Shown piece by piece: positions 1 through 38,389 of a DNA stretch of 38,389 bases. The notes below the pieces were generated by a model, which saw only the letters and a list, made by a program, of their open reading frames with translations, did no database searches and was not told the DNA's origin. Source of the stretch: Chitinispirillaceae bacterium (lineage in GTDB: Bacteria > Fibrobacterota > Chitinivibrionia > Chitinivibrionales > Chitinispirillaceae); contig JAFGNB010000104.1 of assembly GCA_016927235.1 (NCBI GenBank), positions 1 through 38,389 of the forward strand, written 5' to 3'. How positions within the stretch are numbered: position 1 is the first letter of the stretch; the number at the start of each line of letters is the position of its first letter. Made by a program: the position numbers and the translations under genes.

Positions 1-1041
1 CTGGTCGGACGATTCCGCGGCGGCCTTGCGTTTGTTAATATTTTAACAAGCATGCTGTTCGGCGCCATAGCAGGATCGTCGACCGCGGCGCTTTCGGGCG
101 TGGGAGGATTCATGATACCCCTGATGCACAAACTCGGATATAACCGGGAGTTCAGCACCTCGGTGACCGTCACCGCATCAACGACGGGCCTGCTGATTCC
201 GCCGAGTAACGTGATGATCGTTTACTCACTGGCAACCGGCGGCATGGTATCGATTGCAGCGCTCTTTATCGCGGGATACCTGCCGGGAATTTTGATGGGC
301 GCGGGGCTCATAGCGGTGAGCGGCTGGATTTCGGTCCGCAACAATTACGGAAAAGGAGCGTCGTTCAGCCTCAGAGACGCGGTGATGAGCCTGCTTCGGG
401 CGCTGCCGCCGCTCTTTCTGGTAGTTATCATCATCGGCGGGATACTTTCGGGATGGTTCACCCCCACCGAAGCCTCGGCAATCGCGGTTGTTTACGCGTT
501 GATATTATCGGTTGTCATATATCGCGAGGTGAGCGTCAGAGACCTCCCGCGGATCCTCCTGCAGTGCGGCATCACCACGGCGGTGGTGTTTCTGCTCATC
601 GGGACGAGCATGGCCATGTCGTGGGTGCTCGCCTCGGAACGGGTGCCTCAGGATATCGGCACTGCGCTGCTCGGCGCATCGTGCAACAAGGTTGTTCTCC
701 TGTTGATGATCAACGCCATTCTGCTTGTTGTCGGATGCTTTATGGATATGACGCCGGCGATCCTCATTTTCACCCCGATCTTCTTGCCTATTGTCGCGCA
801 GCTCGGGATCCACCCGCTCCACTTCGGCATCATCATGATCATGAACCTCTGTATCGGGTTGTGCACCCCGCCGGTGGGCACCTGCCTTTTTCTTGGATGC
901 AGCATCGGCGGAACGACCGTCACCAAGGTGATACGCTACATCATACCGTTCTTTATCGCGATGATCGTTACGCTGCTCGTTACGATATATGTTCCCGGAA
1001 TCAGCATGTGGCTGCCGGCGAAATGTGGACTTGTCAAATAA
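1..1041 (+). CDS. dctM: TRAP transporter large permease subunit, DctM type (5' end outside window)
   Basis: This gene is open from base 1 in frame with the ATG at 52, so its start lies upstream and roughly 80 residues are missing relative to the usual length of about 430. The visible 346 residues begin in a segment typical of DctM (LVGRFRGGLAFVN), followed by the Gly/Ser-rich stretch GAIAGSSTAALSGVGG. Many hydrophobic helices follow, with the conserved motifs TASTTGLLIPPSN and LCIGLCTPPVGTCLFLG. DctM is the ion-coupled inner-membrane channel subunit of TRAP transporters, which use a periplasmic DctP binding protein and the small membrane subunit DctQ; both would be expected upstream. Uronate isomerase follows after 54 bp with a strong ribosome binding site, so the likely cargo is a hexuronate, possibly 4-O-methylglucuronate. 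The substrate is inferred from context only. Confidence 0.93.
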   Translation: MVGRFRGGLAFVNILTSMLFGAIAGSSTAALSGVGGFMIPLMHKLGYNREFSTSVTVTASTTGLLIPPSNVMIVYSLATGGMVSIAALFIAGYLPGILMGAGLIAVSGWISVRNNYGKGASFSLRDAVMSLLRALPPLFLVVIIIGGILSGWFTPTEASAIAVVYALILSVVIYREVSVRDLPRILLQCGITTAVVFLLIGTSMAMSWVLASERVPQDIGTALLGASCNKVVLLLMINAILLVVGCFMDMTPAILIFTPIFLPIVAQLGIHPLHFGIIMIMNLCIGLCTPPVGTCLFLGCSIGGTTVTKVIRYIIPFFIAMIVTLLVTIYVPGISMWLPAKCGLVK

Positions 1042-1095
1042 TAACATGAACGGACGCAGCCGGCTTTTCAACCTTTTTAACCCAGGAGGAATTCA

Positions 1096-2508
1096 ATGGC
1101 GCACTACCATCTGCATCCCGACCGGTTTTTCGATCCCGACCCGGAAATACGAAAATATGCGCGGGAAATTTATGAAACCATTACAAGCCTTCCGATCGTC
1201 AGTCCGCACGGGCATGTCGATCCGAAGATATTCGCGGAGAACCGGCCGTTTCCCAATCCCACGCAACTCTTCATCACCCCCGACCATTATCTGTTCAGGA
1301 TGCTTTACTCGCAGGGTATCCCTATGGAGTCGCTCGGCATCCCCACGGTTGATGGCAGCCAGGTTGAAACCGACCCGAAAAAGATCTGGCGTATTTTTGC
1401 GGAGCATTATTATCTGTTTAACGGCACGCCGACGGGGGTATGGCTCGATTACGAGTTCAATGTGGTCTTCGGGCTTAAGGAAAAGCCCGACGGCGGAAAT
1501 GCCCTGAAAAACTATGACGAATTGAACGAGAAACTGGGGTCGCCCGAGTTTCTGCCCCGAACGCTTTACAAGCGATTCAATATCGAAGTTATGTCGACCA
1601 CCGACGCCGCCGCCGACACCCTTGAGCACCACCGGTCGATACGGGAATCGGGATGGGACGGAAGGATCATCCCCTGCTTCCGGCCCGATACGGTGACGGA
1701 TATCTCGACGAAAAACTGGGCCGGAAATATCGCACGGCTCGGCGAACTCACCGGAAGCGCCGTCGATTCATTCGCCGGGTATATCGGCGCGCTGGAGGAT
1801 CGTCGGCGCTTTTTTCAGCGGATGGGCGCCACTTCCACCGATCACGGCGTGTTTGCACCCTATACGCACGAATTAACCGAAAAGGAGGCGGACGCGTTGT
1901 TCCGGAAGGCGCTGCAGGGGAAAGCCACGCCCGAGGACGCGCGGGTATTCACCGCCCACATGCTCATGGAGATGGCGCGGATGAGCACGAATGACGGGAT
2001 GGTTATGCAGATTCACCCCGGATCCTGTCGGAATCACAATCCGGCTCTTTTCGACAGATTCGGGCTTGACAAAGGGCATGACATTCCCGTACTCGCCGAG
2101 TTTACGCTCAATATGAGGGAACTGCTCAACCGCTATGGAAACGATCCTCGTCTGACCGTCATCGTCTTTACCCTCGACGAAGCGACCTATTCGCGCGAAT
2201 TGGCTCCGCTTGCCGGTCATTATCCGGCGCTGAAACTCGGACCGGCGTGGTGGTTCAACGACAGCATCCGGGGCATCACGCACTACCGAGAGTCGACGAC
2301 GGAAACCGCCGGTTTTTACAATACCGTCGGATTCAACGACGATACCCGCGCATTCGTTTCCATCCCCGCCAGGCACGACGTCTCCCGGCGAATGGACGCG
2401 AATTATCTCGGCGGGTTGGTCGCCCGGCACATCATCACCACCGACGAAGCATTGACAATAGCAAAAAACCTGACCTATCACCTGGTGAAGGAGGCGTACA
2501 AACTCTGA
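1096..2508 (+). CDS. uxaC: Uronate (glucuronate/galacturonate) isomerase
   Basis: The 470-residue protein has the usual length of UxaC. It converts D-glucuronate to D-fructuronate (or galacturonate to tagaturonate), the first cytoplasmic step of hexuronate breakdown. Family hallmarks visible are the N-terminal metal-binding HGHVDPKIFAEN segment at about residue 37, MQIHPGSCRNHNP near 306, and the C-terminal FNDDTRAFVSIPARHDVSRR region. The start is fixed by AGGAGGAATTCA immediately before the ATG. It lies 54 bp after dctM and is probably co-transcribed with it. Together with the SDR at 14135 and the sugar kinase at 15060 it supplies most of an Ashwell-type pathway. Whether it accepts 4-O-methylglucuronate is unknown. 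Confidence 0.97.
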   Translation: MAHYHLHPDRFFDPDPEIRKYAREIYETITSLPIVSPHGHVDPKIFAENRPFPNPTQLFITPDHYLFRMLYSQGIPMESLGIPTVDGSQVETDPKKIWRIFAEHYYLFNGTPTGVWLDYEFNVVFGLKEKPDGGNALKNYDELNEKLGSPEFLPRTLYKRFNIEVMSTTDAAADTLEHHRSIRESGWDGRIIPCFRPDTVTDISTKNWAGNIARLGELTGSAVDSFAGYIGALEDRRRFFQRMGATSTDHGVFAPYTHELTEKEADALFRKALQGKATPEDARVFTAHMLMEMARMSTNDGMVMQIHPGSCRNHNPALFDRFGLDKGHDIPVLAEFTLNMRELLNRYGNDPRLTVIVFTLDEATYSRELAPLAGHYPALKLGPAWWFNDSIRGITHYRESTTETAGFYNTVGFNDDTRAFVSIPARHDVSRRMDANYLGGLVARHIITTDEALTIAKNLTYHLVKEAYKL

Positions 2509-2776
2509 CCGGCAGCGCATCGCCGCCGGCGGATGTCGCGTGCCGGAACCGGGATGACGCGGCCGCGGCGACGGAGGTTATCTCTTTGACGGCGTACGCA
2601 GGCCGCCATGCTCGTTGTTTTTCCTTCAGGGGAGAATTATTTTCCAATTTACGTACGAATTCGAATGGGCCTTACGCTCGCTGATCCGGATGAGAGCAGG
2701 TGATTTTTTCCGGAATACGATTGTTGCTTCGTGATACTCTGATTTGACCGGTTTTCGCCGTTGAGGATATTGATTA

Positions 2777-3940
2777 ATGCGCATTGCAATGCTTGCATGG
2801 GAGTCGCTCCATTCAATCGCCGCCGGAGGCGTGGCGGTACATGTCACCGAACTGGCGGCGGCGCTTGAACGGCAGGGCCATGAAGTGCACGTGTTTACGC
2901 GAATGGCCTGGCCCGGGCATTGGCAGTACGAACGCATTCACGGCGTCCACTATCACCGGGTTCCTTATGCCGGATGTCCGGATATCGTCGACGACTGCAA
3001 CGCCATGTGCAGATCATTCGTCAATGCGGTGTTTCATGTGGAAGACTATATGGGCGCCCACTTCGATATTGTCCATGCGCACGACTGGATGTCATCGAAT
3101 GCAATGGTGTGGATCAAGCAGGGCCGCGGTCGCAAGGGAATACTGACACTCCATTCCACCGAATACGGCCGTTGCGGCAATCATTTCTACGGCGGTCGTT
3201 CACAACGCATCATGGATCATGAACGTCACGGTACCTACTGCGCCGACAGGGTGATTACCGTCTCATGGGCATTGAAAAACGAAATAAAGTGGATATACAA
3301 CGTGCCGGATTGGAAGGCCTGCATGGTGTATAACGGTATTTCCTATTCAAGTTTCGACGGATATCTCGACCCGGGAAGGGTAAAGGCGCATTATCATATC
3401 GGGCCCGTGGATCCGACCGTCGCGTTCGTCGGCAGAATGACTTTTCAGAAGGGGCCCGATCTGCTCGTGGATGCGATACCGTATATAATGCGCTATCACC
3501 CGAACGCGAAGTTTGTTTTTACCGGGGAAGGTGATATGCGCGGACACGTTGAAAGTCGGGCGAGGGATCGTGGCGTGGGCAATGCATGCAGGTTCTACGG
3601 CACGATGGCGCGCGGCCAGCTCATCGATTTGTACAAATCGTGCGAATGTGTATGCATCCCCAGCCGTAACGAACCTTTCGGCATCGTCGTTTTGGAGGCA
3701 TGGGCCGCAGGTAAACCCGTAATTGCAACGGTAAACGGCGGGCCGGCGGAATTCGTATGGCATGACGTCAACGGCTATACAATACATCCCTCCCCTGAGT
3801 CGATTGCATGGGGTATCGGGACGCTGTTCAGTGATTTCGAGCACGGCCGCTGGATGGGCGCCAACGGCCGCAAAACCGTCGAAACCGCTTTTTCATGGGA
3901 TACGATCGCCGGTCACACCTATGGAGTTTACATTAGCTGA
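2777..3940 (+). CDS. GT4-family glycosyltransferase (glycogen synthase-like, GT-B fold)
   Basis: This 387-residue protein shows a complete GT-B layout. The N-terminal glycine-rich loop is AAGGVAVHVTELA (residues 16-27), an HAHDW motif lies near 100-104, and the nucleotide-sugar domain contains VGRMTFQKGPDLL (218-230). The GT4 acid pair is E299 and E307 in NEPFGIVVLEAW (EX7E). Members transfer a sugar from a nucleotide donor with retention; some related proteins make glycogen or other alpha-glucans. A TGAGGAT ribosome binding site precedes the ATG. It sits alone, 268 bp after uxaC and 121 bp before the corrinoid operon, with no obvious link to uronate breakdown. Donor and acceptor cannot be read from the sequence. 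Confidence 0.85.
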   Translation: MRIAMLAWESLHSIAAGGVAVHVTELAAALERQGHEVHVFTRMAWPGHWQYERIHGVHYHRVPYAGCPDIVDDCNAMCRSFVNAVFHVEDYMGAHFDIVHAHDWMSSNAMVWIKQGRGRKGILTLHSTEYGRCGNHFYGGRSQRIMDHERHGTYCADRVITVSWALKNEIKWIYNVPDWKACMVYNGISYSSFDGYLDPGRVKAHYHIGPVDPTVAFVGRMTFQKGPDLLVDAIPYIMRYHPNAKFVFTGEGDMRGHVESRARDRGVGNACRFYGTMARGQLIDLYKSCECVCIPSRNEPFGIVVLEAWAAGKPVIATVNGGPAEFVWHDVNGYTIHPSPESIAWGIGTLFSDFEHGRWMGANGRKTVETAFSWDTIAGHTYGVYIS

Positions 3941-4061
3941 TGCCCGTTTCAGGCGCGAAACACGCAGCCGTTCGCTGGAAAACAATTATTTTTTTAATGC
4001 CGAGTCGGATGCCGGTGCTTCATGATCTGCCGGCATGCATGGAGGTGAAGGGGCGTTTCGG

Positions 4062-4733
4062 ATGAATGAGCTAGTGGAAACGATCGGCCGTTGCGTCGAA
4101 CGGGGAAAAATCAACAAGGCGTCCCCCTTTCCCGGTGATATGAAGGGCCTGGACGGGGCGGACGAACTGACGCATCAGGCGCTCGAGGCGGGGACGGATG
4201 CCGAAGCTATTCTCCAGGCGTGCATTGCCGCAATGGTGCGTATCGGTGAGAAGTTCGGGAGGAATGAAGTGTTCGTGCCCGAGATGCTCATGGCGGCAAA
4301 AGCAATGAAGGCGGTGACTGAACATCTCAAACCGTTTTTCCAGTCGGGAAGCGTGCAGGCAAAGGGAACCTTTATCATCGGCACGGTCGCCGGTGACCTG
4401 CACGACATCGGCAAGAATCTTGTGTCGATGTTCGTCGAGGGAAACGGCTGGAACGTCGTCGATCTGGGGGTCGACGTTAAGCCGGAGAAATTCATCGATG
4501 CGATACGTAAACAACCGAAGTGTGTCGTCGGGTTGAGCGCGCTTCTGACCACCACTATCGTCAGCATGTCGAAGACGGTGCAGGAAATAAGGGCGCTGTT
4601 TCCCTCTATCAACATTGTCGTCGGGGGGGCCCCATTAACTATGGAGATTGCGAAGGAAATGGGAGCGAACGGGTATGCGCGCGACCCCCAGGGCGCGGTG
4701 AGGTGGCTTGCCGCAATCAGGGAGGCGTCGTGA
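4062..4733 (+). CDS. Cobalamin-binding (corrinoid) methyltransferase subunit
   Basis: The 223-residue protein has the two-domain build of MtaC/MtbC and MetH B12 modules. A helical cap (about residues 1-95, with EKFGRNEVFVPEMLMAAKAM) is followed by a Rossmann-like cobalamin domain. The latter carries the lower-ligand motif DLHDIGK (D112, H114, G117), the GLSALLTTT loop (S159) and the GGAP turn near 188-191. It carries the methyl group on cobalt between the methyl-donor and methyl-acceptor enzymes. I chose the ATG at 4062 because a GAAGGGG-type ribosome binding site sits about 8 bases before it; an in-frame ATG at 4035 lies before the Shine-Dalgarno sequence and would add 9 residues. Its stop overlaps the next gene's GTG, showing translational coupling to the homocysteine methyltransferase. 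Confidence 0.93.
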   Translation: MNELVETIGRCVERGKINKASPFPGDMKGLDGADELTHQALEAGTDAEAILQACIAAMVRIGEKFGRNEVFVPEMLMAAKAMKAVTEHLKPFFQSGSVQAKGTFIIGTVAGDLHDIGKNLVSMFVEGNGWNVVDLGVDVKPEKFIDAIRKQPKCVVGLSALLTTTIVSMSKTVQEIRALFPSINIVVGGAPLTMEIAKEMGANGYARDPQGAVRWLAAIREAS

Positions 4734-5614
4734 AATCGCTTCTTGCGGCGGTAAAAAAGGGCAAGGTGCTGGTATCGGACGGCGCGTGGGGCACTCAGCT
4801 TCATCAGTGCGGCCTCACGTCGGGCGAATGTCCCGAACTGTGGAACGTCACCCGCCGTGCCGATGTCTTTAGCGTGGCGAAAGGGTACATTGATGCGGGA
4901 GCGGACATGATCGAGACCAACAGCTTCGGCGGGAGCCCGTTGAAGCTCGGCCGTTACGGTCTTGGAGACCGTGCCGCAGAACTCAATGAAGCCGCTGCGG
5001 CGATTTCACGGGAAGCGGCGGGCGTCGACCGTTTCGTCCTCGGCTCCATAGGGCCCACGGGAGCGATCCTCATGACGGGCGAAGTAACCGAAGAGGAGCT
5101 TCGCGAAGGGTTCCGCATTCAGGCGGAAGCCCTGCAAAAGGGCGGGGCGGACGTCGTATGCATCGAGACCATGTCCGCCCTCGACGAGGCATGCATCGCC
5201 GTACGCGCGGCAAGGGAGGCTGCGGGGGGTGAAATCGTCTGCACGTTTACCTTCGAGAAAACCGCTACGGGTGAGTACCGTACCATGATGGGGATTTCCC
5301 CCGCCGAAATGGTACAGGCGGTCAAGGAGGCCGGGGCCGATATCATCGGAACGAACTGCGGCAACGGATTCGACGGCATGGTCGAGGTGGTCCGCGAAAT
5401 CAAAAAGGTAGACCGATTGACGCCGGTGCTGGTTCACGCGAACGCGGGGAAACCGGTGCTGCGGAACGGGGTAACGGTCTTTCCGGAGACGCCGGAGATG
5501 ATGGCATCGAAGGTGAATGACCTGATAGGCGCCGGCGCCGACATCATCGGCGGATGCTGCGGTACGGGTCCCGAACATATCCGGGCGCTGGCGGAGGCGA
5601 TCAGGTATCGATAA
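4730..5614 (+). CDS. Homocysteine S-methyltransferase (MetH N-terminal domain-type)
   Basis: The 294-residue protein matches the homocysteine-binding barrel of cobalamin-dependent methionine synthase: DGAWGTQL (17-24), ETNSFGG (62-68), GSIGPTG (105-111). The three zinc-thiolate cysteines are C210 (GTNCGNG) and C276-C277 (GGCCGTGP). It should activate homocysteine and take the methyl group from a methyl-cobalamin protein to form methionine. It contains only this module and has no pterin-binding, B12-binding or activation domain; two of those exist as separate neighbouring genes. The start is a GTG inside the upstream stop (gTGa) with GGAGG 4 bases before it, so this first gene overlap implies coupled expression. 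In the operon it would act as methyltransferase II. Confidence 0.93.
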   Translation: MKSLLAAVKKGKVLVSDGAWGTQLHQCGLTSGECPELWNVTRRADVFSVAKGYIDAGADMIETNSFGGSPLKLGRYGLGDRAAELNEAAAAISREAAGVDRFVLGSIGPTGAILMTGEVTEEELREGFRIQAEALQKGGADVVCIETMSALDEACIAVRAAREAAGGEIVCTFTFEKTATGEYRTMMGISPAEMVQAVKEAGADIIGTNCGNGFDGMVEVVREIKKVDRLTPVLVHANAGKPVLRNGVTVFPETPEMMASKVNDLIGAGADIIGGCCGTGPEHIRALAEAIRYR

Positions 5615-6354
5615 TGGAGCGTCTGCTGCCGCAGAGCGAACGGGAGGAGGGCGTCTTCGAGGTGACGATCGACGCCGCCGATGTCACGATAAGTAAAGAA
5701 GTGCTGTACCGTGCGCTCGGCTATTCCGATAACCGGATCGACCCTCATTTTAAAGACATTGTCGACCACGTGCTCGCAGGGATACATGATCTATGCGCCG
5801 TAAGGGCGGGATACCGGGTCCTTGACGCCCACGTTAAGGCGGACCGCGGTGAAGGTCTTGTGGTGGGCCGCACATTCATTACCACCGGGTGCACTATTGC
5901 CGGTCAGTTGAAAAACGCCGAAAAAGCGGCTCTTTTTCTCTGCACCATCGGTCCCGGTATGGAAGCATGGTCGCGTCGGTTGTTTCGGGAAGGCGATCCG
6001 GTAAGGGGCCATTTCGTTGATACGGCGGCGTCGCTTGCTGCGGAAAAAGCGGCCGCCGTTCTGCACGATCATATCGGGCTCGTCATGGCGGGCGGCGGAT
6101 TGAAAGTCACCAACCGCTTCAGTCCCGGATACTGCGGTTGGCCGGTGGCTGATCAGCGGCGACTTTTCTCTTTTTTTCCGGAAAATTTCTGCGGTATATC
6201 GCTGACCGAATCGGCGCTCATGGTGCCGGTGAAATCGGTAAGCGGGATGATCGGTATCGGTGCACATGCGATGAGGGAAAATTATTCCTGTGAACGGTGT
6301 TCGAGAAAAGAGTGCACCGCCTCCCGGGCATACAAAAACTCCGCGCCAACGTAA
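5614..6354 (+). CDS. MetH-type activation domain protein (AdoMet-dependent corrinoid reactivase)
   Basis: This 246-residue protein resembles the vitamin B12-dependent methionine synthase activation domain as a stand-alone protein. The AdoMet-binding RxxxGY motif is visible as RFSPGYCGWP (R168 to Y173). The preceding VDTAASLAAEKAAAVL helix and following SLTESALMVPVKSVSGMIGIG segment also fit. The role would be to remethylate cob(II)alamin that has fallen out of the cycle, using AdoMet and an electron donor. Unusually, the C-terminus carries a cysteine cluster C226-x2-C229-x4-C234, suggesting a metal or Fe-S site. The ATG overlaps the upstream TAA (taATG), a second overlap in the operon. It begins 880 bp after the homocysteine methyltransferase start and ends 14 bp before the URO-D gene. 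Confidence 0.88.
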   Translation: MERLLPQSEREEGVFEVTIDAADVTISKEVLYRALGYSDNRIDPHFKDIVDHVLAGIHDLCAVRAGYRVLDAHVKADRGEGLVVGRTFITTGCTIAGQLKNAEKAALFLCTIGPGMEAWSRRLFREGDPVRGHFVDTAASLAAEKAAAVLHDHIGLVMAGGGLKVTNRFSPGYCGWPVADQRRLFSFFPENFCGISLTESALMVPVKSVSGMIGIGAHAMRENYSCERCSRKECTASRAYKNSAPT

Positions 6355-6368
6355 AAGAAGGTGTACTC

Positions 6369-7394
6369 ATGACGGATCAACAATGGGAAGTGTTGAAAAA
6401 AGTGGTGGGGGGCGAGGCTGTCAAACCCTTGCCGGTCGGATTCATCGTCGATTGCCCATGGCTTCCGAACTGGTACGGTGTCACGATCCTCGACTATTTT
6501 TCAAACGACGGCGTCTGGTTCGACGCCAACCTCAAAGCGATCAGCGATTTTCCGGATGTCATGTTCCTGCCCGGGTTCTGGTCGGAGTTCGGCATGTGCA
6601 CGGAACCGTCGGCATTCGGGGCGCGCTGCACCTTCCCTTCCGACGAATTCCCCTTTGCGCATAAAATCATCGCTTCCGTCGACGATATCGATTTACTGAC
6701 AATTCCCGATCCGAGAACCGACGGACTGCTGCCGTTCATGCTCAACCGGCTGCGGCTCGCTCAGCCGCGCATTGAAGAGGCGGGCCATACGATCCGCTTT
6801 GCCGTTGCCCGCGGTCCGCTCAATATCGCAAGCTACCTCATGGGATCAACCGAATTACTGACCGCCATGATGATGCAGCCGGAAAAAGTACAGAGGCTTC
6901 TAACGACCATTACGTCGTTTCTTAAAGGGTGGCTTGGGCTGCAGCGGGAAACCTTCCCTTCCATCGACGGCATTTTTCTGCTTGACGATATCATCGGATT
7001 CCTCGGTAAAGAGGAGTTCCGTTCCTTCGGCCTGCCCTTCTTCAAGGAGCTTTTTACCACCGATGTCTCAATCCGGTTCCTTCATAACGACGCCCCCTGC
7101 AGGGTTTCCGCGCCGTTTCTTCCGGAGATGAACGTCAACCTGTTCAATATGGGGTTCGACATTACCCTCGCGGAACTCAAGGAGTTGACCGGCGATCGGG
7201 TCGCTCTGCTCGGCAACATTCCTCCGCGCGATGTGCTGGCTGGCATTGATAAAACAAAGATCGTCGATGCCGCAGGAAAGATGGTGAATTCCCTCCAGAA
7301 TACGACAAAGGTCGTTTTTTCCTGCGGGGGAGGAATGCCGCCCGGCGTTCGTTCTGAAAATATCCGGCTGTTTATTGATGCCGTGCGGAAATGA
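6369..7394 (+). CDS. Uroporphyrinogen decarboxylase-superfamily methyltransferase (MtaA/CmuA-like)
   Basis: The 341-residue protein belongs to the URO-D superfamily, which contains the corrinoid methyltransferases MtaA/MtbA and the CmuA methyltransferase domain as well as HemE. It lacks the HemE N-terminal arginine-rich substrate motif. C-terminal zinc-type residues are present: H239 in FLHNDAPC and C319 in FSCGGGMPPGVRSENI. The usual HxC is here HND with a Cys at 244. The expected role is to move a methyl group between a small substrate and the corrinoid protein. The start ATG has AGAAGG 7 bases upstream; an upstream in-frame start at 6297 would overlap the previous gene. No methyl-folate domain is present in the operon, so I infer this is the methyl-donor-side enzyme. 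It could alternatively be a second acceptor-side enzyme. Confidence 0.88.
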   Translation: MTDQQWEVLKKVVGGEAVKPLPVGFIVDCPWLPNWYGVTILDYFSNDGVWFDANLKAISDFPDVMFLPGFWSEFGMCTEPSAFGARCTFPSDEFPFAHKIIASVDDIDLLTIPDPRTDGLLPFMLNRLRLAQPRIEEAGHTIRFAVARGPLNIASYLMGSTELLTAMMMQPEKVQRLLTTITSFLKGWLGLQRETFPSIDGIFLLDDIIGFLGKEEFRSFGLPFFKELFTTDVSIRFLHNDAPCRVSAPFLPEMNVNLFNMGFDITLAELKELTGDRVALLGNIPPRDVLAGIDKTKIVDAAGKMVNSLQNTTKVVFSCGGGMPPGVRSENIRLFIDAVRK

Positions 7395-7523
7395 ATGGGA
7401 AGAAAGATACTACGAGAGTATATTTATAGAATATTTATGTGCTCATTGAATTCCGGCGGACACCTACCTTTCCAGCGCCGCCGGAAGAGGGGGAGAAACG
7501 ACAATCTTTTCAGGGGAGGAAAG

Positions 7524-10223
7524 ATGATGAAAACGTTCCGTGTACCGCCATGCGGGGTAGTGCTGTTTTTCTGTTTACTGTCCACATCGCCGCTCGCCTA
7601 TAACGGTTCTGAAGCATGGCTCCATTACACCGCCGTACCCGAGGGAATGAAGGCGGGGTATCAAGCCGTCTGTAAAAGCCTTGTGCTCTCCGATGCCGCT
7701 TCGGACACCTTGAAAAACGCACAGACCGAGCTGGATTTGGCAATGCCGAAATTGCTCGGCGGATCGAAACTGCCTGTTGCGGACGGGGCCGGGGCGATCG
7801 TTCTTGCGCCGGAGGGGTCGTCGCCCGTATCATCATCCGGTATCGATTACAGCAAGGTAACCGACGAGGGGTATATTATTAAGAGCAGCAACGGCAAGAC
7901 CTACATTACCGGTAAAAACCAGGTTGCCGTTCTGCGCGGAGTTTTCCACTTCCTTCGGCTTATGCAAACCGCCAAACCCATCGACAATCTCGATGTCGTC
8001 GAGAATCCCTATTTTCCCTACCGGGTGCTTGATCACTGGATTAATCACTATGGATCGAATGTTGAAACGGAACGGGTCTACGGCGGAGGTCGTGTATTTA
8101 AAATGGAAAATTTCGGAAACCTGCAGGGTGCGGAAAAGACACGGGTCATCAACTATTGTCGTTTGGCAGTTTCTTTAGGATTGAATGGAATATGTCCCGA
8201 TAATGTAAACACGTATCGTCAGAACAGCCTGGGGAACTACCGGTGCCTTGAGGAATCCAACCTTAAAAACCAGAAGGCATTTGCGGATCTTATAGGGACA
8301 TACGGACTCAACTACTATTTATCGGTATCCTATGCCAGCCCTCGGCTTGTCAGTCCGACCTACACCAGTGCAAACGCCTGGGATGACCCTAAAGCAAAAC
8401 AGTGGTGGTTCGATAAAGTTGCTGTTGTTATTTCCTACATTAAAAATTTCGGCGGGTTTTTAATGAAAGCCGATTCCGAAGGAGAAGAAGGTCCCCGTTC
8501 CACCTATAAGTTGAATCAGTCTCAGGGCGCCAATCCCATGGCGGAGGCCTTGAGAAAGCATGGCAAGGTAATGATATGGCGTACATTTATTTATGATACG
8601 TCGGATCCGGATTTCGCGATAAACCAATCCAAGGAGTTTGAGGCACAGACATGGGACGACGCCGTCATTTTGCGCAGCAAAGACGGGCCGCGTGATTTCC
8701 AGACGGTAGAACCGCCCAATCAGCTTCTTGCCATGGGAGGCGTTCGTCACGGCATGGAATTCCAGATCACCCAGGAATACACCGGACAGGATAAACATGT
8801 CTGCTGGCTGGTGCCGAAGTGGAAACAGATCCTCGATTGGGATATCAAAGGCGCAACCCTTCCTCCCTTTGGAGCCGAAGGAACGATCACCCGCCAGCTT
8901 CTCCGGGGTCCGGGTACGGCCACGTCGGGCGGGGGGGTATGGGGCATAAGCAATCTCAGCGATGCAGCCAACTGGACGGGGCATTTTATCGCTCAGGCGA
9001 ACTACTACGGATACGGCCGCCTGTCGTGGAATCCCCTGTTGAGCGCCGATCAAATCGCCGATGAGTGGATACGCTGCAGTTTTGACAAAGGGAATGATCC
9101 GGCGGTTCTATTTATTGTCAAGAATATGCTCATGAAATCATGGAAAACATATGAGGATTATACCATTTCCTACAGCGCCCTTATGCCGGCCCTGGGGAAC
9201 GACACCCATTATGAAATAGGTTTTGAAGCGATGAGGTCAAGCCGGTTTTATACCGTTTATTTCATGAATTTAACCGGTGACGGCATCGGCGTTGACCGTA
9301 CTCCGTCGGGCAATAACATGGTCCGTTATTTTCCAAAGGTCCTGGCCGATTCTTTCGCAACGGTCACCAGCTGCCCGGAAGACTACCTTCTGTTTTTCCA
9401 TCATTGCAAGTGGGAATACAAAATGAAATCGGGAATGACACTGATCCAGAGCCTTTATCATAACCACTTTCGCGGACTCAAGCAGGTGAGGAATTTCATC
9501 AACAACTGGAAGCTGCTTTCGGGTACGGTCGACGCGGAGATTCATTCCCATGTCACGAGCAAACTCAACACCCAGAACACCGACGCCAAACGGTGGGTAA
9601 ATACGTTTAAAAGCGATTTCGGTTCGAAATACTCCACGGCCGTCGGGTGCGATCTTTCGATAATGATTCCCGATGAGACCAAGGCGGTGACGTTGGCGGT
9701 AGGGGGAAGCGTTACTCTGTCGTCAAAGTATACCGATCAGAAAGGCGCCGCCGTCAGCGAGACGATACGATGGAGGGTGTGCCGCGAGCGGGAGGATCTT
9801 TCTCCGGAAGAGGGCGGCGTGCTGAGCGCCTCCGAAGGTGCGAGCGTAACGTTTTCCGCTGATTGTGACGGAGTGTACAGGGTCACCGCATCAACGGCGA
9901 CTTTTCCGGACCTAACGGACCAGATTCAGATTTTCGTCGGAGACTGGGCAAATGGGTGCCCGAGCGGTATCGGCTCCAGCATGATGGGCAAACCCGGAAA
10001 ATTATCAATGAATATCATCAATGGACCGCGTGGAATCGTCATTTCCACACCATGTCCGGGAAAAATCGATATTGTCGGATTACAGGGGCGCATCGTACGC
10101 TCTATTTCAGCGAACAAACCGGGGACCTATTTCTGGAACACAGGGGAAACTGCCAAAGGGCTCTACCTTATTCGGCTGCGAAATGAAATGCAAAGCCTGC
10201 GGAGCAAGCTGATCGTAAAATGA
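7524..10223 (+). CDS. Secreted GH67 alpha-glucuronidase with C-terminal Ig-like and sorting-type domains
   Basis: GH67 enzymes remove terminal glucuronate or 4-O-methylglucuronate from xylo-oligosaccharides. This 899-residue protein has a signal peptide (about residues 1-26) and the GH67 landmarks. These include FLMKADSEGEEGP with putative acid E319, RSKDGPRDFQTVEPP with D391, MEFQITQEYTGQ with E418, and APMWK-like LVPKWKQILDWD. The spacing E-72-D-27-E fits the known family catalytic trio. The catalytic part ends near residue 700. An Ig-like region (about 718-805) and a type IX/FlgD-like C-terminal segment (GKIDIVGLQGRIVRSI to LRSKLIVK) follow; normal GH67 enzymes lack these. The start was chosen at the ATG after GGGGAGGA; ATG 7527 is equally possible. 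An upstream in-frame reading frame without signal peptide is unlikely. Confidence 0.93.
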   Translation: MMKTFRVPPCGVVLFFCLLSTSPLAYNGSEAWLHYTAVPEGMKAGYQAVCKSLVLSDAASDTLKNAQTELDLAMPKLLGGSKLPVADGAGAIVLAPEGSSPVSSSGIDYSKVTDEGYIIKSSNGKTYITGKNQVAVLRGVFHFLRLMQTAKPIDNLDVVENPYFPYRVLDHWINHYGSNVETERVYGGGRVFKMENFGNLQGAEKTRVINYCRLAVSLGLNGICPDNVNTYRQNSLGNYRCLEESNLKNQKAFADLIGTYGLNYYLSVSYASPRLVSPTYTSANAWDDPKAKQWWFDKVAVVISYIKNFGGFLMKADSEGEEGPRSTYKLNQSQGANPMAEALRKHGKVMIWRTFIYDTSDPDFAINQSKEFEAQTWDDAVILRSKDGPRDFQTVEPPNQLLAMGGVRHGMEFQITQEYTGQDKHVCWLVPKWKQILDWDIKGATLPPFGAEGTITRQLLRGPGTATSGGGVWGISNLSDAANWTGHFIAQANYYGYGRLSWNPLLSADQIADEWIRCSFDKGNDPAVLFIVKNMLMKSWKTYEDYTISYSALMPALGNDTHYEIGFEAMRSSRFYTVYFMNLTGDGIGVDRTPSGNNMVRYFPKVLADSFATVTSCPEDYLLFFHHCKWEYKMKSGMTLIQSLYHNHFRGLKQVRNFINNWKLLSGTVDAEIHSHVTSKLNTQNTDAKRWVNTFKSDFGSKYSTAVGCDLSIMIPDETKAVTLAVGGSVTLSSKYTDQKGAAVSETIRWRVCREREDLSPEEGGVLSASEGASVTFSADCDGVYRVTASTATFPDLTDQIQIFVGDWANGCPSGIGSSMMGKPGKLSMNIINGPRGIVISTPCPGKIDIVGLQGRIVRSISANKPGTYFWNTGETAKGLYLIRLRNEMQSLRSKLIVK

Positions 10224-10360
10224 ACTCCAAAGAATATCCGGACCTGATAAAGGCCTTGATTTTATCGGAGGAATAGAGTTATTTCATATCGACATGAGAC
10301 GGCTGCGGGGGGAGAAAAGCGCTGTCTCGTATGTTTCCAGAAACGGAAAAAGGTTTGACT

Positions 10361-10966
10361 ATGAGAGCCTTCAGCGGTGCGGCTATGTGTGTTGTATTGT
10401 TGTCCTGTTTTTCACATGCAAAGAGTACCTTTTCTTCATTTTCATGGGCTCTGGCACTTCCCGTCGGCAACACGTCGGCAATGACCCTGCCTTATACCAA
10501 CTGGAAGAGACTCGATGTCGGCTGGGACGCCGGCATGACTTTTTTCGGTAAACCCTTTTTAAAATTAGACAATGCGTCGTCCGACCTGGCATTGGGCGGA
10601 AAAATCAGCTACAGCCGGTGGAAGCGTGATTCGACGTTGACTCCAGTCACTTTTCTCGGAATGCAGGGCATTTTACGATATTTTATCCCTTCTCAATATC
10701 TCCCTCCGATGATCGAGCCGTTCGATCTTTTCGCTCAGGCGGGCGGGGGGCTATTCATCGGAGAATACGGTTTTACCTCTCCCGACACGACTGACTGGTC
10801 TCAACCGCCAGCGGAGGTTAAAGTAACCGAAGGTAAAAAGTACTTCGGGATGAATGTGGGAGTCGGGATCAACTGGAATGTAATTGAGATCATGCCCGTA
10901 GTGACGATGGTTTTTACAAATAAACCGTCCATGTGGTTGTCGATCAGCGCAGGAATGACCTTTTAG
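10361..10966 (+). CDS. Predicted outer-membrane beta-barrel protein (small)
   Basis: The 201-residue protein starts with a signal peptide (MRAFSGAAMCVVLLSCFSHA), and AAAAAGG lies 8 bases before the ATG. The remainder is rich in alternating aromatic/hydrophobic beta strands and glycine turns (FDLFAQAGGGLFIGEYGF, YFGMNVGVGINWN, MWLSISAGMTF). It ends with Phe, the classical outer-membrane insertion signal. I do not recognise a named family. It lies between the GH67 enzyme and another outer-membrane protein and is on the same strand, so it may be co-expressed and assist passage or binding of xylan oligosaccharides or uronates. This role is inference from position. Confidence 0.75.
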   Translation: MRAFSGAAMCVVLLSCFSHAKSTFSSFSWALALPVGNTSAMTLPYTNWKRLDVGWDAGMTFFGKPFLKLDNASSDLALGGKISYSRWKRDSTLTPVTFLGMQGILRYFIPSQYLPPMIEPFDLFAQAGGGLFIGEYGFTSPDTTDWSQPPAEVKVTEGKKYFGMNVGVGINWNVIEIMPVVTMVFTNKPSMWLSISAGMTF

Positions 10967-10981
10967 GGCAACGGGGGAACG

Positions 10982-12466
10982 ATGCTACGCAATCTGTTGT
11001 TATTTACAGTGATGATCGTAACGGCGGCCGCCGTATCTCCGACCGCGCAGAACACCGATTCTGACGATATTTTTTTTGATGATTTCCCGGCGGTCGTACC
11101 TGAAAAAGAGTCGCCGCCGGCGGAGTCGCCCAAAAGCGACGACGCATTTTTCGAAGAAGTGTTTCCTACGGATACGGCGAAAAGGACAACGGATGACGGT
11201 CGATCAACATCCGGGAAAGGCCTGTTCGAAAAGGAGGGGGCGGAGGAGAAAACCATACCGAGAGAGCCGGAAAAACTGCACTACAGCGCGACCATCGATA
11301 TGCAGGTCGACAAGGAGATGTATGATGAATTCGTCGACGGTGGGAGCAACCGGTTCAGACTCCCGAATCTCCAGGGAACCTACCGTAAGATTGTCGACGA
11401 CTTTTGGATGAGAGTCGCCCTGCGGGGGTCATTGGAGCTGACCCACTTCGAGACTGCTCTCGCCCTTCGATTTTATCCTTACTGGATGATGCGACGTATG
11501 GACAGAGACAACGATCGGGGAGATATGGAGCCCTATCTTGATCTGACCGAACTTAACCAGGCCTATCTTAAGGTTTTTGCCGACTACTCAATGGACGACT
11601 CACTGAATCGGTTCCATATTTATTTGAAAATCGGCCGTGACGGTCTGCTGAACAGTTGCAGCCAGCTCTTCGGTAATTACCTCGACCTGCCGACAGCGGG
11701 GTACGGCGATTCGCGGTACATCAATGTCGTCGGTCCCTTTAAAAACCGGAAGGTATTCGCCAATCAGTTGGAACTGGGTTTTACTTTTAAAATAGGGGAC
11801 CTAGTATCGGGAAGAACATCAGCCATGATCGGCGGTAACGTCAATAATGAAAAATGGTACACGGCACCTAACCCCGCTCTGTTTCAGTTAATGGATTCGA
11901 GACTCTCCGCCGGTTTTTCGAGGGTATACCAGGATATATTCCTATGGAATGACCGGATACATCTGGGCGGGGGATTTCGCATTTATACGACGAAAGTAGA
12001 TAAGACCGAGCCGGTGATTACGGTGACGATGGTGGAGGGGGTCGAACTGCGGGACACGTCCGTCACCACCTTTGTTGCCGACAGCAGATACGTCAACGGC
12101 GACTGGACTTTTGATATTGTCCCCTTTACCCACGTTTCCGATTTTAAATTCTATTCGGAGTTCGCTTATCAGCGCTTGGGCGTCGGGTCGAGCACCGGCA
12201 TCGTGCGGCCGTTCAATATGGGGATCACCATCCCCACCGGCAATGTTGTGGATATCCTGGCTATTGAGTTTGAGAATGCGGCAAAAACGTTTTTCAGCAC
12301 CGAGAGCATGCGTGATAAAATCGGCAACCGAAAGAGCCATTCCGGCGCGTGGGGGATCGTGGTCGAAAAAAATTTTATGGACCACGTCATCGTTGCCTGG
12401 GGCCTTTATACCGCAAATCCTTCCGGCGACCTGAAAACCACGCTGCGCCTTTCGTCAGGCTTTTAA
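10982..12466 (+). CDS. Predicted outer-membrane porin-like protein with acidic N-terminal linker
   Basis: The 494-residue protein has a signal peptide (MLRNLLLFTVMIVTAAAVSPTAQ). An acidic, proline-rich linker with two copies of an FF-acidic-F motif (DDIFFDDFPAVV and DDAFFEEVFPTD, about residues 28-62) comes next. A long region with beta-barrel character follows (ALRFYPYWMMRR, FHIYLKIGRDGLL, LGGGFRIYTTKV), ending in LSSGF with terminal Phe. GGGGGAA precedes the ATG. It begins 15 bp after the previous outer-membrane gene, indicating one transcript. The repeated FF-acidic motif could be a contact site for a periplasmic partner. Porin for acidic xylo-oligosaccharides or uronates is a contextual guess; the family is unknown to me. 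Confidence 0.75.
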   Translation: MLRNLLLFTVMIVTAAAVSPTAQNTDSDDIFFDDFPAVVPEKESPPAESPKSDDAFFEEVFPTDTAKRTTDDGRSTSGKGLFEKEGAEEKTIPREPEKLHYSATIDMQVDKEMYDEFVDGGSNRFRLPNLQGTYRKIVDDFWMRVALRGSLELTHFETALALRFYPYWMMRRMDRDNDRGDMEPYLDLTELNQAYLKVFADYSMDDSLNRFHIYLKIGRDGLLNSCSQLFGNYLDLPTAGYGDSRYINVVGPFKNRKVFANQLELGFTFKIGDLVSGRTSAMIGGNVNNEKWYTAPNPALFQLMDSRLSAGFSRVYQDIFLWNDRIHLGGGFRIYTTKVDKTEPVITVTMVEGVELRDTSVTTFVADSRYVNGDWTFDIVPFTHVSDFKFYSEFAYQRLGVGSSTGIVRPFNMGITIPTGNVVDILAIEFENAAKTFFSTESMRDKIGNRKSHSGAWGIVVEKNFMDHVIVAWGLYTANPSGDLKTTLRLSSGF

Positions 12467-12604
12467 CCCGATCAACGCGCCGGAGCTGCAGAACGGCATC
12501 CATGGCGGCGGAGAGAATTCAACCGCCGTACGTCGGGGGAGCAGGGAGAGGGCGTGCATCGGCAGTCTGCTATCGACACCTTTTAGTTGAAAGGATTTCG
12601 TAAA

Positions 12605-14059
12605 ATGGAAAAAAAAGGTGACATTGCGGTCATCGGACTTGCCGTTATGGGGCAAAACCTCATTTTAAATATGAACGATCACGGCTATACGGTAGTCGCG
12701 CACAACCGGACGGTTTCGAAGGTCGATGAATTTCTCGACAACGCTGCGAAGGGCACGAAGGTCATCGGCGCTCATTCGATCGAAGAGACGGTGGGGCTTC
12801 TTAAAATGCCGCGCAAGATTATGCTCATGGTCAAGGCGGGCGAGGCGGTGGATCAGGGAATCGAGAAACTGCTTCCGCACCTCTCGCCGGGAGACTGCAT
12901 CATCGACGGTGGCAATTCTCACTTTACCGATACGATACGGCGGACGACATGTCTCGAAGAGAAAGGTTTTCTTTATATCGGTACCGGCGTTTCGGGAGGC
13001 GAGGAGGGGGCGCGCAGGGGGCCTTCCATGATGCCGGGCGGCAGCCCGAGGGCATGGCCTCTTGTAAAAGACATCTTCAGGGCGATCGCCGCCAGAACGC
13101 CCGACGGCGTTCCCTGCTGCGACTGGGTGGGCGACAACGGCGCAGGCCACTATGTCAAAATGGCCCACAACGCCATCGAATACGGCGACATGCAGATCAT
13201 CTGCGAGGCCTACCACCTCATGAAACAGGGCCTCGGCCTCACTTCCCGCAGAATGCACGCCGTTTTTTCACGATGGAACAAAACCGAACTTGACAGTTAC
13301 CTTATTGAGATCACCGCGGACATCCTCGCCTACAGGGACGACGACGGAAAGGCCCTCGTCGAAAAAATACTGGACAAGGCGGGGCAGAAGGGGACCGGAA
13401 AATGGTTCAGCGTCAACTCGCTCGATTTGGGCATTCCGGTCACGCTCATCGCCGAAGCGGTCTATGCGCGCTGCCTGTCGGCGCTGAAGGACGAGCGGGT
13501 CGCCGCGGCGAAGGTGCTTGCGGGGCCTCATGCAAAGATTACCGGCGACGCCGCGGCATTCGTCGAAGACATCCGTCGCGCGCTGCTCGCTTCAAAGATC
13601 GTCTCCTATGCCCAGGGGTTCATGTGCATGCGCGAGGCGGCGAGGGAGTACCACTGGACCCTCGACTACGGCAACATCGCCATGCTGTGGCGAAGCGGCT
13701 GCATTATCCGGAGCGTTTTTCTCGAAAGAATCAAGGCGGCGTACGACCGCAATCCGGGTCTTTCCAGCCTGCTGCTCGATGATTATTTCAGGGCGCTGAT
13801 CGATAAATGTCAGAAATCATGGAGGAGAGTCGTCATGACGGCGGTGAGAATGGGCGTCCCGCTCCCGGCGTTTTCGTCGGCGCTTGCGTTTTACGACGGA
13901 TACCGCTCTGAGAAACTGCCCGCGAACCTGCTGCAGGCGCAGCGCGATTACTTCGGCGCTCATACCTACCGACGTCTCGACGCTCCGGCGGATAAAATAT
14001 TTCATACCAACTGGACAGGGCGGGGCGGCGAGGTGGCGTCGGGGACCTATACGGTGTAG
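12605..14059 (+). CDS. gnd: 6-phosphogluconate dehydrogenase, decarboxylating
   Basis: Gnd oxidises 6-phosphogluconate to ribulose 5-phosphate, CO2 and NADPH. The 484 residues agree with the family length. Visible are the Rossmann motif GLAVMGQNLILNM, the VSGGEEGARRGPSMMPGG substrate loop, the KMAHNAIEYGDMQII helix with the catalytic Lys, and the C-terminal RDYFGAHTYRRLD and FHTNWTG segments. An AAAGGA ribosome binding site lies 9 bases before the ATG; an in-frame TTG at 12587 would precede that site and is not preferred. The gene sits in the hexuronate region between outer-membrane genes and the mannonate SDR, an unusual location, since Gnd acts on phosphorylated gluconate and not on Ashwell-pathway intermediates. 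See the LarA entry for a possible reason. Confidence 0.96.
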   Translation: MEKKGDIAVIGLAVMGQNLILNMNDHGYTVVAHNRTVSKVDEFLDNAAKGTKVIGAHSIEETVGLLKMPRKIMLMVKAGEAVDQGIEKLLPHLSPGDCIIDGGNSHFTDTIRRTTCLEEKGFLYIGTGVSGGEEGARRGPSMMPGGSPRAWPLVKDIFRAIAARTPDGVPCCDWVGDNGAGHYVKMAHNAIEYGDMQIICEAYHLMKQGLGLTSRRMHAVFSRWNKTELDSYLIEITADILAYRDDDGKALVEKILDKAGQKGTGKWFSVNSLDLGIPVTLIAEAVYARCLSALKDERVAAAKVLAGPHAKITGDAAAFVEDIRRALLASKIVSYAQGFMCMREAAREYHWTLDYGNIAMLWRSGCIIRSVFLERIKAAYDRNPGLSSLLLDDYFRALIDKCQKSWRRVVMTAVRMGVPLPAFSSALAFYDGYRSEKLPANLLQAQRDYFGAHTYRRLDAPADKIFHTNWTGRGGEVASGTYTV

Positions 14060-14091
14060 GCGGCGCGCCGCGATCGCCCCGCGCTCACCGT

Positions 14092-14120
14092 TGTCACTTC
14101 CGCGCAGGCGGGAATTGATC
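14092..14120 (+). repeat. REP-like short inverted-repeat element
   Basis: The spacer between gnd and the SDR gene carries a short dyad, TTCCGC-GCAG-GCGGGAA (with one bulged base). It resembles the widely dispersed bacterial repeat of the GTCATTCCCGCG...GCGGGAATC type. It is the only copy I see in this window, so I cannot show that it repeats in the genome. It may fold as a hairpin in the gnd-SDR mRNA. Confidence 0.3.
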
Positions 14121-14134
14121 GGGGAAGGGGAATT

Positions 14135-14986
14135 ATGGATCATACATTTCCGGACGATTTAAAGGGAAAATGCTGCGTTATAACCGGCGGCGCCGGGGTC
14201 ATCGGCTGTGCACTTGTCGAGGCGCTTGCACGTGCGGGCGTCAAAACGGGGATCATCGATCTCAACGGTGAACTTGCAATATGCAAGGCCAAGGAGATTG
14301 CCGATTCGACAGGCGGAAAAGTGATCGGCATTGCGGCGAACGTTCTTGAAAAAGCATCTCTCTTTGAAGCGAAAAAAACAATCAATGATGCGTTGGGGCC
14401 TGTTGACCTGCTTATTAATGCCGCGGGCGGCAACTCTCCGAAAGCCACCACGGGTGCGGAATTCATCGACGGTGCCGATATCGACCACCTCGAACGGACC
14501 TTTTTCGGTCTCGATCTTGAAGGGTTCCGGACCGTCTTCGATCTTAATTTCATGGGAACGCTGCTGACGACCATGGTATTCGCCAGGGACATGGTTGAAC
14601 GTAACGGCGGGGCGATACTCAATATCTCCTCCATGAATTCTTTCCGGCCTCTAACCCGCATTCCCGCCTACTCTGCGGCAAAAGCGTCGATCAATAATTT
14701 TACCGCCTGGCTCGCCGTACATCTTGCCCGCCGGAGTGTACGAGTCAATGCCATTGCACCCGGATTCTTCCTGACCGAGCAGAACCGGTTTCTCCTGTAC
14801 GAAAAGGAATCGGGCAGCCTGAGCCCACGGGGCAGAAAAATCATCAATGCCACACCCATGCAACGGTTCGGAACACCGGACGAGTTGCAGGATGCGACGC
14901 TTTTCCTCCTTTCCAACCGGTCGAAATTCATTACCGGAACAGTATTGCCGATTGATGGAGGTTTCAGCGCCTATTCTGGTGTGTAA
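14135..14986 (+). CDS. uxuB: SDR-family D-mannonate oxidoreductase (fructuronate reductase)
   Basis: The 283-residue protein is a classical short-chain dehydrogenase. The cofactor loop TGGAGVIG lies at residues 17-24, NAAGG near 91-95, the catalytic Ser is in NISSMNSF, the YxxxK pair is YSAAK, and the C-terminal ITGTVLPIDGGFSAYSGV is typical. Among SDRs, the DLNG after the second beta strand, the long GADIDHLERTFFGLDLEGFRTVFDLNFMGTL insert and the NRFLLYEKESGSLSPRG loop match the D-mannonate oxidoreductase group (the Bacillus UxuB type, unrelated to the E. coli enzyme). It would reduce fructuronate made by UxaC to D-mannonate. GGGGAAGGGG precedes the ATG. The next gene in the cluster is the sugar kinase. 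Confidence 0.85.
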   Translation: MDHTFPDDLKGKCCVITGGAGVIGCALVEALARAGVKTGIIDLNGELAICKAKEIADSTGGKVIGIAANVLEKASLFEAKKTINDALGPVDLLINAAGGNSPKATTGAEFIDGADIDHLERTFFGLDLEGFRTVFDLNFMGTLLTTMVFARDMVERNGGAILNISSMNSFRPLTRIPAYSAAKASINNFTAWLAVHLARRSVRVNAIAPGFFLTEQNRFLLYEKESGSLSPRGRKIINATPMQRFGTPDELQDATLFLLSNRSKFITGTVLPIDGGFSAYSGV

Positions 14987-15059
14987 CGGTTTGAACGATC
15001 CTTCGGACCGACGCAGGTCCTACAACGTGTAAACCATAATCATCAAAGGAGTTTTTTCA

Positions 15060-16142
15060 ATGAAAAACGGTTTGAACATTGCACCGCAGGGGGCATTCGA
15101 CTTCATTTCACTCGGAGCGCTTGTCCACCGGCTCGACACGGGGATTACTCCTTTCCGTAAGGCCACCGAGTGCCTGATCCACATAAGCGGCGGAGAATTC
15201 AACTGCGCGGCAAATCTGGCGGACTGTTTCCGCTTGAAAACCGGCATCGCTACCGCGATGGTCGATTATCCGATCGGCGACCTGATAGCCGAGAGGATAC
15301 GTGAGATGGGCGTCACGCCATTTTACAAACAGTTCAGGCATAACGGCGTCAACGGTCCCAACATGGCAACGGTTTACAGCGACCGCGGCCAGGGGATCCG
15401 GCCGCCGATGGTCTTTTACAACCGCTCCAACGAGGCGGCGGCCCTGCTCAAGCCTGGAGACTTCGACTGGAAGGCCATCTTTTCCGGCGGGGTACGATGG
15501 TTCCATAGCGGAGGAATCTTCGCGTCGCTCTCCGAGACAACCAGCCGGGTGATCATCGAGGCCATGAAAGCCGCGAAAGAGGCCGGAGCGATCGTCTCCT
15601 TCGATCTTAACTACCGCAAAAAACTCTGGAACATCTGGGGGAGTCATGAGCGCACACTTGCAGTGTATGCTGAAATTGTCAAATACGTCGATGTTCTGGT
15701 CGGCAATGAGGAGGATCTGCAGAAAGGACTCGGCGTCAAGGGGCCGGAAGTCGATAAGAAATCGAAATTCGATCCGAGCGTCTTTTTCGGCATGATCGAT
15801 GAGGTAACGGCAGGATACCCGCAAGTGAAGATTGTCGCCACCACCTTGCGGGAAGTCCACACCACCAACCACCATACATGGGGAGCCGTTGCCTGGATCA
15901 ACGGACAGACCGTTATCTCCCCCACCTGCGAACTCGCCGTCTACGACCGGGTCGGCGGCGGCGACGGATTCGCTTCGGGCCTGTTTTTTGGCCTGCTCTC
16001 CGGCGAAGACCCGCAGACGGCGGTCAATCTTGGTTGGGCCCATGGAGCGCTTCTTACCACCTTTCCCGGCGATACCACCATGGCGACCATGGAACAGGTC
16101 CGCGCGTTTGCCGAGGGGGGATCAGCGCGCATTCAGCGCTGA
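15060..16142 (+). CDS. kdgK: PfkB-family sugar kinase, probable 2-keto-3-deoxygluconate kinase
   Basis: The 360-residue protein shows the PfkB/ribokinase fold: an N-terminal GGEFNCAANLA motif (about 40-50), the FDLNYRKKLW segment, NEEDLQKGLG, and the C-terminal anion-hole motif GGGDGFASG with catalytic base D302. KDG kinases phosphorylate 2-keto-3-deoxygluconate to KDPG, and the FYNRSNEAAALL motif is typical of that subgroup. AAAGGAG is placed 8 bases before the ATG. The context (uxaC, mannonate SDR) supports KDG. Mannonate dehydratase and KDPG aldolase are not in this window, however. With LarA and Gnd alongside, a gluconate-kinase role cannot be excluded from sequence alone. Confidence 0.82.
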   Translation: MKNGLNIAPQGAFDFISLGALVHRLDTGITPFRKATECLIHISGGEFNCAANLADCFRLKTGIATAMVDYPIGDLIAERIREMGVTPFYKQFRHNGVNGPNMATVYSDRGQGIRPPMVFYNRSNEAAALLKPGDFDWKAIFSGGVRWFHSGGIFASLSETTSRVIIEAMKAAKEAGAIVSFDLNYRKKLWNIWGSHERTLAVYAEIVKYVDVLVGNEEDLQKGLGVKGPEVDKKSKFDPSVFFGMIDEVTAGYPQVKIVATTLREVHTTNHHTWGAVAWINGQTVISPTCELAVYDRVGGGDGFASGLFFGLLSGEDPQTAVNLGWAHGALLTTFPGDTTMATMEQVRAFAEGGSARIQR

Positions 16143-16170
16143 CCGATACGGAAGACGGGAACCATCCGGC

Positions 16171-17448
16171 ATGCTTTTTTTCAACAAAGGTTCACCCACT
16201 ACCGAACTCTCGTTCAACGACCTGCGAGAGGGCGTTTCGACCGCGCTCGCTGCGTTCGGTCCGATCGGGAAGATGCTCGTCGTACCTCCCGATATAACCC
16301 GTCTGCATTCGCATGCGGGCGATATCACGCGCTGCGTTTACGAACAGCTCCCTCGTTCGGCAGGTGCCGTCATGCCCGCTCTCGGCACACATCTTCCCAT
16401 GACCGACAGCGAGATCGAAGCGATGTTCGGTGACCTTCCAAAGCGGCTCTTCAGGCCGCACCGGTGGCGGACCGACTGTGTGCCGGTCGGCATCGTCCCC
16501 GCTGATTATGTTTCAACGGTATCCGACGGCATTGTTGATTATGAGATTCCAGTATCAGTCAACAGGCTGCTTCTCGACCCGTCATTCGACTGCATTTTCT
16601 CCGTCAGTCAGGTGGTGCCTCACGAGGTGGCCGGAATGGCGGGCTACAGCAAGAACCTTGTTGTAGGCCTAGGTGGAGCGGAAAATATTCACAAGACCCA
16701 TTTTCTTGGTGCCGCCTTTGGCATGGAACGGATTATGGGACGGGACGATACACCGGTAAGAAAGGTGCTTAACTACGCGGTCAAGGAGTTCCTTGCGGAC
16801 ATTCCCCTCGTCCATGCCGTTACGGTGATCGGGTCGGATGGGAGCGGCGTTCCGAAGATACGGGGCCTTTTCATCGGTAACGACGATGAGTGCTACCATC
16901 AGGCGGCGGAACTGTCTCGTACCGTCAATGTACATCTATTCGATGCGCTGCTGAAAAAAGTGGTGGCATACCTCGATCCGCTCGAGTACAAGAGCACCTG
17001 GCTCGGCAACAAGAGCATCTACCGCACCCGGATGGTCATCGCCGACGGAGGAGAGCTTGTCGTTCTTGCGCCCGGCGTGAAGCGTTTCGGAGAAGATCCG
17101 CAGATCGACAAGCTCATCCGGACGTTCGGCTACCGGGGCACGTCAGCCACCATTAAGGCAGTTAAGGAACATGCCGCGCTGAAAAACAATCTCAGCGCCG
17201 CAGCTCACCTCATTCACGGCTCTTCTGAGGGACGTTTTTCTATAACGTATTGCGCGGGCGGGCTTGACCCGAAAGCGGTCGAAAACGCCGGGTTTTGCTA
17301 TGCGCCGATAAACGAAATGATGAGAAAGTACAATCCGGGCAAACTCTCCGAAGGGTACAACCGCCTGTCCGACGGTGAGGAGATCTATTTCATTTCCGCA
17401 CCCGGGACAGGGCTATGGGCCTGGAAAGGGAGGTTCGGTAGTGGATGA
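16171..17448 (+). CDS. LarA-family nickel-pincer racemase/epimerase, possible mannonate/gluconate 2-epimerase
   Basis: The 425-residue protein has the length of lactate racemase LarA and its key residues. The PDITR motif has R44, GTHLPMT gives H74, and VVPHEVAGMAGYSK gives H151 and K161. H177 follows in ENIHKTHFLG. The spacings H-10-K and K-16-H are the same as those of the cofactor-anchoring Lys and the nickel/catalytic His residues in LarA, so the nickel-pincer site appears intact. LarA homologues include 2-epimerases of hydroxy acids and sugar acids. Placed 28 bp after the kinase and next to a mannonate-forming SDR and gnd, interconversion of D-mannonate and D-gluconate is the best guess. 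The larBCE cofactor genes are not in the window. The ATG lacks a strong ribosome binding site. Confidence 0.82.
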   Translation: MLFFNKGSPTTELSFNDLREGVSTALAAFGPIGKMLVVPPDITRLHSHAGDITRCVYEQLPRSAGAVMPALGTHLPMTDSEIEAMFGDLPKRLFRPHRWRTDCVPVGIVPADYVSTVSDGIVDYEIPVSVNRLLLDPSFDCIFSVSQVVPHEVAGMAGYSKNLVVGLGGAENIHKTHFLGAAFGMERIMGRDDTPVRKVLNYAVKEFLADIPLVHAVTVIGSDGSGVPKIRGLFIGNDDECYHQAAELSRTVNVHLFDALLKKVVAYLDPLEYKSTWLGNKSIYRTRMVIADGGELVVLAPGVKRFGEDPQIDKLIRTFGYRGTSATIKAVKEHAALKNNLSAAAHLIHGSSEGRFSITYCAGGLDPKAVENAGFCYAPINEMMRKYNPGKLSEGYNRLSDGEEIYFISAPGTGLWAWKGRFGSG

Positions 17449-17545
17449 TATATAACATAAGTTATTGAATTACATAAAAATATAATTGATCGTCGCCATA
17501 GATTTTTTTCGGGTAGTAATGCAGGTAAGCCGCTGTTTCAAGGAG

Positions 17546-17567
17546 ATCCTTTCCTTCAAAGGATTTT
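17546..17567 (+). terminator. Weak hairpin with short U run after the uronate cluster
   Basis: A 7-bp stem (ATCCTTT and AAAGGAT) with loop CCTTC is followed directly by TTT and then TTAGC. It lies about 100 bp after the LarA stop. The stem is AT-rich and the U run short, so termination would be weak; a Rho-dependent end is equally possible. Confidence 0.3.
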
Positions 17568-17607
17568 AGCGAGTAACTGTGGGTTATGCCATACCCCGCT
17601 GAATAGA

Positions 17608-17664
17608 TTCCGAGTCGCATTTTTGCGACAGCGGCAGTTGCTGTCGCAAAAATGCGACTCGGAA
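17608..17664. promoter_or_regulatory. Two tandem 16-bp palindromes forming a 25-bp perfect inverted repeat (candidate activator sites)
   Basis: Arms 17608-17632 and 17640-17664 are perfectly complementary (25 bp, 7-bp loop). Each arm also contains its own palindrome GTCGCA-N4-TGCGAC, at 17614-17629 (N4 = TTTT) and 17643-17658 (N4 = AAAA), 29 bp apart. No T run follows, so it is not a standard terminator. The sites lie about 98 and 127 bp upstream of the start expected from the sigma-54 promoter at 17722. That is where enhancer-binding proteins dock. The binding protein is unknown. Confidence 0.6.
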
Positions 17665-17721
17665 GTCATATTAAAATGGCTTTTTTCATTTAAAAATGGC
17701 AAGTTACGACGTTTTTTTAAA

Positions 17722-17738
17722 TTGGAACGGCCTTTGCA
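17722..17738 (+). promoter_or_regulatory. Sigma-54 (RpoN) promoter, -24/-12 type
   Basis: TTGGAACGGCCTTTGCA matches the -24/-12 consensus TTGGCACG-N4-TTGCW with one mismatch (A for C) and the required 10 bases between GG and GC. Transcription would start near 17749, giving a leader of about 34 bases before the lipoprotein ATG at 17783. Sigma-54 promoters need an ATP-driven activator bound upstream, for which the 17608-17664 palindromes are suitable. Confidence 0.7.
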
Positions 17739-17782
17739 TTTCCCTCCTTTCAAACAATTAACCACTTAAACAAGGAGGGTGT

Positions 17783-19048
17783 ATGTTTTTCACAAAAAAA
17801 CAATTAATTTCGTTGTTCGGAGTTGTCGGGATGGGAATCGCCGTTACCGTTTCGTGCGGGAGGGTCCCGACCAATGTTTCACCTGGAGCAACGGGGAGCG
17901 TTGAAATTCGCGTTCAGCTTGCAGACGGGATCGGGAAAGGGGCCGCAGAAAAAAAAACCGGGTTTGATTCCCTGGTTGTCGTGGTAAACGGAAAAGATAT
18001 GGAACCAGTGCGCTGGGCTTGTCCCATCGATCCGGTACAGCTTTTTCTGATTGACACGCTTTCAGGCATTCCAACAGGGAGCGAAAGGGAATTTTGCATT
18101 ACGACGATAAACCGTGCGGGGGAGGTAATCCATGAAGATTCCGCGGGTCTGAGGACGATTCGCGTCGATCCGAACGTCACGACACTCCTGCAGGTCGTTA
18201 TGGTCCCCGTACGCGGGTCGATTTATTTACAGATTGGAGGAGTACCGACCGACGTCGATACGATCGGGGCCCTCTTTACCGCTGATGACGGGAGGCAATG
18301 GGGGACCGTTGCGCCACGAAGCCCGAAAGTTTTTGTCAGTATCGACGGAATCCCGCATGCCACTCACGGCATTCTTCTTGTTGCCGGATTTACGGCGGGG
18401 GGAGATACCCTCTATCGTGCGCGCTCCGAGCTGAGGGTGAATGCGCGTGCAACCAACGAGGTTGCGCTGTCGTTTGAGACGACGCCGGGAGGGGTGGCGC
18501 TTACGGGAACGCTGCAACTTCCCGGAGCAACAGCGGTTTCGGGGAGTCTTGGCGCAATGGAGGTTGCAGGATCCGAACGGGGTGATCTGGTAATTACCGA
18601 AATCATGTATGCCGCGAACGATTCCGAATATATAGAAATTTATAACCCAAAAGAGGTCGGCGTGATTTTTGACTCCCTATACATCGACATCGATGGGACA
18701 AGACGATTGTTTACCGGGATTCAAATCGAAGCAGCAGGGTACTATATATTCGGACGGCAAATGCTTCCCTGGGTGGATGCGGCTTCGCCTGTTAAAAGCG
18801 CGCTGGATCTTTCTGCGAACGGTAACTGGGTTACCCTGCGATCGAAGGAGGGCGTCGTCATCGATCAGGTGATTTTTACCGGAGGGAGTAATGATTTAGA
18901 GTGGCCTCGCATAAGCGGAAAGGCATCGATCTGTCTCCAGGCCGGTCACTGCAATTGCGCTGAAAATAATTTCGGTCGACATTGGTGGACGGCTTCAACA
19001 GCCATCGAAGGAGCCCCTTCCCAGATGGGGACGCCGCATGGGTTATAA
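17783..19048 (+). CDS. Lipoprotein with C-terminal lamin-tail (LTD) domain
   Basis: The 421-residue protein begins with a lipoprotein signal: a charged start, a hydrophobic stretch and TVSC with the lipid-modified Cys at 25. Residues of about 35-255 are beta-rich and unassigned (SVEIRVQLADG, VVVNGKDMEPVRW, ITTINRAGEVIHEDS). Residues of about 268-420 form a lamin-tail domain: LVITEIMYAANDSEYIEIYNP, an IDGTRRLFTGIQIEAAGYYIFGR-type core, WVTLRSKEGVVIDQVIF, and a Trp-rich end. LTD domains occur on secreted and surface proteins of polysaccharide degraders. AAGGAGGG precedes the ATG. It has its own sigma-54 promoter and ends at the terminator at 19073, so it is a single-gene transcript. The function is unknown; a surface adhesion or binding role is guesswork. 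Confidence 0.85.
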   Translation: MFFTKKQLISLFGVVGMGIAVTVSCGRVPTNVSPGATGSVEIRVQLADGIGKGAAEKKTGFDSLVVVVNGKDMEPVRWACPIDPVQLFLIDTLSGIPTGSEREFCITTINRAGEVIHEDSAGLRTIRVDPNVTTLLQVVMVPVRGSIYLQIGGVPTDVDTIGALFTADDGRQWGTVAPRSPKVFVSIDGIPHATHGILLVAGFTAGGDTLYRARSELRVNARATNEVALSFETTPGGVALTGTLQLPGATAVSGSLGAMEVAGSERGDLVITEIMYAANDSEYIEIYNPKEVGVIFDSLYIDIDGTRRLFTGIQIEAAGYYIFGRQMLPWVDAASPVKSALDLSANGNWVTLRSKEGVVIDQVIFTGGSNDLEWPRISGKASICLQAGHCNCAENNFGRHWWTASTAIEGAPSQMGTPHGL

Positions 19049-19072
19049 AGTAATGAAAATGAAAAAATGAAG

Positions 19073-19099
19073 AGTGCCCTGTTAAGGGCACTTTTTTTT
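19073..19099 (+). terminator. Rho-independent terminator after the lipoprotein gene
   Basis: A 7-bp GC-rich stem (AGTGCCC and GGGCACT, loop of 6) is followed by eight or nine T residues. It lies between convergent genes and may also slow transcripts from the minus-strand gene at 19128-19319, since a shorter U-rich stretch follows on that strand. Confidence 0.85.
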
Positions 19100-19127
19100 A
19101 GAGTAAAGGTAAAGGTGATACATGCGC

Positions 19128-19319
19128 TCAATCACCCATTTTTTTAAGCAGGTCGTCGACGCCGTTGGTAGTATTCAGGTATATTTTCAAATTGATACAA
19201 TCGTCCTTTTTGATGACGGTTGTTCTCTTCGGCCTTCCACCAAGAAAAGGGATGTAATCTGCTTTCTTTAAGTCCTCAAGACGAATCTGTCGTTTATCGA
19301 TAATATTCGGTTTTTCCAT
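19128..19319 (-). CDS. Small uncharacterised protein (63 aa)
   Basis: This is the only likely minus-strand gene in the window. The start ATG is preceded on its own strand by GAGAGGGG about 6 bases away. The protein is charged and compact, with the sequence features GGRPKR followed by TTVIKKDDCINLKIYLN and a short C-terminal amphipathic helix (VDDLLKKMG). It has no signal peptide or membrane segment and is not the shadow of a gene on the other strand. The Arg/Lys-rich GGRPKR and strand-helix pattern suggests a small nucleic-acid-binding or antitoxin-like protein. I do not recognise a family. No toxin-like partner is adjacent. Confidence 0.55.
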   Translation of the reverse strand: MEKPNIIDKRQIRLEDLKKADYIPFLGGRPKRTTVIKKDDCINLKIYLNTTNGVDDLLKKMGD

Positions 19320-19770
19320 ATCAGGCCCCTCTCAGATTGTTCATCTATTAAATTTAGCAAAAAATAGGCCAACTTACTATTAAATGTTGTTTCAATGCAG
19401 CATGGGTAATTAATTGCTGATCGTTGAAGTTTTAAGCAGGCAATTCTTTTTCGTGAAAAAAAGTAATGATCATTTCAAGGTATTGTTTGATAATAAAACG
19501 ATTTTGTATAACAATAGAAGGAAGAGAGGAGAATAGGATGGTTTCATGAAAAAGAATTGGTCCACAATAGGACATTGAATTGATTTATTTACCCTCCATT
19601 GCTCTATTCGCTATAGTATATTATTATAATTCAGGAGGGCAGTTTTTAAGATGGATCATTTTCGCATTTATTTTTATAGGCGCGTGAACGTGCTATTTTC
19701 AGAAAGTAACTAAATAGTATTATATAGTTAAAGCAAAATAGTCAGTGATTTTACAAAGGAGCCTGTCCGT
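19320..19770. other. AT-rich intergenic region upstream of the giant secreted protein gene
   Basis: This 451-bp spacer is much richer in A+T than the surrounding genes. A possible sigma-70-like pair is TTGTTT (19483-19488) and TATAAC (19507-19512) with an 18-bp spacer; it is not convincing. CCCTCC (19592-19597) and GGAGGG (19634-19639) could pair across 36 bases. A tiny reading frame of 20 codons starts at the ATG at 19651 after AGGAGG (spacing 12) and is probably not a gene. No RNA gene is recognised. Confidence 0.5.
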
Positions 19771-22700
19771 ATGCAAACGATTAAATACGGAAAAATTGCA
19801 GGATTAGCGGTCATCTTTATGATGCAGGCAGCTGTTGCCGCCACCTTTACCGTTTCTCAAGACGGTCGCGGTCAGTTCAAATCGATTCAGGAAGCGATAA
19901 ATGCCGCCGGCATGGGCGATGAAGTGGTGATTTTAGATGCTGCGGTCTACAAGGAGCAGGTAACGATCGACAGTCTCCATCAAGGCCTTACCCTCCGCTC
20001 CGAAAACCCGATAGCTGCCAACAAACCGACCATTCAATACCAGGACAGAACGAATGTCGGTCCTACCACCGCTGCTGAAGCATTGAATGACTCGACAATC
20101 ACTTTTGACTACAACGGCGCGCTTCGGCTCATCGCCACGGCGAGTGTCCGTATTGAGGGACTGGCAATCGACGGAGGTGGGGTTTATCCGTTCGGGTATG
20201 ATGGGATCTGGGAAAGCCGGTATGCGCTTCAGCACGGCAATGCGGCACTCGTCATCACGATTTCAGGAGAGACTGTTATACGTGATTGCGATATTTCAAA
20301 TGCGTATTTCGGGATTTTCTTCAAAGACCGGAACGAAGGAGGGGTTTTCTGCAACCCCAATCCCGCCGATCTCGATCCTGAGAATATCATCCCCTTTTCC
20401 GCCTTTGCCCGTACGGGAAACCATTTACTCGAGTATAGCCGGATTCATGATAATTCCGTAGGCATGTTTTTCGAATCATCTTGGGACATGGGATCGACGA
20501 TCAGGTATAACCTCATCTACGAAAACCATCACCCGACGGCGGCCATTGCAACCAAGGTGAAAGGTCTTACCGGCTCTGAAGGGAACAATCAGGCGGGCGG
20601 CGCCTTCATGTTCAAGGATCACCTGCTGAGCCCGCTGGCCATCTACAACAATACCCTTTGGCATAATTCAGTCATATTTCTCGGGAACTGGAAATCGGGC
20701 GGGCAGCACCTCATTTTCAACAACATTTTCGCCCAACCCAATGAGTACTGGAACAACAGCACCACCACCTTCTCCACTTCCTTTGACATGTCGAAAATAT
20801 TCGTCAACCGGATGCACAACTGCGTCTATGCCGCGCAGCAGCAGGCGCCGACGGCGAGTTACACGGCGATCACCAATGATCTCAGACCGGCGCAGACCGG
20901 CGGATCGTACGATGAGGGCGCATTGATAACGCCGTTTCCGTCGGGTGCCGACGTTCGATGGGTGGAGACGAGTTTTTTGTCGGTCAATCCGACCGCGGCG
21001 AATTTCCTCGAACCCGACTGGAATGATGCGGAAGTAAAGTCATACATCGTCGATAAGGGATGGACGGAGGCGGGGGTGAAAGACCCCGACGGTTCGCGGG
21101 CCGACCTCGGGGCCATTCCGATGGGCGGCGGCAGGCCGGTGGACGTGATTACGATCAGACCGACCATACCGGTGGAGATTACCGGAACGACCGCGAAAAT
21201 CGGTTTTAACGTTACGCCGCGAATCGGTACGATGACCGATCTGAAAATCGTGTATTTCGGAATCGTTACGAGGCTCGACACGTCGGATGTTTTCGGGAGC
21301 AGTTACACACCGATCACCGCAGCCAATATTCAGAAACTTACCGTTCCATCGCAGAAAATAGAGTTGGGTACGAATATCATGGAGGTAACCGTTCCCGCAA
21401 CGGGCGATTTTGCGTTTATTGAAATGGTCGTCGAAGGAATCGGCTCCGACGGGCAGCCTTTTACCACCGCGGTCGGATTTATTCCCTATCGTAAACTGGA
21501 ATACATCCTTGACGTCGTCGTGCGCGACAGGGTGGGGGGGACTGCGGTGACCACCGTGCGCGCCGGTCAGCAGGTGGTGCTCGAGGTGAAGGCGAGAAGG
21601 GGCACAAATCCTTTTACCAATAAAATCGACCCGACGGACGTCAAACTGCAGTCGCGGTTCCCTTTGCTCGACCCGTCGGGCACGCCGGTAACCAACATAC
21701 CGGGCGGCATTCAAGGCACGGCGAATGTGGATGTGGTGTTCACCAGGGTGCCGTTGGGCGGCGTGGAGTATGTGCTGGTTGCCGGAAGATGGATCGACCA
21801 GAATAAAGTGATCGCGTTTCTCGGCAGCAGCCAGGGAGTGAGGGTGCTTGCCGGCCCGGCGGACAGTATTTCATTTCAACGGCCCGCTTCAGGCATGACG
21901 GAGATCATCAATCAGGGAGAGACGTTTGCGGTAAGGGTTCAGGCATTTGATATGTATGGAAATAAGGTCGATTCGGCGTATGAGGTCAAGTGCGTCAGCA
22001 CCAAACCCGATATCGGCATCATCGCCGATTCCCTCAACAACACCGACTCTACCGGGCTGGCGACTTTCCGTGCCATGGTGACCAACGGCGACAGCGGTAT
22101 GGTTTTTCCGCTGGTCGCAACGCTGGTTATTAAACCCACGGAAACCGATACCGCCTATCTGATGGTAGGGCAGAAGCTGCCAAAGCTGTGGGTGTATTAC
22201 GGCGATACCCTCCAATACGATCCTACGGCGGAAATACGTGGATGTGCGGGAATCCGTGTTCCGGTCACCATCCGGGCTTCCAAGGACGGCGCAACAATAG
22301 CAACCGACAAGAACACCTCATTCACCATTTCATTCCTCGGCGGGTTGGCGGCGTACGCAACGGAGACCTCCGCCGAGCGGATCACGTCAAGTCAGCTTGT
22401 TGCCGGGCAGGTGAAAATATGGATCCAGGCGACATCGAAGAACGTAACCGACGGCCAGATTACCGTTACTTCAAATGAACCGAATGTCCTGAGCGGGGAG
22501 CGGAGGGACATCAACTTCGACGCCTGTTTCACCCTGATCACGAAGGCAACCTATTTTGCCAATAACGGAAGAGGCAGCGTCGATGTGGTCGAAATTTACT
22601 ACGACTCCGCGCTCGCGCCGACCGATATCCCCGACTCGATACTGCTCTACTGGCCCGGGCTCACGGGCGTAAACAGCCAGTCCCGTATTGTCAGAAGGCA

Positions 22701-24261
22701 GAACATCGTCCAGGATGCGGCGGATCCCGCCCATTTGACGGTTACCATCCCCGAGCCGTTTCCCGAAGGGATCACACGGCATACCGAATCAAGCGCCAAT
22801 CTGGGGAAAACCTACTGGTGGAACCCGTCGACGCCCGACGCGCCGACCGTCGAATTCAATTTCAATATCGAGGACGGTGTGGGGCCGCTTCTGTCCTCCG
22901 CCCTGCTGATCGAACGACTGACGGCGGGATTCGATACGATGATAATTGATTTTACGGAACCGGTGGAGTTCCAGAAAGTCACCGGCCTTTCCCTCACCCT
23001 TATCAAGGGAACCCGGCAGATTCCGCTGGAAGTGATTCACTCACAACCCGAAACGAATGTGCAGGGGGCACCCACCGGACGCACTATCGTGGTCATTGCG
23101 GACCTCAGTGCGGCGGATGCCCCTAAAGAGGGAGACAGCCTGAAAATCACTCCGGAGGGTCCTGTTGCTGACGCTGTAGGCAATCATGCCCATCCGCTCA
23201 ACCGGCCGGTGGTATTGAGCTCAAGGAAAATCGCTCCGGATATTCTCAGTGCGGTATACAGCGACCGTGACGGCAACGGTATGGTCGATCACGTGCGCAT
23301 CTCATTTAATAAGGTTGTCGAACCTGAATTTATGGGAATGAGTTTCAGCTGGCAGGGAAGTTCGGGTAACGCGAAGACGGAGCAGTTCGCCTTTGTCGGA
23401 ACGGGGGGCGATACCGTTGACGTCTATATCGCGGAACTGTTTCCCGCCAGTGTCTTGCAGGATAAAACATCGGGTGTCATGAACGTAACGGTGTTTTTCT
23501 CCAATTATGAGACGAATAACACAAAATTCAAGCCCGTCGACGACGGCGCGGCGCCGGTAGTGACGGAAGTGCGGTATCATTTCGGAGCGTATCTGGATAA
23601 CGATACCGGTACGGCTCCCGATACGGTCTATGCAACATTCTCCGAACCGCTCAAGAGCCCGCCGGCGGTCAATCAGCCGTTGCTTTTCATGGATGCATTG
23701 GGAAATCCTTATGCGGTGACGGTGCTGGAAACGAGTACCCAACTGGATGTAAACAAATGTCGTTTCGTGGTAACGCGACTGGATCCGGCGGGGACCCGGC
23801 CGGCGAATAACGACTCCGCGTGGATAAATGCGGATCCGGCCATAGCCGACGTGAATGTCATCGATATGGTAGGCAATGTTCAGCGGGTCGTGACAAATAA
23901 AAAAGTCCCGATTACGGTCAAACGTTCCCCGTTCAAACTCAAGGTGCTGGTGGGCCCCAACCCCTTTAACCCGAATGGGGGTGAAACGGTATCCATCCTG
24001 ATCAAAGCGAAAGCGAAAGTGGCTGAGGAAACAACCTACAAGACGAATCTCGTCATCTATGACAAGGTGGGGAATGTGGTGTACCAGCCGCCGGAGATGG
24101 TAGCCGTTGATTCGTGCCAGTTGGAGTGGGCGGGGACCAATAAACAGAATCGCATTGTCGGAAACGGCACCTATCTTGCCTATGTTAAAGTGTTGTATAC
24201 GACAAAGGGCGAAACGACTGCCTGGAATGAGATTATTAAACTCGGCGTAAGACGCGAGTGA
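19771..24261 (+). CDS. Giant secreted protein: N-terminal parallel beta-helix, Ig-like repeats, FlgD/T9SS-type C-terminus
   Basis: The 1496-residue protein has a signal peptide ending AAVA (about residue 23). A right-handed beta-helix follows (about 25-440), starting as in pectin esterases and lyases (FTVSQDGRGQFKSIQEAINAAGMGDEVVI) and containing repeated stacked N/D turns. The middle (about 450-1390) is a series of beta-sandwich modules, some with FTEPVEFQKVTGLSL or DTVYATFSEPLKSPP motifs seen in cohesive or adhesion modules. The end (about 1390-1496) is a FlgD Ig-like domain (VGPNPFNPNGGETVSI to NGTYLAYVKV), found at the C-terminus of type-IX-like exported proteins. AAAGGAG lies about 9 bases before the ATG. 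Catalytic residues of pectate lyases are not evident, so a structural or carbohydrate-binding role is as likely as an enzyme. Confidence 0.85.
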   Translation: MQTIKYGKIAGLAVIFMMQAAVAATFTVSQDGRGQFKSIQEAINAAGMGDEVVILDAAVYKEQVTIDSLHQGLTLRSENPIAANKPTIQYQDRTNVGPTTAAEALNDSTITFDYNGALRLIATASVRIEGLAIDGGGVYPFGYDGIWESRYALQHGNAALVITISGETVIRDCDISNAYFGIFFKDRNEGGVFCNPNPADLDPENIIPFSAFARTGNHLLEYSRIHDNSVGMFFESSWDMGSTIRYNLIYENHHPTAAIATKVKGLTGSEGNNQAGGAFMFKDHLLSPLAIYNNTLWHNSVIFLGNWKSGGQHLIFNNIFAQPNEYWNNSTTTFSTSFDMSKIFVNRMHNCVYAAQQQAPTASYTAITNDLRPAQTGGSYDEGALITPFPSGADVRWVETSFLSVNPTAANFLEPDWNDAEVKSYIVDKGWTEAGVKDPDGSRADLGAIPMGGGRPVDVITIRPTIPVEITGTTAKIGFNVTPRIGTMTDLKIVYFGIVTRLDTSDVFGSSYTPITAANIQKLTVPSQKIELGTNIMEVTVPATGDFAFIEMVVEGIGSDGQPFTTAVGFIPYRKLEYILDVVVRDRVGGTAVTTVRAGQQVVLEVKARRGTNPFTNKIDPTDVKLQSRFPLLDPSGTPVTNIPGGIQGTANVDVVFTRVPLGGVEYVLVAGRWIDQNKVIAFLGSSQGVRVLAGPADSISFQRPASGMTEIINQGETFAVRVQAFDMYGNKVDSAYEVKCVSTKPDIGIIADSLNNTDSTGLATFRAMVTNGDSGMVFPLVATLVIKPTETDTAYLMVGQKLPKLWVYYGDTLQYDPTAEIRGCAGIRVPVTIRASKDGATIATDKNTSFTISFLGGLAAYATETSAERITSSQLVAGQVKIWIQATSKNVTDGQITVTSNEPNVLSGERRDINFDACFTLITKATYFANNGRGSVDVVEIYYDSALAPTDIPDSILLYWPGLTGVNSQSRIVRRQNIVQDAADPAHLTVTIPEPFPEGITRHTESSANLGKTYWWNPSTPDAPTVEFNFNIEDGVGPLLSSALLIERLTAGFDTMIIDFTEPVEFQKVTGLSLTLIKGTRQIPLEVIHSQPETNVQGAPTGRTIVVIADLSAADAPKEGDSLKITPEGPVADAVGNHAHPLNRPVVLSSRKIAPDILSAVYSDRDGNGMVDHVRISFNKVVEPEFMGMSFSWQGSSGNAKTEQFAFVGTGGDTVDVYIAELFPASVLQDKTSGVMNVTVFFSNYETNNTKFKPVDDGAAPVVTEVRYHFGAYLDNDTGTAPDTVYATFSEPLKSPPAVNQPLLFMDALGNPYAVTVLETSTQLDVNKCRFVVTRLDPAGTRPANNDSAWINADPAIADVNVIDMVGNVQRVVTNKKVPITVKRSPFKLKVLVGPNPFNPNGGETVSILIKAKAKVAEETTYKTNLVIYDKVGNVVYQPPEMVAVDSCQLEWAGTNKQNRIVGNGTYLAYVKVLYTTKGETTAWNEIIKLGVRRE

Positions 24262-24282
24262 TTTTCTGACCGTTTAATTTAC

Positions 24283-24317
24283 AAAAACCTGTTTCCGTTC
24301 GGAAACAGGTTTTTTTT
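24283..24317 (+). terminator. Strong Rho-independent terminator
   Basis: A GC-containing stem of about 11 to 15 bp (core ACCTGTTTCCG / CGGAAACAGGT) with a tight loop is followed by eight T residues. It lies 22 bp after the stop of the giant secreted protein and marks the end of that transcript. Confidence 0.92.
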
Positions 24318-24480
24318 CGCGAACCTGCGCCATCAGGTCGCCCAACTGCACATTCCGCTACGGCGCGGATTTAAGACTTCTCCTGCGCCATGAGCCTTCG
24401 ACGCTTCGATTTTACAAAAACCTTTATTGCACCGGGTTGTGGTGGTCGTGTATTTTTAGGGGGCCGAAAAAGGAGGCGTT

Positions 24481-25719
24481 CTGGATTTTCATCGGATTAC
24501 CGGCAGCTCGGTGGTGACGCAGGCGCTGTTCATCATTGCGCTGCTTTTTGTTTTGGGCGATTTTCTGATCACCGTTTTTACTATTGTTTATCAACGCTTT
24601 CTGTACGACCACTATCTGCGCAGAAAATATAAAACGCCCTTTACACCGCGCTGCGCTGTAATTATTCCATGCAAAGGCGTTTCAAGGGATCTTGAAAATA
24701 ACCTTCAGGGGTTCCTCGACCTTGATTATCCGGATTATCTGGTTATCTATGCCGTTGAAAGCGAACGGGATGCGGCCGTCGGCGTGATAAAGCGGATTAT
24801 GGCGGGCGATAGCCGGGCACGACTTGCAGTCGCCGGCTTATCGACGATGTGCGTTCAAAAGAACCAGAATCTGCTTGCCGGATTGAAAAAAGCGGAAGAC
24901 GCCGAGGTGTATGTCTTTGCCGATGCGGACATCAGGCCCGAACCGTCGTGGCTGAGGGAACTGGTTCTTCCGCTGGCGGATCCGGGCATAACCGCGACCA
25001 GCGGTTTCAGGTGGCTTCATGCGCGAAAAGGCACGCTGGGTGAGCTCGCTCATTCGTATGTCAATATTGTCATTTATATCCTTTTTTCCGCAGCTTGTTT
25101 CATCGGGGGAGTCGGATTGTGGGGCGGCTCGATGGCGATCCGGCGAAAGGATTTTGAAGCATTGAAAGTCGCGAAAAAATGGTCGCGTGCGGGCGTTGAC
25201 GATATGAGCCTTTCACACCTGGTGTTGAAAGCGCGGCGGAAAGCGGTCGTCGTTCCGCCATGCGTCACTCATACGGACGACCTCCTTCCGACGGTACGGG
25301 GCACTATCGACTGGTTTGAACGCCAGATAATGTATTTAAAGGCGTATCAGAAAAAACTGTGGTTTTTCATCGGTTTTCCGGTAGCGATATCAGGGATGTT
25401 TTTCATTATTCTTTTGCCGTTGGCGGCGGTAATCGCCCTGTCGCCTAAGCGGACGTTTCTTGCAGCGGGAGGGGGCGCCGCGACGTTGTTTTATATCGGC
25501 GAGCTGATCACGATCGCCCTTTACCCGCTTTTAGGGTCGACCTATCGGCCGGGGAAATTCATTGTCTACTGGCCGTTTTTACGATTGACTCACGGAATCA
25601 GTTACTGTCTTACTGCTTTGACAAATACAATCACCTGGGCGGGGATCAGGTATCGGCTGGCGTATAACGGCGACGTGGCCCGAATAGAGCGTCCGGGAGA
25701 TCCCGGTGAGGGGGAGTGA
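24481..25719 (+). CDS. GT2-family glycosyltransferase, ceramide-glucosyltransferase-like membrane protein
   Basis: The protein has a GT2/GT21 core. CAVIIPCKGV is followed by the metal-binding ADADIRPEPSWL, TSGFRWLHARKG, GGSMAIRRKDFEAL, the VDDMSLSHLV acid motif and WFERQIMYLKAY in place of QxxRW. An N-terminal anchor and several C-terminal membrane helices flank it. It should add a sugar to a lipid. The start is unusual: GGAGG at 24472-24476 is 4 bases before a CTG at 24481. The first conventional starts, GTG 24511 and 24514, are over 30 bases from it, and there is an in-frame stop at 24457. I therefore chose CTG (412 aa). With GTG 24511 it is 402 aa. Confidence 0.85.
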   Translation: MDFHRITGSSVVTQALFIIALLFVLGDFLITVFTIVYQRFLYDHYLRRKYKTPFTPRCAVIIPCKGVSRDLENNLQGFLDLDYPDYLVIYAVESERDAAVGVIKRIMAGDSRARLAVAGLSTMCVQKNQNLLAGLKKAEDAEVYVFADADIRPEPSWLRELVLPLADPGITATSGFRWLHARKGTLGELAHSYVNIVIYILFSAACFIGGVGLWGGSMAIRRKDFEALKVAKKWSRAGVDDMSLSHLVLKARRKAVVVPPCVTHTDDLLPTVRGTIDWFERQIMYLKAYQKKLWFFIGFPVAISGMFFIILLPLAAVIALSPKRTFLAAGGGAATLFYIGELITIALYPLLGSTYRPGKFIVYWPFLRLTHGISYCLTALTNTITWAGIRYRLAYNGDVARIERPGDPGEGE

Positions 25720-26339
25720 TGATGCGATGCGCGGTGTTCGCTTCCGGCGGGGGAAGCAACTTCCAGGCGCTCCTTGATCGGAAAGGGGCGGGAGATCTTC
25801 ATGTCGAGATTGCCGTCCTTGTCGTCAATAACAGCAGCGTAGGTGCGGTCGAACGCGCGAAAAAAAACAGTATTTCGGTGGTTCATTGTGCGCCTTCGCA
25901 GTTTGAAACGGAAGAAAGGTATGTCGAATCATTGCGCGGGCATCTGCAACACTACGGCGTCGAGCTGATCGTTTGTGCCGGCTACATGAAAAAAATCCCT
26001 TCCCCGGTAGTACACGCTTACCGCAACCGTATCCTCAACATCCACCCCGGTCTGTTGCCGGCATTCGGCGGTAAGGGTATGTACGGGGAGCGGGTGCACA
26101 AGGCTGTTCTTGAATACGGGGCAAAGATCAGCGGAATAACCGTTCATTTTATCGATGATGAATATGATCACGGACCGATTATCATGCAGAGGGCGGTTCC
26201 GGTACGGGACGGCGATACCCCGGAGAAACTAGCGGCGAGAGTACTCAAGGCGGAGCATGCACATTACTGGAGGGCAGTTGAGGCGGTAGGCAGCGGAAGG
26301 ATCCGTATTGAAGGGCGGCGGGTCGTTGGCCGGATCTGA
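25719..26339 (+). CDS. purN: Phosphoribosylglycinamide formyltransferase
   Basis: PurN transfers a formyl group from 10-formyl-THF to GAR in purine synthesis. The 206-residue protein shows GGGSNFQALLD, the catalytic NIHPGLLPAFGGKGMYG with the Asn-x-His pair, and the distal Asp in HFIDDEYDHGPII. The ATG at 25719 overlaps the TGA of the GT2 gene, with GGGGGAG directly upstream; an in-frame GTG at 25716 and a second ATG at 25722 are alternatives. rnhB follows with overlap. No other purine genes are near. Confidence 0.95.
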   Translation: MMRCAVFASGGGSNFQALLDRKGAGDLHVEIAVLVVNNSSVGAVERAKKNSISVVHCAPSQFETEERYVESLRGHLQHYGVELIVCAGYMKKIPSPVVHAYRNRILNIHPGLLPAFGGKGMYGERVHKAVLEYGAKISGITVHFIDDEYDHGPIIMQRAVPVRDGDTPEKLAARVLKAEHAHYWRAVEAVGSGRIRIEGRRVVGRI

Positions 26340-26985
26340 TTCAACCGCAGGGGCAACAGTCACGGGAAAGCTCTATTCGTTCGACAGGACGGAGGCTGAG
26401 GCGGGAGGACCGTTGATCGGGATTGATGAGGCGGGAAGGGGGCCGCTTGCAGGACCGGTCGTTGCAGCGGCAGTGCTGCTTAACCTCGCCGCCCCTATCG
26501 AAGGTATTAATGATTCGAAAAAATGTTCTCCGAAAGAACGGGAACGGCTCTATCGTAGTATTATCGCATCGGCATGCGGTTGGGCTGTGGGCGCAGCATC
26601 ATCTGAGGAAATCGACCGGCTAAATATCCTCCAGGCCACGTTGACGGCGATGTTCCGGGCAGTGTGCGGTCTCGCGGTTGCCTGGGAACGCGCATTGATC
26701 GACGGGAACATGATAGTGCCGCGCCTGCCCGCCTGCAGGCAGAAAGCGGTGGTGGGCGGCGACGGCCGCAGTGCGTCCATTGCGGCGGCATCGATAATCG
26801 CGAAAGTGACGCGCGACCGGATGATGATCGATTTTCACCGTCACTACCCGGCGTATCGGTTCGACCGGCATAAAGGGTATGGAACGGCGCTTCACCGGGA
26901 CATGATTAAGAAGTACGGGTTGTGTGCGATTCACCGGAAATCGTTTTACAGCGCAGCTACGGTGCAAACAACATTTTCTTTGTAA
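26308..26985 (+). CDS. rnhB: Ribonuclease HII
   Basis: The 225-residue protein is a type 2 RNase H that nicks RNA-DNA hybrids and misincorporated ribonucleotides. GIDEAGRGPLAGPVVAAAV has the first acidic pair, with further acids in INDSKKC, LIDGN and the SIIAKVTRDRMM segment; the PxYxFxxHKGYGT motif follows. The start is TTG at 26308, backed by GGAAGG 7 bases before it, and overlaps the end of purN by 32 bases. A roughly 20-residue leader before LIGIDEAGRG is longer than typical. Confidence 0.95.
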   Translation: MKGGGSLAGSDSTAGATVTGKLYSFDRTEAEAGGPLIGIDEAGRGPLAGPVVAAAVLLNLAAPIEGINDSKKCSPKERERLYRSIIASACGWAVGAASSEEIDRLNILQATLTAMFRAVCGLAVAWERALIDGNMIVPRLPACRQKAVVGGDGRSASIAAASIIAKVTRDRMMIDFHRHYPAYRFDRHKGYGTALHRDMIKKYGLCAIHRKSFYSAATVQTTFSL

Positions 26986-26999
26986 AGGAAGAAGAGGGT

Positions 27000-28298
27000 A
27001 TGGCGGAGGTACGGCCATTTAAGGGATTTCGTTTTCGATTGCGGCGCCCGGACGATCTGGGCAGATTTATCGCACCTCCTTACGACATGCTGGACGGGGC
27101 GATGATCGATGATCTTTATAAAAAAGATGATTGCAATATTGTGCGGATAACGCAGAACAAGCCCCGGCATGATGACCACACGAACGCCGATCGACACGCG
27201 CGTGCTGCATCGGTGCTTTCGTCATGGGTCGAAAAGGGAATTCTGCAGCGGGATGAGGAACCGTCGGTGTATATCTATGAGCAGCGGTTTACCGATGATC
27301 GTTGCCTTGAGAAAAAGGAGGTTGTGCGGACCGGTGTCGTCGTTCTGGTGAAACTGGCCGATTTTGCGGAGAAAATCGTCCTGCCACACGAAGCGACCCT
27401 GAGCGGACCGAAACAGGACCGTTATGAACTGCTCGATGCCTGCCGGACGCACACCGAACAGGTTTTCGGCCTGCTTGACGATGACGGCCGGTTCCATGCG
27501 ATGGTGCGCGGTATGGTGAACGATCATCCCGACGGATGTTTCACCGACAGTGACGGTGTGGCGCATTCGCTTTTCAGATGCAGCGACCGGACGTCCATCG
27601 AAGCGCTTATCGCTCTGGCCGGCGGCCGGACCGTTTTGATCGCCGACGGGCATCACCGTTATGAAACGGGGCTCAACTTTTACCGCGACCATCACCGGCC
27701 GGAATATGCCTATATCATGATAACGCTGGTGTCGACCGCCGATCCCGGGCTTTTGATACGTCCCTTTCACCGGCTCGTGCGTCGGGCGGGGCGTTCGGTG
27801 GATATGCACGCCGAAATCGCCGAATATTTCACCCTTGAAGACCACGGCGATGCGGATGCGAAAACGATATACCGTTTTATTGCCTCCGAAGACCGGCGGG
27901 AACTGCTGTTTCTCGACGGTGCGAAAGGGCGTTTGTACGGCTGCACGCTCAACGACAATGGGGAACAGTTTCTTTCGTCCACTATGCCGGAGCGGTCGAT
28001 GCTCTGGAAGCGGCTTCCGGTGTCGATGATCAATGTGATCGTCATCAACACCATTATGGGATTGCCGCTCGACGGGCGCGTTCTCCACGACGTGATCGAC
28101 TATGTCAATAATATTCCTGCCGGCATCGAACGGTGTATGGGGAACGGCGATTTCCACGGCGGCTTTTTCATCAGGCCAGCCACGATTGCGACCGTTGGCG
28201 CCGTTGTTGCCGCGGGAGAGCGGATGCCGCAGAAATCGACGAATTTTTACCCAAAAATTTATTCGGGTCTTGTTCTTTACAGGATGGATCCGGCGTGA
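27000..28298 (+). CDS. DUF1015 family protein
   Basis: The 432-residue protein matches the length and motifs of the uncharacterised DUF1015 family: VRPFKGFRFR near the start, APPYDML, EQRF, LPHEATLSGPKQDR, LIADGHHRYETGL and MPQKSTNFYPKIYSGLVLYRM at the end. GAAGAGGG is immediately before the ATG. It starts 14 bp after rnhB and ends overlapping the GTG of the UPF0104 gene by three bases, suggesting an operon running from purN. The family's function is unknown. Its HHRYET motif is conserved, hinting at a metal site. Confidence 0.9.
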   Translation: MAEVRPFKGFRFRLRRPDDLGRFIAPPYDMLDGAMIDDLYKKDDCNIVRITQNKPRHDDHTNADRHARAASVLSSWVEKGILQRDEEPSVYIYEQRFTDDRCLEKKEVVRTGVVVLVKLADFAEKIVLPHEATLSGPKQDRYELLDACRTHTEQVFGLLDDDGRFHAMVRGMVNDHPDGCFTDSDGVAHSLFRCSDRTSIEALIALAGGRTVLIADGHHRYETGLNFYRDHHRPEYAYIMITLVSTADPGLLIRPFHRLVRRAGRSVDMHAEIAEYFTLEDHGDADAKTIYRFIASEDRRELLFLDGAKGRLYGCTLNDNGEQFLSSTMPERSMLWKRLPVSMINVIVINTIMGLPLDGRVLHDVIDYVNNIPAGIERCMGNGDFHGGFFIRPATIATVGAVVAAGERMPQKSTNFYPKIYSGLVLYRMDPA

Positions 28299-29299
28299 AG
28301 CGCTCGACGGCGCTTCAGGTTTCGGCGGGAGTCGCGATCGCCGCGGCGGGAGTATGGATTTTTCTACGCCAAGTCAACGTTACGGAGATGCTCCACGAAA
28401 TGCGGCGGACACCGCTCTGGAAGGTAGCGATCGTTGCGGCACTCAATCCGGCGACCCTGCTCCTGCGGGCCTGGCGGTGGCAGGCGATGCTGCCGCAACG
28501 GAGCGAATGCTCGAAAAAGGGGCTTTTTCCGCTGGTGGTGATAGGGTTCATGATCAATAATTTTTTTCCGGCACGTATCGGAGAGGCCGTGCGTGCGGCG
28601 CTTCTCTGGAAACGGAACCGCTTTACCGTTGCCGAAAGCGTGGGCTCGATCATTGCGGAACGTTTTCTTGATGTGCTGGTGTTCGCCCTATTCTTTATTC
28701 TGCCGGTCGTTTTGCTGCCCCGGCTGTCGGTTGTCCGTACCTACGGCATACTGCTTGCGGGAGGGTGGTGCGTCGCGCCGCTTTGTTTTTTTGCTTATGC
28801 AAAAAAACCGGCGTCAATAAAACGGGTTGCGAAGCTGTTCCTGGCGATCGTGCCGGGGCGGTTCCGTACGGTGATCGCACCGATCGGTAAAGAAGTCATT
28901 TCGAATCTCGACTGGCTTTTTTCATTGAAGCGAACGGCGACCGTACTTACCCTTTCAGTGCTCACCCTGTTGTGTCAGGTGGGTATGCTGCAGGCGCTGG
29001 GGAGCGGCATTGACGGATTTAATGTTCTGGTCAGCATGTTCGGGATTGCGTTCGGCGCGATCGGGGCGGCGATTCCCCTTGCACCCGGCTACGTGGGGAC
29101 GCTGCATGCCATGATGCTCTCGGGACTGGCAATGGCGGGCGTCGCGGCGGACAAGGCCGGAGCGATCGCGGTGCTCTTCCATGCGATCGGATATTCGACC
29201 ATTGCGATCATGGGGATTTACTATTTTTTCAATTTGAAAATTTCGATGAAGGAGATACGAGAAAGCAAGGAATCAGGAGTCAGGAGTCGGAAGTCATGA
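28295..29299 (+). CDS. UPF0104 / LPG-synthase-TM family multi-pass membrane protein
   Basis: The 334-residue protein has about eight hydrophobic segments and family motifs such as LLLRAWRWQAMLP, GFMINNFFPARIGEAVRAAL, SIIAERFLDVLVF, and the C-terminal GAIGAAIPLAPGYVGTLHAMML. Members are lipid or polyprenyl-linked carrier flippase-like proteins, and the LPG synthase membrane part is related. The start is a GTG overlapping the DUF1015 stop. The last 9 codons (KESGVRSRKS before the stop) are built from four imperfect 7-bp direct repeats, so the C-terminal tail seems to have been added by repeat expansion. Its substrate is unknown; a GT2 gene lies upstream in the same neighbourhood. Confidence 0.88.
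   Translation: MKRSTALQVSAGVAIAAAGVWIFLRQVNVTEMLHEMRRTPLWKVAIVAALNPATLLLRAWRWQAMLPQRSECSKKGLFPLVVIGFMINNFFPARIGEAVRAALLWKRNRFTVAESVGSIIAERFLDVLVFALFFILPVVLLPRLSVVRTYGILLAGGWCVAPLCFFAYAKKPASIKRVAKLFLAIVPGRFRTVIAPIGKEVISNLDWLFSLKRTATVLTLSVLTLLCQVGMLQALGSGIDGFNVLVSMFGIAFGAIGAAIPLAPGYVGTLHAMMLSGLAMAGVAADKAGAIAVLFHAIGYSTIAIMGIYYFFNLKISMKEIRESKESGVRSRKS
29269..29296. repeat. Four tandem 7-bp imperfect repeats at the end of the UPF0104 gene
   Basis: Heptads GGAATCA, GGAGTCA, GGAGTCG and GAAGTCA run directly into the stop codon and encode the C-terminal tail. Similar short GGAGTCA repeats are seen in many bacterial genomes next to gene ends. Confidence 0.7.
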
Positions 29300-29430
29300 G
29301 GCGGATTGGGATCTGCGGAGGAGTAGTCGTTACGGCGGGGATCCCGATATATCTTTTATCAATTAGCCTCACTACATCATTTTCTCGGCTTCCGAATACT
29401 TGAAAAAAAATCCATCGCACAGGGGTCCCC

Positions 29431-30414
29431 ATGCATGAGAGAGAACAGCTGGAACGCCTATCGTCTTCGGTTCTGAAAATACGATCGGCATTGTCACAGC
29501 GCATTGTCGGCCAGAATGAGGTTATTTCTGATATGCTTGCCTGTTTTTTAGCAGGAGGACACTGCCTTCTGATCGGTGTTCCGGGCCTGGCGAAAACAAT
29601 GATGATTCACAGTCTGTCGGAGTGTCTTGATCTTAAGTTCAATCGTATTCAATTTACTCCCGACCTGATGCCGTCGGATATTACCGGTTCCGAGATACTT
29701 CATGAAGACCGGACAACCGGTACACGTGAACTTCGCTTTATTCAGGGACCGGTATTCAGCAATATTGTGCTCGCCGATGAGATCAACCGCACACCGCCGA
29801 AGACGCAAGCAGCCCTTCTGCAGGCGATGCAGGAGGGACAGGTCACATCGTCGGGGCATACCTACTCGCTTCCGCGACCGTTCTGGGTTTTGGCGACCCA
29901 GAATCCGATTGAGCAGGAGGGTACCTACCCGCTTCCCGAAGCGCAGCAGGACCGGTTCATGTTCTCGATCGAAATCGATTATCCCGATTATGACGATGAA
30001 CTGCAGATTGTCAGGACAACGACTTCGCAACGGAGGGTTGATCTTGCACCGGTTTGTTCGCTTGAAGAGATGCAATCGTACCGGGAACTGGTCTGGAACG
30101 TCCCGATCGCCGAATCGGTGATGAGCGCCGCAGTCTCCCTGGTGAGAGCCACACGACCCAGGGAACCTTCATGTCCGGATTCCATCAAGCCGCTTCTTAC
30201 CTGGGGGGCAGGACCGCGTGCTTCCCAATACCTTATTCTTTCCGCAAAAGCCTATGCCATTCTTGAGAACAGACCTACTCCCGATCTGAACGATGTCCGC
30301 CGCGCCGCTTATCCGGTCTTGCGTCACCGTCTGGTGCGCTCCTTTCATGCGGAAGTTGACAACATCAGTCAGAATCATATAATTGAAATACTTATAGATG
30401 CCATCTTCCAATAA
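29431..30414 (+). CDS. MoxR-family AAA+ ATPase
   Basis: The 327-residue protein carries a complete MoxR AAA+ core: Walker A GVPGLAKT (49-56), the FTPDLMPSDITGSE loop, Walker B NIVLADEINR with D116-E117, sensor 1 FWVLATQNP, and the sensor 2 region near WGAGPRASQYL. MoxR proteins act as chaperones for assembling complexes, usually with DUF58 and von Willebrand factor A proteins. Neither follows here: the next gene is an ECF sigma factor after a 173-bp gap. The ATG is preceded by AGGGG. The client complex cannot be guessed. Confidence 0.93.
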   Translation: MHEREQLERLSSSVLKIRSALSQRIVGQNEVISDMLACFLAGGHCLLIGVPGLAKTMMIHSLSECLDLKFNRIQFTPDLMPSDITGSEILHEDRTTGTRELRFIQGPVFSNIVLADEINRTPPKTQAALLQAMQEGQVTSSGHTYSLPRPFWVLATQNPIEQEGTYPLPEAQQDRFMFSIEIDYPDYDDELQIVRTTTSQRRVDLAPVCSLEEMQSYRELVWNVPIAESVMSAAVSLVRATRPREPSCPDSIKPLLTWGAGPRASQYLILSAKAYAILENRPTPDLNDVRRAAYPVLRHRLVRSFHAEVDNISQNHIIEILIDAIFQ

Positions 30415-30514
30415 TCCGGAGGGCCGGGCATCGCTACTCCTTACTCCGGAAAGGGAAGATTGCTGCAGAACGAAGCCGAACCGGCAAGTGAATGATAGCT
30501 ACTATTACTTTGAT

Positions 30515-30550
30515 ACCCCATGTTTTCAAGCCGATCATTGAAAGCGGGGT
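30515..30550. promoter_or_regulatory. Dyad symmetry upstream of the sigma factor gene
   Basis: ACCCC-N4-TTTCAA-N8-TTGAAA-N2-GGGGT spans the 38 to 73 bases before the sigma factor ATG at 30588. It could be an operator for autoregulation or a leader-RNA hairpin. I do not recognise the motif. Confidence 0.3.
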
Positions 30551-30587
30551 CGTTGCGTTCATACTTTTTCGCTAATAACGGAGTTCT

Positions 30588-31157
30588 ATGATTAAAACCA
30601 TCCTGGAGCCGACGCCTGAATTACTCGATGAATGCAGGGCGGGAAATCAACTCGCATTCAAAGAGATCTTTTATATGTTTCGCTCCTATGCATATAACCT
30701 TATTTACAAGATCACCGGACCGCACGGAGACCACGAAGATCTGCTGCAGGAAGTCTTTTTCCAGATCTATCTGTCGCTCAAGACCTTTCACGGCGACTCC
30801 TCGTTTAAAACCTGGTTTCACCGGGTGGTGATTCATGTCTGCACGCGACGGTGGCGTTATCAGAAGGCTGAAAAGAGAATATCGCCTAAACATACGGTAC
30901 ATATTGATGCTGTTGAGAATATGGTCCCTTCACACGAGATCGGCAGCCTGAAACATCTCGAGCTGAAAGATCTGGTCGAACGAGCGGTTGCAACCTTGGA
31001 TTATAAACTGCGGATTCCTTTAGTGCTTAATATCTACAGTGAAATGGACCTTGCGGAGATAGCGTCGATCATGGGAATTCCGGAAGGCACGGTCAAATCA
31101 CGTTTATTCACTGCGCGAAAACAGATGCGCGAATTTCTGGACGGTCTGGACAAGTAG
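30588..31157 (+). CDS. ECF-type RNA polymerase sigma factor
   Basis: The 189-residue protein contains sigma region 2 (about 15-85: ECRAGNQLAFKEIFYMFRSYAYNLIY, HEDLLQEVFFQIYLSL, FKTWFHRVVIHVCTRRWR) and region 4 (about 125-185: TLDYKLRIPLVLNIYSEMDLAEIASIMGIPEGTVKSRLFTARKQMREFL). It should direct RNA polymerase to a small regulon, probably in response to an envelope signal. CGGAG is placed 6 bases before the ATG. The FecR-PEGA-TPR protein gene begins 2 bp after its stop and is likely its regulator or anti-sigma partner. Confidence 0.95.
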   Translation: MIKTILEPTPELLDECRAGNQLAFKEIFYMFRSYAYNLIYKITGPHGDHEDLLQEVFFQIYLSLKTFHGDSSFKTWFHRVVIHVCTRRWRYQKAEKRISPKHTVHIDAVENMVPSHEIGSLKHLELKDLVERAVATLDYKLRIPLVLNIYSEMDLAEIASIMGIPEGTVKSRLFTARKQMREFLDGLDK

Positions 31158-31158
31158 C

Positions 31159-33417
31159 ATGATGGAACCGTTTGAAAACAGAGAGACATGGTTCGAGGAG
31201 GAACTGCGCAAAGAGTGTGCGGAGGGCGCCGTGGATTTCGCCGCCGTGGTAAAGAGACTGTTGCAGCGTATCCGTGAATGTGAGGCAATCGGGGCTTTGA
31301 GCATGTTGCGCCTCGATGAGATGCATCCCGCCGAGAAAGCGGAGCAGGTGGAACGGCACCTTTTTTCCCGGATCACGCAGTACAGCGAATACGACGAACC
31401 GATGAATGAGTGCCTGAGAAGCGAGATCGATCTTTCGGAAAAAGAGTGGGAGCGACTGAGCGTAAAACTTGATGAAAGAATACATTTGGTGATGAAACTG
31501 CCGCCGTGGGAACAACAACTCATGGCCCCGTGCGATGAGCCGACCGCGGGACGCTGGGAAACGATGGAGACGCTTCTTTTCAATCGCACGGGGCGCTGCG
31601 ACGAACGACTGCGGGAGAGCTGGGTCCGCTACGAAACCAGCGAGGAACCGGTTACCGTTTCGGCGCTTGAATCCGCCGAAGCGTTGCTGTATGAACAGAT
31701 TGTCAAGGCATCTTCAAAACCGTGCTGGGAGCAGATCGTTCGCGCCGAGCGGATTGTGTCTTACGGCGAGTGGGAGAAAATGGAAGAACGGCTCTTTTCC
31801 GCAGTGGCGCACCAGAAGGAACTGGCCGTCAGGCGGCAGCCGTTCTGGCATATACTTGAGCCGTACCGTTTACTGGTGCGCGGTATAGCCGTCGCAGGCG
31901 CCGTGGCGGGCGGTATCGCGCTTGCGATGACCGGACTCCGTGGGGTGCGGCAGGGCAATGATACGGTGCCGACGATGGTGTATCAACTGGGGGGCAGCGC
32001 CGCCGGTTCGTACAGCATGGTGGAAGCGGTAAACGGCCGGTGCGCGACGTTTGAAGGCGGCAGCGCAACCCTGGTCAACGTCCACGGATCGATCGAGCTG
32101 CGCAATAGTGCGGCAGTCAATTTTGAGTCGGTTTCGAAAAATCGGGCCCGTTACCGCATCGATTTTTCCTCTTCCGAAGGACCGGAAACCAGCGGCGGGG
32201 TGACGTTTTTCGTCCATTCCCGAAGGCGCAATCAGCCGTTTACTGTTTCAACACGTGACTACCGCATCTCGGTGATGGGGACCTATTTCCGCGTCGAGGC
32301 CGATCTGGAGGGAAAGGCGGCGACCACGGTCCTCGAAGGTTCGGTCGCGATTACCGGCAGTCCGATCGGCGATACCGTCCTGCATACCGGGCAGTATCTG
32401 CAGTTCGACCCGGCGGTACGGCGCTATAGAATTTTTAGCGGCGGACCGGTTGTGGCGCGGTCGGAAATCGAGGCGATTCCGGGAGTGGATGCACTCTTGC
32501 GGTATAAGGTGCTTTCGCTCCGCAGCACAGTTCCGGGGGCGGACGTTTTTATTGACGGACGTTATTACGGGATTGCTCCGCTTACGATCAGGCAGCCCGC
32601 CGGCTGGCACAATGCGCATATAGAAAAAGAGGGATACGAGACCGTCGATACGTCGATTTTTCTTGCCGGAAATGAGGGAGAGTACGTCATTACCCTTGCA
32701 CCTGAACCGTTCCGCCGCGGGGTAAAAGCAGCGGCAGCCGTTTCCGCTTCGGCCGTTTACCGCAACGAAGCTCCCGTGAACCGGCCGGTAACCAAAACGG
32801 CGCGCCTCAGGCACGGTCGAACGACCGAAGCGCCGCTCGTTCGATCGAAGCCCGCAGTACCGTCGGCGCAGCTTTACAGCAACGCCCGCAATGCGGAACG
32901 CAGTGAAGACTGGCGCAAAGCCATTAAGCTCTATCAACAGGTGCTTGCCGATCCGGGAGTTTCTTCGCTGCGCCGTGAAGACGCGCTTTTTTCAGTTGCA
33001 AAGCTACAGGCCGAACACATCAGCGATGCGGAGGTCGCCAAAGAGTCTTTTCTGACCTATCTGGCGCTTTTCCCTTCGGGCACGTTTGCGGGAGAAAGCT
33101 GGCTGCGGCTGGCGGAGCTCGAATTCCGGAAGAACCCGGAAAAGGCGATTCAGTATTACCTGAAGTTTTTCGAGAAATTTCCACGCCATCCGCGTATCGC
33201 CGAACTGCAGGACCGGGTGGGGATTATCTATTTGCAGCAGAAGCGCTATGAGAAAGCGATCAGTATGTTCGAGCTGGCGCTTGCTGATCTAACCGCCGTC
33301 AATGGCGGACGGCGGAAAGACATTGCCGCCCATCTGTACCGCGCGTTGCTTGCCAACGGAGAAAGACAACGGGCCGAATCGGTGCTGATCCGGTACCAGA
33401 TCGCTGAAAAAGAATAA
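31159..33417 (+). CDS. FecR-domain envelope protein with N-terminal helical repeats, PEGA and TPR
   Basis: The 752-residue protein appears to span the inner membrane. Residues 1-230 are charged and cytoplasmic in character, with six helical repeats of about 36 residues. A single hydrophobic segment (239-258) crosses the membrane. Residues of about 283-430 form a FecR domain (NGRCATFEGGSATLVNV, DYRISVMGTYFRVEAD, TTVLEGSVAIT). A PEGA domain (about 453-525, GADVFIDGRYYGIAPL) and TPR repeats to the C-terminus follow (YSNARNAERSEDWRKAIKLY, KRYEKAISMFELALADL). It begins 2 bp after the sigma gene and is presumably its partner: FecR proteins relay outer-membrane signals to cognate sigma factors. The large non-canonical N-terminus could be the sigma-binding part. 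Confidence 0.9.
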   Translation: MMEPFENRETWFEEELRKECAEGAVDFAAVVKRLLQRIRECEAIGALSMLRLDEMHPAEKAEQVERHLFSRITQYSEYDEPMNECLRSEIDLSEKEWERLSVKLDERIHLVMKLPPWEQQLMAPCDEPTAGRWETMETLLFNRTGRCDERLRESWVRYETSEEPVTVSALESAEALLYEQIVKASSKPCWEQIVRAERIVSYGEWEKMEERLFSAVAHQKELAVRRQPFWHILEPYRLLVRGIAVAGAVAGGIALAMTGLRGVRQGNDTVPTMVYQLGGSAAGSYSMVEAVNGRCATFEGGSATLVNVHGSIELRNSAAVNFESVSKNRARYRIDFSSSEGPETSGGVTFFVHSRRRNQPFTVSTRDYRISVMGTYFRVEADLEGKAATTVLEGSVAITGSPIGDTVLHTGQYLQFDPAVRRYRIFSGGPVVARSEIEAIPGVDALLRYKVLSLRSTVPGADVFIDGRYYGIAPLTIRQPAGWHNAHIEKEGYETVDTSIFLAGNEGEYVITLAPEPFRRGVKAAAAVSASAVYRNEAPVNRPVTKTARLRHGRTTEAPLVRSKPAVPSAQLYSNARNAERSEDWRKAIKLYQQVLADPGVSSLRREDALFSVAKLQAEHISDAEVAKESFLTYLALFPSGTFAGESWLRLAELEFRKNPEKAIQYYLKFFEKFPRHPRIAELQDRVGIIYLQQKRYEKAISMFELALADLTAVNGGRRKDIAAHLYRALLANGERQRAESVLIRYQIAEKE

Positions 33418-33461
33418 CGTTCTCCGCCGTTTGCCGTTCGATTTCCCGTTCGGATTTCACC

Positions 33462-34667
33462 ATGCGTTTGCCGTGCCGCTATTACTGTAACACCCTTTTC
33501 GATCGTGAATTGGGGGGTTTTCCGGCAGGATCATTGAGGCGTTCCGCCGCGGAGATGACCGCGCTGTTTATTCCCCTGATGCAGCCGGGCGATACGATTT
33601 TGCTCGATGTGGAGCTTCCCGACGCCTTTTATGCCTACCTGCGTGAATTCGGTCTTGCTCAGGGCAGGCCCTCGGCATCCGGTGAAGGCGCTTTCGGAGC
33701 AATGCAGGATGTCGTCTGGGGGTGGAACCGGGAGGCGGCGGTACGATTGTCGGCGGTCGATAAGGCGCCTCCGCTTGAAGCGGTCAGGGAGGTCAATCAT
33801 CGGCAATTCTGTTCAGTATTGGCGAGGCGCCACGGCTTTGGCGTCGAGGGTTCGCGATTCTGCGCCACGATGGAGGAGGCGGAGTCGGCGTTCGCTTCGT
33901 CCGCAGACGGTTTCCCGCTTGTTATCAAACCTGCTTTCGGCGGGGCGGGCTTCGGTCTGCGCGTGGTATGGCGGACCGAACAGGTTTCCGCCGAGCGTGC
34001 GCTGCTGGCGAACTACCTGCTTCACGGGGGAGCCGTTATCGAGCCGTGGCGCGCCCGCACGGCCGATTGCTCCACGGCGGTAAGAATCAATCCCGACGGC
34101 GGTATTGATTCGATCTGGCACCAACGGCAGTGGATCAACAGGTACGGCGCCTTTTTCGGCATTTACTGTGCGGCAACCGACCCGGTCATTCAAACGTGGA
34201 AAGCCGAATTGGAGCGCACCGCCTTGATTGCGGTGCGTGAAGCGGTCTCATGCGGCTATTTCGGACCGATGGGAATTGATTCGTTCGTGTATTCCGACCG
34301 CTACGGCAGCGAACGACTCGCGGCGTGCATTGAAATCAACGGCAGGTTTACCATGGGACTTCTCGCGCAGCTTCTGCTGGAACGCATCGCCCCGCACAAA
34401 CACACATTACTCCGCTTTATAAGCAGGAAAAAGTGCGCTCTGCCGGCGTCATACGACCGGCTTGACGACGCTCTTGGAAGTAGCGGATTCGACAGGACGA
34501 CACAGTGCGGCATCCTGCTCCTTACTCCGCTTCGCATCGGATATGCGGGCAGGTGGGAGCAGCCGCGCTTAAACCTCTTTTTTTGCACGGGAGATTCGCT
34601 TGAGCACATCGAGCGGTTCGACCGGGTGCTCAAGGAACGGTTTTCGCGGAAACCTCTCCGCCAATGA
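33462..34667 (+). CDS. Uncharacterised ATP-grasp protein
   Basis: The 401-residue protein shows ATP-grasp hallmarks. FPLVIKPAFGGAGFGLR (151-167) has the ATP-binding Lys156 and Gly loop, EPW (194-196) follows, and GPMGIDSF (268-275) comes next. The metal-binding pair E291/N293 lies in CIEINGRFTMG. ATP-grasp enzymes join a carboxylate to an amine, thiol or similar nucleophile through an acyl phosphate. The N-terminal 110 residues are unlike any family I can name, and the C-terminal about 90 residues are also unassigned. It lies between the FecR gene and trpE and may belong to either unit. No clear ribosome binding site precedes the ATG. Substrates cannot be inferred. Confidence 0.75.
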   Translation: MRLPCRYYCNTLFDRELGGFPAGSLRRSAAEMTALFIPLMQPGDTILLDVELPDAFYAYLREFGLAQGRPSASGEGAFGAMQDVVWGWNREAAVRLSAVDKAPPLEAVREVNHRQFCSVLARRHGFGVEGSRFCATMEEAESAFASSADGFPLVIKPAFGGAGFGLRVVWRTEQVSAERALLANYLLHGGAVIEPWRARTADCSTAVRINPDGGIDSIWHQRQWINRYGAFFGIYCAATDPVIQTWKAELERTALIAVREAVSCGYFGPMGIDSFVYSDRYGSERLAACIEINGRFTMGLLAQLLLERIAPHKHTLLRFISRKKCALPASYDRLDDALGSSGFDRTTQCGILLLTPLRIGYAGRWEQPRLNLFFCTGDSLEHIERFDRVLKERFSRKPLRQ

Positions 34668-34728
34668 TGTATACCGATTGCCGGATTACGCGATGTATTT
34701 TTAAATTCTTTTTTCTGGAAAGGCGCGT

Positions 34729-36198
34729 GTGAGATTTCCAACGCTGGATGAGGTCAGAAAAGCCGCCCGGACCGCGAATGTCATACCGGTCGGTAAAACA
34801 GTACTGGCGGATACGGAAACGCCGGTTTCGGTCTGGATGAAGCTCTATCGCACGGAAAAATACAGTTTTCTGCTGGAGAGCGTTACCGGCGGCGATATCG
34901 TTGCGCGGTATTCGTTCATCGGGGGAAATCCGTTCATGACGTTTACCGCAAAGGGCGGCGCCTGGGAGGTAAAAGGGATCCGGAAGCAGCGCGGCTCCTC
35001 ACATCCGATCGAAGCGTTGCGGAAGATTTTTTCGCAATACAGCGTTGCGCCGATGGAGGGAGTCCCCCGTTTTACCGGCGGCGCGGTGGGGTATTTCGCC
35101 TACGACGCGATACGGCTCAACGAGGCTATTCCCGATGCGAATCCAAAGGAAGACCCGCTCGACGACCTGTTCTTTGCCTTTTACCGGGACGTTGTCGCGT
35201 TTGATAATAAAGAACATAGGCTGATACTTATCAGCAACATTTTCACCGATCCGGCCGTGGATGTCGAACCGGCCTACCGCGACGCCTGCACGCGCATTGA
35301 AGCGATGCAGGAGCGGTTGTCGCAACCGCTCCCCGTCCGTTCGATCGCCATCCGGCCGCGCGGCGATCCTGTATCAAATGTTAAAAGAGAGGATTTCGAG
35401 CGAGCGGTAAGGAAATGCAAGGAGTACATTTTCGCGGGTGACATTTTCCAGGTGGTGCTGTCGCAGCGGTTCACGGTTCCCGTTGACGCCGATCCGTTCG
35501 ACCTGTACCGGATACTCCGGGTGGTCAACCCGTCGCCGTATATGTATTTCCTCATGCAGGACGATGCCGCAATCATCGGCGCGTCGCCTGAAATGCTCGT
35601 GCGCGTCGAGGACGGCACGGTCGAGGTGCGGCCCATTGCAGGAACGTGCCGCCGCGGAAGAAACGATGCGGAGGACCGGGAGCTTATCGAGAAGCTGCTC
35701 GAGGACCCGAAAGAGCGTGCCGAGCACATCATGCTGGTTGATCTGGGGCGCAACGACGTCGGGAGGGTGAGCGAGAGCGGGACGGTAGTGGTGAGCGAGA
35801 TGATGCATATCGAGAAATATTCCCATGTGATCCATATCGTCAGCAACGTCGAGGGGAGGCTGAAAAAAGGCTGCGATATTTTCGATGCGCTTTTTTCCTG
35901 CTTCCCGGCAGGAACGCTTTCGGGCGCCCCGAAGATACGAGCCATGGAGATCATCGACGAACTTGAATGCGTAAAGAGGGGGTTGTACGGCGGCGCGCTC
36001 GGGTATATCGATTTTTCCGGCCGGATGGACACCTGCATCGTGATCCGGACGATCTTTTACCACGTCGGAAAGGCGCTCATCCAGGTGGGGGCCGGCATCG
36101 TGGCCGACTCCGATCCGTCGCGGGAATACCAGGAAACCGTCCAGAAGGGGACCGCCCTTTTTACCGCGATCGCGCAGTGGGAAGAGATCAGGGGATAG
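34729..36198 (+). CDS. trpE: Anthranilate synthase component I
   Basis: TrpE converts chorismate to anthranilate using ammonia from TrpG. The 489-residue protein has the N-terminal regulatory motif YSFLLESV (LLES at 48-51, the Trp feedback site), RYSFIG, and the chorismate-binding C-terminal half. The latter carries [62 protein letters not shown] and [17 protein letters not shown]. The start is GTG with AAAGG 5 bases before it. trpG follows 16 bp later. The retained LLES motif suggests feedback inhibition by tryptophan; no attenuator hairpin is obvious in the 61-bp upstream gap. Confidence 0.97.
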
Positions 36199-36214
36199 AC
36201 CGGAAATAAACACC

Positions 36215-36808
36215 ATGATCGTGATGATTGATAATTACGATTCATTCACCTTCAATCTCGTGCAGTACCTCGGCGAATTGACCGTGAAGGAAATACGCGT
36301 CTTCCGCAACGATAAAGTGACGGTGGCGGAAGTCGCGGCGTTGCGGCCCGAAGCGGTCGTCATTTCTCCCGGACCCTGCACTCCCCGGGAGGCGGGCATA
36401 TCGGTCGAACTGATACAAACGCTCGGCGCCGACGTGCCGCTGCTCGGCGTCTGTCTCGGGCATCAGTCGATCGGCGTCGCCTACGGCGGCACGGTGATGC
36501 GCGCTCCCTATCTGATGCACGGGAAAGTGTCGTCGATTCATCATGACGGCTCCGGCATCTACCGCGGGATGAACAACCCCTTCATTGCCACACGCTACCA
36601 CAGCCTGATCGTCGACAGGAAAACCTGTCCCCCGTGTCTTGCGGTCACCGCTCATACCGATGACGGACTCATCATGGGAGTGGCGCATGCAACCCACCCG
36701 GTATTCGGCGTCCAGTTTCATCCGGAGTCCATATTGACCGAGGGCGGGAAGAAGTTGCTCAAGAATTTTCTCGACTTCGCAGCCGGTTATTCCGCGCCGA
36801 AAGGATAG
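36215..36808 (+). CDS. trpG: Anthranilate synthase component II (glutamine amidotransferase)
   Basis: The 197-residue protein is a class I glutamine amidotransferase that feeds ammonia to Trp[18 protein letters not shown] is at the N-terminus, and [11 protein letters not shown] and GVCLGHQ carry nucleophile C80. The catalytic H169 and E171 lie in FHPES. It may also serve PabA function. It is not fused to TrpD, as it is in some enterobacteria. trpC follows 10 bp later, with a missing trpD between them. Confidence 0.96.
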
Positions 36809-36818
36809 GTCGGGCCGC

Positions 36819-37592
36819 ATGCCGTCATTCCTCGATACGATTCTTGCCCGGAAAAGAGAGGAGGTCGCCCTGCTCAAGCGCGACCGCGGCGCGACGGTCG
36901 CGGTGCAACAGGTCCCTCCGCACCGCAGTTTCGCCAAGTCGCTCGAAAGTGCCGCGCATCTCGGCATTATCGCTGAAGTAAAGAAGGCGTCCCCCTCGAA
37001 GGGCGTCATCCGGGCTGATTTCGAACCTGTCGCCATTGCCCGATCGTATGAGCGTGCCGTGGTGAACGCGATATCGGTGCTCACCGACGAACGTTTTTTC
37101 GGGGGGGGACCGTCGTACGTGCCCGCCGTCCGCGCGGCGGTTGCGCTTCCGGTGCTGCGCAAGGATTTCATCATCGATATCGTCCAGGTCGAGCAGACCG
37201 CAGCGCTCGGCGCCGACGCACTGCTGCTGATCGCAGCCGTACTTGATAACGAACGCTTGCGCGACCTCTACGAGGCTTCGTGCGGTCTCGGCATCGAATC
37301 GCTCGTCGAGCTGCATCATCTCCGCGAACTCGATCGCGTGATGAAGCTCGAACCGCGGCTCGTCGGCATCAACAACCGCGATCTCTCGACCTTCGTTGTT
37401 GACATCAACGTCACCCTCGATCTGATGCGCCATATTCCAAAGGAAGCGACGGTGATTTCGGAGAGCGGAATTTTCTGCGGGAAAGAGGCCCGGAAACTGC
37501 AAGGCGCCGGTGTTAAAGCACTGCTTGTCGGGGAGGCGCTGATGCGCCTTGAAGACCCCTCTGCGCTGGTGCGGGAACTGCGGGGTGAGTGA
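36819..37592 (+). CDS. trpC: Indole-3-glycerol phosphate synthase
   Basis: TrpC closes the indole ring of carboxyphenylamino-deoxyribulose 5-phosphate. The 257 residues form the expected TIM barrel: IIAEVKKASPSKGVI, VLRKDFIID, LLIAAVL, GINNRDLSTF, ISESGI and LLVGEALM. It is not fused to TrpF. The reaction step between TrpEG and TrpC requires TrpD and TrpF, which are not in this stretch. The ATG has no strong ribosome binding site, with translation probably coupled through the short gap. Confidence 0.97.
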   Translation: MPSFLDTILARKREEVALLKRDRGATVAVQQVPPHRSFAKSLESAAHLGIIAEVKKASPSKGVIRADFEPVAIARSYERAVVNAISVLTDERFFGGGPSYVPAVRAAVALPVLRKDFIIDIVQVEQTAALGADALLLIAAVLDNERLRDLYEASCGLGIESLVELHHLRELDRVMKLEPRLVGINNRDLSTFVVDINVTLDLMRHIPKEATVISESGIFCGKEARKLQGAGVKALLVGEALMRLEDPSALVRELRGE

Positions 37593-37836
37593 ACACGAGC
37601 CCCTGTGTAGAGGTGAAATGCGGGCAGTCAGATAAACGCTTTTCTTCAGGGAACTCTTTCAATTAATTCTTCCGCATTGATGAAACGGGCTATTTCCAGA
37701 GTGAAACATCAATCATCCGGACCTCTTCGACCCAGCGTCCCTTCAGCCGAATCGAAGGCGATTGAAAACCGGGTGCCGATTTGGGTAAACGAAGTGAGGG
37801 GGGGGGTGAGCACCAAAACCGTATCCGGTCCGCCGG

Positions 37837-38130
37837 GTGCGACATCAACGGCAATCGCATACCATGGAGCGACCGGGCTCCATCACCGGATCAATTACGG
37901 AGGCGACAGGCGGTCCTCTCCTCGTCTATCTTGCGGGCATGTGCCACTATGAGTTGATTTCCACCGGGCGCGGCTTCCATTTTATCACCGTTCCCCCGGG
38001 TGACTACCGGCTGCGGCTTGCACGGCTGTCCGATAGCGGGAGGGGTGCCGTCATCAGCATTATGCATGACCGTACGATTACTGTAAAACCGGACGAAGCA
38101 GTGCAGGTCGGTGAAATCAATACACCGTAG
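37837..38130 (+). CDS. Short carboxypeptidase-regulatory-like beta protein, possibly remnant
   Basis: A 97-codon frame (GTG 37837, ATG 37864) encodes a fragment that looks like a transthyretin/carboxypeptidase-regulatory domain: GSITGSITEATGG, then GFHFITVPPGDYRLRLARL, ending in a beta-rich tail. No Shine-Dalgarno sequence precedes either start and no signal peptide is present, although such domains normally sit behind an export signal. A different frame upstream (from 37677) reads GGVSTKTVSGPP and could belong to the same gene if one base were shifted. I therefore think this is a decayed or frameshifted gene, with moderate doubt. Confidence 0.4.
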   Translation: MRHQRQSHTMERPGSITGSITEATGGPLLVYLAGMCHYELISTGRGFHFITVPPGDYRLRLARLSDSGRGAVISIMHDRTITVKPDEAVQVGEINTP

Positions 38131-38217
38131 ACACTTTACTCTGCAGGGAGAGGTAAATGCCGATTTTACCTTCACCATCTTCTGTATAAGCCGTCAACGC
38201 CACCCTTGAAGACACGT

Positions 38218-38389
38218 ATGTTTTTTCGAATCTACACCGTCTTTTATATACTGCTCTACCTTTTTATCACCTTTGATCCGAAACTCCTCATTCATTACGG
38301 AATATGGGAAGTTATCGATATCATTGTTATGTGTACGTCGCTTGCCGGGATGGCCGCCTACTCGTTCCGGTTCAGGATTATCAGTCGTA
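38218..38389 (+). CDS. Start of a membrane protein cut by the window end
   Basis: An ATG at 38218 opens a frame of 57 codons that runs off the window without a stop. The peptide is hydrophobic, with a first helix (YTVFYILLYLFITF) and a second (VIDIIVMCTSLAGMAAY), separated by DPKLLIHYGIWE. This is the amino-acid pattern of a real small integral membrane protein. No strong ribosome binding site is visible (GAAG about 8 bases upstream). The family is not recognisable from this piece. Confidence 0.55.
   Translation, partial: MFFRIYTVFYILLYLFITFDPKLLIHYGIWEVIDIIVMCTSLAGMAAYSFRFRIISR

Follow-up and report, generated by a model that had tools for sequence, protein, structure and literature searches.

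Corrinoid O-demethylases of acetogens and methoxydotrophs (OdmB, VdmB, MtvB and MtoB) combine a methyltransferase of the URO-D superfamily with a corrinoid protein and an activator. Their known substrates are aryl methyl ethers, their methyl acceptor is tetrahydrofolate or its archaeal counterpart, and their activator is the ATP-dependent RACE. Here we describe a locus in which a related set of genes is found in the context of a methylated uronic acid. It lies in a window of 38,389 nucleotides, the whole stretch of DNA analysed, from a Chitinispirillaceae bacterium. As in the known UroD-type systems, a URO-D methyltransferase and a corrinoid protein are encoded in one operon, but a homocysteine methyltransferase and a MetH-type activator stand in for the tetrahydrofolate methyltransferase and RACE, both of which are absent from the window. 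Judging from sequence comparisons, this cassette very probably encodes an oxygen-independent corrinoid O-demethylase for the 4-O-methyl group of glucuronoxylan, with homocysteine as the methyl acceptor. Glucuronoxylan ranks among the most abundant polymers of plants and bears 4-O-methyl groups on many of its acidic side groups; in wood xylan, 4-O-methylglucuronic acid is the most frequent acidic side sugar. The open literature searched, which mostly leaves subscription journals outside its coverage, describes neither a corrinoid demethylase for 4-O-methylglucuronate nor any enzyme for its anaerobic use; a sequence-only reading of this DNA had likewise known of no such demethylase.

That reading had placed a tight four-gene corrinoid cassette shortly ahead of a GH67 gene and within hexuronate surroundings. 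Reading frames and domains agree with this, and Pfam- and NCBIfam-type profiles identify the TRAP permease DctM, UxaC, a mannonate-type SDR, a PfkB kinase and LarA around it (Table 1). The window also holds a GT4 glycosyltransferase gene and a 6-phosphogluconate dehydrogenase gene, which had gone unmentioned. The same order, CorP-HcyMT-Act-UROD-GH67-GH67-o211-o494-Gnd-SDR-PfkB-LarA (CorP, corrinoid protein; HcyMT, homocysteine methyltransferase; Act, activation protein), recurs at ~48-88% identity in another genome of the genus (G001); the arrangement is therefore not an assembly artefact. In a further relative (G003), the order is DctP-DctQ-DctM-UxaC-CorP-HcyMT-Act-UROD. Promoter and terminator scans performed no better than shuffles.

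Table 1 Features of the demethylase locus and its surroundings in the window.
Feature	Coordinates	Strand	Evidence and remarks
DctM, large TRAP transporter permease (C-terminal part as read here)	52..1041	+	PF06808
UxaC glucuronate isomerase	1096..2508	+	PF02614; NF002794 above cut-off
GT4 glycosyltransferase	2777-3940		Between UxaC and cassette
Cassette (CorP, HcyMT, Act, URO-D)	4062-7394		Tightly packed
Stand-alone corrinoid (B12-binding) methyl-carrier protein	4062..4733	+	PF02310 + PF02607
Homocysteine S-methyltransferase (methyl-acceptor side)	4730..5614	+	PF02574 E 6e-70; GTG start overlapping preceding stop
Stand-alone MetH-type (AdoMet-dependent) reactivation protein	5614..6354	+	PF02965 residues 167-235; start 1 bp into preceding stop
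URO-D superfamily methyltransferase, proposed 4-O-methylglucuronate O-demethylase subunit	6369..7394	+	PF01208 E 5e-30
Secreted GH67 alpha-glucuronidase	7524..10223	+	PF03648/PF07488/PF07477; 129 bp gap after URO-D
6-phosphogluconate dehydrogenase (Gnd)	12587..14059	+	TIGR00873 above cut-off
SDR D-mannonate oxidoreductase (fructuronate reductase)	14135..14986	+	NF006132 370 bits, cut-off 281
PfkB-family kinase, probably for sugar acid	15060..16142	+	PF00294; NF041633 235 bits, under its cut-off
LarA-family nickel-dependent putative hexonate 2-epimerase	16200..17448 (start approximate)	+	NF052594 584 bits, cut-off 500

The URO-D protein scores 105 bits against PF01208 (cut-off 23.9), and its AlphaFold model (pLDDT 92.7) has the (beta/alpha)8 URO-D fold, with TM scores of 0.71-0.82 to HemE and MtaA, the best being 0.82 to M. 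mazei MtaA (PDB entry 4ay8); PDB sequence searches with the protein retrieved HemE alone. It falls outside the MtaA/CmuA subfamily, reaching 41 bits where TIGR01463 requires 235.4. Residues H239-N240-D241 are invariant in 76/76 URO-D sequences and Gly occupies the column of the second Cys, so that both Cys ligands of the thiol-methylating relatives are lost (H-x-D...G rather than H-x-C...C). Replacement of a Cys Zn ligand by a carboxylate is the pattern of O- rather than S-methyltransferases (PMC10418091), and by this measure the H-x-D motif, whose carboxylate has its counterpart in OdmB, VdmB, MtvB and MtoB, agrees with an O-demethylase. C319 was considered as the second Cys ligand and dropped, as in an improved alignment the MtaA-type Cys falls in column 321, which is Gly here; among relatives, position 319 may be S, G or V. 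MtaA, MtbA, CmuA and the type 1 mlp clusters (type 1 MGC; PMC10418091) involve the same superfamily, but the S-methylating systems are recognized by H-x-C...C and by at least two Mlps plus Ram, whereas the window contains a single URO-D and neither Ram nor RACE. Zn ligands and gene content thus rule out a type 1 mlp cluster acting on methyl groups of selenium or sulfur.

The partner proteins retain their catalytic motifs. In the corrinoid protein, the DxHxxG...SxL...GG motif of MtgC/MtbC/MetH-B12-type carriers is present as D112-x-H114-x-x-G117, S159-A-L and G188-G189, each kept in at least 25 of 26 sequences; the nearest solved relative is 1y80, and the same subfamily (E < 1e-80) occurs in most of 50 URO-D genomes tested, sometimes elsewhere in the genome. 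The three Zn cysteines expected for PF02574 (C210, C276 and C277) are conserved in 24 sequences of the homocysteine methyltransferase and align with those of T. maritima MetH (1q7m). The activation protein matches PF02965 (38 bits, cut-off 25) over its C-terminal part, its N-terminal part having diverged, and also matches T. maritima 1j6r; its RxxxGY AdoMet-binding motif, R168-x-S-P-G-Y173 (RFSPGY), is kept in 23 sequences. The GH67 protein has all three Pfam domains of the family and, aligned with G. stearothermophilus 1mqp, equivalents of the catalytic carboxylates E285, D364 and E392. It carries an apparent signal peptide and a weak T9SS-type C-terminal tail.

Relatives of the URO-D protein (57-83% identity) were found at 80 loci, spread over about ten phyla. 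An alpha-glucuronidase of family GH115 or GH67 is close by in 34 of these loci, many of which are cut by contig ends; GH115 alone occurs in 28, against ~0.25 expected from its genome density. Any xylan enzyme is present in 43, SDR in 16 and UxuA in 10. Roughly half of the loci lack a xylan enzyme in the stretch covered, many of these being short contigs. Across phyla, the neighbours comprise GH115, GH67, GH43, GH10, GH8, GH30, UxuA and the mannonate oxidoreductase, in the recurrent order GH8-GH115-GH43-CorP-HcyMT-Act-UROD, often followed by UxuA and the mannonate oxidoreductase (SDR). In 10/80 loci the cassette is adjoined by a second, MtaA-like URO-D protein (UROD2) with H-x-C...C. The sequence-only reading would have been contradicted by an operon residing mostly in genomes that lack glucuronoxylan genes, and the opposite was found. 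Among 217 genomes of the class Ignavibacteria, an alpha-glucuronidase is encoded in 22/25 genomes with the URO-D family and in 1/192 without it (Fisher 7e-26, although the genomes are not phylogenetically independent); conversely, the family is present in 21/21 GH115-bearing and 19/20 GH67-bearing genomes of this class. In Fibrobacterota, GH67 accompanies URO-D in 4/4 genomes and occurs in 7/164 without it (p 1e-5). GH67 is found without the cassette in some relatives, e.g., G002 and G268. Conservation over phyla together with the class-wide co-occurrence test rules out a coincidental neighbourhood.

In the pathway that we propose, GH67 (GH115 in relatives) would free 4-O-methyl-D-glucuronate outside the cytoplasm, from where a TRAP or MFS transporter would take it up. 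In the cytoplasm, the URO-D subunit would bind the ether oxygen of the sugar at its metal site and pass the methyl group to the corrinoid protein in its Co(I) state, from which the homocysteine methyltransferase would transfer it to homocysteine, yielding methionine. Using AdoMet and an electron donor, the MetH-type protein would rescue cobalt that had been oxidised to Co(II). The substrate may be 4-O-methylglucuronate or one of its first catabolic products, and once demethylated, the glucuronate, fructuronate or mannonate would proceed to UxaC, the mannonate oxidoreductase and onward. The sequence-only reading had offered demethylation of any of the three sugar forms with transfer of the methyl to homocysteine, and co-occurrence, neighbours and the H-x-D motif support it. 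Its further statement that hexuronate pathways have no obvious way to remove the methyl ether is too strong, because mannonate dehydratase could in principle eliminate methanol; in favor of that statement, no UxuA was found in three genomes of the window's genus, all incomplete drafts. Alkyl methyl ethers are chemically more difficult to cleave than the aryl ethers on which this enzyme class is known to act, which counts against the proposal. Methionine made stoichiometrically would also exceed growth demand, and another methyl sink may therefore exist.

The URO-D protein might instead demethylate methoxylated aromatics (ferulate, vanillate) released alongside xylan, in the manner of OdmB or MtvB, and be placed in xylan loci for that reason. 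Phenyl methyl ethers are indeed the substrates of known UroD-type O-demethylases, and 8/80 loci contain an esterase of PF00756, a family with feruloyl esterases among its members. However, the linkage in loci and genomes alike is to alpha-glucuronidases and extends to UxuA, the mannonate SDR, UxaC and TRAP, none of which is needed for ferulate use; the window yielded no esterase, and the recurrent neighbours include no aromatic-catabolism genes. We regard this explanation as unlikely.

Still less probable is a split methionine synthase of housekeeping or salvage function that draws on another methyl donor and lies near xylan genes incidentally. The corrinoid protein, homocysteine methyltransferase and activation protein do correspond to MetH without its folate domain, and split methionine synthases exist (PMC12478193), but of ten URO-D genomes inspected nearly all carry a gene for a multi-domain MetH at another site, which disfavours a housekeeping role, and the clustering with GH115 and GH67 across phyla far exceeds chance. 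A comparably small chance attaches to a scenario in which the methyl ether is handled elsewhere, e.g., through loss of methanol from 3-O-methylmannonate by UxuA, and the cassette serves another methylated sugar of the same plant polymers (an O-methyl-pentose or -fucose). UxuA does lie beside the cassette in some loci, and some Bacteroidales members fall outside the xylan loci, adjoining GFO oxidoreductases and DUF6807 rather than xylanases; two Bacteroidales clades in a quick tree have genuinely other neighbours. Against this, the neighbours form a glucuronoxylan set, the window's genus appears to lack UxuA in its draft genomes, and just 2-3 otherwise fixed positions separate the Bacteroidales clades from the xylan clade.

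A demethylase for 4-O-methylglucuronate thus remains our preferred reading. We think it probable, with somewhat less assurance, that the family constitutes a class of anaerobic corrinoid sugar-O-demethylases, shared horizontally by xylan degraders of six or more phyla, which directs the 4-O-methyl group of hemicellulose to methionine and, in a sister clade, to folate C1 metabolism and provides the missing step in anaerobic glucuronoxylan degradation. If so, it would explain how anaerobes digest 4-O-methylglucuronic acid without oxygen and close the glucuronoxylan pathway, bring a large plant-derived methyl pool into methionine and C1 metabolism, add a sugar ether to the aryl ethers open to corrinoid O-demethylation, and make the cassette a marker for full glucuronoxylan use.

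The sister URO-D proteins (~30% identical) occur in loci of the GH67-GH10-GH115-GH43-UROD-CorP-HcyMT type and, unlike the window cassette, have folate C1 genes (MTHFR, a pterin or folate methyltransferase) or RACo close by. In MtgBCDE of marine bacteria (PMC12478193), a separate corrinoid protein likewise links removal of a methyl group from a nutrient to the methylation of homocysteine, but the donor enzyme is the MttB-family MtgB, acting on glycine betaine, together with the folate methyltransferase MtgD. Genes for MtgB and MtgD are absent from the window, where URO-D would serve as the donor enzyme, and the corrinoid protein scores 173 of the 370 bits required by NF047996. A methyl ether is also stripped from a polysaccharide-derived sugar by the cytochrome P450 that acts on 6-O-methyl-D-galactose of porphyran (PMC10033563). 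That reaction needs O2 and makes formaldehyde, whereas the cassette described here would carry out an anaerobic methyl transfer in which the methyl group is conserved.

The reading frames and domains from the start of the cassette to the end of GH67 agree with the sequence-only reading, which had described a corrinoid methyltransferase operon preceding an alpha-glucuronidase. The CorP, HcyMT and Act frames overlap one another by 1-4 bases, URO-D starts 14 bases downstream of them, and GH67 starts 129 bp past URO-D. The GH67 protein is divergent, yet it can be aligned with solved alpha-glucuronidases and retains the three catalytic carboxylates. The same block, extending through Gnd, SDR, PfkB and LarA, recurs in another genome from this genus, so the arrangement is not an assembly artefact. 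Among other Fibrobacterota, G003 has the order DctP-DctQ-DctM-UxaC followed by the cassette, and in G007 CorP and URO-D lie ~3 kb from GH67. Thus, in four Fibrobacterota genomes the cassette adjoins an alpha-glucuronidase, genes for taking up and isomerising uronate, or both. Two proteins of 211 and 494 aa, probably located in the outer membrane, follow GH67 in these genomes (G000, G001, G003, G007) and in G002. G002, of the same genus, has a GH67-o211-o494-Gnd-SDR block (L158, G002:C289) and lacks the demethylase cassette, which suggests that the cassette was gained or lost as one unit.

Coordinates of features in the window
Feature	Positions
Corrinoid cassette (CorP, HcyMT, Act, UROD)	4062-7394
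Cassette through GH67	4062-10223
Two proteins without a Pfam match, downstream of GH67	10331-12466
Gnd, mannonate SDR, PfkB, nickel-dependent LarA-type hexonate epimerase	12587-17448

A URO-D alignment scan with one genome per species gave 467 candidate relatives, and the best 80 loci were read. These 80 come from Fibrobacterota, Ignavibacteriota, Bacteroidota, Calditrichota, KSB1, Neomarinimicrobiota, Spirochaetota, Verrucomicrobiota, WOR-3 and others, with GH43, GH115, GH10, GH8, SDR, GH88, LacI, GH3, UxuA, GH67, MFS, FGGY kinase and GH30 as recurrent neighbours. GH115 occurs in the flanks of 28 loci against 0.25 expected from its density across 50 of the genomes (typically one per ~4 Mb genome). 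The gene order at several loci suggests a single pathway; L047, for example, has GH8-..-GH115-GH43-CorP-HcyMT-Act-UROD-UROD2 followed by UxuA and SDR. Two Bacteroidales clades lie outside xylan loci; their neighbours are GFO/DUF6807, or none was recognised. Only a few fixed positions separate these clades from the xylan clade, and their substrate may be the same sugar derived from other glycans, or else other methylated sugars. Loci L084, L092, L093, L095 and L099 of the Bacteroidales URO-D clade adjoin DUF6807 and GFO/IDH/MocA oxidoreductases, without xylanases.

The co-occurrence with GH67 or GH115 that the sequence-only reading proposed checking is borne out. In an even draw of 217 Ignavibacteria genomes, 25 carry the URO-D family; these include all 21 with GH115 and 19 of the 20 with GH67 (Fisher p = 7e-26 for either alpha-glucuronidase, not to be taken literally as the genomes are related). 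Among 168 Fibrobacterota genomes, GH67 is present in 4/4 with URO-D vs 7/164 without. Some genomes, such as G002 and G268, have GH67 without the cassette.

After isomerisation by UxaC and reduction, the 4-O-methyl group of glucuronate becomes the 3-O-methyl group of mannonate. UxuA would take off the mannonate C3 position, and methanol might be eliminated. UxuA is present in G003, while searches of three genomes from the window's genus (drafts, 86-90% complete) did not detect it. Because Gnd, the mannonate SDR, the PfkB kinase and a LarA-type epimerase share a run of genes with UxaC in the window, and those genomes of the genus yielded no UxuA, a gluconate/6-phosphogluconate route for glucuronate instead of KDG is suggested, likely running from mannonate through gluconate and 6-phosphogluconate to ribulose 5-phosphate. 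Such a route would need a free C3 hydroxyl, and hence demethylation.

Judged from sequence, the cassette is very likely a 4-O-methylglucuronate demethylase, with acceptor, sugar form and flux as predictions; no published equivalent was found in the open-access literature. By TM, the confident URO-D model (pLDDT 92.7) most resembles MtaA, the methyl-corrinoid:CoM methyltransferase. All 76 family members, and the sister clade too, share H239-N240-D241 without exception; in O-methyltransferases of the superfamily, Cys ligands are replaced by carboxylates or non-coordinating residues (PMC10418091). CorP, HcyMT and Act keep their cofactor motifs, and methionine is the likeliest predicted product because HcyMT is present. 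Elsewhere in the genome, L160 (G000:C111) holds two tandem MetH-like frames with homocysteine methyltransferase and pterin domains, one of 497 aa that runs off the contig and one of 834 aa that stops after its B12 domain and has no activation domain. The MtaA-like UROD2 near some cassettes retains H-x-C...C (L029, L033, L034, L043, L047, L048, L062, L071, L075, L142, L144) and might act as an overflow that moves excess methyl onto a different thiol.

A sister URO-D clade (~30% identity to the window protein), present in 7 of the 25 Ignavibacteria genomes, is an independent replicate of the xylan-locus link. Of the sister loci fetched, L135 reads GH67-GH10-GH115-GH43-UROD-CorP-HcyMT, and L136 has this order with GH9 intervening, followed by an MTHFR-like protein and a pterin-binding methyltransferase. 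L139 continues with genes equal in length to this pair, and both L139 and L141 have a RACo/RACE protein close to the cassette. The sister-clade methyl probably also goes to folate, and these four loci possibly represent a folate-linked version of the same pathway. O-demethylases usually have a RACE activator, whereas the window cassette has, unusually, an activator of the AdoMet type.

What the first reader, a model, noticed from the sequence alone, without database searches (positions are those of the whole stretch)
4062..7394. A methionine synthase taken apart, with its methyl-folate domain replaced by a URO-D protein
MetH is a single protein with homocysteine, methyl-folate, B12 and activation modules. 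Here three modules are separate, overlapping or adjacent genes (B12, homocysteine, activation), and the methyl-folate module is absent. A URO-D superfamily methyltransferase takes its place. The genes overlap by 1 to 4 bases, implying fixed stoichiometry. This would let the cell make methionine from a non-folate methyl donor.
Basis: partly seen in the sequence, partly recalled or inferred. Interest (0 to 1): 0.72.

Follow-up and report, generated by a model that had tools for sequence, protein, structure and literature searches.

The report
Bacterial demethylase feeding plant-sugar methyl to methionine
A four-gene bacterial B12 system, sitting among genes that break down wood xylan, probably strips the methyl group from the xylan sugar acid 4-O-methylglucuronate and uses it to make methionine without folate, which would explain how bacteria could remove this very common methyl group without oxygen.

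Summary
Window 4062-7394 encodes four separate proteins: corrinoid (B12) protein, zinc-site homocysteine methyltransferase (HMT), MetH-type activation protein (T. maritima 1j6r family) and a URO-D-superfamily methyltransferase. No pterin domain is in the operon. Two junctions overlap by 4 and 1 bases; the third has a 14-base gap. The genome separately has MetF and a folate-type MetH, so this is an extra system.

The cassette lies between glucuronate isomerase and a GH67 alpha-glucuronidase, with mannonate oxidoreductase and KDG kinase downstream. Of 81 loci with this URO-D, 28 have an alpha-glucuronidase (GH67 or GH115) within the fetched DNA. In 50 genomes checked, 22 loci have one where 0.43 is expected. 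Related corrinoid/HMT sets occur with a methanol methyltransferase (MtaB) or another URO-D, so the donor enzyme looks exchangeable.

Best reading: the URO-D is an O-demethylase for 4-O-methylglucuronate, passing methyl via B12 to homocysteine (0.6). Against: one 96%-complete relative keeps the trio beside GH67 but lacks the URO-D; a deeper clade has other neighbours; nothing is biochemically shown. Split MetH and demethylase-methionine coupling are known (glycine betaine); this sugar-acid branch was not found in my searches. New variant of a known kind.

The parts
4062..4733 (+). Corrinoid (B12) carrier protein, 223 aa, with DLHDIG cobalamin-ligand motif
   Evidence: PF02310 5.8e-24 and PF02607 1.7e-16; closest solved chains are stand-alone corrinoid proteins 1y80 (5.6e-46) and 7xcn, then MetH B12 domains among others; GDLHDIGKNLV conserved in the alignment of 27 sequences
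4730..5614 (+). Homocysteine S-methyltransferase, stand-alone, zinc cysteines NCG and GGCCGT kept; overlaps the corrinoid gene by 4 bases
   Evidence: PF02574 6.1e-70; best solved chain is T. maritima MetH fragment 1q7m 4.7e-44; zinc-site cysteines conserved in the alignment of 24 sequences
5614..6354 (+). MetH-type B12 activation protein, stand-alone, NRFSPGYC motif, C-terminal CxxCxxxxC
   Evidence: PF02965 1.7e-9 over residues 168-236; family profile finds T. maritima 1j6r at 6.9e-19; model pLDDT 89.3
6369..7394 (+). URO-D-superfamily methyltransferase, proposed 4-O-methylglucuronate:corrinoid O-demethylase (MTI)
   Evidence: PF01208 5e-30; far below the HemE and MtaA/CmuA cut-offs; model pLDDT 94.1, MtaA 4ay7 Z 31.4 tied with UroD 31.1; invariant HND, no HxC motif
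7524..10223 (+). GH67 alpha-glucuronidase (class that releases 4-O-methylglucuronate from xylan fragments)
   Evidence: PF07488 7.7e-70, PF07477 1.6e-60, PF03648 1.1e-9
1096..2508 (+). UxaC glucuronate isomerase
   Evidence: PF02614 1.1e-79; NF002794 535 bits against cut-off 387
52..1041 (+). TRAP transporter large permease, N-terminus cut by the contig start; probable uronate uptake
   Evidence: PF06808 3.8e-93, profile positions 98-413
12587..14059 (+). 6-phosphogluconate dehydrogenase
   Evidence: TIGR00873 741 bits, cut-off 426.7; syntenic in relatives
14135..14986 (+). D-mannonate oxidoreductase (fructuronate reductase, SDR)
   Evidence: NF006132 370 bits, cut-off 281
15060..16142 (+). 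PfkB-family kinase, probable 2-keto-3-deoxygluconate kinase
   Evidence: PF00294 9.9e-14; sub-cut-off NCBIfam hits to KDG kinases

Best explanation
It is a corrinoid methyl-transfer cassette that couples removal of the O-methyl group of 4-O-methyl-D-glucuronate (or an immediate product of it) to methionine synthesis without folate. (1) Extracellular xylan hydrolysis and GH67 release 4-O-methylglucuronate, taken up by the TRAP transporter [families shown; substrate inferred]. (2) The URO-D protein (MTI) binds it in its TIM-barrel pocket and passes the methyl to Co(I) on the corrinoid protein, leaving glucuronate [inferred]. (3) The zinc-thiolate HMT takes the methyl from methyl-Co(III) to homocysteine, giving methionine and Co(I) [domains and catalytic motifs shown; direction inferred]. 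(4) The activation protein rescues oxidised Co(II) with S-adenosylmethionine and an electron donor, as in MetH [family shown]. (5) Glucuronate is burned through UxaC, mannonate oxidoreductase and KDG kinase encoded on the same contig [families shown]. The corrinoid/HMT/activation trio is a general module; the donor enzyme is exchangeable (this URO-D, other URO-Ds, MtaB).
For: All four proteins assigned, with intact motifs for homocysteine and B12. Position between glucuronate isomerase and alpha-glucuronidase in the window. 28 of 81 URO-D loci carry GH67 (9) or GH115 (19), and 38 of 81 at least one of GH67, GH115, GH10, GH43, GH8, UxuA, UxaC. In 50 genomes with searched alpha-glucuronidase counts, 22 of 50 loci have one where 0.43 is expected; record titles span Fibrobacteres, Ignavibacteriae/Bacteroidetes, Calditrichaceae, KSB1 and Neomarinimicrobiota. 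All four subunits together in 20 of 81 loci, 17 on one strand and 3 divergently arranged. Of 50 genomes lacking the corrinoid gene in the locus, 43 have a corrinoid homologue elsewhere. In the phylum, URO-D 4 of 167, all 4 with GH67, itself 11 of 167. G035 has MtaB-GntR-corrinoid-activation-HMT. Literature passages: GH115 and GH67 both accept the 4-O-methyl group (PMC3879575); O-demethylase MTIs belong to the UroD superfamily (PMC13222342).
Against: G018 (96% complete) keeps corrinoid-HMT-activation next to GH67 and 6PGD but has no URO-D. G022 has the corrinoid/HMT pair at a contig end and no URO-D found. 43 of 81 loci lack the seven xylan/uronate families within the fetched DNA, partly short contigs; loci under 62% identity mostly lack them (2 of 26 with an alpha-glucuronidase, 8 of 26 with DUF6807). 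9 of 50 genomes have neither GH67 nor GH115. 7 of 50 genomes show no corrinoid homologue at 1e-30, and a good part of the 43 have only distant homologues. Within the own family alone the URO-D/GH67 association is weak (p 0.02). Methyl flux from xylan could exceed methionine demand, so a further sink may be needed. No assay, no docking.
Confidence: 0.6

Rival explanations
1. Same enzyme logic, other substrate: the URO-D demethylates another plant methyl ether (a lignin methoxyaromatic, 2-O-methylxylose, or a methylated sugar of another polysaccharide), and the alpha-glucuronidases are only fellow members of plant-cell-wall loci.
For: UroD-superfamily O-demethylases known so far act on methoxyaromatics (PMC13222342 passages). 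Some loci have GH88, GH97, GH3 or GFO/IDH plus DUF6807 neighbours rather than alpha-glucuronidases.
Against: The commonest annotated neighbours are alpha-glucuronidases, xylan hydrolases and glucuronate-pathway genes (UxuA 10 of 81; mannonate-oxidoreductase-like SDR at 36% identity or more 10 of 81). No aromatic-degradation family appeared among the 29 neighbour genes of URO-D loci that I scanned.
Confidence: 0.18
2. Catabolic demethylase whose methyl group ends on tetrahydrofolate: the methyl-corrinoid is read by the pterin domain of the C111 MetH or its HMT-pterin neighbour, as MtgD does in Ruegeria; the local HMT serves methionine only on the side.
For: Two pterin domains exist in the genome. 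Mausz et al. 2025 found one corrinoid protein shared by demethylation, folate and methionine synthesis (PMC12478193, abstract and passages). A catabolic flux needs a large methyl sink.
Against: No stand-alone pterin methyltransferase was found in the 86.75% complete genome; both pterin domains are fused to HMT domains, and MetH carries its own B12 domain. None is among the window proteins scanned.
Confidence: 0.14
3. Ordinary methionine synthase in pieces that uses methyl-folate supplied in trans; the URO-D is a neighbour with an unrelated job or a methyl-corrinoid:thiol methyltransferase.
For: Split MetH proteins with a pterin-binding part are known (PMC5764234 passages). G018 keeps the trio without the URO-D.
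Against: The URO-D lacks the HxC...C metal motif that the MtaA-like paralogues keep (0 of 58). It stays linked to the trio through rearrangement: same strand in 17 loci, divergent in 3. A complete MetH with intact motifs already exists.
Confidence: 0.08

Closest known systems
Split methionine synthase of Phaeobacter inhibens (Price et al. 2018, PMC5764234; passages read)
   Same: HMT, corrinoid and reactivation functions on separate proteins.
   Different: There the third part is a pterin-binding protein and no PF02965 protein was found; here there is no pterin part, a PF02965 protein is present, and a URO-D protein sits in the operon.
MtgBCDE of Ruegeria pomeroyi (Mausz et al. 2025, PMC12478193; abstract and passages read)
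   Same: One corrinoid protein links demethylation of a natural product with methionine synthesis.
   Different: Donor enzyme is a pfam06253 glycine-betaine methyltransferase and a bidirectional pterin protein mediates; here the donor enzyme is URO-D type, the context is xylan/glucuronate, and no pterin protein is in the cassette.
Three-component O-demethylases MtvB, OdmB, VdmB, MtoB and chloromethane system CdmBCA (PMC13222342; start of abstract and passages read)
   Same: UroD-superfamily MTI plus corrinoid protein; zinc not always needed.
   Different: Methyl acceptor there is tetrahydrofolate through MTII and substrates are methoxyaromatics or haloalkanes; here an HMT takes the place of MTII and activation is MetH type.
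Folate-independent (core) methionine synthases MesA-MesD (Price et al. 2021, PMC7857596; abstract and passages read)
   Same: Methionine without methyl-folate, the methyl predicted to come from a corrinoid protein (MesB, MesC) or MtrA (MesA).
   Different: Mes proteins are MetE-like catalytic domains; here the HMT is MetH/BHMT type (PF02574).
T. maritima-type MetH with separate activation protein (solved chains 1q7m and 1j6r)
   Same: HMT and activation protein families match.
   Different: T. maritima MetH keeps HMT, pterin and B12 domains in one chain (recalled). The genome's own C111/C150 pair resembles that arrangement.

Membership tests
Cobalamin-dependent methionine synthase (MetH) | Homocysteine domain with zinc cysteines | tested here: met
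   PF02574 6.1e-70; NCG and GGCCGT conserved
Cobalamin-dependent methionine synthase (MetH) | B12 domain with DxHxxG | tested here: met
   PF02310/PF02607; GDLHDIG
Cobalamin-dependent methionine synthase (MetH) | Activation domain with RxxxGY | tested here: met
   Separate protein, NRFSPGYC; PF02965 1.7e-9; motif meaning recalled
Cobalamin-dependent methionine synthase (MetH) | Methyl-folate (pterin-binding) domain | tested here: not met
   No PF00809 in the window; only two in the genome, on contig C111
Cobalamin-dependent methionine synthase (MetH) | Modules in one polypeptide | tested here: not met
   Separate ORFs; split forms are known
Corrinoid O-demethylase system (MTI, corrinoid protein, MTII) | MTI of UroD superfamily that is not HemE | tested here: met
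   PF01208 5e-30; HemE model 49.7 bits against cut-off 302.95
Corrinoid O-demethylase system (MTI, corrinoid protein, MTII) | Linked corrinoid protein | tested here: met
   In window; 28 of 81 loci above 50% identity
Corrinoid O-demethylase system (MTI, corrinoid protein, MTII) | MTII: methyl-corrinoid to tetrahydrofolate | tested here: not met
   No pterin protein in the operon; HMT instead
Corrinoid O-demethylase system (MTI, corrinoid protein, MTII) | ATP-dependent RACo/RamA activator | not tested
   PF14574 was not searched genome-wide; the operon has a MetH-type activator
Corrinoid O-demethylase system (MTI, corrinoid protein, MTII) | Demonstrated O-demethylation | not testable with these tools
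   Needs purified proteins
MtaA/MtbA/CmuA methylcorrinoid:thiol methyltransferases | TIGR01463 cut-off and HxC...C zinc ligands | tested here: not met
   40.9 bits against 235.4; HxC in 0 of 58, HND in 58 of 58; ligand role recalled
Uroporphyrinogen decarboxylase (HemE) | TIGR01464 cut-off 302.95 bits | tested here: not met
   49.7 bits

The most novel reading that the evidence does not exclude
A widespread, undescribed anaerobic route: a dedicated URO-D O-demethylase for 4-O-methylglucuronate, the main methyl-ether sugar of wood xylan, plugged into an exchangeable-donor, folate-independent methionine synthase (corrinoid + HMT + activator) whose other donors include methanol (MtaB) and further methyl ethers, so that plant-wall methyl groups directly become cellular methionine and SAM.
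Probability: 0.52. Interest if true: 0.8.

Novelty: new variant of a known kind. Interest (0 to 1): 0.72.

Why it matters
Hardwood is 15-30% glucuronoxylan (PMC7071571 passage), and alpha-glucuronidases release its methylated acid as 4-O-methylglucuronate. My paper searches did not turn up a described enzyme that removes that methyl group without oxygen. If this reading is right, it names the enzyme, explains how anaerobic xylan degraders finish this sugar, and shows a methionine synthase whose methyl donor can be swapped by changing one subunit. It turns the fate of the xylan methyl ether into a four-protein in vitro assay with a commercial substrate, and offers a folate-free methylation module for engineering.

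Tried and rejected
Considered and rejected: HemE (far below cut-off); methylcorrinoid:thiol methyltransferase (HxC...C absent); the window URO-D as a stray gene (conserved linkage and rearranged linkage). The recalled zinc motif of some O-demethylases, E-x14-E-x20-H, is in 0 of 58 sequences, which decides nothing because some MTIs lack zinc. Fold comparison does not discriminate: MtaA Z 31.4 and UroD 31.1 are tied. MtvB, OdmB and VdmB were not compared by sequence, as no such records were at hand. The PDB sequence search with the URO-D gave only HemE chains.

Dropped before counts: L017, L025 and L030 were replaced by L012, L014 and L013 of the same contigs, so 81 loci = 77 of the 80 returned + 3 + window. 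One search kept the best 80 of 467 relatives. Of 51 loci without a corrinoid hit, 50 were sent to (L028 left out). Of 55 genome-contig loci of 10 kb or more among the 77 (lengths), 50 were sent to (left out by hand: L028, L064, L078, L080, L091; none has an alpha-glucuronidase, so 22 of 50 would be 22 of 55). Loci share ancestry, so the Poisson value overstates independence. The GH67-subtype split mentioned in the report is post hoc.

Literature: nothing found linking 4-O-methylglucuronate to corrinoid O-demethylation (listings; open-licence PMC only, so absence is weak).
Full report
WHAT IS THERE. The window is contig C205 of a 4.15 Mb, 396-contig genome, 86.75% complete; the closest named relatives are Chitinispirillaceae/Fibrobacteres MAGs. 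The finding's four genes are real: corrinoid protein 4062-4733, homocysteine methyltransferase (HMT) 4730-5614, activation protein 5614-6354, URO-D 6369-7394. Overlaps are 4 and 1 bases at the first two junctions; the third is a 14-base gap. Closest solved chains are 1y80 for the corrinoid protein, T. maritima MetH fragment 1q7m for the HMT and T. maritima 1j6r for the activation family (organism names of 1q7m and 1j6r recalled). The catalytic motifs for B12, zinc-homocysteine and activation are conserved across relatives.

THE REST OF THE GENOME. The cassette is not the only methionine synthase. Contig C111 encodes an 819-residue HMT-pterin-B12 protein with intact zinc and B12 motifs, C150 a 225-residue protein with RFSPGY that could activate it, and C88 a MetF. 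Just upstream of that MetH, overlapping by 4 bases, lies a 497-residue HMT-pterin protein cut by the contig end; it lacks the zinc cysteines. These two are the only PF00809 proteins found. The genome's other URO-D (C315) is MtaA/MtbA-like and sits beside a Cys/Met PLP enzyme.

Upstream are a TRAP permease and glucuronate isomerase UxaC, with one GT4 glycosyltransferase between; downstream a GH67 alpha-glucuronidase, two proteins without a Pfam match, 6PGD, D-mannonate oxidoreductase and a KDG-kinase-like PfkB. In wood xylan many glucuronic acid side chains carry a 4-O-methyl group, and GH67 and GH115 enzymes release it (PMC7071571 and PMC3879575, passages). A methyl on O4 would pass unremoved through the isomerase-reductase-dehydratase route to the aldolase step (my reasoning from the known pathway), so a demethylase is needed.

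COMPARATIVE TEST. A scan with four URO-D orthologues found 467 relatives and kept 80. With the window, and with other versions of three loci, I compared 81 loci. Corrinoid protein (above 50% identity) is in 28 of 81, HMT in 26, activation protein in 25. All four lie together in 20 of 81, 17 on one strand and 3 with the trio divergent from the URO-D. GH115 is in 19, GH67 in 9, either in 28; 38 of 81 have at least one of GH67, GH115, GH10, GH43, GH8, UxuA, UxaC. For 50 of these genomes I counted alpha-glucuronidases genome-wide: 36 of 50 have GH115, 34 of 50 GH67, 41 of 50 either. 22 of 50 loci contain one, against 0.43 expected for random placement; shared ancestry inflates the formal probability, but two unrelated enzyme families and several phyla are involved. 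At 62% identity or more 26 of 55 loci have one; below it only 2 of 26, where GFO/IDH oxidoreductases and DUF6807 appear. That deeper clade may act on another methylated compound.

OWN PHYLUM. Of 167 genomes, 4 have the URO-D, 16 the corrinoid protein at 1e-45, 16 the HMT at 1e-50 including some MetH cross-hits, 11 a GH67. All 4 URO-D genomes have GH67 (p 1e-5 in the phylum, 0.02 within the family). The six family genomes with a divergent GH67 (about 208-254 bits) are exactly the six family genomes with the corrinoid protein; the other five GH67 genomes (about 468-502 bits) lack it (noticed after the fact). G002 has corrinoid-URO-D and, on the same contig past GH67, activation-HMT. G018 has corrinoid-HMT-activation-GH67-6PGD but no URO-D although 96% complete. 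This is the best evidence against a strict need for this URO-D.

A MODULE WITH EXCHANGEABLE DONOR ENZYME. In G035 the order is MtaB (PF12176, 3.6e-168), GntR regulator, corrinoid, activation, HMT; MtaB is the methanol-specific methyltransferase family. In G039 a different URO-D is next to the corrinoid gene. Among 30 corrinoid loci fetched from genomes where it is apart from the URO-D, 9 have an activation gene, 4 an HMT and 10 a match to an MtaA-like URO-D within about 1.5 kb. So the trio looks like a methyl-corrinoid:homocysteine unit fed by various donor enzymes.

THE URO-D PROTEIN. The model is confident (pLDDT 94.1) and equally near MtaA (Z 31.4, rmsd 2.8, 325 aligned) and UroD (Z 31.1, rmsd 2.8, 324 aligned). 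It fails the HemE and MtaA/CmuA curated cut-offs. The H-x-C...C motif of MtaA-like paralogues is replaced by an invariant HND (58 of 58) and a shifted cysteine (55 of 58). Invariant polar residues (D28, W31, E73, R148, D206, D207, H239, N240, D241, S318) lie at or just after the ends of barrel strands in the model, as an active site for a charged sugar would need; this is inference.

HOW IT MOST LIKELY WORKS. See Best explanation. Shown: families, motifs, gene order, recurrence, association with alpha-glucuronidases. Inferred: substrate identity, direction of transfer, methionine as product. An open problem is methyl flux: growth on xylan could yield more methyl than methionine synthesis needs.

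KNOWN OR NEW. Split MetH is known (PMC5764234); coupling of glycine betaine demethylation and methionine synthesis through one corrinoid protein is known (PMC12478193); folate-independent methionine synthases fed by corrinoid proteins are known or proposed (PMC7857596); UroD-type O-demethylases for aromatics are known, with clades of unknown substrate (PMC13222342). My searches found no corrinoid O-demethylase for a sugar acid, and no report of this gene set; the library lacks most subscription journals. I therefore call it a new variant of a known kind.

Noticed in passing
L160:4914-9984 (G035:C210): Methanol-type cassette: MtaB, GntR regulator, corrinoid protein, activation protein, HMT in a row; suggests methanol-to-methionine without folate.
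   Followed up: partly
L015:9297-10790 (G000:C111): HMT-pterin protein without zinc cysteines directly upstream of, and overlapping by 4 bases, the intact MetH gene; 41% identical to it, role unknown.
   Followed up: partly
L154:2778-9627 (G018:C254): Corrinoid-HMT-activation-GH67-6PGD without any URO-D in a 96% complete genome; which donor enzyme feeds it is open.
   Followed up: partly
L074, L084, L085, L087, L091, L095, L096: Deeper Bacteroidales clade of the URO-D lies beside GFO/IDH/MocA oxidoreductases and DUF6807 rather than xylan genes; possibly another methylated substrate.
   Followed up: no
L063:11036-12061 and similar in L021, L027, L028, L035, L040, L054, L067: A second, MtaA/MtbA-like URO-D with HxC...C motif lies near the first; it could be a methyl-corrinoid:thiol enzyme.
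   Followed up: no
L016:2850-5118 (G000:C315): MtaA/MtbA-like URO-D next to a Cys/Met PLP enzyme, perhaps related to the reported mlp clusters.
   Followed up: no
5614-6354: Activation protein has invariant C-terminal cysteines (CxxCxxxxC), not part of the Pfam match; possible metal or Fe-S site.
   Followed up: no
15832-17448: LarA-like (lactate racemase N-terminal) protein right after the KDG-kinase-like gene; maybe an unrecognised sugar-acid epimerase.
   Followed up: no
10331-12466: Two proteins without Pfam match (211 and 494 aa) that travel with GH67 in several relatives; possibly outer-membrane.
   Followed up: no
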